A stretch of DNA of 43,302 nucleotides from Halothiobacillaceae bacterium (GTDB lineage: Bacteria > Pseudomonadota > Gammaproteobacteria > Halothiobacillales > Halothiobacillaceae), in NCBI GenBank assembly GCA_028696185.1, contig JAQVHL010000018.1, positions 1 through 43,302 on the forward strand, in the 5' to 3' direction. Under the pieces are notes generated by a model that saw only the letters and a list, made by a program, of their open reading frames with translations, had not been told where the DNA came from and made no database searches. This document shows positions 1 to 43,302 of this stretch, piece by piece (position 1 is the first letter of the stretch; every line of letters begins with the position of its first letter). The position numbers and the translations under genes are program-made.

Positions 1-136
1 GGACCGCCCTTCGGGCAAGCCCTGGCCTGACCTGCTCCAGCCGGGCCGCTCCGACGCGACATCCTGTCGCGGCGGAGCTAAATGGGCCATCCCTGGCCCA
101 TTTACCCGGCTTCCACAGGCCAGTCCATGGCGGTCC
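1..136. repeat. Nested inverted-repeat element (multi-stem palindrome)
   Basis: Five sets of complementary segments nest inside one another: 1-8 with 129-136, 22-29 with 116-123, 39-45 with 105-111, 48-53 with 73-78 (enclosing a GCGACA/TGTCGC stem at about 56-70), and an 11-bp stem 79-89/94-104 with a 4-nt loop. A further small hairpin sits at about 7-17. The 39-45/105-111 stem encloses two adjacent hairpins with almost no unpaired bases, so the whole folds as a three-way junction. It lies downstream of the minus-strand GGDEF/EAL gene. It may be a dispersed chromosomal palindromic repeat or a structured RNA; nothing here decides which. The rest of 137-287 holds no gene that I can support. Confidence 0.6.
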
Positions 137-287
137 CAAGGGGGCCCTTCCCTACGCCCACGCTCATCCAACAAACTTTTTGTAAACACCCTCTCAACCC
201 CGAAAGGGCGCTCCCTGTTCTCAGCTGATTGCACCCGGATGTCGCGTCAGATCAAGCAAGATCGGATGGATAATCCGGCTTGCCCTT

Positions 288-3080
288 TCAGACGGATTCA
301 TTCCAACGCTCAAACCACACCGGAGCCGGTTCCGGGCGCCCGTGCCAATACCCTTGATGGATGACGGCGCCGTGGCTGTCGAGAAACTCCACCTGAGCAT
401 GGGTTTCCACCCCTTCGGCCACCACTTTGAGCTGCATGTGCGCAGCAACGGCGAGGATGCTTTCCACCAGCGCCGCATCCCGCGGATTGCTGGGCGCGTC
501 CTGGATAAAGGCCCTGTCTATTTTCAGCTCGTTGATGGGTAGGCGCTTGAGATAAGCGAGCGACGAGTAGCCGGTGCCGAAATCGTCGATGGAAAACTGC
601 ACGCCCAGCGCGGCCAGCTCGTTCATCTTGCCTACCGCGTCATCCAGGTCGTGAATGAACAAGCCTTCCGTGATTTCCAGGGTCAGCAAGCGGGCATCGA
701 TGCCGCTGCTGGCCATCAAGCCGCGCAACCAGGGCACGAAACCCACCTGACGGAAATGCCGGGGGCTGAGATTGACCGACAAACGCAGTGGCAACCCGCT
801 GGCCTCCGCCCTTTTAAGCAAACGGCAGCTTTCGGCCATCACCCACACCCCCAGATCGACGATCAGGTCGGATTCCTCGGCCACCGGAATGAACTCGCCA
901 GGCGGAATCAGCCCGCGCGCGGGGTGCTGCCAGCGCAACAGGACTTCCGCTCCCACCAGACCTTCGCGAACGCACACCTGTGGCTGCAGGTAGAGGACCA
1001 GTTCGTCCGCCTGAAGCGCGTGTCGCAATTCGCGCTCGATACGGAAGTTGCGGGCCGCCGATTCGCCCATGCCGGGCTCGAAGAAGATCGTGCGATTCCC
1101 ACCCGCTTCCTTGGCACGGTGCAGAGCGCTGTCGGCACGACGTAGAACACTCGATGGCGACTCCTCGACATCCTCCTGTTCGGGCAGGACGGTGGCGCCA
1201 ATGCTGACGCTGATGGCGATGCGCTCTCCCTCCAGCTCGAAGGGCATACGCAGGGCGGTGTGGATTTTTTCTGCCATGGCGAGCGTGTAGCGACTGCCGC
1301 GCTCGCGCCCGTGGTTCACATCCGGCAGCAGGAGGGCGAATTCGTCGGCCGCCATGCGCGCAACCGTGTCGTTCTCGCGCACAAGGCTCGCCAGCCGTTC
1401 GCCTACGGCTCGCAGCAGCGCATCGCCCAGTGACGTGCCGCGCGCCTCGTTGATGATCTTGAATCGGTCGATATTCAACAGCAGCAGTGCGTTCATGCGC
1501 GCGTGATGACGGCAAGAGGCAATCACCTGCGCCAGACGGTCGCACAGCAGAGCACGGTTGGGCAGATCGGTAAGCGGATCAAAAAAGGCCAGGTGATGGA
1601 TGCGCGCCTCGGCCTGCTTGCGGGCGCTGATGTCCTGCTCGATGGCCAGAAAATGCGAAACACGCCCGTCGTCCTCGCGTACCGGGGCAATGATGGCGAA
1701 GGCCGCGTATTCGCTGCCGTCCGCGCGCTGGTTGATGAACTCGCCGCGCCAGACCTCCCCGTGCGCGAGTGCGCTCCACATCTGGCCATAGATGGACGGC
1801 GGGGTGCGGCCGGACTGCAGGAGGCGCGGGTTTTTCCCCAGCACCTGCGGCAGCGCGTAGCCCGTGTTGTGCATAAAGGCCGCGTTGACATACTCGATAG
1901 TGCCGGAGAGGTCCGTGATGATGATGCTTTCCGGGCTTTGCTCGACCGCGAGGCTCAGCTTGCGGATCAGGCCCGCCGAATCGTCGATACGGCGTTGGGC
2001 CGTCACCAGGGCGCGGTTGCGTGAGATCAATCGCAGCACCGTGAGCAGCAGGACCAGCCCGATCAGCGTCAGCAGGGCCAGCAGTGGCCCCTGCCAGCGC
2101 TGCCAGGCATCGGCCAGGGTAAAATCCGGCCGGTCGGCAAAGGGCGGCAGTCGCAACTGACGCAGCAACTCGTCGATGGCACGGTAATCGCCGGGAATGG
2201 TGAAACCGCCTATCGACAGACGCCGGACCAAGTCCCCATCGCGCGGCAGGGACAACAAGGCGGCGGCCACCTGCCGCGACAGGTCGGGCGGCACCTGGGG
2301 CATGGCGGCAAAGGGCCACTCCGGATACAGGCGGGTGCTGACCCGAAACGGGAAATCCGGCTCCAGCCGTGAACCGATAAGCTTGATGCGTCGCGCGTCC
2401 AGACGCCCCTGGGCCACCCTGGCTTCGAGAACCCCCGTACGCACGAAGCCGGCGTCCGCCCGCCCGTCGAGCACCGCATCGATGGCCAGCTCCTGCGGTT
2501 GACCGGTCTCGATCAGACGCAGCTCACGCACCGGGTCAATCCCGGCCCGCATCAGCTCCAGCGCCTGCATCTGATAGGCGCCCAGCGAGTTGCGCGCCGC
2601 GATGGCGACACGCTTGCCGCGCAAATCGGCCAGACGGGCCATATCGGTGCGCTCCGCGCGGGTGAAAATCACCCCACCGAAGCTCTGCACATCCATGCCG
2701 CCTTCGTGATTGACCAGCGAGGCAAGCGGCGAGGTGAGGCCATTGCGATACGTCAAAAGCACATAATGCGAGGGCTGGGTGAAGATGAAATCCACCCGCC
2801 GCTCGACTACTGCGGCTTCCAGTTCATCCAGATGGTAGGTCTGCAGCACGAAGCGCGAACCCGGCACCGCCCCGCTCAGGTAATCGGCCAAGGGCTGCCA
2901 GCGCTGCAGCGTGCGCGCCTTGTCCGTGTAGGACAGCACGGCGAGGTTCAGGATGCGTGGGTTTTCCGCCCCATTTTGCAGCCTGTCCTCAGCCATCGCC
3001 TGGCCGATCCCCCATCCCACTCCCAGAACGAACAACCCACGAACAAAGCCTAGGCCCCAACGTCTGCGGCTCCGACTCAC
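288..3080 (-). CDS. PhnD-like periplasmic sensor fused to PAS-GGDEF-EAL
   Basis: Predicted inner-membrane c-di-GMP protein of 930 aa. A signal/membrane segment (about 10-30) is followed by a periplasmic PhnD-like phosphonate/phosphite-binding domain (about 42-310), a transmembrane helix (331-353), PAS (about 375-490), GGDEF (about 497-670) and EAL (about 685-925). The GGDEF signature is degenerate, AADEF at 577-581, so cyclase activity is doubtful. The EAL signature reads EVL at 712-714, but the DDFGTGYSSL loop and an EITEG segment are kept, so phosphodiesterase activity is possible. The start is GTG and overlaps the stop of the upstream gene (GTGA), which implies translational coupling with the paralogous gene at 3077-5419. 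The ligand of the sensor domain is unknown. Confidence 0.9.
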   Translation of the reverse strand: MSRSRRRWGLGFVRGLFVLGVGWGIGQAMAEDRLQNGAENPRILNLAVLSYTDKARTLQRWQPLADYLSGAVPGSRFVLQTYHLDELEAAVVERRVDFIFTQPSHYVLLTYRNGLTSPLASLVNHEGGMDVQSFGGVIFTRAERTDMARLADLRGKRVAIAARNSLGAYQMQALELMRAGIDPVRELRLIETGQPQELAIDAVLDGRADAGFVRTGVLEARVAQGRLDARRIKLIGSRLEPDFPFRVSTRLYPEWPFAAMPQVPPDLSRQVAAALLSLPRDGDLVRRLSIGGFTIPGDYRAIDELLRQLRLPPFADRPDFTLADAWQRWQGPLLALLTLIGLVLLLTVLRLISRNRALVTAQRRIDDSAGLIRKLSLAVEQSPESIIITDLSGTIEYVNAAFMHNTGYALPQVLGKNPRLLQSGRTPPSIYGQMWSALAHGEVWRGEFINQRADGSEYAAFAIIAPVREDDGRVSHFLAIEQDISARKQAEARIHHLAFFDPLTDLPNRALLCDRLAQVIASCRHHARMNALLLLNIDRFKIINEARGTSLGDALLRAVGERLASLVRENDTVARMAADEFALLLPDVNHGRERGSRYTLAMAEKIHTALRMPFELEGERIAISVSIGATVLPEQEDVEESPSSVLRRADSALHRAKEAGGNRTIFFEPGMGESAARNFRIERELRHALQADELVLYLQPQVCVREGLVGAEVLLRWQHPARGLIPPGEFIPVAEESDLIVDLGVWVMAESCRLLKRAEASGLPLRLSVNLSPRHFRQVGFVPWLRGLMASSGIDARLLTLEITEGLFIHDLDDAVGKMNELAALGVQFSIDDFGTGYSSLAYLKRLPINELKIDRAFIQDAPSNPRDAALVESILAVAAHMQLKVVAEGVETHAQVEFLDSHGAVIHQGYWHGRPEPAPVWFERWNESV

Positions 3081-5419
3081 TGTGCCAGCTCCACCCGGTT
3101 CCGCCCCCCCTGCTTGGCCCGGTAAAGTGCCGCGTCGGCACGCGCCAGGGCCGCCTCCGGTCGCGCATCGAGCGCGCCCAGGCGCGCAAGCCCCAGGCTA
3201 ACCGTGACGCCAATGGCACCAATGCCTTCAATCTCCACCGCCCGACCGGCCACGGCCTCGCGCAGCCGTTCGGCAAGAACGCAGGCCGCCTCGACTTCGG
3301 TTTCCGGCAGCAGGACGGCGAATTCCTCGCCGCCCAGGCGTCCGGCCAGATCGGTGCGTCGCAGATGCTGTCGAAGCGTTTCGGCAAAAGCTACCAGCAC
3401 CGCATCACCGGCGGCATGACCGTACTGGTCGTTGATCCGTTTGAAATGGTCCAGGTCGAGCATCAGCAACACTGCGGATTTGCCAAAACGGCGGATACGG
3501 GCATGCTCGCGCTCCAGGGCTTCCACAAAATGACGCCGGTTCGGCAGGCCGGTCAGCTCATCCGTGGAAGCCAGCTCGATCAGGCGCTGCTCCATGCGCT
3601 TGCGCTCGGTAATATCCTGAAACACCACGACGGCCCCCACGCGCTCACCGAACTCGACCATCGGCGTGACCTTCAGATGGACCGACACCGGCGCGCCGTC
3701 ATGACGGAAGAATACGTCCTCATCCTCGCGCACCTTGCCATCGCGCAGGGTCTTGAAAATGGGGCAGGATTCGTGCGAATAAATCGCGCCATCCTCATGC
3801 CGGTAATGAAACAGCAGGTGCTCGTCCTCGCCGATCACCTCCTCACGCTGGTATCCGAGCAGGGCAAGGGCCGCCGGGTTGACGAAGATGCAACGGCCGT
3901 TCAGGTCCACACCGAAGATGCCGTCACCCGCCGATTCGAGCAGCAGGGTATTGCGCTGAGCCAGACGCTCGGACTGGCGCTCGCTCTCCTTGCGTGCGCT
4001 GATGTCCTGGAAGACGGCGACCGAGCCGATCAGACGCCCCTGCTCGATCAATGGGCTGACGACCAGCTCAACCGGAAAACCGCGCCCATCCTTGCGAAAA
4101 AACCACTCCTCCACCCGTCGCGTCTGCCCATCGCGGGAGCTCAGATAAATCGGGCATTCGTCCATCGGATAGGGGCGACCATCGCGGCGATGGTGATGGA
4201 ACAGGGCGTGCTGATCCTGCCCCAGCGCCTCGCTCTCCCGCACACCGAGCAATTCCAGCCCGGCGGCGTTGATAAAGGTACAGCGCCCGTCGCTGTCGGT
4301 GCCGTAGACCCCTTCCCCCAGCGTGGAGAGCAGGCGCTCGAAACGAGCCCGCTCGCCCTTCTCGCGCCGCAGGACCAGCGCAAGCTTGAGTGACAGGGTC
4401 AGAATCACCCCCAGCCCGGCGAGCAGCGCAGCCCCCGCCCAGCCCCAGCGCGCCAGCGCATCCTCCAGAGTGAAGTCCGGCGCCACATCGAACGGCGGCA
4501 GACGCAGGCGGCGGGCCATCTCCTCCACCGGAAGGTAATCCGCAGGAATCGAATAACCGTAAATTCCGGCCGCCACCGCTGCCGGATCGTCCGGCTCCAG
4601 GGCAAACAAGGCGGCCGCCACATGGCGAATCGAGCGTTCACTGACTTGCGGCAGGGCAAACACCGGCCATTCAGGGTACAGGCGCGTAGACACCTTGTGC
4701 GGGAAATCCGGAAAATACTGCGCATTGATGATTTTCAACGCGCGCGGCGGCAAAGCGCCCTCCGCCTCCATGCGCTCCAGCACGCCGTCTCGCACGAAAC
4801 CCACATCGGCCTCACCGGACAGCACGGCGCGCACCACCGCTTCGTGCGTGACCAACGTGCGCAGCTCGCCCACATCCTTGGGCAGGCGCAAACCCGCCAG
4901 ATGGAGCTCATATGCCTGGGCGCGGTAGCCGCCCATGTTGTCCGTGCCCGGCACAGCAATGATCTTGCCGCGCAGATCTTCCAGCCGGTTGATTTCGCGC
5001 CGGGAGGCAGAGGTCAGAATCACCCCGCCCAGTTCATTTACTGGCATCCCGTCCACCGACTCGACCAGGGTCGCGACCACCCCGGTCAAGGGCTGCTGCT
5101 TGCGCGCGACCAGGAAGTGGGTGGGATTGGTGGTGACAAGATCAACCTGCCCCGCCGCGATACGCCTGTCCAGCTCGGTCTGAGGCAGCACGTCAAGCCG
5201 CAGGCGCTCTTCTTTCAGAACGCCATTGAGGTAATCGACCAGCGGTTGGTATTTGGCGCGTGTACGTTCCTCCCCCAGGTAACTGAACACACCGAAAACC
5301 AGCTCATTGCGCGCTGGATCGCGCGGGGTCTCGTCCGCCCGCAGCGTACCGGCACCCAAACCGGCCAGACACAAGCCTGCGACGATCCAACCCAACCGGA
5401 GACTTGGCCTGTTGCTCAT
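3077..5419 (-). CDS. PhnD-like periplasmic sensor fused to PAS-PAS-GGDEF (diguanylate cyclase)
   Basis: Predicted membrane diguanylate cyclase, 780 aa from the ATG at 5419, chosen because GGGAG lies upstream and a signal peptide follows directly. Order: signal peptide, PhnD-like binding domain (about 35-300), transmembrane helix (about 325-348), two PAS domains whose sequences resemble each other (both carry a phrase on the LLG pattern and a DECPI/ESCPI stretch), then GGDEF with an intact GGEEF at 696-700. The neighbouring gene 288-3080 has the same sensor architecture, so the pair probably arose by duplication: this one keeps synthase residues and the other keeps EAL residues. They may act as opposing outputs of the same or similar periplasmic cues. 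The 202-nt gap to rmuC holds no other gene. Confidence 0.9.
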   Translation of the reverse strand: MSNRPSLRLGWIVAGLCLAGLGAGTLRADETPRDPARNELVFGVFSYLGEERTRAKYQPLVDYLNGVLKEERLRLDVLPQTELDRRIAAGQVDLVTTNPTHFLVARKQQPLTGVVATLVESVDGMPVNELGGVILTSASRREINRLEDLRGKIIAVPGTDNMGGYRAQAYELHLAGLRLPKDVGELRTLVTHEAVVRAVLSGEADVGFVRDGVLERMEAEGALPPRALKIINAQYFPDFPHKVSTRLYPEWPVFALPQVSERSIRHVAAALFALEPDDPAAVAAGIYGYSIPADYLPVEEMARRLRLPPFDVAPDFTLEDALARWGWAGAALLAGLGVILTLSLKLALVLRREKGERARFERLLSTLGEGVYGTDSDGRCTFINAAGLELLGVRESEALGQDQHALFHHHRRDGRPYPMDECPIYLSSRDGQTRRVEEWFFRKDGRGFPVELVVSPLIEQGRLIGSVAVFQDISARKESERQSERLAQRNTLLLESAGDGIFGVDLNGRCIFVNPAALALLGYQREEVIGEDEHLLFHYRHEDGAIYSHESCPIFKTLRDGKVREDEDVFFRHDGAPVSVHLKVTPMVEFGERVGAVVVFQDITERKRMEQRLIELASTDELTGLPNRRHFVEALEREHARIRRFGKSAVLLMLDLDHFKRINDQYGHAAGDAVLVAFAETLRQHLRRTDLAGRLGGEEFAVLLPETEVEAACVLAERLREAVAGRAVEIEGIGAIGVTVSLGLARLGALDARPEAALARADAALYRAKQGGRNRVELAQ

Positions 5420-5621
5420 CACGCACTCTCCCGGCGACGGCGGTTCGCTCCTGCTCCCAAAGCGCCGCGCGTTCTGTTCCGCCCCCCCTTGGTGCGGTCG
5501 TCTTTCTTTATACGCAGTAGCATGGGAAACCGCGACTGGGCACCCCGTGCACACTTATAAACTCATTTTATCAGCAAGCACGTCGAGCCACGCATAGCAC
5601 GACAGGATAAGGAACCCAGGG

Positions 5622-7250
5622 CTACTCCTCCCCCGCCGCCGCAATCAGGGATTCGGGCAGACTCTTGGACGGCTTGATCCCCAGCTCACGCAGCATTTCC
5701 GCCTGGCGGATCACATTACCCCGACCGGTGGAGAGCTTGGACAGCGCGCCGTCATAGTCCTTGCGCGCCTGCTCCAGCCGGTTGCCCAGAGACTGCATGT
5801 CGGCGACGAAACCCGAAAGCTTGTCGTACAGCTCCGCACCGCGCCGGGCAATCTCCTGCGCATTGCGTGTCTGCGCCTCCTGCCGCCACAGATGCGCCAC
5901 GGTACGCACGACAAACAGCAGGGTCGAGGGGCTGACCAGGAGCACATTCTTCTGCCAGGCATCCATGAACAGCTCGCGGTCGTGGGTAATGGCGAGCATG
6001 AACGCCGGCTCCACCGGCACGAACATCAGCACGAAATCCAGCGAGCCCAGACCGTAGAGCGTCTGGTAATTGCGCTCGGACAGTCCGCGGATGTGCGCGC
6101 GCACCGAGGCCAGATGCTGCCGCAGCGCTTCCTGGCGGGCCGGGGCGTCGTCCTCGGCGTTGACATACTGCTCGTAGGCGATCAGCGAGACCTTGGCATC
6201 GATGACCAGATGCCGCTCGCCCGGCAGATGCACCACCACGTCCGGCTGCGCGCGGCTGCCGTCCTCGCGGGTGTGGCTTTCCTGCACGTCGTATTCCTCG
6301 CCCCGGCGCAACCCGGAGGCTTCCAGCACCCGCTCCAGCACCAGCTCCCCCCAATTGCCCTGCGCCTTCGTCGATCCCTTCAGCGCGCGGGTGAGGCTTT
6401 TCGCATCCGCGCTCAGGGTGCGGTTGAGCTCCATCAGCTGACGCACCTGCTCGGCCAGCGCCGAACGATCCTTGCCCTCCTGGACATAGACTTCCTCGAC
6501 CTTGCCCTGGAACTCCTGCAGCTTCACCCGCAGCGGGTCGAGCAACTGGCCGATGTTGGTCTGGTTCTGTTCGGTGAAGCGGCGCGATTTCTCTTCGAGG
6601 ATGTCGCTGGCCAGCGCGCGGAACTGGTTCGCCAGCGTCTCGCGCGCGGAATCCAGCAGTGCAAGCTTCTCCGCCGCCTGACCGCGCTCGGCCTCAAGCT
6701 GGGTGGACAGTTCGGCAAGCTTCGCCCCGGCGCGGGAAAGCTCCGCCTCAAGCGCTTCCCGCCGCGTGGTTTCGTCCTGGGCCTGCACGCGCAGCCGCGC
6801 CAGCGTCTCGCGCTCGGCCGCAAGCTCCGACTGCGCGCGGCCTGACAACTCGCGCAGATCCGCCGCCTGCCGCTGCGCCACCGCCAGCGCCTGCTCGATG
6901 TCCGCCAGCCGCTGCTCCAGCACCGGCACCCGTCCGGCACGCTCCGACAGGCGCGCGTTCTCATCCCGCACCCGCTCAAGATGCGCGCGCAGATCCTGCT
7001 CCAGCGCCCGAAGCCCCGCCTGTTGCTCGTTCAGTTGCGCACGCTCGTGCTCTGCCGCATGCAGCCGCTCGGAAAGTGCTGCCTGCGCCACCGCGCCTTC
7101 CGCATGCGCGCGCTCCACCCGCGCCGCATTTCCCGCGCGCGCGATCAACCCGGCGAAAAGCCCCCCGATCAGCCCCCCCCCGCCCAACGCCGCCCAGAAC
7201 AGCGGGCTGCGCCAGAAAAGATTCGGGTCGCAAAACAATGAGACATCCAT
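5622..7250 (-). CDS. rmuC: DNA recombination protein RmuC
   Basis: RmuC family, 542 aa from the ATG at 7250 (MDVSLF). An N-terminal membrane helix (about 12-32, rich in Gly/Leu/Ala) is followed by a long Glu/Ala/Arg-rich coiled coil (about 35-225) and the RmuC nuclease-like domain (about 235-520), which contains the conserved stretch around 'VIDAKVSLIAYEQYVNA'. RmuC limits DNA inversions at short inverted repeats in E. coli; its fold belongs to the PD-(D/E)XK nuclease group. The gene is co-directional with the two GGDEF genes downstream, but the gap makes co-transcription uncertain. Confidence 0.93.
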   Translation of the reverse strand: MDVSLFCDPNLFWRSPLFWAALGGGGLIGGLFAGLIARAGNAARVERAHAEGAVAQAALSERLHAAEHERAQLNEQQAGLRALEQDLRAHLERVRDENARLSERAGRVPVLEQRLADIEQALAVAQRQAADLRELSGRAQSELAAERETLARLRVQAQDETTRREALEAELSRAGAKLAELSTQLEAERGQAAEKLALLDSARETLANQFRALASDILEEKSRRFTEQNQTNIGQLLDPLRVKLQEFQGKVEEVYVQEGKDRSALAEQVRQLMELNRTLSADAKSLTRALKGSTKAQGNWGELVLERVLEASGLRRGEEYDVQESHTREDGSRAQPDVVVHLPGERHLVIDAKVSLIAYEQYVNAEDDAPARQEALRQHLASVRAHIRGLSERNYQTLYGLGSLDFVLMFVPVEPAFMLAITHDRELFMDAWQKNVLLVSPSTLLFVVRTVAHLWRQEAQTRNAQEIARRGAELYDKLSGFVADMQSLGNRLEQARKDYDGALSKLSTGRGNVIRQAEMLRELGIKPSKSLPESLIAAAGEE

Positions 7251-7454
7251 CGGTATTCCGTTCTTTTTTACGCAAGGCGCACAGAGTACCCGCTTACCGC
7301 CCAAGCCCACAAAACACACCCACAAAACAGTGTGTCGATGTCGCAAACCCGACACGACGGGCAGCCGACAAACCGCGACAGAATCCCGCATCGACAGTGG
7401 GCGTACTTCTTGCCTTTCCCCAATAAACGTCGCACAGCACTGCCCGGAGGCCGC

Positions 7455-8318
7455 ATGACAACCACGCTCACCGATGCCCTGTTCGAGACCCTTGCCGAAG
7501 GGCTGCGCTCAGGCACGATCATCCCCTGCCTGGGGCCACAGGCACTTTCCGACGTGCGTCACCGGGAAACCGGCGCGAAGATCCCGGCCACCAGCGACGA
7601 ACTGATCCTGGCCATGAACAACGGCCAGCCGATGGCCCCGCGCCTGATGTATGAATTCCCACGCGCCGCGATGCACATCGAGCTCAAGAGCGGACGCAAC
7701 AAGGTCACGCGCTTTCTGAGCGACACCTACGGCCCGGATGTCTGGAGCCCGGCGGCTCTGCACGACGCGCTCTCTGAACTCTGCCCGCCGCTTGTCATCG
7801 ACCTCAACCGCGACACCGGCCTGCAGAAACACTACGCCCGCCGTCCGCACACCCTCGTGGTGGGCGTCGCGCGCATCGCCGGCACCGCCTTCCGCTACCG
7901 GCTCTACCGCCATGGCGGCGAGCCCGACGCAGGCTACGAAGAAACCAGCGAGGACGGCATCGACCCGGCGCTGCCCGTGCTGTTCAAACCGCTGGGCACG
8001 CCCTGGCCCGAGGCGAACTACATCGCCTCGGACGCGGATTTTGTCGACTACATCACCGAACTGATGGGCGGCTTCGCCATTCCGGGCTTTTTGAAGCGCT
8101 TCCGCGAAGGCAAGCGCTACCTGCTGCTGGGCTTCAACTTGAAGCGTGACACCGAACGCATGATTCTCAACGACCTCCTGTATGCCGGCGCCGGTGGCTG
8201 GGCCCTGTTGCCGGAAACGGCGAACCGCAAGGGCGAACGCTTCCTGGAGCGCCACGGACTCACCCCGGTTACCGGCGATTTCGCCGCACAAATCAAGGCG
8301 CCCGCCAGCGCCGCCTGA
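7455..8318 (+). CDS. SIR2-like domain protein
   Basis: A 287-aa soluble protein starting at ATG 7455 after a CGGAGG ribosome-binding site. The pattern matches SIR2_2-type proteins: an early 'IIPCLGPQAL' segment in the position of the NAD-binding Gly loop, a central LHDALSEL...LVIDLN segment, a 'FKPLGT' segment in the place of the usual K-hG, and a C-terminal 'YLLLGFNLKRD' motif. The NAD-dependent activity is inferred from family only, and the usual catalytic signature of true sirtuins is not obvious. It is 27 nt upstream of a NifF-type flavodoxin and probably co-transcribed, which suggests a link to nitrogen fixation or redox metabolism rather than defence. Confidence 0.65.
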   Translation: MTTTLTDALFETLAEGLRSGTIIPCLGPQALSDVRHRETGAKIPATSDELILAMNNGQPMAPRLMYEFPRAAMHIELKSGRNKVTRFLSDTYGPDVWSPAALHDALSELCPPLVIDLNRDTGLQKHYARRPHTLVVGVARIAGTAFRYRLYRHGGEPDAGYEETSEDGIDPALPVLFKPLGTPWPEANYIASDADFVDYITELMGGFAIPGFLKRFREGKRYLLLGFNLKRDTERMILNDLLYAGAGGWALLPETANRKGERFLERHGLTPVTGDFAAQIKAPASAA

Positions 8319-8888
<570 letters not shown>

Positions 8889-8903
8889 GGTGTTGCACGC
8901 CCG

Positions 8904-9311
8904 TCACTGCGACGGGCGCTTGCGCCACATCTGCCACAACCCGATGCCAAGACAGGCCAGCGAAAAGCCAAAAAGCAGTGCTGAATACACGGCCATGTGC
9001 AACTGACGGGCCTGCTGGGCGGGCCAGTTGTTCAGGCGGACCGTCACCTGCTGTGGCGTCAGGACCACCGTTTCGCCTCCTGACGCCACCCAGCGCACCT
9101 GCCCCTGGGCCAGCGCCGTTTCCAGCGGCTGACCATTGACCCGCACATGCACCTCCCCGCGTGCCTGCTCAAGCGTGGGCTGCATGTTGACATGCGTCCA
9201 CCAGATATCCCGGTCCCCCCAGAAAGCTTCGGCCATATGCGTGGCAAGCTGAGAACCGGCGACAAAAAACCCAATCATGCCGATCAGGAACAGGGCGTTC
9301 ATACGTTTCAT
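8904..9311 (-). CDS. Small two-helix membrane protein, unknown function
   Basis: I start this at ATG 9311 (MKRMNALF), giving 135 aa; the longer open frame upstream has no ribosome site. There is an N-terminal membrane helix (about 4-24), a soluble, probably periplasmic region of roughly 80 aa rich in Gln and Val, and a second helix (about 105-126) followed by a basic tail. I do not recognise the family. It converges with the flavodoxin gene (15 nt between stops) and is upstream of nothing obvious. Confidence 0.7.
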   Translation of the reverse strand: MKRMNALFLIGMIGFFVAGSQLATHMAEAFWGDRDIWWTHVNMQPTLEQARGEVHVRVNGQPLETALAQGQVRWVASGGETVVLTPQQVTVRLNNWPAQQARQLHMAVYSALLFGFSLACLGIGLWQMWRKRPSQ

Positions 9312-9464
9312 GGAAAAACTCCGGCAATAACCAGTGCAAGGCCGTAGGGAAGTATAACTATCGGGCACCGGAGTGTTTTCTGCAGGAAAGGGGGCACCGC
9401 CAAAGGCTTTGTTCCCCCTACCCGACACCCCATTGGCCGTGTCCTGTCCGGCAAGTGCCATGAC

Positions 9465-10886
9465 TCAAGCGTCCTGGAGCGGCAACCGGTCTTCGTCGAT
9501 GAGTTTCAGGCAGGTGTCGACCACCTGCGGGTCGAAGCGGATGCCGCGATACCGGCGCAACTCGTCGATGGCGACCTCCAGACCCAGCGCGGCACGGTAG
9601 GGGCGGTGGGAAGAGATGGCCTCGACCACGTCCGCCACGGAGAGGATGCGTGATTCGAGCAGGATCGCATCGCCCTTGAGGCCGTCGGGATAGCCACTGC
9701 CGTCGAGGCGTTCATGATGCTGGCGGACGATGTTGGCAACCGGCCAGGGAAATTCGATACCCTTGATGATGTCGTAACCCGCCACCGGGTGAATCCTGAT
9801 GATGGCAAACTCGGCCTCGCTCAAGGTGCCGGGGCGGGAGAGGATTTCCACCGGCACCGCGATCTTGCCGATGTCATGGATGGTGCCGGCGACATACAGC
9901 CCCTTGAGGCGGTCTTCATCCAGACCCATTTCGCGGCCGATGGCCACCGCGATGCGGGTGGTGCGTTTCTGGTGTCCGGCGGTGTAGGGATCACGCACTT
10001 CAAGGGTGGCGGCGATGGCCTCGATGGTCTTTTCCAGCGACTGTTCCAGTGCGCGACGCGCGGCAATGTTCTGCGCGCGGGCGCGCAGGGTGTCGATGCC
10101 ATAGGCAAGATCGCCGGCCATTTCGCCCAGCAGAGCGACATTTCCGGGGTCGGAGAACGTGCCCTGCGCGCCCGGTTCGGCCAGCACCATCAGGCAACCC
10201 ATCGGCCCGCCATGCCCGACCAGCGGAAGATTCAGGATGCGCCGGGCGCAGCCATCCAGTTGCACGCAAACCGCATCGGGGCGGATCGATTCCGGCCAGC
10301 AGGAAGCTTCGCTACCCATGCGCCGCACGGTGCCGTCATCGAGCTCCACCACCGCACCGGCATAGCCGCCGACGTCCGTGATGGCCCGCTCCATGCGCTC
10401 CAGCATTTCCTCCACCGTGTCGGCATGCACGACAGCCTGGTTGCCGGCAGAGAGGGTACGCAAGGCGCGGGTGCGTTCCTCGACCCGGTCTTCGAGCGCA
10501 CGTTGCAGCGTGTGCAGGGCCAGATGGGTCTGCACGCGCACCAGCACTTCCTCGGAGACGAAGGGCTTGGTGATGTAATCGACCGCGCCGACCGCGAAAC
10601 CGCGCAGCTTGTCGGCGGAATCCTGCAGCGCGCTGAGGAAGATAACCGGCACATCGCGGCTCTCGCGCTCGGCTTTCAGACGTTCGCAGACCTCAAAGCC
10701 GTCCATGTCCGGCATGCGGATGTCGAGCAGGATCAGGTCCGGCAGGCGGCTGCGTACCGATTCCAGCGCCTGCGGCCCACCGGGCGCCACGCGCACGGCA
10801 TACCCGGCCTCGCGCAGCACGCTGCTCATCAGGCGCAGGTTGGCCGGGTTGTCGTCGACGATCAGGATGCCCCCGGTCTCGTTCAT
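9465..10886 (-). CDS. Response regulator with HD-GYP phosphodiesterase domain
   Basis: A 473-aa RpfG-like output protein. The receiver domain (1-122) has the acidic pair at 11-12, phospho-acceptor Asp55 and the Lys of the KP motif at about 107. A variable GAF-like segment (about 140-270) is followed by the HD-GYP domain (about 285-465): the HD pair is at 337-338 in IHDIGK, the GYP motif at 398-400, and HHE at 390-392. The residues for c-di-GMP hydrolysis look complete. Its start overlaps the stop of the hybrid kinase gene by ATGA, so the two are translationally coupled; the kinase is the likely phosphate donor. Confidence 0.92.
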   Translation of the reverse strand: MNETGGILIVDDNPANLRLMSSVLREAGYAVRVAPGGPQALESVRSRLPDLILLDIRMPDMDGFEVCERLKAERESRDVPVIFLSALQDSADKLRGFAVGAVDYITKPFVSEEVLVRVQTHLALHTLQRALEDRVEERTRALRTLSAGNQAVVHADTVEEMLERMERAITDVGGYAGAVVELDDGTVRRMGSEASCWPESIRPDAVCVQLDGCARRILNLPLVGHGGPMGCLMVLAEPGAQGTFSDPGNVALLGEMAGDLAYGIDTLRARAQNIAARRALEQSLEKTIEAIAATLEVRDPYTAGHQKRTTRIAVAIGREMGLDEDRLKGLYVAGTIHDIGKIAVPVEILSRPGTLSEAEFAIIRIHPVAGYDIIKGIEFPWPVANIVRQHHERLDGSGYPDGLKGDAILLESRILSVADVVEAISSHRPYRAALGLEVAIDELRRYRGIRFDPQVVDTCLKLIDEDRLPLQDA

Positions 10887-13141
10887 GGCGCGTCCTCCGC
10901 ACCCAGCGCCGCAAGCAGTTCGTCATAGCGGAAGGCATCCAGCGGTTCGCGCAGCGCGCGGGCCAGAGCCGGGTTCGTGACCTCAAGATCGCTCACGAAC
11001 CGCTCCAGCGCCTCCAGATCGCCCGCGCGCAGCGCAGAACGCAATTCAGCGCGCGCCGCTTCGGGCAGGGCCGCCAGCGGCGCGTGCAGGTCGGTGGGCG
11101 CGGGCGGCGGCGCGACTTCATCCTCAGGCTCCGCATAGCGGTACTGCACCTTCAGATAGCGACGCATGGTTTCGAAAATATCGCTGGGCTGAAAGGGCTT
11201 GCGCAAAAGGGCCACGCAGCCGCTGGCGAACACGCGCGCCTGGTCTTGCTGCGTGGTGCTGGTGCTGGCAGTGAGTGCGGCAATCACGGTCTGGCGACTG
11301 CCCGGCGAATTGCGGATGGTGCGCGCGGCTTCGTAGCCGTCCATCACCGGCATACGCATGTCCATCCAGATGAAGTGCGGATGCCAGGCATTGAACACTT
11401 CGACCGCTTCCTGGCCGTTGCTCGCCTCGCGCACATCAAAACCCGCCCCCTCGATCACACGCTTGAGCAGCAGACGATTGGCGTCGGAATCATCCACCAC
11501 CAGCACGCGCCACGGGGGTTGCCCCTCCGCCAGCCCCAGCACGCGCCGCACCGGCTCGGCTTCGGAGGCATCATCGGCATGCGCCTCGACCAGCGGCAGG
11601 CGCACGCTGAAGCAGGAGCCTGCGCCCGGTGTGCTGCTCACCGCGATTTCCCCGCCCATCAGTTCAACGAACTGGCGGGTAATCGGCAGCCCCAGCCCGG
11701 TGCCCTCGGTGGTTCCCGCGTGCCCGGCCTGGACGAAGGGATCGAAAATGCGCTCCTGATCCTCTGCCGCAATGCCCCGCCCCTGATCGATAATTTCAAT
11801 GTGCAGCAAGGGCGCGCCGCCGCCCTCGCCGCCCCGGCGCAGCACCTCCACCTGCACCTCGCCCTGATCGCTGTACTTGACCGCGTTGCTGATGAGGTTG
11901 ATGAGGATCTGGCGCAGCTTGCGCCCGTCGCAACGGATGTAACGCGGCAGGGCCGGATCGATGTCCACGTTCAAACGCATGCCCTTGGTCTCCGCGCGCG
12001 GGCGCAGCATTTCGACCGCGTCCTCCAGCGCACGCGGCAGATCGACCGTCTCCTCTTCCAGCGACTGGCGGCCGGACTCGATCTTCGCCATGTCCAGCAC
12101 GTCGTTGATGAGCGAGAGCAAGTGCTCGCCATTGCGATGAACGAACTCCAGATTCTCGCGCTGGCGCGGCGTCAGGCCCGCCTCGTGCCGGGTGAGCTCG
12201 GAAAACCCGAGGATGGCATTGAGCGGCGTACGCAGCTCGTGACTCATATTGGCAAGGAACACGCTCTTGGCACGGTTGGCCGCCTCGGCCCGATCACGCG
12301 CCTCCTCCATCTCAACGGTACGTTCGCGCACCAGCTCCTCCAGACCCACATTGAGCCGGGCAATCTGTACATTCGCCTCGTACTGGCGCCGCATGTCGCG
12401 CACCAGCCGCTGCCGGCCAACGAGCAGCCCAAGGATTCCCAGCAACCAGACCCCGCACATCGCTGTCAGGGTCTGCCCGGCCGCAACTTGCTCGCGCTTT
12501 TGGTAATCGGACAGCGGCACCGCCACAGACACCCCGCCCCGGATATCGCCGACCTTGTACCCCTGGTGTGCATGGCAAACCAGACACCCCTGCTGGGTCA
12601 GCATCGGCGCCATGAAGCGCAGATAGGGCTTGCCCTCGATATCGGAGACTTCCATCACCTCGCCACCGCCGCGCTTGAAATGCTCCAGCGCGCGACGCTC
12701 CCAGGCATCCGGAGCGTTCTCGGCCCGCAAGGGCATCAGGCTGGTAATATGCCCGCGCACCCCGAACAGCTCGCCGAACTGCTCGTTCAGCTCGCGCAGC
12801 ATGTACGCCGGGTTCATCAGGGTCAGCTGCCGCCCGGAAGGAGTGACCAGATCACGCTCCGGAATGTGCGCAAGCCAGGGACTGCGTGGCGTCTTGTCCG
12901 AAACTTCGACATACACCCCGCCATGCAGCGTGCCCCAGAAACGGAACGCCTGGTCCTTGTTGAAGTTCGACTCCGCCTCCTTGCGCGCAAGCTCCATGGT
13001 CATCCCGTGCAACTGCCCGATCAGATACCAGCCGATCCCGCCGAACGTCAGCGTCCAGGCAAGCGCGGCCAGCCCCAGATACAGGTGCAGTCGGTAAAGC
13101 TGGCCGCGCAAGGCCTGTGCACTGAAATCGGATGCGGACAT
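10883..13141 (-). CDS. Hybrid sensor histidine kinase with periplasmic c-type haem sensor
   Basis: 752 aa from ATG 13141. A first helix (about 21-44), a periplasmic DUF3365/Tll0287-like sensor (about 50-215) and a second helix (about 222-242) precede a coiled coil, HisKA (phospho-acceptor His301 in SHELRTPLN), HATPase_c with an INLISNAVKYS N-box and GTGLGLPI G-box, and a receiver domain with Asp in the WMDMRMP motif. The sensor contains CLVCH at 186-190, a CxxCH site for covalent haem c, so it probably senses redox state, oxygen or NO. The C-terminal about 60 residues are helical but lack an obvious Hpt histidine. The start has a weak ribosome site; upstream in-frame alternatives exist. It is coupled to the HD-GYP regulator downstream. 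Confidence 0.9.
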   Translation of the reverse strand: MSASDFSAQALRGQLYRLHLYLGLAALAWTLTFGGIGWYLIGQLHGMTMELARKEAESNFNKDQAFRFWGTLHGGVYVEVSDKTPRSPWLAHIPERDLVTPSGRQLTLMNPAYMLRELNEQFGELFGVRGHITSLMPLRAENAPDAWERRALEHFKRGGGEVMEVSDIEGKPYLRFMAPMLTQQGCLVCHAHQGYKVGDIRGGVSVAVPLSDYQKREQVAAGQTLTAMCGVWLLGILGLLVGRQRLVRDMRRQYEANVQIARLNVGLEELVRERTVEMEEARDRAEAANRAKSVFLANMSHELRTPLNAILGFSELTRHEAGLTPRQRENLEFVHRNGEHLLSLINDVLDMAKIESGRQSLEEETVDLPRALEDAVEMLRPRAETKGMRLNVDIDPALPRYIRCDGRKLRQILINLISNAVKYSDQGEVQVEVLRRGGEGGGAPLLHIEIIDQGRGIAAEDQERIFDPFVQAGHAGTTEGTGLGLPITRQFVELMGGEIAVSSTPGAGSCFSVRLPLVEAHADDASEAEPVRRVLGLAEGQPPWRVLVVDDSDANRLLLKRVIEGAGFDVREASNGQEAVEVFNAWHPHFIWMDMRMPVMDGYEAARTIRNSPGSRQTVIAALTASTSTTQQDQARVFASGCVALLRKPFQPSDIFETMRRYLKVQYRYAEPEDEVAPPPAPTDLHAPLAALPEAARAELRSALRAGDLEALERFVSDLEVTNPALARALREPLDAFRYDELLAALGAEDAP

Positions 13142-13310
13142 GGGGGAAATACTCTGCACGAACCGTGCGCGGGATCGGCTTGAAACAGGCTTACAGTCTA
13201 GCAGAAAGCCCCCGAGCCCCCATGCGACAAAAGCACAGGCGAAGAAGCCGCCCAAAAAAGGAGGCGCGCTCGCGTGAGCCCTATTTCGCAAAAGAGTTCT
13301 TCAATTTGGC

Positions 13311-13353
13311 GTCCCCGGCAGGATTTGAACCTGCGACCTTCCCCTTAGGAGGG
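13311..13353. repeat. Left attachment-site repeat (tRNA-Arg 3' fragment)
   Basis: These 43 nt are identical to 38417-38459. They correspond to the tRNA-Arg 3' half (T arm, acceptor strand and anticodon stem) on the minus strand. The match stops after the anticodon-stem bases, where the D arm would begin, so this is not a working tRNA. Confidence 0.92.
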
Positions 13354-13365
13354 AACATAACAACA

Positions 13366-13394
13366 TTGACGCAATAAGGCTTTGAGGGTATTTT
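13366..13394 (+). promoter_or_regulatory. Sigma70-like promoter for the integrase
   Basis: A -35 box TTGACG (13366-13371), a 17-nt spacer and a -10 box TATTTT (13389-13394) precede the integrase start at 13435 by about 40 nt. It lies between the attachment repeat and the gene. Prediction by eye only. Confidence 0.5.
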
Positions 13395-13411
13395 TCGAAT
13401 AAATAGTCCAG

Positions 13412-13421
13412 TTTTGGTCCA
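13412..13421 (+). promoter_or_regulatory. Candidate arm-type integrase site TTTTGGTCCA (left end)
   Basis: TTTTGGTCCA occurs here and again in the same orientation near the right end (38299-38308). A degenerate copy, AGTCCA, is at 13405-13410. Placement near both attachment sites suits arm-type binding sites of a tyrosine recombinase. Inference from repetition and position. Confidence 0.45.
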
Positions 13422-13434
13422 ACGGAGCTTCCAA

Positions 13435-14469
13435 GTGGCGACCTTCTCTCAAACCGCCGCCGGCACCTGGAAGGTGCGTATTCGCAAGCAAGGATACCCC
13501 ACCCAAACCAAGACGTTCGACCTCAAGGCCGACGCGGAGAAGTGGGCGCGCGCCTTGGAACGCGAAATGGACACCCGCGCCTTCCTCCCCCGGTCCCAGG
13601 CAGAACAGACCACCTTCGGCCAGTTAGCCAAGTGGTACGAGCGGGACATCCTGGCAGAGAAGAAATCAGCCCTGAAACTGCGCAGCGACCTTCGTCAGCT
13701 CTGCGCCAGCTTCGGGCCTTACGCCCTGATAACCATCACCCCGGCGCAAGTCACGGCCTTCCGTGAAACAAGACTGGCAAGCGGTGTTTCCACGGCCACC
13801 GTCAGGAAGCAAGTCGCCCTTCTGGGGCGCGTCATCAAGTCTGCACAAATTGACTACGGCATCCACCTTCCCAACGGCAACCCTGTAACCCTGGTGCGCC
13901 TCCCACGGGACAGTAAGCCGCGCGAGCGCAGGGTGTCGGCGCAGGAGCTGGACGCAATTATTGAGGCCACGGAATCGCCCGAGCTGCCCGCGATTATTCG
14001 TCTGGCAACCGAAACCAGTATGCGCCGAAGTGAAATCGTCAGCCTGAAGTGGGCGGAAATCGACCTGGGCGCGCAGGTGGCGCGGCTTCCCGACACAAAG
14101 AACGGAACGGCGCGAGAAGTTCCGTTGTCCACTCGCGCTGTCTCTGCGTTGCGTTCCCTGCCACGGCGCCTGTCGGGGCGGGTGTTCGGGTTTAGCAGCG
14201 GGGACGGCGTGACACGCGCATTCTCGCGCGCCGTGGCGCGTGCCCGAGCGCGGTATGAGGCCGAATGCGAGGCAAGAAAAGAAAAGCCTGATCCGCGCTT
14301 CCTGGTTGACCTCCGCTTTCATGACATACGGCATGAAGCAACATCGCGGCTCTTCGAGCGCGGGCTTGAAATCATGGAAGCGGCCAGTGTAACCGGGCAC
14401 AAGGATTTGCGCATGCTGCGCAGGTACACGCATCTGAAAGCGTCGGACCTGGCGAAGAAACTGGGCTAG
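13435..14469 (+). CDS. int: Tyrosine-type site-specific integrase
   Basis: Phage-type integrase of 344 aa. The start is GTG 13435, chosen because GGAG lies 8 nt upstream; a TTG at 13414 extends the frame but overlaps the putative arm site. An AP2-like arm-binding N terminus (about 8-50) and SAM-like core-binding domain (about 55-150) precede the catalytic domain (about 160-335). Visible catalytic residues: Arg in TSMRRSEI, Lys after the SLKWAEIDL segment, HDIRHEA (HxxR), a TGHKDLRM segment, and the nucleophile Tyr in RRYTHLK. It probably catalyses integration and excision at tRNA-Arg(CCT). Unusually, it lies at the tRNA-distal end, beside the 3' fragment. Confidence 0.93.
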   Translation: MATFSQTAAGTWKVRIRKQGYPTQTKTFDLKADAEKWARALEREMDTRAFLPRSQAEQTTFGQLAKWYERDILAEKKSALKLRSDLRQLCASFGPYALITITPAQVTAFRETRLASGVSTATVRKQVALLGRVIKSAQIDYGIHLPNGNPVTLVRLPRDSKPRERRVSAQELDAIIEATESPELPAIIRLATETSMRRSEIVSLKWAEIDLGAQVARLPDTKNGTAREVPLSTRAVSALRSLPRRLSGRVFGFSSGDGVTRAFSRAVARARARYEAECEARKEKPDPRFLVDLRFHDIRHEATSRLFERGLEIMEAASVTGHKDLRMLRRYTHLKASDLAKKLG

Positions 14470-14505
14470 GGTGAGACAAAATATTCCTTTGAAGGAATAG
14501 TCGCG

Positions 14506-14742
14506 GTGTTTTACACTTCATTCCGGTCGAAGCATGGACACATGCGGGAGCTTCGCACTCAACAAGGAGGGCGACCGCTGCGGACCTTGTATGCCTTCGA
14601 TCCTCGCCGGGCGGCGATCCTGCTGATCGGTGGCGACAAGACCGGGGATGCACGGTGGTACGAAGTCCATATCCCTATGGCCGACCGGCTTTACGACGAA
14701 CACTTGGAGCAACTTCGGAAGGAGGGGCTGATTGATGGCTAA
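14506..14742 (+). CDS. higB: HigB/RelE-like toxin, N-terminally truncated
   Basis: The 78-aa frame begins at GTG 14506 and matches only the C-terminal part of the Gp49/HigB-like (DUF891) toxin family: the HGHMRELR, LYAFDPRR, LIGGDKTG and ADRLYDEHL stretches are typical. Family members are usually about 110-125 aa, so some 40-50 N-terminal residues are missing. Upstream sequence in the same frame runs back into the integrase stop codon at 14467-14469 without any family-like residues. It overlaps the antitoxin start. Whether the remnant is toxic is doubtful; an ATG at 14542 inside is another possible start. Confidence 0.75.
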   Translation: MFYTSFRSKHGHMRELRTQQGGRPLRTLYAFDPRRAAILLIGGDKTGDARWYEVHIPMADRLYDEHLEQLRKEGLIDG

Positions 14743-15052
14743 GAAATTCTCAGAACTGCGCGCCGGTATGTCTCCCGAGTCTCAGGCCCGCGCCAAGGCG
14801 CGGACCCGTGAAATGCTCGAAGAGATGCCGCTTCAAGAACTTCGTCAGGCTCGGGGGCTCTCGCAAAAAATGCTTGCCGAGGTATTGCATGTTCGGCAGC
14901 CCGCGATTGCCAAACTTGAGAAGCGGACAGATATGTACATCTCCACCCTGCGCAGCCACATTGAGGCCATGGGAGGACATCTTGAAGTTGTGGCAAGGTT
15001 TCCTGACGGCGAGGTCAGAATCAGCAACTTCTCAGACTTGACGACCTGCTGA
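14735..15052 (+). CDS. higA: HigA-like XRE-family antitoxin
   Basis: A 105-aa protein with a helix-turn-helix (about 35-90: LQELRQARGLSQKMLAEVL then RQPAIAKLEKR), typical for the antitoxin partner of this HigB family, followed by the IEAMGGHLEV segment common to these antitoxins. The start is ATG 14735, inside the toxin reading frame's last codons (overlap of 8 nt). It should bind and neutralise the toxin and repress its own promoter; with the toxin truncated it may be a leftover or act as an anti-addiction module. Confidence 0.85.
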   Translation: MAKKFSELRAGMSPESQARAKARTREMLEEMPLQELRQARGLSQKMLAEVLHVRQPAIAKLEKRTDMYISTLRSHIEAMGGHLEVVARFPDGEVRISNFSDLTTC

Positions 15053-15078
15053 CTTGCCCCGCTGTACGGCCGCCCCGA

Positions 15079-15100
15079 CCCCGCCTCGCGCGGGGTTTTG
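15079..15100 (+). terminator. Rho-independent terminator after higBA
   Basis: Stem CCCCGC (15079-15084) and GCGGGG (15090-15095) with a 5-nt loop, followed by TTTTG. It separates the HigBA-like module from hicAB. Confidence 0.7.
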
Positions 15101-15142
15101 TTTGCGCGCGGGTCGCGCGCGGCGGGTTGGTGTGTATCGGTG

Positions 15143-15170
15143 TTGACCGGTGGTTATTTGTGGGTATAAT
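15143..15170 (+). promoter_or_regulatory. Promoter of hicAB with near-zero leader
   Basis: TTGACC (15143-15148), 16-nt spacer, TATAAT (15165-15170). The ATG of hicA is only 7 nt after the -10 box, so the predicted transcript begins at or next to the start codon and would be leaderless. No Shine-Dalgarno sequence is visible before hicA. Confidence 0.7.
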
Positions 15171-15177
15171 AAACGCC

Positions 15178-15360
15178 ATGAACAGCAAGCAAGTCATCAA
15201 GCAACTGGAGTCTGACGGATGGGTGTTGCGCTCGGTGCGCGGCAGTCACCATATCTTCCGTCACCCCCAAAAGGCTGGGCACATCAGCGTGCCGCATCCA
15301 AAGCATGATTTGGGTGTTGGTTTGGTGCACAAGCTGCTAAAGCAAGCGGGTTTGAAGTAG
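15178..15360 (+). CDS. hicA: HicA mRNA interferase toxin
   Basis: A 60-aa HicA toxin with the dsRBD-like fold signature: MNSKQVIKQLESDGW, then GSHHIFRHP with the catalytic His, then the VPHPKHDLGVG segment. It degrades mRNA when free of HicB. The ATG at 15178 is favoured over an upstream in-frame GTG because of the -10 box just before it. Toxin first, antitoxin 10 nt downstream is the usual order for hicAB. Confidence 0.93.
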   Translation: MNSKQVIKQLESDGWVLRSVRGSHHIFRHPQKAGHISVPHPKHDLGVGLVHKLLKQAGLK

Positions 15361-15370
15361 GAGTCTGACC

Positions 15371-15781
15371 ATGAAATTCCCCATTGCCATTGAGCCGGGT
15401 ACTGACGCCTCCGCGTGGGGCGTAGTGGTGCCTGATCTTCCAGGGTGCTTCTCTGCAGGCGACTCCGCAGAGGATGCGTTCACAAACGCCGTGGAGGCTA
15501 TTGATGCGCACTGCGAGCTGCTGGCCGAGGATGGCATGGCTATTCCCGTGCCGCGCCCGCTGTCCGCTTGGCAGTCCGACCCCGAGTATGCGGGCTGGGC
15601 GTGGGGGCTGGTTGAGATTGACCTGAGCCGCTATGAAGGCAAGGCGGAGAAGATTAACATCACCTTGCCGCGCTATCTGCTGCGCCGCATTGACGAGGCG
15701 GCCAAGGCGGCGGGGTCAAGCCGTTCGGGGTTTCTTGCCGATGCTGCGCGCAAGGCGATGAGGGAGGATCACGCGGCCTAA
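15371..15781 (+). CDS. hicB: HicB antitoxin
   Basis: A 136-aa antitoxin with a partial RNase H-like N-terminal domain (VVPDLPGCFSAGDSAEDAFTNA, about residues 18-42) and a ribbon-helix-helix C-terminal domain (about 93-130: INITLPRYLLRRIDEAAKAAG followed by SRSGFLADAAR). It binds HicA and, through the C-terminal domain, the operon promoter. A GGAG site precedes the ATG. Confidence 0.93.
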   Translation: MKFPIAIEPGTDASAWGVVVPDLPGCFSAGDSAEDAFTNAVEAIDAHCELLAEDGMAIPVPRPLSAWQSDPEYAGWAWGLVEIDLSRYEGKAEKINITLPRYLLRRIDEAAKAAGSSRSGFLADAARKAMREDHAA

Positions 15782-15826
15782 ATCGGCCCATGAAAAAGCC
15801 CTCGCTGGGTTGGCCGGGTTGGCAAC

Positions 15827-15870
15827 TTTGAGGGGTTTTGAGGCGCTCCAGGCACCCACCCGCCACAGGG
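15827..15870 (+). repeat. Dispersed repeat, copy 1 (element-internal)
   Basis: About 44 nt beginning TTTGAGGGGTTTTGAGGCGC that recur with about four changes at 35710-35755 in the same orientation, about 20 kb away inside the same element. Copy 2 continues into an 11-bp hairpin; copy 1 does not. Confidence 0.7.
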
Positions 15871-15965
15871 CAAGGGGTGCCGTTCTGGCGCTTGCGTGTG
15901 GGTGGGTGGTTATCGCGCCATCTGCGAGCTGCGCGAAGGTGAGCTTGAGGATCTTCAGGATGCCA

Positions 15966-16014
15966 GCGCCAAGAGAGTCGGGCGCAGGAATGGCGTAGAT
16001 GGTTTTCATTTTGC
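15966..16014 (-). repeat. 49-bp repeat at the 3' end of mazF, copy 1
   Basis: This 49-bp segment differs from 16681-16729 at five positions. On the minus strand both copies begin a frame reading MKTIYA-(I/V)-PAPDSLGA whose ATG overlaps the stop codon of the preceding toxin-antitoxin gene as ATGA. After this copy the frame continues to 15716 (97 aa) but antisense to hicB, and I do not believe the long form. The gap 15782-15965 holds nothing else that I can support. Confidence 0.75.
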
Positions 16015-16332
16015 AATCCCCAAGAACACGGCCAAGCAACGCTCAACCTCCACCAGTGCATCCGCGTCAATGTGTCCAAAAGCCGGCCCTACCTTGTCGC
16101 GCTTCACCGTCATGGTCTTGTCTACCATCACCTGAGAGGGCCTCTGCAAGCCGTTCTCTGCACTCGGCTGAACCGTGACGCGCAGCAATGGTGCGGCAAC
16201 AAGCGTGCTGGTGATGGGCAGCACGGTTGCGCTGCTGTGCTCGCTGAACTGGTTGGCTTGGATCACCAGCGCGGGGCGAGGCTTGCCAAAGTCGCCTTGC
16301 ATGGCGATGGTTACAAGGTCGCCGCGCATCAT
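16006..16332 (-). CDS. mazF: MazF/PemK-family mRNA interferase toxin
   Basis: A 108-aa toxin with the family's SH3-like pattern: MMRGDLVTIAM, then KPRPALVIQAN and the VLPITSTL segment, then the QVMVDKTMTVKRDKVG stretch. It cleaves single-stranded RNA at short sequences. The start overlaps the antitoxin stop by ATGA, and its own stop overlaps the ATG of the repeated small frame. Antitoxin-first order is standard for mazEF. Confidence 0.93.
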   Translation of the reverse strand: MMRGDLVTIAMQGDFGKPRPALVIQANQFSEHSSATVLPITSTLVAAPLLRVTVQPSAENGLQRPSQVMVDKTMTVKRDKVGPAFGHIDADALVEVERCLAVFLGIAK

Positions 16333-16553
16333 TCCGTCCAGCCGTCCACGTCTGCCAAGGCTTCATCCATGAACTGCTGCATGGCCGTGTCGGCGCTGTC
16401 GGCCTGAGCCACAAGCAGGCATTGGCGGCGGCACTCCTCCGCGAAGTCGGGGCGGCGCGTATCTGGCACCCAGATTTGCACCGGACGAAGCCCCGCCATG
16501 CGCAGTGCATCGCGGTGCTTTTGAACCCGCTGGTTAACGTGTGTTGTTGCCAT
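16329..16553 (-). CDS. mazE: MazE-like antitoxin (DUF3018 type)
   Basis: A 74-aa antitoxin from ATG 16553 with GGAGG upstream; a TTG six bases earlier is a less likely start. The RMAGLRPVQIWVPDTRRPDF stretch and the ECRRQCLLV segment are the hallmark of the DUF3018 MazE-like family, whose members pair with MazF/PemK toxins. The N terminus should carry a DNA-binding function for autoregulation at the palindromes upstream. Confidence 0.9.
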   Translation of the reverse strand: MATTHVNQRVQKHRDALRMAGLRPVQIWVPDTRRPDFAEECRRQCLLVAQADSADTAMQQFMDEALADVDGWTE

Positions 16554-16571
16554 CCCCAAGCCTCCAACTAA

Positions 16572-16613
16572 GTTGCATGCAACATTTTACACGGTCAAAT
16601 CGTTACATGCAAC
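16572..16613 (-). promoter_or_regulatory. mazEF promoter with two palindromic operators
   Basis: On the minus strand: -35 TTGCAT (16607-16612), 17-nt spacer, -10 TAAAAT (16584-16589). A near-palindrome GTTGCATGTAAC (16602-16613) covers the -35 box, and a perfect palindrome GTTGCATGCAAC (16572-16583) lies just after the -10 box, exactly 30 bp away, about three helical turns. This is a good layout for MazE-MazF autorepression. Confidence 0.65.
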
Positions 16614-16724
16614 AGTCGAGAATGCGCCACTCGTACCAACCGTTTTCCGGCTCGCCGTAGACCTCGATGGTTGCATGGTTGCGCCAAGAGAGTCGGGTGC
16701 GGGAACGGCGTAGATCGTTTTCAT
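16603..16724 (-). pseudogene. Remnant of a small gene downstream of brnA
   Basis: The minus strand begins with the repeated MKTIYAVPAPDSLGA start, but the gene-like residues after it (ATIEVYGEPENGWYEWRIL, ending at the stop 16603-16605) are in another frame. The second part resembles a common short hypothetical-protein motif. I read this as a frameshifted or fused remnant; both halves are too short to be sure. Confidence 0.3.
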
Positions 16725-16729
16725 TTCGC
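16681..16729 (-). repeat. 49-bp repeat at the 3' end of brnA, copy 2
   Basis: Near-identical to 15966-16014 and in the same orientation. The two copies bracket the mazEF module (715 bp apart), as expected if mazEF entered, or was duplicated, by recombination at this sequence. Confidence 0.75.
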
Positions 16730-17041
16730 GTTCGACTTGTGCTCCTCAACATAGGAGCGCAACACGGCATTCATGCGCGACTGATACCGCTTGCCGGTGT
16801 GCTTGAAGAACTCCAGCACATCGGCATCAATGCGAAGCGTGATTTGCTTCTTGGTGTGGGGCAACTCCATTGCCGCCTTCATCCAGACAGCATCGGGCAG
16901 ATAGGGCGCATCGCTGTAGTCGATCTGCTCATCCGGCATGGCCGCGACAGACTCAAGCTCGGCACGTTGTTGAGCCGTCAATGGCGGCAAATTCTTGGGG
17001 TCAAGGGTGAGCTTGACGGTATTGCTTGCGTTCTTGCTCAT
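16721..17041 (-). CDS. brnA: BrnA-family antitoxin
   Basis: A 106-aa antitoxin. The C-terminal ribbon-helix-helix is visible in KKQITLRIDADVLEFFKHTGK followed by RYQSRMNAVLRSYV, the typical BrnA signature. The start (17041) lies 41 nt inside the end of brnT. It should neutralise BrnT and repress the operon through DNA binding. Confidence 0.92.
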   Translation of the reverse strand: MSKNASNTVKLTLDPKNLPPLTAQQRAELESVAAMPDEQIDYSDAPYLPDAVWMKAAMELPHTKKQITLRIDADVLEFFKHTGKRYQSRMNAVLRSYVEEHKSNAK

Positions 17042-17279
17042 TGGCTTTTCTCGCTGAAATTAGCCGGATGGTTTTCTCATGCCGGACGGTATAAACCACA
17101 TACAGCAAGGCGGGGTCGGCATAACCGATGGTTGCCCATCGATCTTCGCCATAGTCCTCGCGCCCGTCGTACACCTCAATGCGGTAAGGGTCGAGCAGGA
17201 CTCGCGCCGCAACGCTGAATCGCACGCCGTGTTTCCGCAGGTTTAGCGCCTCTTTCTCGGCGTCCCATTCAAAGCCCAT
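17001..17279 (-). CDS. brnT: BrnT-family ribonuclease toxin
   Basis: A 92-aa toxin from ATG 17279: FEWDAEKEALNLRKHGV, then the segment leading to YGEDRWATIGY, then the LLYVVYTVR and IRLISARKA stretches are the conserved BrnT pattern (RelE-like fold). The much longer open frame to 17423 runs through the promoter and is not used. A 41-nt overlap with brnA is usual in this family. Confidence 0.92.
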   Translation of the reverse strand: MGFEWDAEKEALNLRKHGVRFSVAARVLLDPYRIEVYDGREDYGEDRWATIGYADPALLYVVYTVRHEKTIRLISARKANEQERKQYRQAHP

Positions 17280-17285
17280 TGCCGT

Positions 17286-17314
17286 ATTGTAGCTTCTTTT
17301 TGTAGTTACATCAA
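17286..17314 (-). promoter_or_regulatory. brnTA promoter with near-zero leader
   Basis: Minus strand: -35 TTGATG (17309-17314), 17-nt spacer, -10 TACAAT (17286-17291). Only 6 nt separate the -10 box from the brnT ATG, so a leaderless transcript is predicted. The half-sites GTAACTAC and AGCTACAA inside the spacer may be operator parts. The rest of the gap up to 17462 holds nothing that I can support. Confidence 0.65.
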
Positions 17315-17462
17315 GCCTTATAAGCTCAACCCCGGCTCGTTGTCGCACTTGTCGCACTCGATCTTCTGCGCCTTGGCCTGCTCCTGCTGCCGCTATGGCT
17401 CGCGGCCTTCCAACTTCTCCCAACCTTAACTCAAGTTGGCATCCTTGCCCGCTTGGGCCTGG

Positions 17463-18191
17463 TTAATCACTGGACTTTTGTATTCGCTCGCTTTCTTCCT
17501 TCATGAATCGTTCGTAGTCGGCCTGGGTCATGAGCAGATGGTCAACGTCATGACCCTGAGCAAGGCTGCGCGCGGTGTAAAGGATCATTTCATCGCCGAC
17601 CTTCAGTCCCTCGGACCCGTTTTCGCCGGACACCATGGCCAAATACAGGCGCCGCTTGTCGATCTCTGGATCGCGCTTCTTGTCCAGATGGACTTGCGCC
17701 GTCTTTCCTGTCGCCGGGTTGCGCACGGTAATCAGGTTCATGTCATAACAGCGCCGTTCCACGTCTTCAGGGGTCTCGTTGAGAAGGATAATCGCCCCTA
17801 TCGCGCCGATGACTGCCCCAGCTACCAGCCCTGTCGGGCTGTCCGCACCGGCTGCGATTCCAGCGACGACCCCGGCCCCAGCCCCTTCCAGCGCCCCGCC
17901 CACGGCGCCCCATGCTTGCTCTTCCGTTCCCTGCTGGACAGGCGCGGTCCCCTCCGGGTTTTCCGCGCTATCTGCCTGCCGCTGCGCGGCCTGGCGCTTC
18001 GCCTCCTGCGCCTCACGCCATGGGCGGGTCTCCGCCTCGGGGCGTTTCAGGCAGGTATCCCATGCTTCGATCTTCTCGATGACCACCTTCTCAGGCGGGG
18101 CAACTTCTTTTACCCGGATGGACGAGCAGCCAGAGGCCGCCAAAACCAGGCCCGCCCCGACCGCGAGCATTCCAAATTTCATCAATTTCAT
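17463..18191 (-). CDS. Lipoprotein with glycine-zipper segment, unknown function
   Basis: A 242-aa predicted lipoprotein: a signal sequence ending in LAASGC, with Cys22 as the lipidated residue. A Gln/Ala/Glu-rich charged region (about 60-90) leads to a Gly/Ala-rich zipper (about 95-135: GAVGGALEGAGAGVVAG and AGAVIGAIGAI), then a mixed C-terminal domain. The glycine zipper and mobile-element context recall outer-membrane surface-exclusion lipoproteins such as TraT, but I see no real sequence match, so the role is only a guess. Confidence 0.8.
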   Translation of the reverse strand: MKLMKFGMLAVGAGLVLAASGCSSIRVKEVAPPEKVVIEKIEAWDTCLKRPEAETRPWREAQEAKRQAAQRQADSAENPEGTAPVQQGTEEQAWGAVGGALEGAGAGVVAGIAAGADSPTGLVAGAVIGAIGAIILLNETPEDVERRCYDMNLITVRNPATGKTAQVHLDKKRDPEIDKRRLYLAMVSGENGSEGLKVGDEMILYTARSLAQGHDVDHLLMTQADYERFMKEESERIQKSSD

Positions 18192-18263
18192 AAATCCCCC
18201 TCTGGGATGACGGTTTAATCGATAACCTGCCCGCCTCGTTGCGAGCGGGCAGGCGTTCGGTGT

Positions 18264-18533
18264 TCAGGCCGCCACGCGCCGGCAAGCGGCTTGGTGGGCC
18301 TCGTTGAGCGCCTCCATGCCGCCACGGACAAAACAGGCCAGCACGGCGCGCGATTCTGGCGGCATTTCAAGCGCCTGGGTGATGATGCCCAGCGCGACAA
18401 GCGCTATTTCTGCCGCGTGGGCGGGCCTTTCGTGAATCGCCTGGTCGAGTTTTTCCAGCACCTCCCCGGGCGTGTGGGCCTCGCCCGCCCCGAGCGCGTC
18501 GAGCCCGATTTCAAGAGTCGCGTTCATGTTCAT
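18264..18533 (-). CDS. Hypothetical 89-aa helical protein
   Basis: The start is ATG 18533 (MNMNAT) with GGAGGAAAAACC directly upstream. The sequence is Ala/Glu-rich, helical and soluble. I do not recognise it. The 26-nt repeat 18552-18577 sits just upstream, as for the next gene. The longer open frame beyond 18533 is not supported by a ribosome site. Confidence 0.6.
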   Translation of the reverse strand: MNMNATLEIGLDALGAGEAHTPGEVLEKLDQAIHERPAHAAEIALVALGIITQALEMPPESRAVLACFVRGGMEALNEAHQAACRRVAA

Positions 18534-18551
18534 GGTTTTTCCTCCGGTTGG

Positions 18552-18577
18552 GGCCGGGAACCGCCCGGCGCGGGTTG
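18552..18577 (-). repeat. 26-nt leader repeat, copy 1
   Basis: GGCCGGGAACCGCCCGGCGC and the following GGGTTG (plus-strand reading) recur exactly at 18946-18971. Each copy lies 19-36 nt upstream of a minus-strand gene start (18533 and 18910). It contains GGGAAC, reminiscent of half of the GTTCC-N9-CAAGT motif, but without CAAGT. Confidence 0.7.
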
Positions 18578-18580
18578 AGG

Positions 18581-18910
18581 TTATTCGGGGAGACGGCGCA
18601 AGGCCAGCTCGATCAAGAATTCCGGCGTGCCGCCGTACGCCGCGTTCCCATCTTCTCTGTATGGGGGGTCTACCCGTGGAAAATCCCCCGGTCCGACGAG
18701 CACGATGGCATTGATCGCGACGGGGTGTCCTTCCCCCCCTGCCGTCATGCACATTGAAAACTCTCTGTTATAATCTGCGTAAATTCGGGTATGACCTTCA
18801 AACAGACGGTCTTTAAAAAATTTGATATTCTTAAACCCGCTTTTTTCGAAGGCCTTTACAATCCTGTTAATGTTTTTTTTCAGGCTCTTTTTTTCCACGA
18901 TCTCGCTCAT
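18581..18910 (-). CDS. Hypothetical 109-aa protein
   Basis: Lys-rich N terminus (MSEIVEKKSLKKN) followed by a mixed alpha/beta sequence. AAGGTGAT precedes the ATG by 7 nt. No family is recognised. A 26-nt repeat is 36 nt upstream and the GTTCC-N9-CAAGT motif 103 nt upstream, so it may belong to the transfer regulon. AT-richer codons than its neighbours. Confidence 0.6.
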   Translation of the reverse strand: MSEIVEKKSLKKNINRIVKAFEKSGFKNIKFFKDRLFEGHTRIYADYNREFSMCMTAGGEGHPVAINAIVLVGPGDFPRVDPPYREDGNAAYGGTPEFLIELALRRLPE

Positions 18911-18945
18911 ATCAGATCACCTTTACTTTTACTATTTGGCTATTT

Positions 18946-18971
18946 GGCCGGGAACCGCCCGGCGCGGGTTG
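18946..18971 (-). repeat. 26-nt leader repeat, copy 2
   Basis: Exact second copy of 18552-18577, upstream of the gene that starts at 18910. Confidence 0.7.
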
Positions 18972-19012
18972 GGGGTTGGGTTCGGCCTTCCGTGGCCTGG
19001 GTGTCCTTGCTT

Positions 19013-19031
19013 ACTTGCACAGGGGAGGAAC
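19013..19031 (-). promoter_or_regulatory. GTTCC-N9-CAAGT motif 1 (upstream of the 109-aa gene)
   Basis: Minus strand reads GTTCC, TCCCCTGTG, CAAGT, then AAG. It touches the ArdC-like gene's stop codon and is about 103 nt upstream of the start at 18910, further than the other five copies. Confidence 0.6.
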
Positions 19032-19877
19032 TCAGGCCGGGGCGCCGGCCTTCAGGATTTTGTCCGCTGCACCGAAGATCCGCGCCACGCTGCGCGGGGT
19101 AATGTCCTGGGTGTCTATCCAGTTCTGGATATACCCCCGGCTCTCGCTCAGGCCTGGAAGACCAAGGGTTGCGCAGCAGATGTAAGCCACCCCTTCCGCT
19201 TCCACCTCCCTGATATTCCTCGGGGTTTCCTCGCTATCCGCCAGGCCAGCTTCAGAGGTATGCCCCAGAACAACATGCGCCAGTTCGTGAAAGCGGGTTT
19301 TGTGCGGAAGGGCGGCCACCGGGTTGATGGCAATGGATCGGCCTGTGGCGAATCCCTGGACGTTGCCATTTGGCAGGCTGAAATGGACTTCCTCAATTGC
19401 CAGCACTTCCAAGGCTTTTTCTGCATTCCATTTCGGCGTCTTGGCTTCGTGCTGGTAATCCTCGCCCTCGGTCTGATCCAGGCTGAACCAATTCGGCTTG
19501 AAGACAAAGCGGCTGAAGGTGGATTCTTCCTTCTCTCCGTCCTCATTTTCAATCTCCTTCTTCACTGTGACAGGCATGAAAAGTTTGATGGCTTTCTGCC
19601 CTTTCTTGACGATCCGGCCTTTTTCTTTCCATGCGTTAAAGCTGGCAATCGGCGAAAGGGGAAGCCCGCGTTCGGCAAGCTGCATTGCGGCTAGCATTTG
19701 ATTACTAATGCTATAGTTATGAAAGGCGCGATAGGCAGCGGAAAGAATGCCGGGCTCTGCGAGCGCCTGGGAAAGAAGTTTTGTCCATGCGGCCTGAATT
19801 TCATCGGCCTGTTGCGCCTTGTAAGCGGCTTTTTCTGCCTCGGTGTAGGTGGTGCGGTTTTTCGTGGTCTTGGACAT
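19032..19877 (-). CDS. ardC: ArdC-like antirestriction / zincin protein
   Basis: 281 aa from ATG 19877, with GGAGAA upstream. The N-terminal half is the ArdC ssDNA-binding-type domain (about 20-150, including 'YSISNQMLAAM', 'WKEKGRIVKKGQKAIKLFMP'). The C-terminal half is a zincin-like metallopeptidase domain with HELAH at 197-201 and a further Glu in EVEAEGVAYICC, as in gluzincin-like ArdC proteins. ArdC-type proteins protect incoming single-stranded DNA from restriction; the presence on a mobilizable element fits this. The 447-nt gap upstream (19878-20324) holds no gene; it has the terminator below and GC-rich inverted segments. Confidence 0.85.
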   Translation of the reverse strand: MSKTTKNRTTYTEAEKAAYKAQQADEIQAAWTKLLSQALAEPGILSAAYRAFHNYSISNQMLAAMQLAERGLPLSPIASFNAWKEKGRIVKKGQKAIKLFMPVTVKKEIENEDGEKEESTFSRFVFKPNWFSLDQTEGEDYQHEAKTPKWNAEKALEVLAIEEVHFSLPNGNVQGFATGRSIAINPVAALPHKTRFHELAHVVLGHTSEAGLADSEETPRNIREVEAEGVAYICCATLGLPGLSESRGYIQNWIDTQDITPRSVARIFGAADKILKAGAPA

Positions 19878-20241
19878 GGCCTTTTCTCCAAAAGTCGATC
19901 TTTCTTTGTTCGGAGTTAACCCCGAGCGGATTGTTTTTTTGTCAGGTGTTGCAGAATTTGAGCAATCCTCCCTTGAGCCTTTCGCTCTTTCCCCGTCCCG
20001 TCGCCGTACCCTTCGCGTGCAAATCGTCCAGACCGCGCGATAGGGGCGGGTGCAAGGGCCGTAGGGGCGGCTGGCGCGGCCCGCAGCGCAGCGAGGACAC
20101 GGGCCGCCCCGAAGGGCGCAGCGAACCCTTGCGCACGCCCCCGCGCGGGCTAGATTTGCAAGCAAGCGAAGGGGGCGCCGATGGGCTTGAGGGGGAAGGG
20201 CCAGCGGGGGGATGGCTCGAATTCGTCAGCGACGCCGAGAC

Positions 20242-20271
20242 AAAAAAACAGCCCCGGCAGGGATGCCGGGG
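20242..20271 (-). terminator. Rho-independent terminator after the 142-aa lipoprotein gene
   Basis: Minus strand: stem CCCCGGCA (20264-20271) and TGCCGGGG (20252-20259) with a 4-nt loop, then a run of seven T (20242-20248). Confidence 0.8.
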
Positions 20272-20324
20272 GAAGAACTCATGGATGAGACAGCCCGCAC
20301 CGCCACGCGGGGCGGAATCAGGAC

Positions 20325-20753
20325 TTATGGGAGATCGGCCACTTTTTTGAAGGTCACTTTCAGCCCCTTTTCGGGGACGTACTGAGTGAGAGAACCGTCG
20401 TCCTGGACGATGAGTTTTTCATTTACCGTGCTCGATTTAAGGAAAAGGTATTTGTCCTTGCCGACTGTCTTTACCTCGATTTTGTCATACCGTGTTTCCT
20501 CTCTTTCGCTGGGGTCTTTTGTGTTAAGGATCACGGTTTTCATTGGGTGAATTTCTGCACGATACTTGTCGTATTCCTTCAGCGCCTCGACCAGCTCAGG
20601 CGGGTTGTCAAGCACTGGCCCGCCCGCCAAGTTGTGAATCACGATCTTGTAAACGCCTTCAAATCCATGCGTCTGGCCCTGTTGAAGGTTGCAAGCCGTG
20701 ACGCCAAAACCAATCAGGATTGTTGTTACTGCAATGATAATTTTTTTCTTCAT
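20325..20753 (-). CDS. Lipoprotein of 142 aa, unknown function
   Basis: A typical lipoprotein signal (MKKKIIIAVTTILIGFG then VTAC, Cys21), followed by a small beta-rich domain with alternating charged and hydrophobic residues and no recognised family. The leader GAGGAGACGCGCC before the ATG closely resembles that of the accessory protein gene (GAGACGCGCC). Possible roles in mating-pair interaction or exclusion are inference from position only. Confidence 0.75.
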   Translation of the reverse strand: MKKKIIIAVTTILIGFGVTACNLQQGQTHGFEGVYKIVIHNLAGGPVLDNPPELVEALKEYDKYRAEIHPMKTVILNTKDPSEREETRYDKIEVKTVGKDKYLFLKSSTVNEKLIVQDDGSLTQYVPEKGLKVTFKKVADLP

Positions 20754-20774
20754 GGCGCGTCTCCTCGCCTGGCG

Positions 20775-20927
20775 TTAGTTCGATGCCTTGATGAGCATCA
20801 CAAAAATGGACGCGATGCCCAGCATGAAAAAGAAAAGCATGATTAAGGCCAGCGCCACGCCCAAGGCCGCGCCTGCGATGGATTTGCCCAGGTTCACGGC
20901 TTGAATTTTGAGTGCTTGGATATTCAT
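20775..20927 (-). CDS. Small single-pass membrane protein, 50 aa
   Basis: ATG 20927 (MNIQALKIQAVNLG), GGGAGATTG just upstream. One strong hydrophobic segment (about 17-46, AGAALGVALALIMLFFFMLG then more) and a short polar tail. It lies 21 nt upstream of the lipoprotein gene and 15 nt after the next small membrane gene, so the three form an operon. No family recognised. Confidence 0.65.
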   Translation of the reverse strand: MNIQALKIQAVNLGKSIAGAALGVALALIMLFFFMLGIASIFVMLIKASN

Positions 20928-20942
20928 TTCTCAATCTCCCTG

Positions 20943-21110
20943 TTATTTGTCAAAGGAAAGGGGGCCAACGCCGAACAGTGAAAGCAGGTACGACACCGCC
21001 CCAATGGCCGAGATGACACCCCCCGCGCTGGCAATCCAGAAGGCCGCGACTTGCCACGTTTTCCAAGCTTGCTTGCCAAAACATTTCAAAAAATCGCTGA
21101 TGTTTCCCAT
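20943..21110 (-). CDS. Small membrane protein, 55 aa
   Basis: ATG 21110 (MGNISDFLKCFGKQAW) with GAGGTGG upstream. An amphipathic N terminus leads to a hydrophobic segment (about 20-48). It is the first gene of the three-gene operon and has the GTTCC-N9-CAAGT motif plus a terminator-like hairpin in its leader. Function unknown; it is too short for motif-based assignment. Confidence 0.65.
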   Translation of the reverse strand: MGNISDFLKCFGKQAWKTWQVAAFWIASAGGVISAIGAVSYLLSLFGVGPLSFDK

Positions 21111-21142
21111 TTTCCACCTCGTTGATTTGCGGTTCGCCGGGC

Positions 21143-21163
21143 AAAAAAACGCCCCCGGCGTTT
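21143..21163 (-). terminator. Terminator-like hairpin in the leader of the 55-aa gene
   Basis: Minus strand: AAACGCC (21157-21163), loop GGG, GGCGTTT (21147-21153), with T continuing to 21143. It may end the traG transcript, or act as an attenuator because it lies between the upstream motif and the 55-aa gene. An alternative pairing of CGCCCCCG in the motif with CGGGGGCG here would break this stem. Confidence 0.6.
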
Positions 21164-21182
21164 ACTTGCACGGGGGCGGAAC
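21164..21182 (-). promoter_or_regulatory. GTTCC-N9-CAAGT motif 2 (upstream of the 55-aa membrane protein gene)
   Basis: Minus strand: GTTCC, GCCCCCGTG, CAAGT, AAA. It is 53 nt upstream of ATG 21110. GCCCCCG of the N9 segment is complementary to CGGGGGC at 21151-21157, inside the terminator-like hairpin. Confidence 0.65.
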
Positions 21183-21294
21183 TGGAACTGACTGCAAAAT
21201 GCGGCGCTGCCCGGCGCGAATCCTTGCGCCTTCCGCCGCCGTCCCTGGCGGCGCCCTGCGGGGCAACAGCCGCTCGGCGGGGTGGAGCCAGCGT

Positions 21295-24200
21295 TTAGCC
21301 CCGCCCCGGCAGGGGGCGCCCGGCGGGTTTTGGCGCCTGTTCAGGCACTTTCTGCCCCGGTTTTGATGGGGTTGCATCCAGTCCAGCGGTCGGTGCCACC
21401 ACAACCGGCGCGGGGCTGGACGATCCACCATTGCCTGCGCCGATTTCCGGCAGACCACCGCCGCCACTGCCACCGCCCGACGTTTCCACGCGCGTTTCCG
21501 TCGAATGGGTGTGGGTCTCGGTAACGACCCCACCACCGCTGCCGCCGCCTGAAACCGTCTCTACGGTCTGCACGCCTGCCGCACTCGAACTGACGGATGA
21601 GGGTGAATCGCCCGGTGTTGCCGGTGCGCCTGGCATCCCCGATGACGACTGGGTAGCCGGGGCTTCACCCTGGGTCGGTGTCATGGCCGTGGGTTGTGCC
21701 CTGCCCGGAACAACGTGTCCTCCTTCCTCCCCTCCCGCGCCCGCCCCTACGTTCGTCGCCGGGATCGGGGTCGGTGTGGGCGCGGGAAGGGCTCCACCCG
21801 TTGCGGAACCGAACAGCACGTCCATGGCCTGCTGGGCGGCAAGCTGGGTAGGCTCGCTTGCCCCAAACCGCCCCAGGGTGGCGCTCACTCCGTCACGGAT
21901 GGGGTTGTCCGTGACGCCCAAGGGCTGCCCACTGGGGATCGCGCTGGGCTTGAGGTCGTGGAAGAGCTGTTCTTGCGCCTGGGTGAGCTGCCGACCCGCG
22001 CCGTCGGGGACGGCAGACGCATTTCGTTGTGCATCAATCAGATATTGCCCCGTCGCGGTCGCGTGCTGGCGCCCCTCGTCGGCGCGTTGCTGGTAGTAAC
22101 CCGCCTGCCCCTGTCCCGCGCCAATGAGCCCCTGCGCTGCCGCCTCCGTGCTGCGCCCTTCCAGGCCGCGCGCGCCGCCGATTTGCGCGTCTGCCTGCCC
22201 GCGCACCTGGGCGGAACTGCCTTCCAGACCCGCGCTGATCCGCGCGGCATCCTCCCTCATCCCCGTGCTGCTGCCCGCCCCGCCGGCGACCATCCCAAGC
22301 GCTGTGGCTGAGTTCATGAGCGCGGCTTGCGCGGCAAGCCGGGTGTCAAGGTCGCCTGAACGCATCAACGCGGCCATGGCCTGGTGGTGCGCCGCCGCCG
22401 CCACGTCCGCATTCGAGCCGCGCGAGGTGGCGCGGATGGCGTCGAAGTTCTTCATGTATTCCTGGTCATATCGCTGCATGGCCTCCAGGCCCCCTATGCC
22501 AATGAAATCGGCGACATTCGCCATGCGCATCGCCATGAGGCGCCCCTCCCCGGCGGTCACGTCGCGCCCGCCGGATTGCGAGAGCATGCCCGCAGCCAGA
22601 CGGCGCGCATGCTCTGCGCCGTTGATTTGGGCCGCGCTGTCCCCCTGCGTGCGGCTTTCAAGGGCGCGCGCCGCCTCCAGGCGGTCGCTGGCCTGCTGGC
22701 TCTGCTCGCTGGCCTGGCGAAGCTCGTTGAGAGTTGATTGAGATACGTTGCCCGTTCTGCTCCAGTTCGCGCCGATTTCTGCGCGGAAGCCGGCGCCGCT
22801 GTGCGTTTCGTCGTTCATGGCGGCGGTGCTGCCTTCCGTGCTGCGCGAGCCCTGCTCGCCTCGCACCCCCGCGCTGACGCGCCCTTCCTGGTCCCCGGAG
22901 AGTCCCAAGGTGGCCTGGGCAAAGGCGCTGACCAGCGAGCCACCCCGGCGGTTGGCTTCCGCTTCCGCTTCACCCATTGCCGCCGCTGCCCCGGCGCGGT
23001 CGCCCCGCTCCATCGCGGCCTTCGCGGCCTTAACGTTTTTATTGCCCGCCCCGAGCGTTTCCGCGCCTTTTTTGATAAAGCCCAGGGGGTCCACATCCAT
23101 CGCCACCCCGGCGTTCCCGCCGACACGCGCCCCGCGCGCGTAACTTCCGCCCGCGTCGGTGTGGGCACTCACTCCTTTGTTTTCTTCGTTACTCACATTC
23201 CTTCCATGCAGCGCCGTCGCGCGGGTGCCGCTGTCAGTGTAGTGGGCGCCGGTGGCCGAGGCTCCGCCCGCCGTGGTGACCCCGAAGGCCTCAGAGAGGG
23301 CGCGTGCTGCTGCGGTCGAGGCGCGCTGCGCGGATTCGACGGCTTGGGTCTCCGCAAGCCGGGTACTTGCCGAGATGCCGCCGCCGAGGCTCACATTTGA
23401 AAGCGCCCCGCCCATTTCTGCGCCCATGTCGGCGCGGCCTGCCGCCGCCCCGACGCCCGCGCCCCAGGTGGCGTTTGCGCTCACGCGCGCGGCGTTAATC
23501 TCGCTGGTGTTGATATCTGGAACCATGAGGTTGGGCGTTTTGCCCTCCTTGTCGGCGCGGTCTGCCGTGCCGTGCATCCCAGGGGAGGCATTGTGCGCGG
23601 CGCTCACACCCTGCGCCATTTTCGCCAAGCCGAAGGCGCTCCCCGCGAAGAGGGCAAAGGTGATAAAGGGCGCGTTGTTCAGCATCCGTGACGCAGCAAT
23701 CGTCGTTTCATGGATGTGGCGCAGCCACTCGACCATGTTCAAAGTAGAGCCGGCCCCGGTGTGAGCATGGAAGTTGCCAATCTGAAGTTGATACCAATGC
23801 ATGATGATCGCCAGCATCGGAATCCAGCTCTGCGACCAGATGCCGAATAGCAGATGCCCGCCGGCAGTTTTGAGCCCGGCCCAGGGGTTCGCGACGATGA
23901 CAAACAGGATGAGGGGGGTCGCGGAGATGAAGACAAAGAACAATACGTCCATCATTCTTGGCGCCACGCCAATCAGCGCTTGGGAGTCCCACGCCTCGTC
24001 CTCCGCCCAGCGGAATAGCTGGCGGGCTGTGTCAGCTTCGACCACCACGGTTCCCACCGGCGCCTGCGCCCCGCGCGCCATGCTGGCGATGGCAATGGCG
24101 CCGACGACATTCTTGTAACCGTCCAGGTAGGCGGCGCCGATGCCGCTTCCCACGCTCTGCGCCGCGCGCAGCAGCTCATCCGCCCCCGTCGCGCCGTATT

Positions 24201-25014
24201 GCGCCGGGGCGTTGTTGTAAAGTCTGTGGTTCGTCTTTTGAAGAATCGGCGCAATAAGGCTCTGCGCGTGCGTGTTCAGGAAGGCCTCGGCGTCCATGTT
24301 TTGCAAGCCTTCGATCCTTGATGCCGCCTCCTCGCAGGTTACCGCCTCGCCCGCGCCGCCGCCTGCGACATACGGACGGGTAGCGGAATACCACACCGTC
24401 TGGCCCGCCTGGGCGAGCTGCGCTAGGGTGGAAAACGGGGCGTTCGATTTCAATACCGTGGCCTTGTCCACCGCGCTGGAAAGGCAATACCGCTGAAACG
24501 CGAGGATTGATTCGCCTGTGTTGGTGTCCAGGCCGCCGTACTCCGCGCCGACCTGCCGCGCCGTTTCAAGCAAAACCTGGGCCGGGTAAAACGGCCCATG
24601 GCCGTCCTCAGGGCTCAGGATTGACCTATAGTTTTGGCTGGAGGAAGACATGACCGTTTCCATTTTCGTGGTCATGTAGATAGAGAAAGCGCTCGCGAGG
24701 TGGCCGGGAATGGCAATCGCGTAGGGCACATGATCCACCACCTGGGTGGGTGCGGCGTGGTCGAACTGCTCGATGGTCACCGTCGTTTTTGGCAGAAAAA
24801 CGGCCATCACGGCAAGAATCTGGATCAAAATTATATCCACCCGCAGCCCCTCCCGCGCCGCCACGGCGCGGGTCAGGATGAGCATGAGGGAAATCACCAA
24901 GCCGGTTTGGATGAGCGATGCCACCCAGGAATCCTGCCCGAAGAACAGGGCCATGCCCCGTAGGGCGCCCGCCAAAACGGCGGGATCGCCGATGGTGTAA
25001 AAGGTTGCATCCAC
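21295..25014 (-). CDS. traG: TraG-family F-type conjugation protein (mating-pair stabilisation / pilus assembly)
   Basis: 1239 aa from GTG 25014, chosen because AAGGAG lies 7 nt upstream and the TraG start pattern follows. The N-terminal about 480 residues carry the TraG_N pattern: membrane helices at about 30-75, the 'VDHVPYAIAIPGHLASA' stretch (compare VDNVPVGLAMP in F TraG), and further helices around 365-400 and 410-435. The remainder is long, Ala/Gly/Ser-rich and periplasmic in F TraG; here it is longer than F TraG (938 aa), and ends in a Gly/Ser/Pro-rich tail. In F-type systems TraG acts in pilus assembly and mating-pair stabilisation, and TraG is the target of entry exclusion. The only other T4SS genes in the window are traN and the mobility genes. 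Confidence 0.88.
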   Translation of the reverse strand: MDATFYTIGDPAVLAGALRGMALFFGQDSWVASLIQTGLVISLMLILTRAVAAREGLRVDIILIQILAVMAVFLPKTTVTIEQFDHAAPTQVVDHVPYAIAIPGHLASAFSIYMTTKMETVMSSSSQNYRSILSPEDGHGPFYPAQVLLETARQVGAEYGGLDTNTGESILAFQRYCLSSAVDKATVLKSNAPFSTLAQLAQAGQTVWYSATRPYVAGGGAGEAVTCEEAASRIEGLQNMDAEAFLNTHAQSLIAPILQKTNHRLYNNAPAQYGATGADELLRAAQSVGSGIGAAYLDGYKNVVGAIAIASMARGAQAPVGTVVVEADTARQLFRWAEDEAWDSQALIGVAPRMMDVLFFVFISATPLILFVIVANPWAGLKTAGGHLLFGIWSQSWIPMLAIIMHWYQLQIGNFHAHTGAGSTLNMVEWLRHIHETTIAASRMLNNAPFITFALFAGSAFGLAKMAQGVSAAHNASPGMHGTADRADKEGKTPNLMVPDINTSEINAARVSANATWGAGVGAAAGRADMGAEMGGALSNVSLGGGISASTRLAETQAVESAQRASTAAARALSEAFGVTTAGGASATGAHYTDSGTRATALHGRNVSNEENKGVSAHTDAGGSYARGARVGGNAGVAMDVDPLGFIKKGAETLGAGNKNVKAAKAAMERGDRAGAAAAMGEAEAEANRRGGSLVSAFAQATLGLSGDQEGRVSAGVRGEQGSRSTEGSTAAMNDETHSGAGFRAEIGANWSRTGNVSQSTLNELRQASEQSQQASDRLEAARALESRTQGDSAAQINGAEHARRLAAGMLSQSGGRDVTAGEGRLMAMRMANVADFIGIGGLEAMQRYDQEYMKNFDAIRATSRGSNADVAAAAHHQAMAALMRSGDLDTRLAAQAALMNSATALGMVAGGAGSSTGMREDAARISAGLEGSSAQVRGQADAQIGGARGLEGRSTEAAAQGLIGAGQGQAGYYQQRADEGRQHATATGQYLIDAQRNASAVPDGAGRQLTQAQEQLFHDLKPSAIPSGQPLGVTDNPIRDGVSATLGRFGASEPTQLAAQQAMDVLFGSATGGALPAPTPTPIPATNVGAGAGGEEGGHVVPGRAQPTAMTPTQGEAPATQSSSGMPGAPATPGDSPSSVSSSAAGVQTVETVSGGGSGGGVVTETHTHSTETRVETSGGGSGGGGLPEIGAGNGGSSSPAPVVVAPTAGLDATPSKPGQKVPEQAPKPAGRPLPGRG

Positions 25015-25047
25015 GTCTTGCGCTCCTTGGTTTTGGTTGTCACGTTT

Positions 25048-25066
25048 ACTTGTGAAGGCACGGAAC
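25048..25066 (-). promoter_or_regulatory. GTTCC-N9-CAAGT motif 3 (upstream of traG)
   Basis: Minus strand: GTTCC, GTGCCTTCA, CAAGT, AAA. It ends 33 nt before the traG GTG. Its CCTT can pair with AAGG of the traG ribosome site AAGGAG. Confidence 0.65.
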
Positions 25067-25120
25067 AGAATTCCAGCCCAAAAAAAGCCCCGGACTTCCG
25101 GGGCTTTTGCTTCGGTGCGG

Positions 25121-28100
25121 TCAATCCCCACACTTCTGGGTTGTTCTGAACCGGGCCACGAAGTCCCCCACGCCACCGACGATCAGGCGTACCTTCAGGC
25201 TGTTCGATCCGCTCTGGATCAAGGGCAGCAGGTCCACGCTCGTGGTGATGCCGCCGACCGTCATCCCGTGCGGACCCTGAATCTCGCGCGGCCAGTCGCA
25301 GCCGTCCGATGGATCGTCCGAAGTCTGGTTGCGCACCCGGTTGTCCGGGCACAGCTCCAGGGTGTCACCGCCGTTCGGGCCGTTCCAGATCACGGTGCCG
25401 TTCAGCTCCATGCGCAGCCAGTCGTCATAGGCCAGCCATTCCATGACGAACTGCGTCAGCTTGGACTTGTCCTTGATGTTGATGGTCCCGGAGAGATCGT
25501 AGGAGCCGTCAGGGTACTGGTGCTGCTGCTTGGTGCCGAAGGTCAAAAGCCAGTCCTGACCGTCCTCGATCCACTCAAAATTGGTTGTGGCATTGCCTGC
25601 CGAACCCAGCACGTTCCCGCAATCGGTCTGCTTACACTCGGGGTAGGTGTAAGGCATCTTCTTGTCGTCCTGGTAGCAATGGGTCGAATTGCGCAGGATT
25701 TCCGTATTCCCCATGAGCTTGTCCATATTCTGCTCCATGCCTTCGGCGGTCTTCGTGGCCGCAATGCGCTGGTCAAACTCGCCCTTGGTGTCTTCCGTGC
25801 GCCCCACGGCCTGGGTTATTTCGATCTTGTTCTGCGCCGCCCCGTAATTCGTGCGCGGGTCCGCGAGGTTCACAAAACCACTCTCCACCATGGCGTCCAG
25901 CCATTCGGACAGGTCCACGCGAGACCAATCGACCAGCGCCAAATCCATGGGCGTGAAGCCGCCACAGTTGATGTCACAGCCTGACAGGCTACCCCCACCG
26001 GGGGCCGTCCTGTAGTCGCGCGAGGGCAAAAGCCCTTTCTTGATGATCTGCTCGGCAATCACGCGCCCAGCAATGGACTTGTAACAGCAGTGCAAGCGCC
26101 GCTTCTCAACACAGAAGCCCAATGCCTTCTTGGAGCAACAATCACCGACATAGGTGCAGAGTCGCCACTTGTTGTTCATCGCCCATTCGTATTCCTCGGG
26201 CTTGCAGGCGAAGATGATGTGTCCGATGAGTTTGGCGAATTGGTACACAGTGAAGGCAAGGTTGATGTATTGCAGGATTTGGCCGCCAATCGTGTTGGCA
26301 AATCCCCATTCCCCTGCTTCCTGAGCGATGAATTCTTTTGCGAACTCATCCCCCCCGATTTCCTTGAGGAATTTGTAAGCCGTCTCGAACATGAGCTGCT
26401 CCATTTTGTGGATGACGCCTCCCTTTCCAAAAATCGCGATCCCTTTTTCGGCGGAATCCACTGCAATGCTTGAGGGTGCCGCGCCTGCCGCACCGCCACC
26501 GCCAAACGAACCAAACAGGCTGTCAAAACTGGCGTTAAAAGGCTCGACGAGGTTCTTCGTGACGTACTCAGAGGCCGCCCCATAGGCATCGGTAATCGGC
26601 TGGGCAATCTCGCCAAAAAACTTTGACGTGGAGTTGAAAACATCCACCCCGCCCACAAGTTTTTGGAATTGGGCATTGCTTCCGATTTGGTACATGAGCA
26701 TCGAGGCGTTCAGGTAGTCCATCCAGGTGGGCCGGTCTGAAGCGGCCACCGCATCCTCGGTTTCCTTGCAGCAGTTCGGGGTGATACCGATTTCATGCCC
26801 AATCGGAATCTTGCAGTACATGGCCTTGCCGCCAAACACCATTGGCGTGCAGGGGTCGGTGGTGTTCTTCGGCGGCTCCCCGGTCTCCGCACAGATCATG
26901 TCCATCTTGGCCATGTTCAGCGCTTCCATGCCGGCCACGGCCTGCGCAAAGGCGTCTCCGTTCGCGCCCGCGAGGTTCGGGCGGTGGCACTCCGTCCCCA
27001 GGCAGCGCATGGCACCCGAGCACGAATCCCCCTTCTCCTCGATGATGACCGGAATTTCGCTGCCCTTTTTTTCCCCACAGTCATAGGCCAGCGTTGGGTT
27101 GTAGCAGACCCCGGTATACAGCCCCAGAAAGCGCGAGTCGCAACCGTCATAGGCGGTGCTTCGCTTGCACATGCCGGAACTCTCCAGCGGCACGCCATCC
27201 GGCCCCGGCGTGATGTGGCAATCCGTCGCCCACAGCTCTCCGTTGCGGGTGAACTGTTTCAGGCTACTGGCGCTCATCGTTTCGCAGGTCGTGAACGGCT
27301 CGCCTACAGCCTCCCAGCACATTTGATCGTCGAGCAGGATCACCTCCGGCCCGGTCGGGGTCGGCTCCACGCCGGCTCCACCGCCCGAATAATCGGGGAA
27401 GACGGCGGAAGAATCCGTTCCCCATTTTTTCAGGATGTCCACGATCCCCGAGTTCGGCAGACCCGGCCCGAAGGTCACACCGCCAATGGTTCGTGTAGGC
27501 GCGGTATCCACGCAGGTCAGCTTGCCGCCCTGGCAAAATCCATCCGCCACATGCTGCATGTATTTCTCGCACCCGGCGAAGGTGTTGATCGTCACCGCAT
27601 AGAGTTTCGCCATCAGGCGCAACTCGTGCAGGGTATCGTCTCCACTCGCGCTCCCGGTCGGCACCCAGCTTTCATCGGGCAAGCCATAATGCGAGAAATT
27701 TCCGCTCCCGCCAGCCTGGACAAACACGCCATCCGCCGCGAACTCAAAAGGATCGCCGCCCATGGGGGTATGGTCGTATTCGATGTAATACCCGGCGCTG
27801 GTCCCCAGCGGATCGTCAGGCAGAATCTCGGTCGTGCAATCGTTCTTGCCGTCACCGTCGAGGTCACGCGGGCAATCCGGGGCGCCGATAATGCGGAAAT
27901 TCGTCAACACGCCACCTTTGACATTCGCGGGCTCTTTCACATAAGTGAAAAGCGGATTACCGTTGGCATCCTTTACCTGCTGCCCGGTCTGCGGGTCGAT
28001 GATCGGCACGGCCTTCTTGTTGAAGGCGCGCACGGTCAAAAAGTTATGCTCGCCCAGATAGCTCATGCCATAGGAACGCTTGATGGTGTTGCAACCGTCC

Positions 28101-29626
28101 GGGTAGGGGTTCACCAGCGTTTCCGAGCAGAGCTGAATATTCTCCTGGTGGTAGGAGTTATCCACGCCGACCTCAATACGGGTGATGGTGTCTCGTGAAC
28201 ACAGGCCGGCCAATTCCTGCGCCGTGCTGCTCGACCCGGCGTTCAGGCCACGCATGACCCCGCCGACGACACCGGCATCATCGCGGTAGTTCTTGCCTCC
28301 CGCGTTCGCCATGCTTAGGTCGCTGTATTCCTTACCCTTCACCTGGGCATCCGGATTGCTCCGGTCGTCGTACATGGTCAACACGCTGGCCCCAGGAGAG
28401 CCCGCGCACCAGCGCAGCGTGTCGCCGCCAACGGACGACACTTCGCAGCTCTGCGGGGGATCGGGCGGGCAGCCGGCTCCGGCAGCCGGCTCCGTGTAGC
28501 TCACGTCCGTCCGATACAGGTCCGCCGAGAGATATACCGCCGTCACGCCCTGGGGCACGGTGTAGCCAATCGAAGGCGTAAACCCGTCATCCGGCGTGCC
28601 GTAGCTGGCAAAATAATTCTCAGGCAACGGCTCCACGCTCCCGCCGTGAGAAATGCCCAACTGGTGCCGGTAGGTGAAGAAATTGCGGTCGCGTGGCGCG
28701 GTATACGGCGTATAGGTGTAGCGAATCGCATAGTCATCGCCGATACGATCCCAATAGGTAGAGGATGAACCGCCAATCGTCGGGACAGCCAGCTTCAGCG
28801 TGCCTTTCTTGTAGGTGCTGGGCGTCATGACGGTGGTGTACTCGACCGGATTCGTGTTAGGGATCGGCTCCTTCACCAGGTCAAAGAACTCGACCTTCAG
28901 GATGCGGTTTTCCGCCGAACCCGGTGCCTGGGCAATATCCTGCCGGTCCAGCAGGATGAAATCCGTCTTGCGGCACCCGCTGCGCTTGAGTTTCTGCTTG
29001 TTCTTTTCGGCCATCTCCTTGGCCTTGCTGGGGTCCTGGTAGATCGCCCCGCCCATGTCGCGCAAGGTCTGCACGTCCTGCGCGTTATATCCCGGCATGA
29101 TCTCGGTGACGTTGACCCGCCCCTCTGCGGTGTCGTTCTGCCCAGGGTCCACCCGGTTGGTTTCAACCTGGTAATTCCTGACATCTGCCGTGTTGTAAAT
29201 TCCCTGTGCGAAATCCGATCCGCGCTGCGCGCCCTGCACCAGATCGCCAATCTGCAGGGGCGCATGCTTGCTGGCCGCGCTTGCCGCCAGTGCGGCGTCG
29301 GACGGATCGGGTATCAGGTTCGGCGTCCTGACCGGCGAGGTGTCCGGGGTCAGGTTCGGTGCGTGCAGCGATTCTTCCATCTTCCAGCCTTCGGCCAGCT
29401 TGCGGGCACGCTGGTTGGTCAGATGGTCTTCCGTGGCCTTGTCCACGGTGCGCCCGGCCACGGCACTCTCGCGCTGTTCCGTGGTGGTTTGCTCGCCGGG
29501 CAAGCCCTGGGCGTAGGCTTGATGCCATTGCAGCGGCCAGACGATCAGGGACCAGGCCAGTAGGACATGAGCCCCGGCCCGAAGGATAAGGGAGTAAGAG
29601 TAATTCGATTCGGCTGGTTCGGACAT
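25121..29626 (-). CDS. traN: TraN-family outer-membrane adhesin (mating-pair stabilisation)
   Basis: 1501 aa, start ATG 29626. A signal-like hydrophobic segment (about 13-40) ends at AYAQG. The cysteine-rich conserved TraN core is near residues 1000-1270: CCKETED, then CSKKALGFCVEKRRLHCC, then the segment leading to DWSRVDLSEW, which align with CSKKVLGVCLEKKRSYC and the following part of F TraN. F TraN is 602 aa; this one has a large N-terminal extension and a C-terminal extension of about 200 aa with Trp/Gly-rich beta-sandwich-like sequence (YDDWLRMELNGTVIWNGP). TraN recognises recipient outer-membrane receptors and stabilises mating pairs, so the extensions probably set recipient range. Confidence 0.88.
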   Translation of the reverse strand: MSEPAESNYSYSLILRAGAHVLLAWSLIVWPLQWHQAYAQGLPGEQTTTEQRESAVAGRTVDKATEDHLTNQRARKLAEGWKMEESLHAPNLTPDTSPVRTPNLIPDPSDAALAASAASKHAPLQIGDLVQGAQRGSDFAQGIYNTADVRNYQVETNRVDPGQNDTAEGRVNVTEIMPGYNAQDVQTLRDMGGAIYQDPSKAKEMAEKNKQKLKRSGCRKTDFILLDRQDIAQAPGSAENRILKVEFFDLVKEPIPNTNPVEYTTVMTPSTYKKGTLKLAVPTIGGSSSTYWDRIGDDYAIRYTYTPYTAPRDRNFFTYRHQLGISHGGSVEPLPENYFASYGTPDDGFTPSIGYTVPQGVTAVYLSADLYRTDVSYTEPAAGAGCPPDPPQSCEVSSVGGDTLRWCAGSPGASVLTMYDDRSNPDAQVKGKEYSDLSMANAGGKNYRDDAGVVGGVMRGLNAGSSSTAQELAGLCSRDTITRIEVGVDNSYHQENIQLCSETLVNPYPDGCNTIKRSYGMSYLGEHNFLTVRAFNKKAVPIIDPQTGQQVKDANGNPLFTYVKEPANVKGGVLTNFRIIGAPDCPRDLDGDGKNDCTTEILPDDPLGTSAGYYIEYDHTPMGGDPFEFAADGVFVQAGGSGNFSHYGLPDESWVPTGSASGDDTLHELRLMAKLYAVTINTFAGCEKYMQHVADGFCQGGKLTCVDTAPTRTIGGVTFGPGLPNSGIVDILKKWGTDSSAVFPDYSGGGAGVEPTPTGPEVILLDDQMCWEAVGEPFTTCETMSASSLKQFTRNGELWATDCHITPGPDGVPLESSGMCKRSTAYDGCDSRFLGLYTGVCYNPTLAYDCGEKKGSEIPVIIEEKGDSCSGAMRCLGTECHRPNLAGANGDAFAQAVAGMEALNMAKMDMICAETGEPPKNTTDPCTPMVFGGKAMYCKIPIGHEIGITPNCCKETEDAVAASDRPTWMDYLNASMLMYQIGSNAQFQKLVGGVDVFNSTSKFFGEIAQPITDAYGAASEYVTKNLVEPFNASFDSLFGSFGGGGAAGAAPSSIAVDSAEKGIAIFGKGGVIHKMEQLMFETAYKFLKEIGGDEFAKEFIAQEAGEWGFANTIGGQILQYINLAFTVYQFAKLIGHIIFACKPEEYEWAMNNKWRLCTYVGDCCSKKALGFCVEKRRLHCCYKSIAGRVIAEQIIKKGLLPSRDYRTAPGGGSLSGCDINCGGFTPMDLALVDWSRVDLSEWLDAMVESGFVNLADPRTNYGAAQNKIEITQAVGRTEDTKGEFDQRIAATKTAEGMEQNMDKLMGNTEILRNSTHCYQDDKKMPYTYPECKQTDCGNVLGSAGNATTNFEWIEDGQDWLLTFGTKQQHQYPDGSYDLSGTINIKDKSKLTQFVMEWLAYDDWLRMELNGTVIWNGPNGGDTLELCPDNRVRNQTSDDPSDGCDWPREIQGPHGMTVGGITTSVDLLPLIQSGSNSLKVRLIVGGVGDFVARFRTTQKCGD

Positions 29627-29630
29627 GATT

Positions 29631-29669
29631 CGCCCCCGCGTGGTTTTATCCCTTACTTGCGCGGGGGCG
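29631..29669 (-). promoter_or_regulatory. Hairpin sequestering the traN ribosome-binding region
   Basis: CGCCCCCGCG (29660-29669, minus strand) is perfectly complementary over 10 bp to CGCGGGGGCG (29631-29640), which ends 4 nt before the traN ATG and includes the only SD-like stretch. The loop is 19 nt and contains CAAGTAAGG. RNA folding would block translation. Confidence 0.6.
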
Positions 29670-29673
29670 GAAC
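29655..29673 (-). promoter_or_regulatory. GTTCC-N9-CAAGT motif 4 (upstream of traN)
   Basis: Minus strand: GTTCC, GCCCCCGCG, CAAGT, AAG. It ends 28 nt before the traN ATG and lies in the 61-nt gap after the relaxase gene. Confidence 0.7.
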
Positions 29674-29687
29674 TGGATTAACCTGGA

Positions 29688-32450
29688 TTAACGCTCAAAG
29701 TCCCTGTCGGGGCTGCGGTCGGGGCTGCGCGTCTCATGGCGCGTGTTCCGCGCCTCCGCGCCGGCCTGGTGAATCAGGCGGCGCACCTCGTCGATGTGCT
29801 CACGGGTTGAGCCTAGCGCGGCTTCTTTCTGGCCGGTTTCGGATTGAATTTGCGCCTGCAACTTGTCTTTACCGTCTGTGAACACCGTCGCGCTGTGCGT
29901 GGCGCGGGAAATGGGGACGTAAAAATTTTGCTGGGACATCAAGTTCTTACGGTGAGACTCGGCGTGTATTAGTACATGTTTGGTCGTGCGCCCCTGCGAT
30001 TCGTGCCCAGTTTGCGCGTACCCATGATCCACCGCGAGGGGGCGGGTGGGGTCGAGGAGATGGGCTTTCCCCGCGCCGTCGCGGGTGTGGATCGCACCTT
30101 CATGTACTTTTTCAATGGTAAGTGTTGTGCCGTTCTTCAAGTTGTAGATGTTGGCGCGGGTGACGATTTTATCCCCCTCCGCCACGCCCATTTCGCGGGT
30201 CTGGTAGACGTTTAGGCGTGAAAATCGCGCGGGGTTAATCTCGCGCATCTCTCCCCCCTTTCCCTTTTCGAGCTGGATGGTGAGGCGATTGGACGTGGCA
30301 TCCACCCCCACCACGCGGGCAAAATCGCCCCGCGCGAGGCCCGTGCTTTTATAATCGCGGCCCGCCTGGATCACGTCCCCTGGGTGGTATCTTGCCGCGT
30401 GCTTCTGCTCCTCGCGGGTCAGGTCGCGCCGCTCCAGGGCGCGGATTTTGGTTTCCTCGCCCAGCTCGCCCCGCTCGCGCAGGGCGGCGCGCACCGCCTC
30501 GTTGATTTCGCGTCGGTCGTCGCGCCCTGGCGCGATAATCATCGTCTGGGATCGCTCCTCTTGGGAGCGCTGGGTGTAATTTTTAACAATCTCCTCCACC
30601 CGCTCCTCGCGGGTTTTGAGTTCATGCACCTCGATTTTGTCCAGGGCCTTGCCAACCTCGCCCCGGATTGAGTGATAAACGGCCTTTTTTAACTGATCGT
30701 TTTTCTGGCGGACAATTTCATCCAAAACCAGGGTTTTCAGCCCGCTTTGTTCCTGGAGCTGCCGAAACGCCGCCCCCGCCTCCACGCTGCCGATTTGCGC
30801 CGTATCTCCCACTAGGATCACCCGCGCCTCGCGGGTGCGTTCTAGCAGCGCACGCATGTCGCGAGTGCTTAGCATGGAGGCTTCGTCCACGATCACGACC
30901 TCCCGCCCCGCCCCCTCCTGGGGGCGCGAATTGAGGAAGCTCGCGACGGTTTGCCCCTCGGCCTGGATGGCCTCGGCGAGCGTCGCCGCCGCGCTGTGTG
31001 TGGGTGCCAAGGCGCGAATTTGATACCCCTGGCGGCGCAGCTCCTCGGCGCTCGTGGCCAAGACGCTGGTTGTCTTTGCCGTGCCGGCGTAACCTTGGAT
31101 CAGGCTTACCCTTTCTCCACTCGTGAGGATGGATTGGGTAGCATCACGCTGGGCCGGATTGAAGGCAAACCCAGTCCGCGCCTCCTGGCGCGCAATTGCC
31201 TTTTCCGCCCCGGCGCGGCTTGTAGTAGGAGATTGCTCACGCCCCTGGCGCGAAGCGGCGAGCATTCCGTGTTCCGTTTCTTGCCCTCTTCTTGTCGTGA
31301 ATCCATCCATTTGTGTTTTACCCAAAACGGGATCAAACTGCCGCGTTTTTGTGGCAATAAGCGCGCCTTGCTCCTTGGCGCGTGCAATTGCTTCACGAAC
31401 CTGTGATTCATTGACCTCGCCCATGCCGAAGCGAAGAGCATCCACCACGATCTGTCGCTCTGCAAATCGGGTCTCCCTTTCGGACAGGTGATTGATCGCG
31501 GATTGAAGCGCACGATCCGCGCGGGACTCCGCGCTTTCAATCTGGATACTGGCAGTCGGCAAGGAAAAGGTGAATCCCGCCTCCGCACTCCGGGCCTGCC
31601 ACGCCTCGCGTAATTCGGCATGGTCTGCGACCTCTTTCCCTTGCCGGGTTTTCAGCTTCACCATTTCTTTCTGTTCAGCACTCGCGGTTTCAGGGGTAAG
31701 ACCCAATTTCGCAAGCTCGGCTTCGATTTGCTTCGCGCGTGTGCTGTGGATTTCCCTTTCTTCTTTACTGATTTGTGAGAGTTCAAAACTTGCATATCCA
31801 CCTTCTGTCGTCTTTTCAATTTGATAACCCATGCGCTCGGCCTGCGCGGCCAATTCGGCGCGATAAACCAAACCGGCTTCAGTTTGCAGTCTGTAAATAG
31901 CTCGTGATTCTATTGATCGCCATTTTCCATCCTCGCTTTGCGTCGCATTGATGACAATGGCGTGGGAGTGCAATTGCGCTTCCTGCTCTCGACTGGTCGC
32001 GTGTCGATACACTGCAGCGGTCAGATTGCCGGTTTTCTCTGTTTCAACCGCCCCCCCTGTCCTGATTCGTGTCGCGGCGGCTTCGGATTCAAGGTAATTG
32101 AGCGCTGCGACAACCGCCTTGTTGTGCGCCTCAATCAGACGGTCATCGCCATGGACCAATGCGGCCACCGAAACGGATTTAGGCGCACTAAAGGTCACGT
32201 CCCAACCGGGTTTATGCTCGCGCTCTCCATTGGGGCCAGCCCGACCCAATTCTACGCCATTTGGCAAACGGCCATTAAGCAATGCTTCGGTCTGGTCTTT
32301 ATCCACGGCCCCGGAAAGCCCTAAAAGCGCAGCCCCTTTTCCATGCCAATGCGTCGGGGCAGAAACCCCTTCTCGGTAATAATCATCCACCTGGGCGTAA
32401 TACTCACTTGCCCCGGCGGCAGAATTGATTGCGGTAACGTGGGCAACCAT
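29688..32450 (-). CDS. traI: MOBF relaxase / helicase (TrwC-TraI family)
   Basis: 920 aa, close in size to R388 TrwC (966). The relaxase domain (about 1-300) has two Tyr pairs, 17-18 and 24-25, matching Tyr18 and Tyr26 of TrwC, and the metal-binding His triad with HSH at 161-163. The helicase part has Walker A GYAGTAKTT (453-461), Walker B VDEASM (521-526) and a RecD-like C-terminal region. It should nick oriT, stay bound to the 5' end and unwind the transferred strand. The ATG follows directly after the accessory protein's stop. It lacks the long C-terminal part of F TraI. Confidence 0.95.
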   Translation of the reverse strand: MVAHVTAINSAAGASEYYAQVDDYYREGVSAPTHWHGKGAALLGLSGAVDKDQTEALLNGRLPNGVELGRAGPNGEREHKPGWDVTFSAPKSVSVAALVHGDDRLIEAHNKAVVAALNYLESEAAATRIRTGGAVETEKTGNLTAAVYRHATSREQEAQLHSHAIVINATQSEDGKWRSIESRAIYRLQTEAGLVYRAELAAQAERMGYQIEKTTEGGYASFELSQISKEEREIHSTRAKQIEAELAKLGLTPETASAEQKEMVKLKTRQGKEVADHAELREAWQARSAEAGFTFSLPTASIQIESAESRADRALQSAINHLSERETRFAERQIVVDALRFGMGEVNESQVREAIARAKEQGALIATKTRQFDPVLGKTQMDGFTTRRGQETEHGMLAASRQGREQSPTTSRAGAEKAIARQEARTGFAFNPAQRDATQSILTSGERVSLIQGYAGTAKTTSVLATSAEELRRQGYQIRALAPTHSAAATLAEAIQAEGQTVASFLNSRPQEGAGREVVIVDEASMLSTRDMRALLERTREARVILVGDTAQIGSVEAGAAFRQLQEQSGLKTLVLDEIVRQKNDQLKKAVYHSIRGEVGKALDKIEVHELKTREERVEEIVKNYTQRSQEERSQTMIIAPGRDDRREINEAVRAALRERGELGEETKIRALERRDLTREEQKHAARYHPGDVIQAGRDYKSTGLARGDFARVVGVDATSNRLTIQLEKGKGGEMREINPARFSRLNVYQTREMGVAEGDKIVTRANIYNLKNGTTLTIEKVHEGAIHTRDGAGKAHLLDPTRPLAVDHGYAQTGHESQGRTTKHVLIHAESHRKNLMSQQNFYVPISRATHSATVFTDGKDKLQAQIQSETGQKEAALGSTREHIDEVRRLIHQAGAEARNTRHETRSPDRSPDRDFER

Positions 32451-33014
32451 TTAATTGGACTCCTTGACCAACCGGATGACATCCTCTGGATTTTGAGGCC
32501 ATTCTTCAGGCGGAAAACTGGGCGGCAAATCGCGCATTTCAGGAAAGTCGGGGGCGTTAATCAGGGGCCAGCGCCCGAAGGCGCAATAGTAGGAATAGGC
32601 AACCACCATTACGCGATTCAACGCCATCTTTGGAGAGAGCGTGGACCTGGCTGGAAATGACAGGATCGCGCGGGAGTAATACTCATCGAACGCAGGGGCC
32701 GGCTTGATGGACTTCACCACGGCTTTGGTCAAATCAATCATGGCCTCTGTCACGCCATTCAGCGTTTTTCGTGTCTCTTTGAGGCTGCCAATCGCATCAC
32801 CGCGCAGCAATTCAAGTGCATCGGTGAATCGCTCAATATCAGCGCGGGTCGGAACGGGTTGAGCCTGGGGCGCGGGCTGGGCTGGTTTGCCTGCGTGTTC
32901 CTGAATGAGACGTCGTAGGTATTCATTCCTGGGAAGATTGGCAGACCTTGCTTCTGTATCAACGGCCTGTAGAAGCTGATAGGGCATATGAAGGTTAACT
33001 CGGGATTCGTTCAT
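32451..33014 (-). CDS. Ribbon-helix-helix relaxosome accessory protein
   Basis: 187 aa. The N-terminal 40 residues (RVNLHMPYQLLQAVDTEA then RNEYLRRLI) have the ribbon-helix-helix pattern of TrwA/MobC/TraY-type proteins; a proline/glutamine linker and a helical C-terminal domain with Trp-rich parts follow. It sits between the candidate oriT and the relaxase gene, as trwA does relative to trwC, so it probably binds oriT repeats and may repress its own promoter. The leader GAGACGCGCC precedes the ATG. Confidence 0.75.
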   Translation of the reverse strand: MNESRVNLHMPYQLLQAVDTEARSANLPRNEYLRRLIQEHAGKPAQPAPQAQPVPTRADIERFTDALELLRGDAIGSLKETRKTLNGVTEAMIDLTKAVVKSIKPAPAFDEYYSRAILSFPARSTLSPKMALNRVMVVAYSYYCAFGRWPLINAPDFPEMRDLPPSFPPEEWPQNPEDVIRLVKESN

Positions 33015-33038
33015 GGCGCGTCTCGATGGGAATTACCT

Positions 33039-33057
33039 ACTTGTGCAGAGGCGGAAC
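33039..33057 (-). promoter_or_regulatory. GTTCC-N9-CAAGT motif 5 (upstream of the accessory protein gene)
   Basis: Minus strand: GTTCC, GCCTCTGCA, CAAGT, AGG. It ends 24 nt before ATG 33014. CGCCTC can pair, with one mismatch, with GAGACG of the leader just upstream of the start. Confidence 0.65.
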
Positions 33058-33098
33058 GGGCGTAACTGCACGGCAACGGCTCGATGCGACATACGACA

Positions 33099-33132
33099 TG
33101 CGTAATACGCAATACACATTGCGTATTACGCA
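33099..33132. repeat. Perfect 14-bp inverted repeat in the candidate oriT
   Basis: TGCGTAATACGCAA and its exact reverse complement, separated by TACACA. Each arm itself contains a shorter palindrome (GCGTAATACGC is nearly symmetric). Confidence 0.85.
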
Positions 33133-33237
33133 ATGCAGCATGCAGGAAGGTGGGCGGTTTTTAGCTAGCGTCTCCAAGGGGATGGAGTAGAGGAATGACC
33201 ACCACAAGGATTGTTCAACACACCAGTCTAGGTATCC

Positions 33238-33351
33238 GGATTCAGTTGTGCATGCGTTTACCAAGGAAAAGCCTTGGGTTTTGGGATTCAGTTGTGCATG
33301 CCGTTGTGCATGCCGTTGTGCATGCGTTTACCAAGGAAAAGCCTTGGGTTT
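33238..33351. repeat. Direct repeats with embedded hairpin and 12-mer iterons
   Basis: GGATTCAGTTGTGCATGC... to ...CCTTGGGTTT occurs at 33238-33281 and again at 33284-33351; the second copy carries two extra 12-bp units of GTTGTGCATGCC. CCAAGG and CCTTGG form the hairpin in each copy. Confidence 0.8.
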
Positions 33352-33523
33352 CAGCCACCACGCGCGCCAGCGCGACGCGGCAGGCAGTGCGTGGGGTCTG
33401 TCTCCAAATTCGGGCGCCCGCGAGCGTCAGCGAGGGGGCATGCGCGGGCCGGGGTCCGCCTGCCCTCGGGGGCAAGTGGGGCGGGCTTCAGCCTGCTCCA
33501 CTTACCCCCAGAGGGGGGGGGAA

Positions 33524-33613
33524 GATGCGACATGCAACATGCAGCATGTGCAATCTGATGTTGCAATGCGACTCACGACATGCGATATGCAGCATGCGAC
33601 ATACAACATACAC
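33524..33613. repeat. Array of degenerate ACATGC-type short repeats
   Basis: CATGC/CATAC words preceded by A or G recur about every 10 bp (one helical turn) for 90 nt, next to the 3' end of the coupling protein gene. Suits cooperative protein binding. Confidence 0.6.
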
Positions 33614-33633
33614 ACTTCGATAATGAGAAGTGT

Positions 33634-35610
33634 TTACCACTCTTCATCGTCAGTCTGGGCCGGGGTGTTTTGTTCATGTTCAACTCGATCTACCTGGGGC
33701 AAGGAGGCCGGGTTGAAGCGCATTTCTTCGCGCTCAAGGAAAAGCGGGTTTTTATGCGGGCGCTTTTTGTATTCGATCTGCACCCTTGCAACCTGGCCTT
33801 GGGTTTTATCAAACACCACTTTCAAAAAGCCTTCGAGCGGCTTTAATCTCGCGATTTCAGCAGGCATGACCAAATATCGCTCCGCCCGGCGGCTGGACAC
33901 CCCGCTTGAATCGCGAACGGACTCCACCCCGAAACTGACCGATTCTGATTTCTCAATCACTTCTTCCTTTCCAAGGATTTCGGCAAGTTTTTTAGCCGTC
34001 TCGTCTTCATCTGTTTTCAGAATTAGCTTGTTTTGCAACCCACCAATGAAAATGCTCATCGCCTCTTTTGAGTACACTTGGGTAAGCTGCTGGATGTTTT
34101 GAATCCCAACCATTGTTGAGATTCCATATTTGCGCGATTGGGTAAGTGCAACATCAAGACTCTGGATTTTCCCCGCGCTTGCCAATTCGTCCAGGGCAAA
34201 GAAAAGATGAAGATCATCACGCGGAACGTCCATCGCCTCATTGAGGGCGATTGACAAAAATACGCTGATGTACGGCTTGATGATTTCATGGATGGACGCA
34301 CTTGAGGAAATGAACAGCCATGAATCCCCCTCTTGGCGTACAAAGTCACGAATTGAAAAACCACCCTCGGCGAAATGCTGAAGGAAACGCAAACCGGGCG
34401 ATGAAACAATCTGCCCGCGAATAGACTGCGATGTTTTGGCGGTTTCTGGATTGATGAGTTGCGCGCCATTTCCATTAACCGATTTCAGGATTTCATGCAA
34501 TTCATGCAGGGGTGTCTTTGCGGCAACGGAATAAATATCCGGCACGGATTTTGAGTTTGCGGCGCAATACTTGATAACATCGGTCAGAACTGTGCGCGCT
34601 GAATTGGACCAAAACGGGTCGCCGCCTTTTGGATCGGGAATAAATTGCTGCGCAAGGAATTCAATATCGGCTTCACGTCGCAAATCGGCAAACAGATTCC
34701 ACCCCTCGCTGCGTTTATCGGCGGGATTGAGAATCACGTCGATACCAGGCCGGTAATAAATGGCGGTGAACTCCCCGGTCGGGTCATAAACGATGGCACG
34801 TTTTTTGGCATTGCGAAGGGAATCGAGCGTGTGCATGATGGCCTGCGATTTTCCCGACCCGGACCCGCCCACGGCGAGCAGGTTTTTAAACAGGGCGTTT
34901 TTGGGCAACTCGACCCCGCCAAATGCAATCCCGCTGGGCGCCTCGCGTTTGATGAGCTTTTTCATTGCCTGAACGCTTATTATTTCAGCCCCGCGCAGCT
35001 TTTCGGATTCACCCGCCTTTTTCCCGGCCTGGCGGAAAATGAAAAGGATAAGGACAAATACCGCCCCACCCAAGGCGGAAATGAAATACAGCCGCATTTT
35101 TACAGGCGCCCACGCCTGCGCCAGCGCGCCCGATTTTTGCAAGGCGTGCAGCATATCTGGGTGGGGAAGACAAAGGCGGGATTCGGGGCCGAGTTTTGAA
35201 TCTACCTCCTCGCCGCCTGGGGTTTTAAGCATTGGGGTTTTAAGCATCTCTGCCAATTCTGGATCGATTTCTTCCAGGGTGTCCCTTTTTCTTTTTTCAA
35301 TTGGCAATGCCTTAAGGTTGATCCCGAAACGCGCAAAATCTTGAAGGGAAAGACATAAAGTTACATCTCTCTCCCAAGGAAAATTTTTTGGTTCAGACTC
35401 AGACCGATTTCCAATTTCAAAAAAATTTAGAGTTAAAGCTGCGCTGGTGGTTTTCAGAATTTTTAATTCATCATGAATTGAATCAGAAGTAAAAACAGGC
35501 CAAGCGGACAGCGCTGCCGCGCCCAGGGCCAGCAGCCCGGCACGGGTTAAACTTGTTGAAAATAAACGGGATTTATGGGTGAGAATTTCGCTTCCGCGCG
35601 TGGTGGACAT
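33634..35610 (-). CDS. traD: Type IV coupling protein (VirD4/TrwB/TraD family)
   Basis: 658 aa, start ATG 35610. Two membrane helices (about 22-40 and 173-193) flank an unusually large periplasmic part of about 130 residues; the cytoplasmic ATPase has Walker A GGSGSGKS (248-255) and Walker B FFALDEL with Asp-Glu at 474-475, followed by the TrwB-type QSRKYG segment. It should bring the relaxase-DNA complex to a T4SS and provide ATPase activity. In the periplasmic part a 15-bp tandem duplication encodes KTPMLKTP. Separated from traI by the candidate oriT. Confidence 0.93.
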   Translation of the reverse strand: MSTTRGSEILTHKSRLFSTSLTRAGLLALGAAALSAWPVFTSDSIHDELKILKTTSAALTLNFFEIGNRSESEPKNFPWERDVTLCLSLQDFARFGINLKALPIEKRKRDTLEEIDPELAEMLKTPMLKTPGGEEVDSKLGPESRLCLPHPDMLHALQKSGALAQAWAPVKMRLYFISALGGAVFVLILFIFRQAGKKAGESEKLRGAEIISVQAMKKLIKREAPSGIAFGGVELPKNALFKNLLAVGGSGSGKSQAIMHTLDSLRNAKKRAIVYDPTGEFTAIYYRPGIDVILNPADKRSEGWNLFADLRREADIEFLAQQFIPDPKGGDPFWSNSARTVLTDVIKYCAANSKSVPDIYSVAAKTPLHELHEILKSVNGNGAQLINPETAKTSQSIRGQIVSSPGLRFLQHFAEGGFSIRDFVRQEGDSWLFISSSASIHEIIKPYISVFLSIALNEAMDVPRDDLHLFFALDELASAGKIQSLDVALTQSRKYGISTMVGIQNIQQLTQVYSKEAMSIFIGGLQNKLILKTDEDETAKKLAEILGKEEVIEKSESVSFGVESVRDSSGVSSRRAERYLVMPAEIARLKPLEGFLKVVFDKTQGQVARVQIEYKKRPHKNPLFLEREEMRFNPASLPQVDRVEHEQNTPAQTDDEEW

Positions 35611-35641
35611 GGAGCTTGGCGCCTTTTTTTTTGATACATCG

Positions 35642-35660
35642 ACTTGCGCCGGGGCGGAAC
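35642..35660 (-). promoter_or_regulatory. GTTCC-N9-CAAGT motif 6 (upstream of traD)
   Basis: Minus strand: GTTCC, GCCCCGGCG, CAAGT, CGA. It ends 31 nt before the traD ATG. GGCGC of the motif can pair with GCGCC in the traD leader, which overlaps its AAGG site. Confidence 0.65.
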
Positions 35661-35682
35661 CGCGCTGCGCGGGCGCGGGGCG

Positions 35683-35708
35683 AAAAAAAACCCGCCGGGC
35701 GGGGCGGG
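35683..35708 (-). terminator. Rho-independent terminator after the replication operon
   Basis: Minus strand: CCCGCC (35703-35708), 6-nt loop, GGCGGG (35691-35696), then eight T (35683-35690). A second, 11-bp hairpin without a T run, CTACCCGCCAC/GTGGCGGGTAG (35741-35766), lies between it and the gene end. Confidence 0.75.
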
Positions 35709-35709
35709 C

Positions 35710-35755
35710 TTTGAGGGGTCTTGAGGCGCTTCAGGCACCCCTACCCGCCACAGGG
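35710..35755 (+). repeat. Dispersed repeat, copy 2
   Basis: Matches 15827-15870 over about 44 nt in the same orientation. Here it leads into the 11-bp hairpin at 35741-35766. Confidence 0.7.
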
Positions 35756-35780
35756 GTGGCGGGTAGGGCAGGAAAACGGC

Positions 35781-36167
35781 TCATGCGCGCTTGGACAGCG
35801 CTTCACGCATGATCATGAGGTGGTGCGCCGCCACCTTGCGGCGCCTTTCCCTTTCCTCCTCGCCGCGCGGCAGGGCGCGCGGCGCAGGCGCATAAGCCAT
35901 TGATTTATGGTCAAAATCCGGCCTGGCGAGACGGAGAAAAACGGCGGGGGTGAGGGGCTGCCCTGGCTCAACCCGCGCGATTTTGCTCAACCCGCGCATC
36001 ACTTCGTCAGCAGTAAGTCGTTCATTTTCAATGAAATCTCCCCACGCTTTTAACCAGTTTTTTGCATCCAGTTCGCTCCTAGTCTGCGCCGCCACGGCGG
36101 GGAAATATGGCCTGAACCTTGCTAGAAGCAGCGCGGCGAGCTGGGCCGGGGTGGCGTGATTACTCAT
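35781..36167 (-). CDS. Replication protein P-like helicase loader
   Basis: 128 aa from ATG 36167 (MSNHATPAQLAAL), overlapping the O-like gene's stop. The pattern RFRPYFPAVAAQTRSELDA then WGDFIENERLTADEV then PLTPAVFLRLARPD follows the phage lambda P-like family (FPA, then ENGIT..EQV, then PSPGQFV). Such proteins load the host DnaB helicase at the origin marked by the O-like protein. Shorter than lambda P (233 aa). Confidence 0.65.
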   Translation of the reverse strand: MSNHATPAQLAALLLARFRPYFPAVAAQTRSELDAKNWLKAWGDFIENERLTADEVMRGLSKIARVEPGQPLTPAVFLRLARPDFDHKSMAYAPAPRALPRGEEERERRRKVAAHHLMIMREALSKRA

Positions 36168-36903
36168 TTTCCACCCCCAGGCGATTGACATAGCTTCCGA
36201 CGTGTGATAATACCGCGCGCATCCAGGGCGGCACCTCCTCCGCCTCGCTTAGCAAAATCCGCGCCACGGTGCTTGGGAAGGCGCGTCCGCGCGGGTCTTT
36301 TTCCTCCGCACGCTTGACAGCGGCGGCGATTTGTGATGGGTGGAACTCATAAATTTTGGAAAGGATCGAGGCGTCCAGCTCGTTCTCTTCCTGATAATGA
36401 ATCCCATTTCCATCGACGCGCAGAGAGGGTGCGCCTCGCGCGCCTGCGGGAGCGCGCGCAGGCGCGCGCGACTCTCTTTTGGGTTCTTTCTTATCTTTTA
36501 GATTCCAGCTTTTAGCTTCGGGGGCATAAATTTCTGCCCGGGGGGAAAATTCTGCCACCTCCCCCTCGACCTCATTTTTCCCCCCAGGGGGAAAATTCTG
36601 CCCCCTCCCCTCGACACCTTTCGATAAAGAAAGGTTGAGGTAATATAAATTACTTAAATTCCTGCCCTGGGCGTCATGGCGATGCTCAATTTTTATCAAT
36701 CCCAAATTTTTTAAATCTTGGATCGCCGCCCGCACCCCGCGCTCGGAGGCTTGCAAGTCCTGTGCCGTGCGCTCATGGCCCGGCCAGCACACCCCGCGCG
36801 GGTCCGCGCGGTCCGCAAGGCGCAGCAAAACCAGTGAATTCAAGCACTTAAGCTGCGTGGAAGATATTATCCTCCAGGCCCATGCCGTGGCTTCCGCGCT
36901 CAT
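36160..36903 (-). CDS. Replication initiator, phage O-like with winged helix
   Basis: 247 aa. The N-terminal winged-helix domain (about 10-95: KCLNSLVLLRLADRAD followed by WPGHERTAQDL then SERGVRAAIQDLKNLGLI) is of the HTH_36 / phage replication O type. A Gly/Pro-rich linker (about 100-135) repeats an 'FxPxG/A-E' pattern whose DNA is the iteron array. A C-terminal conserved part follows (about 175-235, WMRAV). Its start overlaps the upstream gene by four nt (ATGA), and its stop overlaps the P-like gene's ATG. The lambda-type O-P arrangement suggests that the excised element replicates. Confidence 0.75.
   Translation of the reverse strand: MSAEATAWAWRIISSTQLKCLNSLVLLRLADRADPRGVCWPGHERTAQDLQASERGVRAAIQDLKNLGLIKIEHRHDAQGRNLSNLYYLNLSLSKGVEGRGQNFPPGGKNEVEGEVAEFSPRAEIYAPEAKSWNLKDKKEPKRESRAPARAPAGARGAPSLRVDGNGIHYQEENELDASILSKIYEFHPSQIAAAVKRAEEKDPRGRAFPSTVARILLSEAEEVPPWMRAVLSHVGSYVNRLGVENE
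36520..36616. other. Candidate replication origin inside the O-like gene
   Basis: GGGG(C/G)-(A/T)-AAATT-type units recur: GGGGCATAAATTTCTGCCC (36520-36538), GGGGGAAAATTCTGCC (36541-36556) and again GGGGGAAAATTCTGCC (36587-36602), with an inverted TTTTTCCCCCC at about 36575-36585. The two best copies share CTCCCCNTCGAC downstream. AT-rich flanks lie on both sides (36474-36520 and 36619-36665). This matches the lambda layout, where origin iterons lie within the O gene's linker-coding part. Confidence 0.5.
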
Positions 36904-37322
36904 GCCACACCCCCTTGCAGGAACAAATCACCTTGTGTTTCAATCAGTTGCAGCGCCCTTGAGATGCGTTTCCTCGCCCCGCGTGCGCAGCATTCTTCCC
37001 TCGCGGCGCGGACCTGGGCCGCCGCCCAGGCGGCGGTAGCGTCGTCCACCTCACGCCACTTTTCCACCTCCTGGCGTGAATTAACTGATTGATTTAAAAG
37101 GTATTGTTGCCAGTCAAAGCCCGTGCCGGCCAGCTTGGCGCGCGCCCGGCAGGCCGCGCGCAGGGCCGGTTCGGTGAGCTTCCCCTCCTCTTTCAAAACC
37201 CACGCCTCGCTTATAACCTCCTCTTTTTCCAATGATTTTTCGCGCTGGAGCTGGGTCAGAACGATGTTCCACCCCTCGCCACCAAAGAGAGAATGATAAT
37301 TATTCAGGCTTGAATTATTCAT
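36900..37322 (-). CDS. Hypothetical 140-aa protein of the replication operon
   Basis: Charged, mostly helical protein with Asn-rich start (MNNSSLNNYHSLFGG) and Ala/Arg-rich C-terminal part. GGAGG precedes the ATG; its stop overlaps the O-like gene. I do not recognise it. Position suggests a replication or regulatory role. Confidence 0.7.
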   Translation of the reverse strand: MNNSSLNNYHSLFGGEGWNIVLTQLQREKSLEKEEVISEAWVLKEEGKLTEPALRAACRARAKLAGTGFDWQQYLLNQSVNSRQEVEKWREVDDATAAWAAAQVRAAREECCARGARKRISRALQLIETQGDLFLQGGVA

Positions 37323-37325
37323 TTC

Positions 37326-37691
37326 TCAAGCCTCCTGCGCCGGGGTGGAAGGCAGGGGGGTGGAAGGCAGGGGGTTCTTGCGTGGACGCCCACGCCCGCG
37401 CTTGATCGGGGCCGGGGCGGAAGGGGGGGTGGAAGGTGAGGAAGTGGCAGCTGGGGTGGAAGGCTCCAGGGTGGACATCAAGGTTTTTTTAATTTCCTCT
37501 ATTTCCAAACCCATCACCCACAAGTCGAGGGCATAAGTGTTTGAAACAACTACATTCCCTACCCTTCGGCATGGGATTTGCTTTGAGGCGACGTAACGCT
37601 GTGTCGTGGTGAAGGAAAGGCCGAGGTGGCGCGAAATCGCGTCCAGGCCAGAAATGTTTTTCCCAAAATTCCCAAAATTTTCGATTGACAT
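37326..37691 (-). CDS. Small DNA-binding protein: HTH plus AT-hook
   Basis: 121 aa from ATG 37691 (MSIENFGNFG). The N-terminal domain GLDAISRHLGLSFTTTQRYV then KQIPCRRVG resembles a MerR-like/excisionase helix-turn-helix (HTH_17). The C-terminal tail is Pro/Ser/Thr-rich with KRGRGRPRKNP, an AT-hook core (GRPRK). Candidate excisionase/recombination directionality factor or operon repressor. It is the first gene of the replication operon and has an inverted repeat just upstream. A TTG at 37724 is a less likely start. Confidence 0.65.
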   Translation of the reverse strand: MSIENFGNFGKNISGLDAISRHLGLSFTTTQRYVASKQIPCRRVGNVVVSNTYALDLWVMGLEIEEIKKTLMSTLEPSTPAATSSPSTPPSAPAPIKRGRGRPRKNPLPSTPLPSTPAQEA

Positions 37692-37695
37692 TTTT

Positions 37696-37716
37696 GGTTT
37701 TCCATGAAGGAAAACC
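37696..37716 (-). promoter_or_regulatory. Operator-like inverted repeat upstream of the HTH gene
   Basis: GGTTTTCC (37696-37703), 5-nt spacer, GGAAAACC (37709-37716), ending 4 nt before the start codon. It could be a repressor operator or an RNA hairpin masking translation. Confidence 0.55.
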
Positions 37717-37788
37717 GGCCACAAATCAATGTGTTAAGTCAGAATTTGGCGCCCGCGCGGGTGGCGGGCCGGCAAGAGCCGCCCGCGC

Positions 37789-38172
37789 CTAAGCGCGGGC
37801 GTGACGGGGGCGGGGGGAAAAACGCGGGGTGAGGGCAAGGTGAACCACCCCTATTCTTTCAAAAAGAGGGGCGGCTAAGCGCCAAAAGGCGCGGACATCC
37901 AGCCCTGCGCCAGACGTGGCGCATGATAGAACCGGGGCGGCGCCGCGAGCCTGCGCCGCGTAAAAAAACATTCCAACCTCTTCCAGAATCGCGCCCGCCT
38001 CAATTTCAAGCAGGTCACTCCCGCGCCCAGGCGCGGGCTGAAAGATGAAGGATCGCGCCAGTTCAAGCGCCTCCCGCACCTTAACAAAAACGTCAAGCGC
38101 GCCAGCGGGACGGACGCGGCGGCGTGGCGTGAACCACCCCTTTTCCACTTCCATCCCGATAATTTTCGCCAT
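37789..38172 (-). CDS. Hypothetical 127-aa protein near the right end
   Basis: I place the start at ATG 38172 (MAKIIGMEVEKGW); a TTG at 38244 would add 24 aa. No good ribosome site is seen for either. Ala/Arg-rich with a hydrophobic centre; no family recognised. It may be a spurious frame, though it fills the only remaining space near the right end. Confidence 0.4.
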   Translation of the reverse strand: MAKIIGMEVEKGWFTPRRRVRPAGALDVFVKVREALELARSFIFQPAPGRGSDLLEIEAGAILEEVGMFFYAAQARGAAPVLSCATSGAGLDVRAFWRLAAPLFERIGVVHLALTPRFSPRPRHARA

Positions 38173-38261
38173 GATTTTTGAACCACGCGGTGCCAATTGA
38201 ACAATTTCATCATAACAAGCGCGCCAAGGGCCGTCAAGCGGCAAACCCTATATTTTTCAAT

Positions 38262-38308
38262 CGGATAAAATGTTATCCGGCGGTCCAAAATGGTCCAATT
38301 TTGGTCCA
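38262..38308 (+). promoter_or_regulatory. Right-end recombination sites: inverted repeat and arm-type GGTCCA triplet
   Basis: CGGATAA-AATG-TTATCCG is at 38262-38279. GGTCCA then occurs three times (38282, 38292, 38303), the last within TTTTGGTCCA, matching the left end (13412-13421). Further right, CGGTTGTTTTT is directly repeated (38380-38390, 38391-38401). Likely integrase/excisionase binding region. Confidence 0.45.
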
Positions 38309-38412
38309 GTAGACCCCAAAAAATGACGATAATCAGGGGTAACGAGCGGCATCGTCAGGCGTCAAGAGAAAAGCCTAAACGGTTGTTTTTCGGTTGTTTT
38401 TTGATTTTTGGA

Positions 38413-38489
38413 TGGTGTCCCCGGCAGGATTTGAACCTGCGACCTTCCCCTTAGGAGGGGGACGCTCTATCCAGCTGAGCTACGGGGAC
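38413..38489 (-). tRNA. tRNA-Arg (anticodon CCT)
   Basis: Intact 77-nt gene on the minus strand: acceptor GTCCCCG paired with CGGGGAC, D arm GCTCAGCTGGATAGAGC, anticodon loop CTCCTAA (CCT reads AGG), T arm GCAGGTTCAAATCCTGC, and a chromosomally encoded CCA end. It remains intact because the element carries the matching 3' part. Confidence 0.97.
38417..38459. repeat. Right attachment-site repeat (inside tRNA-Arg)
   Basis: 43 nt identical to 13311-13353. The element therefore lies on the 3' side of the intact tRNA, as expected for insertion at a tRNA 3' end. Confidence 0.92.
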
Positions 38490-38726
38490 CGGGATGGCTG
38501 GGCGATGAGAACCCGGCCCGGATTGAGGCCCGGAAGTTTAACAAGCCCCTGTAGCGGCGTCCAATAGGCTCAATCAGGCCAGATTCTTGTCGTGGGCATT
38601 TCAAAGCGCCAAGTCAGGATTCACCCTCTGTTCGGGGGGGCTGGAAAGCATGTTTGCCGTTATGCTTGAGGAATGACTTACGACAGATAACCAACGCATC
38701 GGCCTCGATCAGGAACAGGTATTGCC

Positions 38727-40688
38727 ATGATGATCTTCAAGACCCTCTCCATTGGCCGCCGCATGGGACTTTGGCTCCTCGCGCTCGGCGTGCTGAGCCT
38801 TGCCGGGGCGTCTGCCTATGTGCACGCACTGCGCGGTGACCTCGAAGACCAGGCGCTCGAACGCCGTGCGCATGAGCTGTCCGAGCTGCTCACCCAGCGA
38901 TTGGCAACCAAGTTCGACGTCGGGCTGACCAATGCCGTCACCGTGGCGCGCGACCCGGTCCTGCACATGGCGCTTGAAAGCGGCGACCCGGAAATCGCCC
39001 GTGCGCTGGTAGAAAGCGTGCGCAAGGCCTACGGCCGCCACACCAACTACCAGGGCATTCAGATCCACCTTTTCGACCGCGAGGGACGGGCGTTTTTCGA
39101 CAGCGCCAAACGCCCGGAAGCGGCTGCGGGCACCCCCGCACGTACCGGGGTCGAGCGCGCTCTGTCCGAGCGCAAGACCCAGGCCGTGTTCGACCGCGAC
39201 GCCAGCGGCAACGTGCTGATTCGCGCCTTCGCCCCGATCCTGCGCGGTGACACCCTGCTCGGCGCGGTCGAGCTGACCCAGGGCACCGGCAGCATCAGCC
39301 GTGACTTCGAAAACGAAGGCACGATGTATCTGATGCTACTCGACCGGCGCCACCTGAACGAGACCCAGCCGGCCTGGAAAAACACCGCCATCGGCGAACT
39401 CGTCCTTGCAAACAACAAATGGTACTCCGAACCCGTGGTTGCCTTCGCCCGCGCACTCGACCTGCCCGCACTGCAACAGGGCGGGCGTCTGCTCGACGAG
39501 CGCTGGTTCAGTGTCGGCGTACCGGTGAAGGGCGCCGACGGCACGGTGCTGGCGTTGCACCTGCTCGGCCTGCCCGCTGACGTACTCACCAGCGACATGC
39601 GTGCCGCCACCCGCCTGGCCGACACCCTGCTCATCGCGCTGGCCCTACTCACCGTGCTGCTGGTCGGCGTCACCATGCTGCTGGTTCGCCAGCTTGTCGC
39701 CCGCCCACTGGGACAGATTGCCCAGGCCATGCACTCCATAGCCGAGGGCGAAGGCGACCTCACCCGGCGCATAGACGTTCGTCGGCGCGACGAGATCGGC
39801 GAGGTTGCCCAGCATTTCAATACCTTTGCAGACAAAATCCAGACCCTGGTGCGCCAGATCGCCACTCAGGGCGAGGACGTATCCCGCGCCGCCGACGCCC
39901 TGGAGCAAACCACACTGCACACCCGTGAGGGCGCGCAAGTGCAGCAAACCGAAGTCATCCAGGTTGCCGCCGCCATCACCGAAATGAGCGCCGCCGTCGC
40001 CGAAGTGGCACGCCACGCCCAGCACACCCTGCAATCGACCGAGGAAAGCGAGAAAGAAGTCCGTATTGCCGAAGACTCGATGACCCACCTGGTCGAGGCC
40101 ATAGAGCGCCAGACGACGCAGATCCAGGAAACGGCCAGCGGCATGGGCGCGCTTGCCCAGGAAAGCGAATCCATCGGCGAGGTCGTACGCGTCATCCGCG
40201 ACATCGCCGACCTCACCAACCTTCTGGCCCTGAACGCCGCCATCGAATCCGCCCGCGCAGGCGAACACGGTCGCGGCTTTGCCGTGGTCGCCAACGAAGT
40301 CCGCCAGCTCGCTGCCCGCACCCACGAATCCACCCAATCCATTGAGGAGACCGTGCAACGCCTGCAAACCCGTATACGCGACGCGGTGCAGCGCATGGAT
40401 CATAACCTCGACCAGGCCCAGCGCAGCCTCAATCACGTCCAGGAAACCCAGTCGCACCTGAGCGAAATCGCACAGATGATGCGCCGCATCGCCGAGATGA
40501 ACACGCAGATCGCCACTGCAACTGAAGAAGAGTCCGCCACCACCCACGAACTCTCACGCAGCATCAACCACATCCGCGAAGTGGCCGAGCAATCCACCCT
40601 GCGCGCCGGGGAAACCGCCCGCAGCTCCGAAGCCCTGCTTGATGTCGCCCGAGCCATGCGCGCACAGGTCGAACGGTTCCGGTTCTGA
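38727..40688 (+). CDS. Methyl-accepting chemotaxis protein
   Basis: 653 aa. An N-terminal helix (about 12-32), a periplasmic sensor of about 250 residues (double-cache-like, with [17 protein letters not shown]), a second helix (about 292-318), HAMP (about 318-370) and a long signalling domain with the conserved hairpin tip ([20 protein letters not shown] then [20 protein letters not shown]). No CheR-tethering pentapeptide is seen at the C terminus. AGGAACAGG precedes the ATG. It signals to CheA/CheW; the ligand is unknown. The 299-nt gap after it (40689-40987) holds only a CCCTGC/GCAGGG hairpin near its end. Confidence 0.93.
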
Positions 40689-40987
40689 ACCGCAACCCGG
40701 CGCGCCCGGTACGGCCTTAACGCTTCTTGCCGCGCGGCCCGCTCCCCATTCCGGCGCCCCGGCCCTCGCTTTGATGCTACGATCCCGACGCGCCAGGACT
40801 CGAACTCCCGCTAATGCGGGTCAACACCTCAGCGGCTCAAAGATCGCAACCCTTGCCCTCTAAGCAAAAGTCACCTGCGTAACAGGGACAAATAGCTACA
40901 TCGAAGGTGTCTGTAAGCTGCCAAGGAAAGCCGTGGGCAGAACTCACGCCCTGCAGAAAATTACCGCAGGGTATTACATGTGAGAAA

Positions 40988-42214
40988 TCAGGCTGGCTCG
41001 TCAGCCACCCTCGATACAGAGTGGCACCGCCGCGTAATCAGAAACAAACCGAATGCGCTCAGCAACCCCACGCCACCGAACACCAACCACGGAAGCTGCC
41101 GCCACTGCCATACGTGCGCAACGTCGAACAACCAACCACCCGCCACATTACCTACCGCACCACCTACCGCAAGGCTCAGCGAGCTGACCCCCAAGAAGGT
41201 ACCGAGCGCCTGCGGGTTGGCCCTATTGGCGATCAGCGTCTGCATCGTTGGACGCACAAGGATCGCCCCCACCGCCACAATCACGACACAACCCAAAAAA
41301 GCCTCAAATCCCTGCACGAGTGCAACCGCTCCCGTACCGAGCGCCATGATCAATACACCGAGAATTAGTATGTAACGTGTCGTAATCCAACGCTCCATCA
41401 GTCTCAGTAGCGGGTATTGCAAGATCACGGTCAGTCCCGCGTTGACCGCAAACATGAGGCCAACGCTGTCCTTCGAACCTGTCAGTTGCTCCGCCAACAA
41501 CGGAAAGCTGATATTCATTTGCACCGCAGTGAACCAGTAGCCCATCATCAACCCCGTCAAAACCATGAACGGAACATCACGCCTCACGAGCCCAAGCCCA
41601 TGACTGAACGGTCGCTCGGCTACAGCCGACTGAATTGGTGGGAGTTGCGAAGCGATAAAGATGTTGAGCACGAAGCAGGCGGCAGCGACCAAACACACGA
41701 CCTGAAACTCAAATCGCAGCAACGCTACTCCGACAAGCGGACCAACGGTAGTCGCAATGCCACTCACCCAATTGCTGATTGCGTAGTAACGCGGTCGATT
41801 CTGTTCCGTTGTAAGCGCGGCGATAGCGGCTTGATACGGCGCTTCAAAGAGGGAGCCGCCAAGCGCGGACAACACCATCGCGACAAACAACAGCTCCACG
41901 TTGTCCGCAAAAGCCAGACTCGCGAACCCGAGCGCGCGCAGCAACAAGCCAAGACAAATCATCAAGCGTGCACCGAAGCGATCCGACAGTACCCCACCGA
42001 CGATAGCGAGACCTTGTTGGGTGAGTTGCCTTACCGCGAGCGCGGCGCCGACCAGTGCCGCCGCTACACCGAGGTCATTGACATAATGCACTGCTACCAG
42101 AGGCATCAACATGGAAAAGCCGATTACCATGAAAAAGGTGTAGACCAGCAACACGTTCAGCCCGCGGCGACGAGTGTAATCGGACAGTGCCTCTTGCCTC
42201 TCGTCGGCGCTCAA
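40988..42214 (-). CDS. MFS transporter, MdtH-like
   Basis: 408 aa with about 12 membrane helices. The MFS motif-A variant GGVLSDRFGARLMI lies between helices 2 and 3, and the overall pattern (VRQLTQQGLAIVGG, SALGGSLFEAP, GGWLFD near the C terminus) is close to E. coli MdtH/YceL, a drug efflux protein. The start is TTG 42214, overlapping the stop of the DUF364-like gene as TTGA with GGGGGAAT upstream. Co-transcribed with that gene, so it may export a small molecule or metal ligand made or handled by its neighbours. Confidence 0.88.
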   Translation of the reverse strand: MSADERQEALSDYTRRRGLNVLLVYTFFMVIGFSMLMPLVAVHYVNDLGVAAALVGAALAVRQLTQQGLAIVGGVLSDRFGARLMICLGLLLRALGFASLAFADNVELLFVAMVLSALGGSLFEAPYQAAIAALTTEQNRPRYYAISNWVSGIATTVGPLVGVALLRFEFQVVCLVAAACFVLNIFIASQLPPIQSAVAERPFSHGLGLVRRDVPFMVLTGLMMGYWFTAVQMNISFPLLAEQLTGSKDSVGLMFAVNAGLTVILQYPLLRLMERWITTRYILILGVLIMALGTGAVALVQGFEAFLGCVVIVAVGAILVRPTMQTLIANRANPQALGTFLGVSSLSLAVGGAVGNVAGGWLFDVAHVWQWRQLPWLVFGGVGLLSAFGLFLITRRCHSVSRVADEPA

Positions 42215-43068
42215 CGAAATTCCCCCTCACGATAAAGGTAGATCGGTGTCGGCTCGGCGCTGAACTGAGAGAACGGAAACGGCTCGGCGGAAATCGCGGT
42301 AACGCCGTTACCAAGAAAGCGCGGGACAATGCCACTGCCGGTCTGCGCATAGACGATGAGAGGAATGCCGCGTCGGCGCACAGTGGCAAGAATCTCGTCG
42401 AACGAGCCATTGGACAACGTCATACCCGTGGCGATGATCACATCAGCCCGCTCAAGCACGGGTTGCATGTCTTTCACCACCTCAAGGCCGTCCTGCGTGC
42501 GCTCCATATTGAAATCGCACGGCAAACAGTTTGCTCGGTACTGTTGAATTGCTGCAACGAGTGGGTCCACAACGCCGATTAGGCCGACACATTGCCCAGG
42601 CTGCAACGTCAACAAGCTTGCAATAGCCTCATCGCGTGCCCGTGCGCGCTCAAGCGCTGCACCGTATGGCAACATGCACACACGCGCAAACGGAGCTTCA
42701 CGATGCGGCAGAACAGCACCAAAATAAGCGTCGAGCGCCGCGATACGCACCGGCAGACGCTCATCATTCAGCAATTCAGCCACGCTCTGACCTGACAACT
42801 CCTCCGCAACAATCGGGGCAAGTTGCCCCCGCTCGACACAGCAGGCACCAAATGCCTCGCCCACACGTACGATCAGGTAGTAGTTGCGATATTTTTGCCG
42901 AGTACCAGGGAACTGCGTACTCTGCTGCACGTAAAATGCCCCAACGACGTACAGCGTCAGTGGATCAGTTCCGTACATGCCGCTGAGCACGTCAGAAATT
43001 AGGTTTGCTACTGACGTCACCGACTCGCTGGTACCGCTTTGTGCCGGAAGATGGTCTTGGGCGTTCAT
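42211..43068 (-). CDS. DUF364-like Rossmann-fold protein
   Basis: 285 aa, ATG 43068 with GAGAGGA upstream. An N-terminal domain of about 130 aa is followed by a Rossmann-like domain (about 140-265): VGLIGVVDPLV, then ERADVIIATGMTLSNGSFDEI, the typical DUF364 'putative heavy-metal chelation' pattern. Role uncertain; such proteins often sit beside metal-transport or metallophore genes. Overlaps the MFS gene. Confidence 0.7.
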   Translation of the reverse strand: MNAQDHLPAQSGTSESVTSVANLISDVLSGMYGTDPLTLYVVGAFYVQQSTQFPGTRQKYRNYYLIVRVGEAFGACCVERGQLAPIVAEELSGQSVAELLNDERLPVRIAALDAYFGAVLPHREAPFARVCMLPYGAALERARARDEAIASLLTLQPGQCVGLIGVVDPLVAAIQQYRANCLPCDFNMERTQDGLEVVKDMQPVLERADVIIATGMTLSNGSFDEILATVRRRGIPLIVYAQTGSGIVPRFLGNGVTAISAEPFPFSQFSAEPTPIYLYREGEFR

Positions 43069-43074
43069 CGCTTA

Positions 43075-43188
43075 TTAGTCCTCTCGTTGACCGAACTTAA
43101 GCTCCATGCGAGCGAGTGCCCGTTCGGCGTAATGGCGCGCGCTCTGTCCATCGCAGTCAACTGTCACAACATGGCCTAGGTGTTGCAT
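43075..43188 (-). CDS. Possible 37-aa leader protein
   Basis: ATG 43188 (MQHLGHVVTVDCDGQSARHY), ending 6 nt before the DUF364-like start, whose ribosome site lies inside its last codons. A TATAAT box (43197-43202) is 8 nt upstream. The spacing suggests translational coupling, but the frame is short and I recognise no family. Confidence 0.35.
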   Translation of the reverse strand: MQHLGHVVTVDCDGQSARHYAERALARMELKFGQRED

Positions 43189-43290
43189 CCCGGATGATTA
43201 TATTGATACTAAGCGCTACCCACTTTTCGTTGCCCGAGCGGTGATGGCAGAGTTGGTAGCTCAACTCAAAGCATCCGGGAAAGGCGCGAC

Positions 43291-43302
43291 ATGAACATCA
43301 AG
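43291..43302 (+). CDS. Start of a divergent gene, cut by the window edge
   Basis: ATG at 43291 (MNIK) preceded by GGGAAAGG at suitable distance. Only four codons are visible. An upstream frame (ATG 43244, MAELVAQL) ends in TGA overlapping this ATG as ATGA and may be a small upstream ORF. Confidence 0.3.

Follow-up and report, generated by a model that had tools for sequence, protein, structure and literature searches.

A 20-nucleotide box repeated before the transfer genes of an SGI1-like mobilizable element, with a predicted hairpin at traN

Results

The sequence analysed (the window) is a 43,302-nucleotide stretch of a contig of a Halothiobacillaceae bacterium. It carries a 25.1-kb element bounded by 47-bp direct repeats (98%) at 13307-13353 and 38413-38459, the right copy of which lies inside a tRNA-Arg(CCT) gene (38413-38489). 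The main genes of the element are listed in Table 1. Its TraN, besides its similarity to the pAt1 protein, is 50-53% identical to TraN of Comamonadaceae plasmids with complete F-type systems, and its TraG is ~42% identical to pAt1 TraG in the N-terminal part and divergent in the remainder. We identified no pore genes other than traN and traG in the element. A search of the genome for TraH and TraU returned no TraH and only a fragment of TraU; this match (contig C2), a 133-codon open-frame fragment beside unrelated genes, was rejected as a sign of a resident helper. With an integrase, attachment repeats and TraN and TraG in place of a full type IV secretion system (T4SS), the element is an SGI1-like integrative mobilizable element.

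Several other regions of the element can be described briefly. Positions 14506-17357 hold four consecutive toxin-antitoxin-like pairs, namely Gp49/HTH_37 (HigBA-like), HicAB, a PemK/MazF-type toxin with a small gene upstream, and BrnTA. The noncoding stretch between the accessory gene and traD (33015-33633) contains direct repeats (GCATGTTGCATGTCGCATC-like, and ATTCAGTTGTGCATGCGTTTACCAAGGAAAAGCCTTGGGTTT twice) and is the probable oriT. Three small genes follow traG at 20325-21110 (55 aa, 50 aa and a 142-aa predicted lipoprotein); by position they are candidates for entry exclusion. A gene of 109 aa (18581-18910) is flanked by a 29-bp near-identical repeat, GGCCGGGAACCGCCCGGCGCGGGTTGRGG, at 18552-18580 and 18946-18974.

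Five exact copies of the motif GTTCC-N9-CAAGTA are present in the window, where 0.04 would be expected for this gapped pattern, and a sixth copy has CAAGTC as its right flank; all are on the minus strand. A first-pass annotation of this DNA had described four such sites, with constant flanks around a variable N9, and had overlooked those at 21163-21182 (8-bp pairing, part of a terminator) and 19012-19031 (no pairing). The constancy of the flanks holds exactly at five sites and breaks at the sixth. The N9, however, is not the variable part: together with the flanks it forms a single 20-nt box whose consensus is GTTCCGCCCCYGYRCAAGTA; five or more of the six sites agree at 17 of its 20 columns. 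At most sites the N9 fits GCCCCYGYR (the six are TCCCCTGTG, GCCCCCGTG, GTGCCTTCA, GCCCCCGCG, GCCTCTGCA and GCCCCGGCG). The sample is six boxes, all from one element.

All six boxes fall inside the 25.1-kb element, and all are noncoding throughout, against only 9% of 20-mers in the region (P ~6e-7). They precede traD, the accessory gene with the relaxase gene, traN, traG, the small genes after traG and the short gene after the ArdC-like gene; at traD, the accessory gene, traN and traG the distance from box to start codon is 23-32 nt. No box was found at the integrase, replication-initiator-like or toxin-antitoxin genes of the element. Elsewhere in the 2.9-Mb genome there is one exact match to the loose pattern (contig C66), which misfits the conserved N9 and was taken as chance.

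Table 1. Coordinates of the element, its main genes, the boxes and the associated hairpin and terminator sequences
Feature	Position	Strand	Remarks
Integrated element, 25.1 kb	13307..38459	.	between 47-bp direct repeats
Tyrosine integrase	13435..14469	+	left end of element
Box 1	19012..19031	-	directly after ArdC-like stop codon; 101 nt before orf 18581-18910; no pairing
Box-2 terminator, 3' arm CGGGGGCG and U7 run	21143..21157	-	predicted fold
Box-2 terminator, 5' arm CGCCCCCG	within 21163..21182	-	predicted fold
Box 2	21163..21182	-	between traG and small downstream genes; overlaps intrinsic terminator
TraG	21295..25014	-	likely start GTG at 25014, AAGGAG Shine-Dalgarno sequence
Box 3	25047..25066	-	32 nt before likely traG start; 4-bp pairing, chance level
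Intrinsic terminator AAAGCCCCGGAAGUCCGGGGCUUUUUUU	25076..25109	-	follows traN; ends ~12 nt upstream of box 3
TraN	25121..29626	-	58% identity to pAt1 TraN (Allochromatium tepidum plasmid)
3' arm of traN hairpin CGCGGGGGCG	29631..29640	-	covers traN Shine-Dalgarno-like sequence; ends 4 nt before ATG at 29626
Box 4 (traN) GTTCCGCCCCCGCGCAAGTA	29654..29673	-	5' hairpin arm = 29660-29669
MobF/TrwC relaxase-helicase	29688..32450	-	
Ribbon-helix-helix-like accessory protein	32451..33014	-	RHH_1 below curated cut-off
Box 5	33038..33057	-	23 nt before RHH-like accessory gene/relaxase operon; pairing not above chance
TraD/TrwB-type coupling protein	33634..35610	-	
Box 6 (CAAGTC)	35641..35660	-	30 nt upstream of the traD start; 5 bp of pairing, not above chance
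Intrinsic terminator	35683..35712	-	ends ~22 nt upstream of box 6

On the minus strand the traN leader reads GTTC-CGCCCCCGCG-CAAGTA, with CGCCCCCGCG at 29669-29660, and continues through CGCGGGGGCG and AATC to the ATG. The two ten-nucleotide segments form the perfect 10-bp inverted repeat that the first-pass annotation had reported. Structure prediction agreed with it, giving a hairpin over the ribosome-binding site of -26.8 kcal/mol (z -2.6; 2 of 200 shuffles as good), and the predicted fold of the leader without the 5' arm reached only -8.4 kcal/mol. No terminator lies between the relaxase stop codon (29688) and traN, and the hairpin occupies that place. The traN pairing is probably real, beyond chance, and a hairpin masking the ribosome-binding site of traN would form if the motif is transcribed.

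The earlier proposal went further and took each N9 to match the Shine-Dalgarno region of its own gene, so that the motif would be a covarying RNA switch. We compared the longest perfect helix between N9 and leader at all six sites. It measured 10 bp at traN, 8 bp at the gene after traG (orf21110), 5 bp at traD, 4 bp at traG, 4 bp at orf18910 and 3 bp at the accessory gene; in the same order, P was 0.003, 0.018, 0.08, 0.86, 0.99 and 0.95 against dinucleotide-shuffled leaders, and 0.002, 0.01, 0.31, 0.62, 0.69 and 0.95 against random windows of the element, the traN values being those of one site among six tested. The sum of helix lengths over the six sites was above that of shuffles (P ~0.006), carried by traN and orf21110. 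The pairings reported at traG (CCTT with AAGG) and traD (GGCGC with GCGCC) thus exceeded neither shuffles nor random element windows, and the six pairs with one mismatch reported at the accessory gene shrank to 3 bp within the N9, again not above chance. Predicted hairpins over the ribosome-binding sites of traG, the accessory gene and traD were no better than those of shuffled sequences (z +0.4 to +0.8).

Nor does the N9 change with the Shine-Dalgarno sequence as had been suggested. When the N9s were permuted among the leaders, 36 of 720 arrangements of the six sites, and 5 of 24 for the four sites originally described, paired as well as the real one; without traN and orf21110 the figure was 19 of 24, meaning that swapping makes no difference. 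Most of the reported covariation is explained by the C-rich box, which often finds short complements in G-rich Shine-Dalgarno regions with no selection needed. What stands of the switch is the stable predicted hairpin at traN; as a general covarying mechanism it falls, with four of six sites at chance level, and the switch should no longer be cited as a covarying element.

The second strong pairing (21150-21178) is an intrinsic terminator, built from an arm of box 2 and a run of seven T (21143-21149), with a predicted energy of -25.6 kcal/mol (z -2.2). Further terminators lie directly before boxes 3 and 6 (Table 1). If these work, the traG and traD mRNAs start in, after or only just before the box, and any leader that holds the N9 could only be short, which argues against a leader-RNA switch as the general explanation.

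We also looked for the box and its genes elsewhere. Exact peptide patterns detected no relatives of the relaxase in an 84,980-species collection or in IMG/VR, and at E <= 1e-130 the relaxase matched itself only among 369 genomes of the class. A profile search with TraN added five genomes, whose loci are of plasmid type and have no box; across 400 genomes from the Acidovorax family TraN gave three matches, at least two of which are loci already in the comparison. TraG and TraD had no match in IMG/VR. Clusters of the box pattern were absent outside the element itself in 369 genomes of the class, 210 of the Allochromatium order and 27 of its own order, and the 22 matches in IMG/VR were single, never more than one per contig, and were judged to be chance. 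Neither the sampled genomes nor the TraN-related plasmids nor IMG/VR yielded a homologous leader with the box, so no compensatory changes were seen. The absence of a second box-bearing element is weak evidence, because the searches used exact short patterns or genome samples.

Plasmids with the same T4SS family, from Delftia and Alicycliphilus, have repeated dyads of their own near the starts of tra units. In the Delftia acidovorans plasmid a near-dyad that includes AGCTTTTCG stands by tra-unit starts at 8.6, 22.2, 37.7, 42.0, 46.0 and 46.7 kb, with a TAGTAT-like sequence ~30 nt on at several copies, and looks like the tra regulon box of that plasmid. In Alicycliphilus pALIDE01 (at 21744 and 28714, and likewise in one further locus) a GGCGAAAC-N7-GTTTCGTC dyad is followed by CTAGTAT and then a terminator; one of the two pALIDE01 dyads immediately follows the stop codon of a small gene, the other that of traN.

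Discussion

The above results lead us to favour, with some reserve, a reading in which the motif is a DNA promoter/operator box that marks the tra units of the element, one factor reading all six copies and switching the tra genes together. The factor would probably come from a conjugative helper, as its transfer activator, or it may be a regulator encoded by the element. The box would overlap the core promoter, and transcription would start a few nucleotides after it, giving leaders of ~17-26 nt that still hold the Shine-Dalgarno sequence. This is consistent with boxes that are noncoding, on the same strand, confined to the starts of tra-region units and absent from the remaining element, and with the conservation of the N9, since a 20-bp binding site is expected to be conserved throughout. 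The terminators that end ~12 nt upstream of the traG box and ~22 nt upstream of the traD box would likewise leave room for starts only in or after the box. The SGI1-like make-up of the element points the same way, as tra genes in SGI1 share a helper-activator box, and so do the repeated dyads that plasmids of the same T4SS family have at their tra units. Against a DNA box stands the gap of 23-32 nt to the start codon, which is too short for a class II activator box and a normal leader; a fit would require a box that overlaps the core promoter, or nearly leaderless mRNAs. The six boxes gave no match to a sigma-70 promoter and adjoin no conserved -10 element. Moreover, none of the TraN-related plasmids checked has the box, and no helper carrying it was found.

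Other identities for the box were discarded. The sigma-54, ECF, MerR-spacer and sigma-32 promoter types lacked matching elements or spacing; iterons or parS do not fit a box that is not dyadic and stands only upstream of genes; and for a conserved antisense target the genome contains no second, complementary copy of the box.

The closest parallel to a box of this kind is in SGI1, which carries traN, traH and traG to remodel the pore of its helper, with these genes controlled by the helper activator AcaCD (PMC5389848). As with the AcaCD boxes of SGI1 and IncC plasmids, an integrated mobilizable island has one box repeated before its transfer genes, among them traN and a traG-type gene, and encodes TraN and TraG without the rest of the pore. 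The sequence, however, differs from the AcaCD core, GCCCAAAATGGGC (PMC5058578). SGI1 has its -10 boxes 22-24 bp downstream of the AcaCD site, and transcription of traN and traH begins 22-26 nt ahead of those genes (PMC5058578); the box described here, at 23-32 nt from the start codon, is too near for the SGI1 class II geometry. The element also differs from SGI1 in bringing its own MobF relaxase and coupling protein and in its attachment site, tRNA-Arg in place of trmE. AcaCD is an activator of the FlhDC type, and no FlhC homologue was found in the genome. The Delftia and Alicycliphilus dyads resemble the box in recurring close to the starts of tra units, in some cases immediately behind a stop codon and adjoining a terminator; unlike it, they are dyad-symmetric, have other sequences and are followed by a TAGTAT-like element, and GTTCC-N9-CAAGTA is absent there.

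At traN and at the gene after traG, a downstream inverted copy of the N9 would be an addition to the promoter/operator box. In an mRNA reading through from the relaxase gene both arms would be present and the ribosome site of traN hidden (OFF), and an mRNA beginning at the box would be without the 5' arm (ON); at orf21110 read-through would meet the terminator and also be OFF. The hairpin and the box-2 terminator may then be two ways to insulate a tra unit from its upstream neighbour. If active, the traN hairpin would most simply serve to silence traN in relaxase read-through mRNA. Hairpins that mask ribosome-binding sites and silence read-through transcripts are known from the transposase leaders of IS10 and IS200 and from T4 gene e. 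There too the 5' arm lies upstream of or at the gene's own promoter and the 3' arm over the ribosome site, so that only long transcripts are silenced; here, in contrast, the hairpin is found at traN only, and its 5' arm is within a conserved box that is also present at genes without a hairpin.

Whether the hairpin has any regulatory role is a separate matter. There is a considerable chance, though short of even, that the traN pairing is a by-product of a GC-rich box facing a G-rich Shine-Dalgarno sequence. The sequence CGGGGGCG or its complement is present 10 times in the window, and a P of ~0.002-0.003 at one of six tested sites is modest when four others are negative; yet a perfect 10-bp pair over a ribosome-binding site with this z-score, a second strong pair at orf21110 and the six-site sum all speak for more than coincidence. 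A fortuitous hairpin is compatible with a promoter/operator box, and its probability is not exclusive of that explanation.

The box could alternatively be the operator of a repressor encoded by the element, such as the ribbon-helix-helix-like accessory protein, which would cover the core promoters of the tra genes until a helper arrives. TrwA and other repressors act similarly in R388-type plasmids, box 5 stands directly before the accessory gene itself, and the box overlaps the expected position of the core promoter. We nevertheless regard this as unlikely: the box is asymmetric, whereas proteins of this type mostly bind repeats or dyads, the RHH match falls short of the curated cut-off, and no plasmid relative of the accessory protein was found, hence no site with which to compare.

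Still less probable, in our estimate, is a switch in the leader RNA, in which the box is transcribed and a protein or RNA acting in trans binds GTTCC and CAAGTA in the mRNA, melting or preventing an OFF hairpin (over the ribosome-binding site at traN, the terminator at orf21110). The traN hairpin is real as a 10-bp pairing, the same N9 serves as the 5' arm of the terminator at orf21110, both strong pairings would be OFF structures, and the distance from box to start suits a leader element. Pairing at four of six boxes is, however, not above chance, a longer leader is unlikely at traG and traD, whose boxes follow directly on terminators, homologous leaders with compensatory changes were not found, and the boxes have no match in Rfam. 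The more specific idea that a helper supplies the RNA-binding factor, which would undo both the traN hairpin and the post-traG terminator through one recognition sequence, seems improbable to us; if true, a mobilizable island would sense its helper at the level of RNA, as opposed to the promoter activation of SGI1.

Should the promoter/operator reading be right, the element would be a hitchhiker in the style of SGI1 from a different lineage, having a regulon box of its own and encoding a TraN and a TraG that serve F-type pores of another family. It would provide a second system for asking how mobilizable islands time the expression of their transfer genes to a helper, and the sequence of the box is a handle for finding that helper and its regulator.

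Follow-up and report, generated by a model that had tools for sequence, protein, structure and literature searches.

A probable MOBF origin of transfer flanked by seven-base-pair repeat tracts in an integrated element of a Halothiobacillaceae bacterium

Plasmid F is nicked at GCGTGGGGTGT/GG within its origin of transfer (oriT) (PMC5422253), and in its relaxosome several ribbon-helix-helix (RHH) units of TraY line up on oriT; TrwA of R388 is of the RHH type as well and contacts the coupling protein through its C-terminal part (PMC12117103). RA3 encodes an auxiliary transfer protein, MobC, that autoregulates its own operon (PMC4175270), and R388 carries two sets of five 9-bp repeats by oriT that are bound by StbA, a protein affecting both stability and transfer of the plasmid (PMC3098194). 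Short contiguous repeats are also known from partition: the centromere of pSM19035 consists of 7-bp repeats bound by the RHH protein ParB/omega, one dimer per repeat and in either orientation, and full activation of ParA by omega needs at least four contiguous repeats (PMC9499535). As for integrated elements that use a helper plasmid, SGI1 encodes its own TraN, TraH and TraG; these take the place of the corresponding proteins of its IncC helper and inactivate entry exclusion (PMC5389848).

The locus and its carrier element

The window analysed here, meaning the whole 43,302-nt stretch of a Halothiobacillaceae contig, contains a 619-nt gap (33015-33633) between traD and a small accessory gene, both on the minus strand. 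Read along that strand, the order is traD, the gap, the accessory gene, the MOBF relaxase gene directly after it, traN and traG:

33634-35610, minus strand: TraD-type coupling protein (TrwB_AAD_bind, E = 1.5e-95)
32451-33014, minus strand: accessory protein of 187 aa with a ribbon-helix-helix-like N-terminus (NF050181 VapB and RHH_1, both sub-cut-off)
29688-32450, minus strand: MOBF relaxase-helicase of TrwC/TraI type (TrwC, E = 1.6e-84; NF041492 MobF, 268.5 bits against a cut-off of 100)
25121-29626, minus strand: TraN-like mating-pair stabilisation protein (58.4% identity over 99% to pAt1 TraN)
21295-25176, minus strand: TraG-like protein (TraG_N, E = 1.2e-31; 41.9% over 36% to pAt1)

The original prediction had placed a candidate oriT beside accessory and coupling protein genes, and the gap is indeed flanked by both, with the relaxase gene next. 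We consider it very likely that a small integrated mobile element has its origin of transfer at 33015-33633. The locus is ordinary in kind, as a MOBF oriT, and unusual in its tracts of 7-bp repeats (heptads) and in the element that carries it. Neither the region at the DNA level nor the accessory protein matched anything among plasmids, and the relaxase had no relative among viral contigs. Outside the window's own genome, TraD showed at most 33% identity in 369 genomes of the class and TraN at most 38%, along short segments only, in 398 genomes of the phylum; TraG, sought in 57 related genomes, matched in the window's own genome only.

The element spans 25.1 kb (13311-38459) and is integrated at a tRNA-Arg(CCT) gene (38413-38489), the 3′ part of which coincides with one of two exact 43-bp repeats:

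13311-13353, no strand assigned: left attachment repeat, 43 bp, exact direct repeat
13414-14469, plus strand: tyrosine integrase, just inside the left repeat (Phage_integrase, E = 8.5e-25)
36160-36903, minus strand: lambda-O-like replication initiator (phrog_1032, E = 4.8e-19)
38417-38459, no strand assigned: right attachment repeat, exact direct repeat, in the 3′ part of tRNA-Arg(CCT)

With an integrase, attachment repeats, its own relaxase and predicted oriT, and an incomplete mating pore, the element has the traits of an integrative and mobilizable element. The initiator gene contains direct repeats (34 nt at 36531 and 36577, and an 18-nt tandem at 36519-36556; span 36519-36610), which suggests that the excised circle can replicate. 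Further genes encode an ArdC-like protein, overlapping 19878-20324, and HTH and HicB-like proteins. At 14732-15781, near the integrase gene, an HTH_37 protein gene and a HicB-like antitoxin gene are each preceded by a small open reading frame and likely form toxin-antitoxin pairs.

The predicted nick and its conservation

A GTGCGT-NNN-GTCT segment resembling the R388 nick region had been reported near 33387; it is present, at 33387-33399, and forms the core of the following features:

33385-33410, plus strand: nick region CAGTGCGTGGGGTCT/GTCTCCAAATT (32.2 bits, matrix without the window)
33400, plus strand: predicted first base of the transferred strand (nick T33399/G33400, from the F nick position and the conserved core)
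33352-33399, plus strand: possible relaxase-proximal inverted repeat 5′ of the nick, weak (CCACGC...GCGTGG or GCA-GGCAG-TGC)

We built a 26-nt weight matrix from 33 sites (21 of them distinct), with R388, F and two plasmids included and the window left out. On this matrix the nick site scored 32.2 bits, compared with 9.0 for the next best site of the window and a maximum of 15.7 among 30 Markov sequences as long as the window. Placement of the nick followed F, for which a 49-mer with 27 nt 5′ to nic is described (PMC5422253), and puts the predicted cut on the plus strand between T33399 and G33400, in the context GTGCGTGGGGTCT/GTCTCCAAATT.

The comparison with oriTs of MOBF plasmids that had been proposed as a check gave agreement with both of the well-studied systems. 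Up to the nick, the window's GCGTGGGGTCT/GT shares 10 of 11 bases with the GCGTGGGGTGT/GG of F, one difference in eleven. The F-like word alone is weak evidence, since the F 11-mer with at most one mismatch occurs four times in the window where 1.2 occurrences are expected. In R388, the sequence GTGCGTATTGTCT/ATAG, in which the slash marks what we take to be the cut position, lies antisense to trwC, the same relation as that of the window site to its relaxase gene. R388 further shares the GTGCGT...GTCT core, a small accessory protein gene and a relaxase 36% identical to the window's; it differs in the middle of the core (ATT there, GGG here), in gene order (oriT-TrwA-TrwB-TrwC, as against TraD-oriT-accessory-relaxase) and in the phasing of its repeats (11 bp, as against 7 bp), and the element, unlike R388, has F-type TraN and TraG. 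The likeness to F extends to the homologues of TraD, TraN and TraG, which are F-type, and to the accessory protein, RHH-like here and the RHH protein TraY in F (PMC12117103). The window departs from F at base -2, which is C as in R388. Both plasmids have a clear hairpin 5′ of the nick, and the window lacks a clear one of F type: its candidate folded no better than chance (z = -1.59 for 33352-33402 and +0.80 for 33377-33399), and the CCACGC/GCGTGG pairing is long-looped. Judged by sequence, the predicted nick is a blend of the F and R388 sites and resembles F at least as closely as the R388 site to which it had been likened; over the core, F is the better match. The analysis predicts, to the base, the nick of a MOBF element that is distant from the plasmids studied so far, and the consensus TGCGTNNNGTST unites the F and R388 nick sites.

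We regard comparison with relatives as the decisive support for the predicted nick. A single scan of bacterial and archaeal genomes gave 517 confirmed relaxase relatives, of which the best 80 were used; the closest relaxases among them were 56% (L053), 54% (L054) and 44% (L055) identical. The core was first noticed in these three loci and in two sphingomonad plasmids. Upstream of the relaxase genes of the best 80, the pattern TGCGT[AG]N[GT]GT[GC]TGT occurred antisense in 28 and sense in none, and a short matrix, trained on R388, F and a part of these very loci, reached at least 14 bits antisense in 45 of 80 and sense in 0 of 80 (51 antisense and 20 sense at 10 bits). Across nine aligned sites, R388 included, GTGCGT...GT.T was invariant. 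On either side of the predicted nick, the window's GTCTCCAAATT behind it is close to the GTATCCAAATT of sphingomonad relatives, and GACGC-GCA-GCAGTGCGTGGGGT in front of it is common to the window and L054. A site of at least 14 bits was not found in 35 of the best 80 relatives, 8 of the 80 having less than 2300 nt of upstream sequence, and TGCGTNNNGTCT was absent near two same-family relaxases (G005 and G008) in loci reaching about 1.5 kb past the relaxase (L004 and L005). In L054 the core is found about 4 kb ahead of the relaxase gene, away from the accessory gene, and a Marinobacter locus (L025) has the same order of TraD, gap, small genes and relaxase, but just a looser match, on the sense strand. 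Taken jointly, the oriT reading and the position of the nick between T33399 and G33400 are predictions in which we place high confidence, with the named site the best of the window by far and its core conserved antisense in relatives.

The related MOBF relaxases of two core-bearing loci, L053 and L055, are encoded within a single 191-kb contig of one metagenome bin. The integrase of L053 is 35% identical to that of the window.

Heptad tracts and other repeats around the nick

The 619 nt were described in the original prediction as dense in repeats of four classes, namely a perfect 14-bp inverted repeat, a duplicated hairpin, three tandem 12-mers and an ACATGC array of nearly 10-bp phasing. We recovered the following features:

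33081-33143, plus strand: heptad array 1, nine contiguous NNN[AT]T[AG]C units (read in sevens; lag-7 autocorrelation)
33099-33132, no strand assigned: perfect 15-bp inverted repeat, 33099-33113 / 33118-33132 (DNA fold z = -6.9)
33245-33281, plus strand: 37-bp unit, copy 1, GTTGTGCATGC plus CCAAGG/CCTTGG hairpin (exact repeat)
33291-33325, plus strand: tandem 12-mers GTTGTGCATGCC, 2.9 copies
33315-33351, plus strand: 37-bp unit, copy 2 (exact repeat)
33463-33515, plus strand: long hairpin with imperfect pairing, on the transferred strand (fold of 33400-33530: -36.9 kcal/mol, z = -2.27)
33522-33549, plus strand: heptad array 2a, three strict units and one near unit
33577-33611, plus strand: heptad array 2b, five contiguous units
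33612-33633, minus strand: terminator-like hairpin at the end of traD (number found near chance expectation)

The phasing of about 10 bp did not hold. Autocorrelation showed a period of 7 bp, with lag-7 z values of 5.9 (33084-33145), 5.4 (33520-33615) and 5.4 (the whole 619 nt, a value reached by 0 of 500 shuffles), compared with -1.8, -0.4 and 0.5, respectively, at lag 10. Array 1 reads TCGATGC, GACATAC, GACATGC, GTAATAC, GCAATAC (units 1-5) and ACATTGC, GTATTAC, GCAATGC, AGCATGC (units 6-9); this tract, missed earlier, contains the perfect inverted repeat. Measured from the nick, the tracts are found 256-318 nt before it and 123-212 nt past it. RCATRC words numbered 14 in the region, compared with a shuffle mean of 1.6 (0 of 200 shuffles reached 14).

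The other three repeat classes fared better. The inverted repeat is real and perfect, with arms of 15 rather than 14 bp around a 4-nt loop (longest perfect inverted repeat 15, compared with a shuffle mean of 6.7; 0 of 200 shuffles reached 15). The duplicated hairpin is an exact 37-bp repeat, each copy of which holds CCAAGG-AAAAG-CCTTGG, and the tandem 12-mers are present as 2.9 copies with an extra 11-nt copy at 33245 (45 repeated 12-mers, compared with a shuffle mean of 0.02; 0 of 200 shuffles reached 45). The tile at 33064 was top or joint top of the 139 window tiles for RCATRC words, 12-mers and inverted repeat. That several proteins are bound at such a region, as had been suggested, is plausible.

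Runs of at least four such heptads were found in none of 139 other loci (2.84 Mb, both strands, some overlapping), and among 32 other nic loci lag 7 was one of the three best lags in L065 only, at 0.51, below the null maxima of 0.63-0.66 (nulls from four loci including the window). The heptads thus lack comparative support, as no other nic locus examined shows them, and in one open-access library we found no paper on heptad repeats at an oriT or relaxosome, nor any mention of 7-bp direct repeats in 15 of 31 related papers. Heptads are not known from plasmid F.

One parallel for the heptads is the omega/parS system of pSM19035, which shares with the window contiguous 7-bp repeats beside a gene for an RHH or RHH-like protein, here in runs of nine and five; the heptads themselves differ (WATCACW there, NNN[AT]T[AG]C here). 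Given the RHH-like N-terminus of the adjacent accessory protein and the precedents of omega, TraY and TrwA, the chances appear evenly balanced that the heptads are binding sites of that protein. Its N-terminus resembles NF050181 VapB (E = 2.3e-7) and RHH_1 (E = 0.017), both below the curated cut-offs, and a poor single-sequence model (mean pLDDT 49.6) placed two helices, at low confidence, at residues 12-24 and 29-41. The heptad tracts make it possible to test directly whether accessory proteins of relaxosomes can act as heptad-coating filaments, in the way described for a partition protein.

Other accounts of the repeats were weighed against accessory-protein binding. It seems unlikely that the heptads form a partition-like site (parS or stbDR type) by oriT, bound by another protein and serving stability, not transfer: the StbA-bound repeats of R388, whose 11-bp period is visible in L027, and the centromere of pSM19035 are parallels for such a site, but the repeats here have a period of 7 instead of 11, array 1 precedes the accessory gene, and ParA, StbA and StbB were not recognised among the window genes scanned. 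Doubtful to a similar degree is the view that the inverted repeat and array 1 are a mere operator of the accessory-relaxase operon with no role in transfer. Array 1 is found 67-129 nt ahead of the start codon of the accessory gene, and autoregulation has its precedent in RA3 MobC (PMC4175270); arrays 2a and 2b, however, are downstream of the nick, by the end of traD and away from the accessory gene start. We also think it rather unlikely that the repeats are iterons of the replication origin of the element, bound by the lambda-O-like initiator encoded at 36160-36903, with just the short nick segment left for transfer. Tandem repeats are typical of lambda-O-type replication origins, but lambda-type origins lie inside the initiator gene; the initiator gene of the element has its own direct repeats (34 nt and the 18-nt tandem), and the heptads adjoin the accessory gene and nic, some 2.5 kb from the initiator gene. 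Finally, it is very improbable that the nick-like segment arose by chance and the true oriT lies elsewhere, since the 19878-20324 alternative named in the original prediction reaches -2.3 bits at best (32.2 for the nick site) and overlaps the ArdC-like gene, and a second TGCGTNNNGTCT word, at 12883, is outside the element and scores 0.56 on the 26-nt matrix.

A promoter or terminator explanation of the region was considered and rejected, one of each having been found and both being near chance; near array 1, the minus strand showed no sigma-70-like promoter. The imperfect hairpin at 33463-33515, also missed earlier, sits 64-116 nt behind the nick, and as a guess it could start second-strand synthesis in the recipient.

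Transfer route and helper

We infer the following route. After excision, the MOBF relaxase of the element would cut the plus strand between T33399 and G33400 and stay on the 5′ end at G33400. The transferred strand would leave towards traD, so that the accessory and relaxase genes would enter the recipient last. The RHH-like accessory protein would coat the heptads to either side of the nick, each heptad taking one dimer; the coating would shape the relaxosome and may hand it to the TraD of the element, and at array 1 the same protein would repress its own operon. An F-type helper plasmid would provide the mating pore, which the TraN and TraG of the element would remodel.

Use of a helper through TraN and TraG is probable, judging from the gene content. 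Apart from these two, no pore gene was recognised inside 13311-38459 among the open reading frames scanned, which included part of the small ones. TraN has its relative in pAt1 of Allochromatium tepidum, the record of which shows an F-type gene set; the likeness of TraG to pAt1 is confined to the first third of the protein. In the host genome there was no match to TraH, and the sole TraU match fell within a DUF1525 protein, encoded on a small contig, so that no resident helper was found. The DUF1525 protein (L133 576-1226, on host contig 2, overlapping the weak TraU match) is perhaps a remnant of another conjugative element.

SGI1 offers the nearest model, as an integrated element with a core of about 25-26 kb and its own TraN and TraG of an F-type pore (PMC5389848). 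The element differs from it in having a MOBF relaxase and its own coupling protein, where SGI1 uses its own MpsA and MpsB (PMC9299015), and in being integrated at tRNA-Arg with no TraH found, where SGI1 is integrated at trmE (PMC8409611). A review of integrative and mobilizable elements, which lists the three proteins of SGI1, names MobC, MobP, MobQ and MobV as canonical relaxases in a table legend (PMC5704250); MobF is absent from that legend, and the element would therefore be an unusual combination. Its own relaxase and coupling protein together with TraN and TraG would merge two hijacking strategies that the review draws as separate types (PMC5704250). As a tentative and rather speculative synthesis, a single RHH assembly with omega-like filaments flanking the nick may serve as oriT, operon switch and perhaps segregation site, on an SGI1-like hijacker with a MOBF relaxase, coupling protein, TraN and TraG.

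Outside the element, two adjacent genes at 288-5554 encode proteins with phosphonate-binding, PAS and GGDEF domains, one of them also with an EAL domain, and a TwoAYGGAY RNA motif scored above the gathering score on the minus strand at 43-106.
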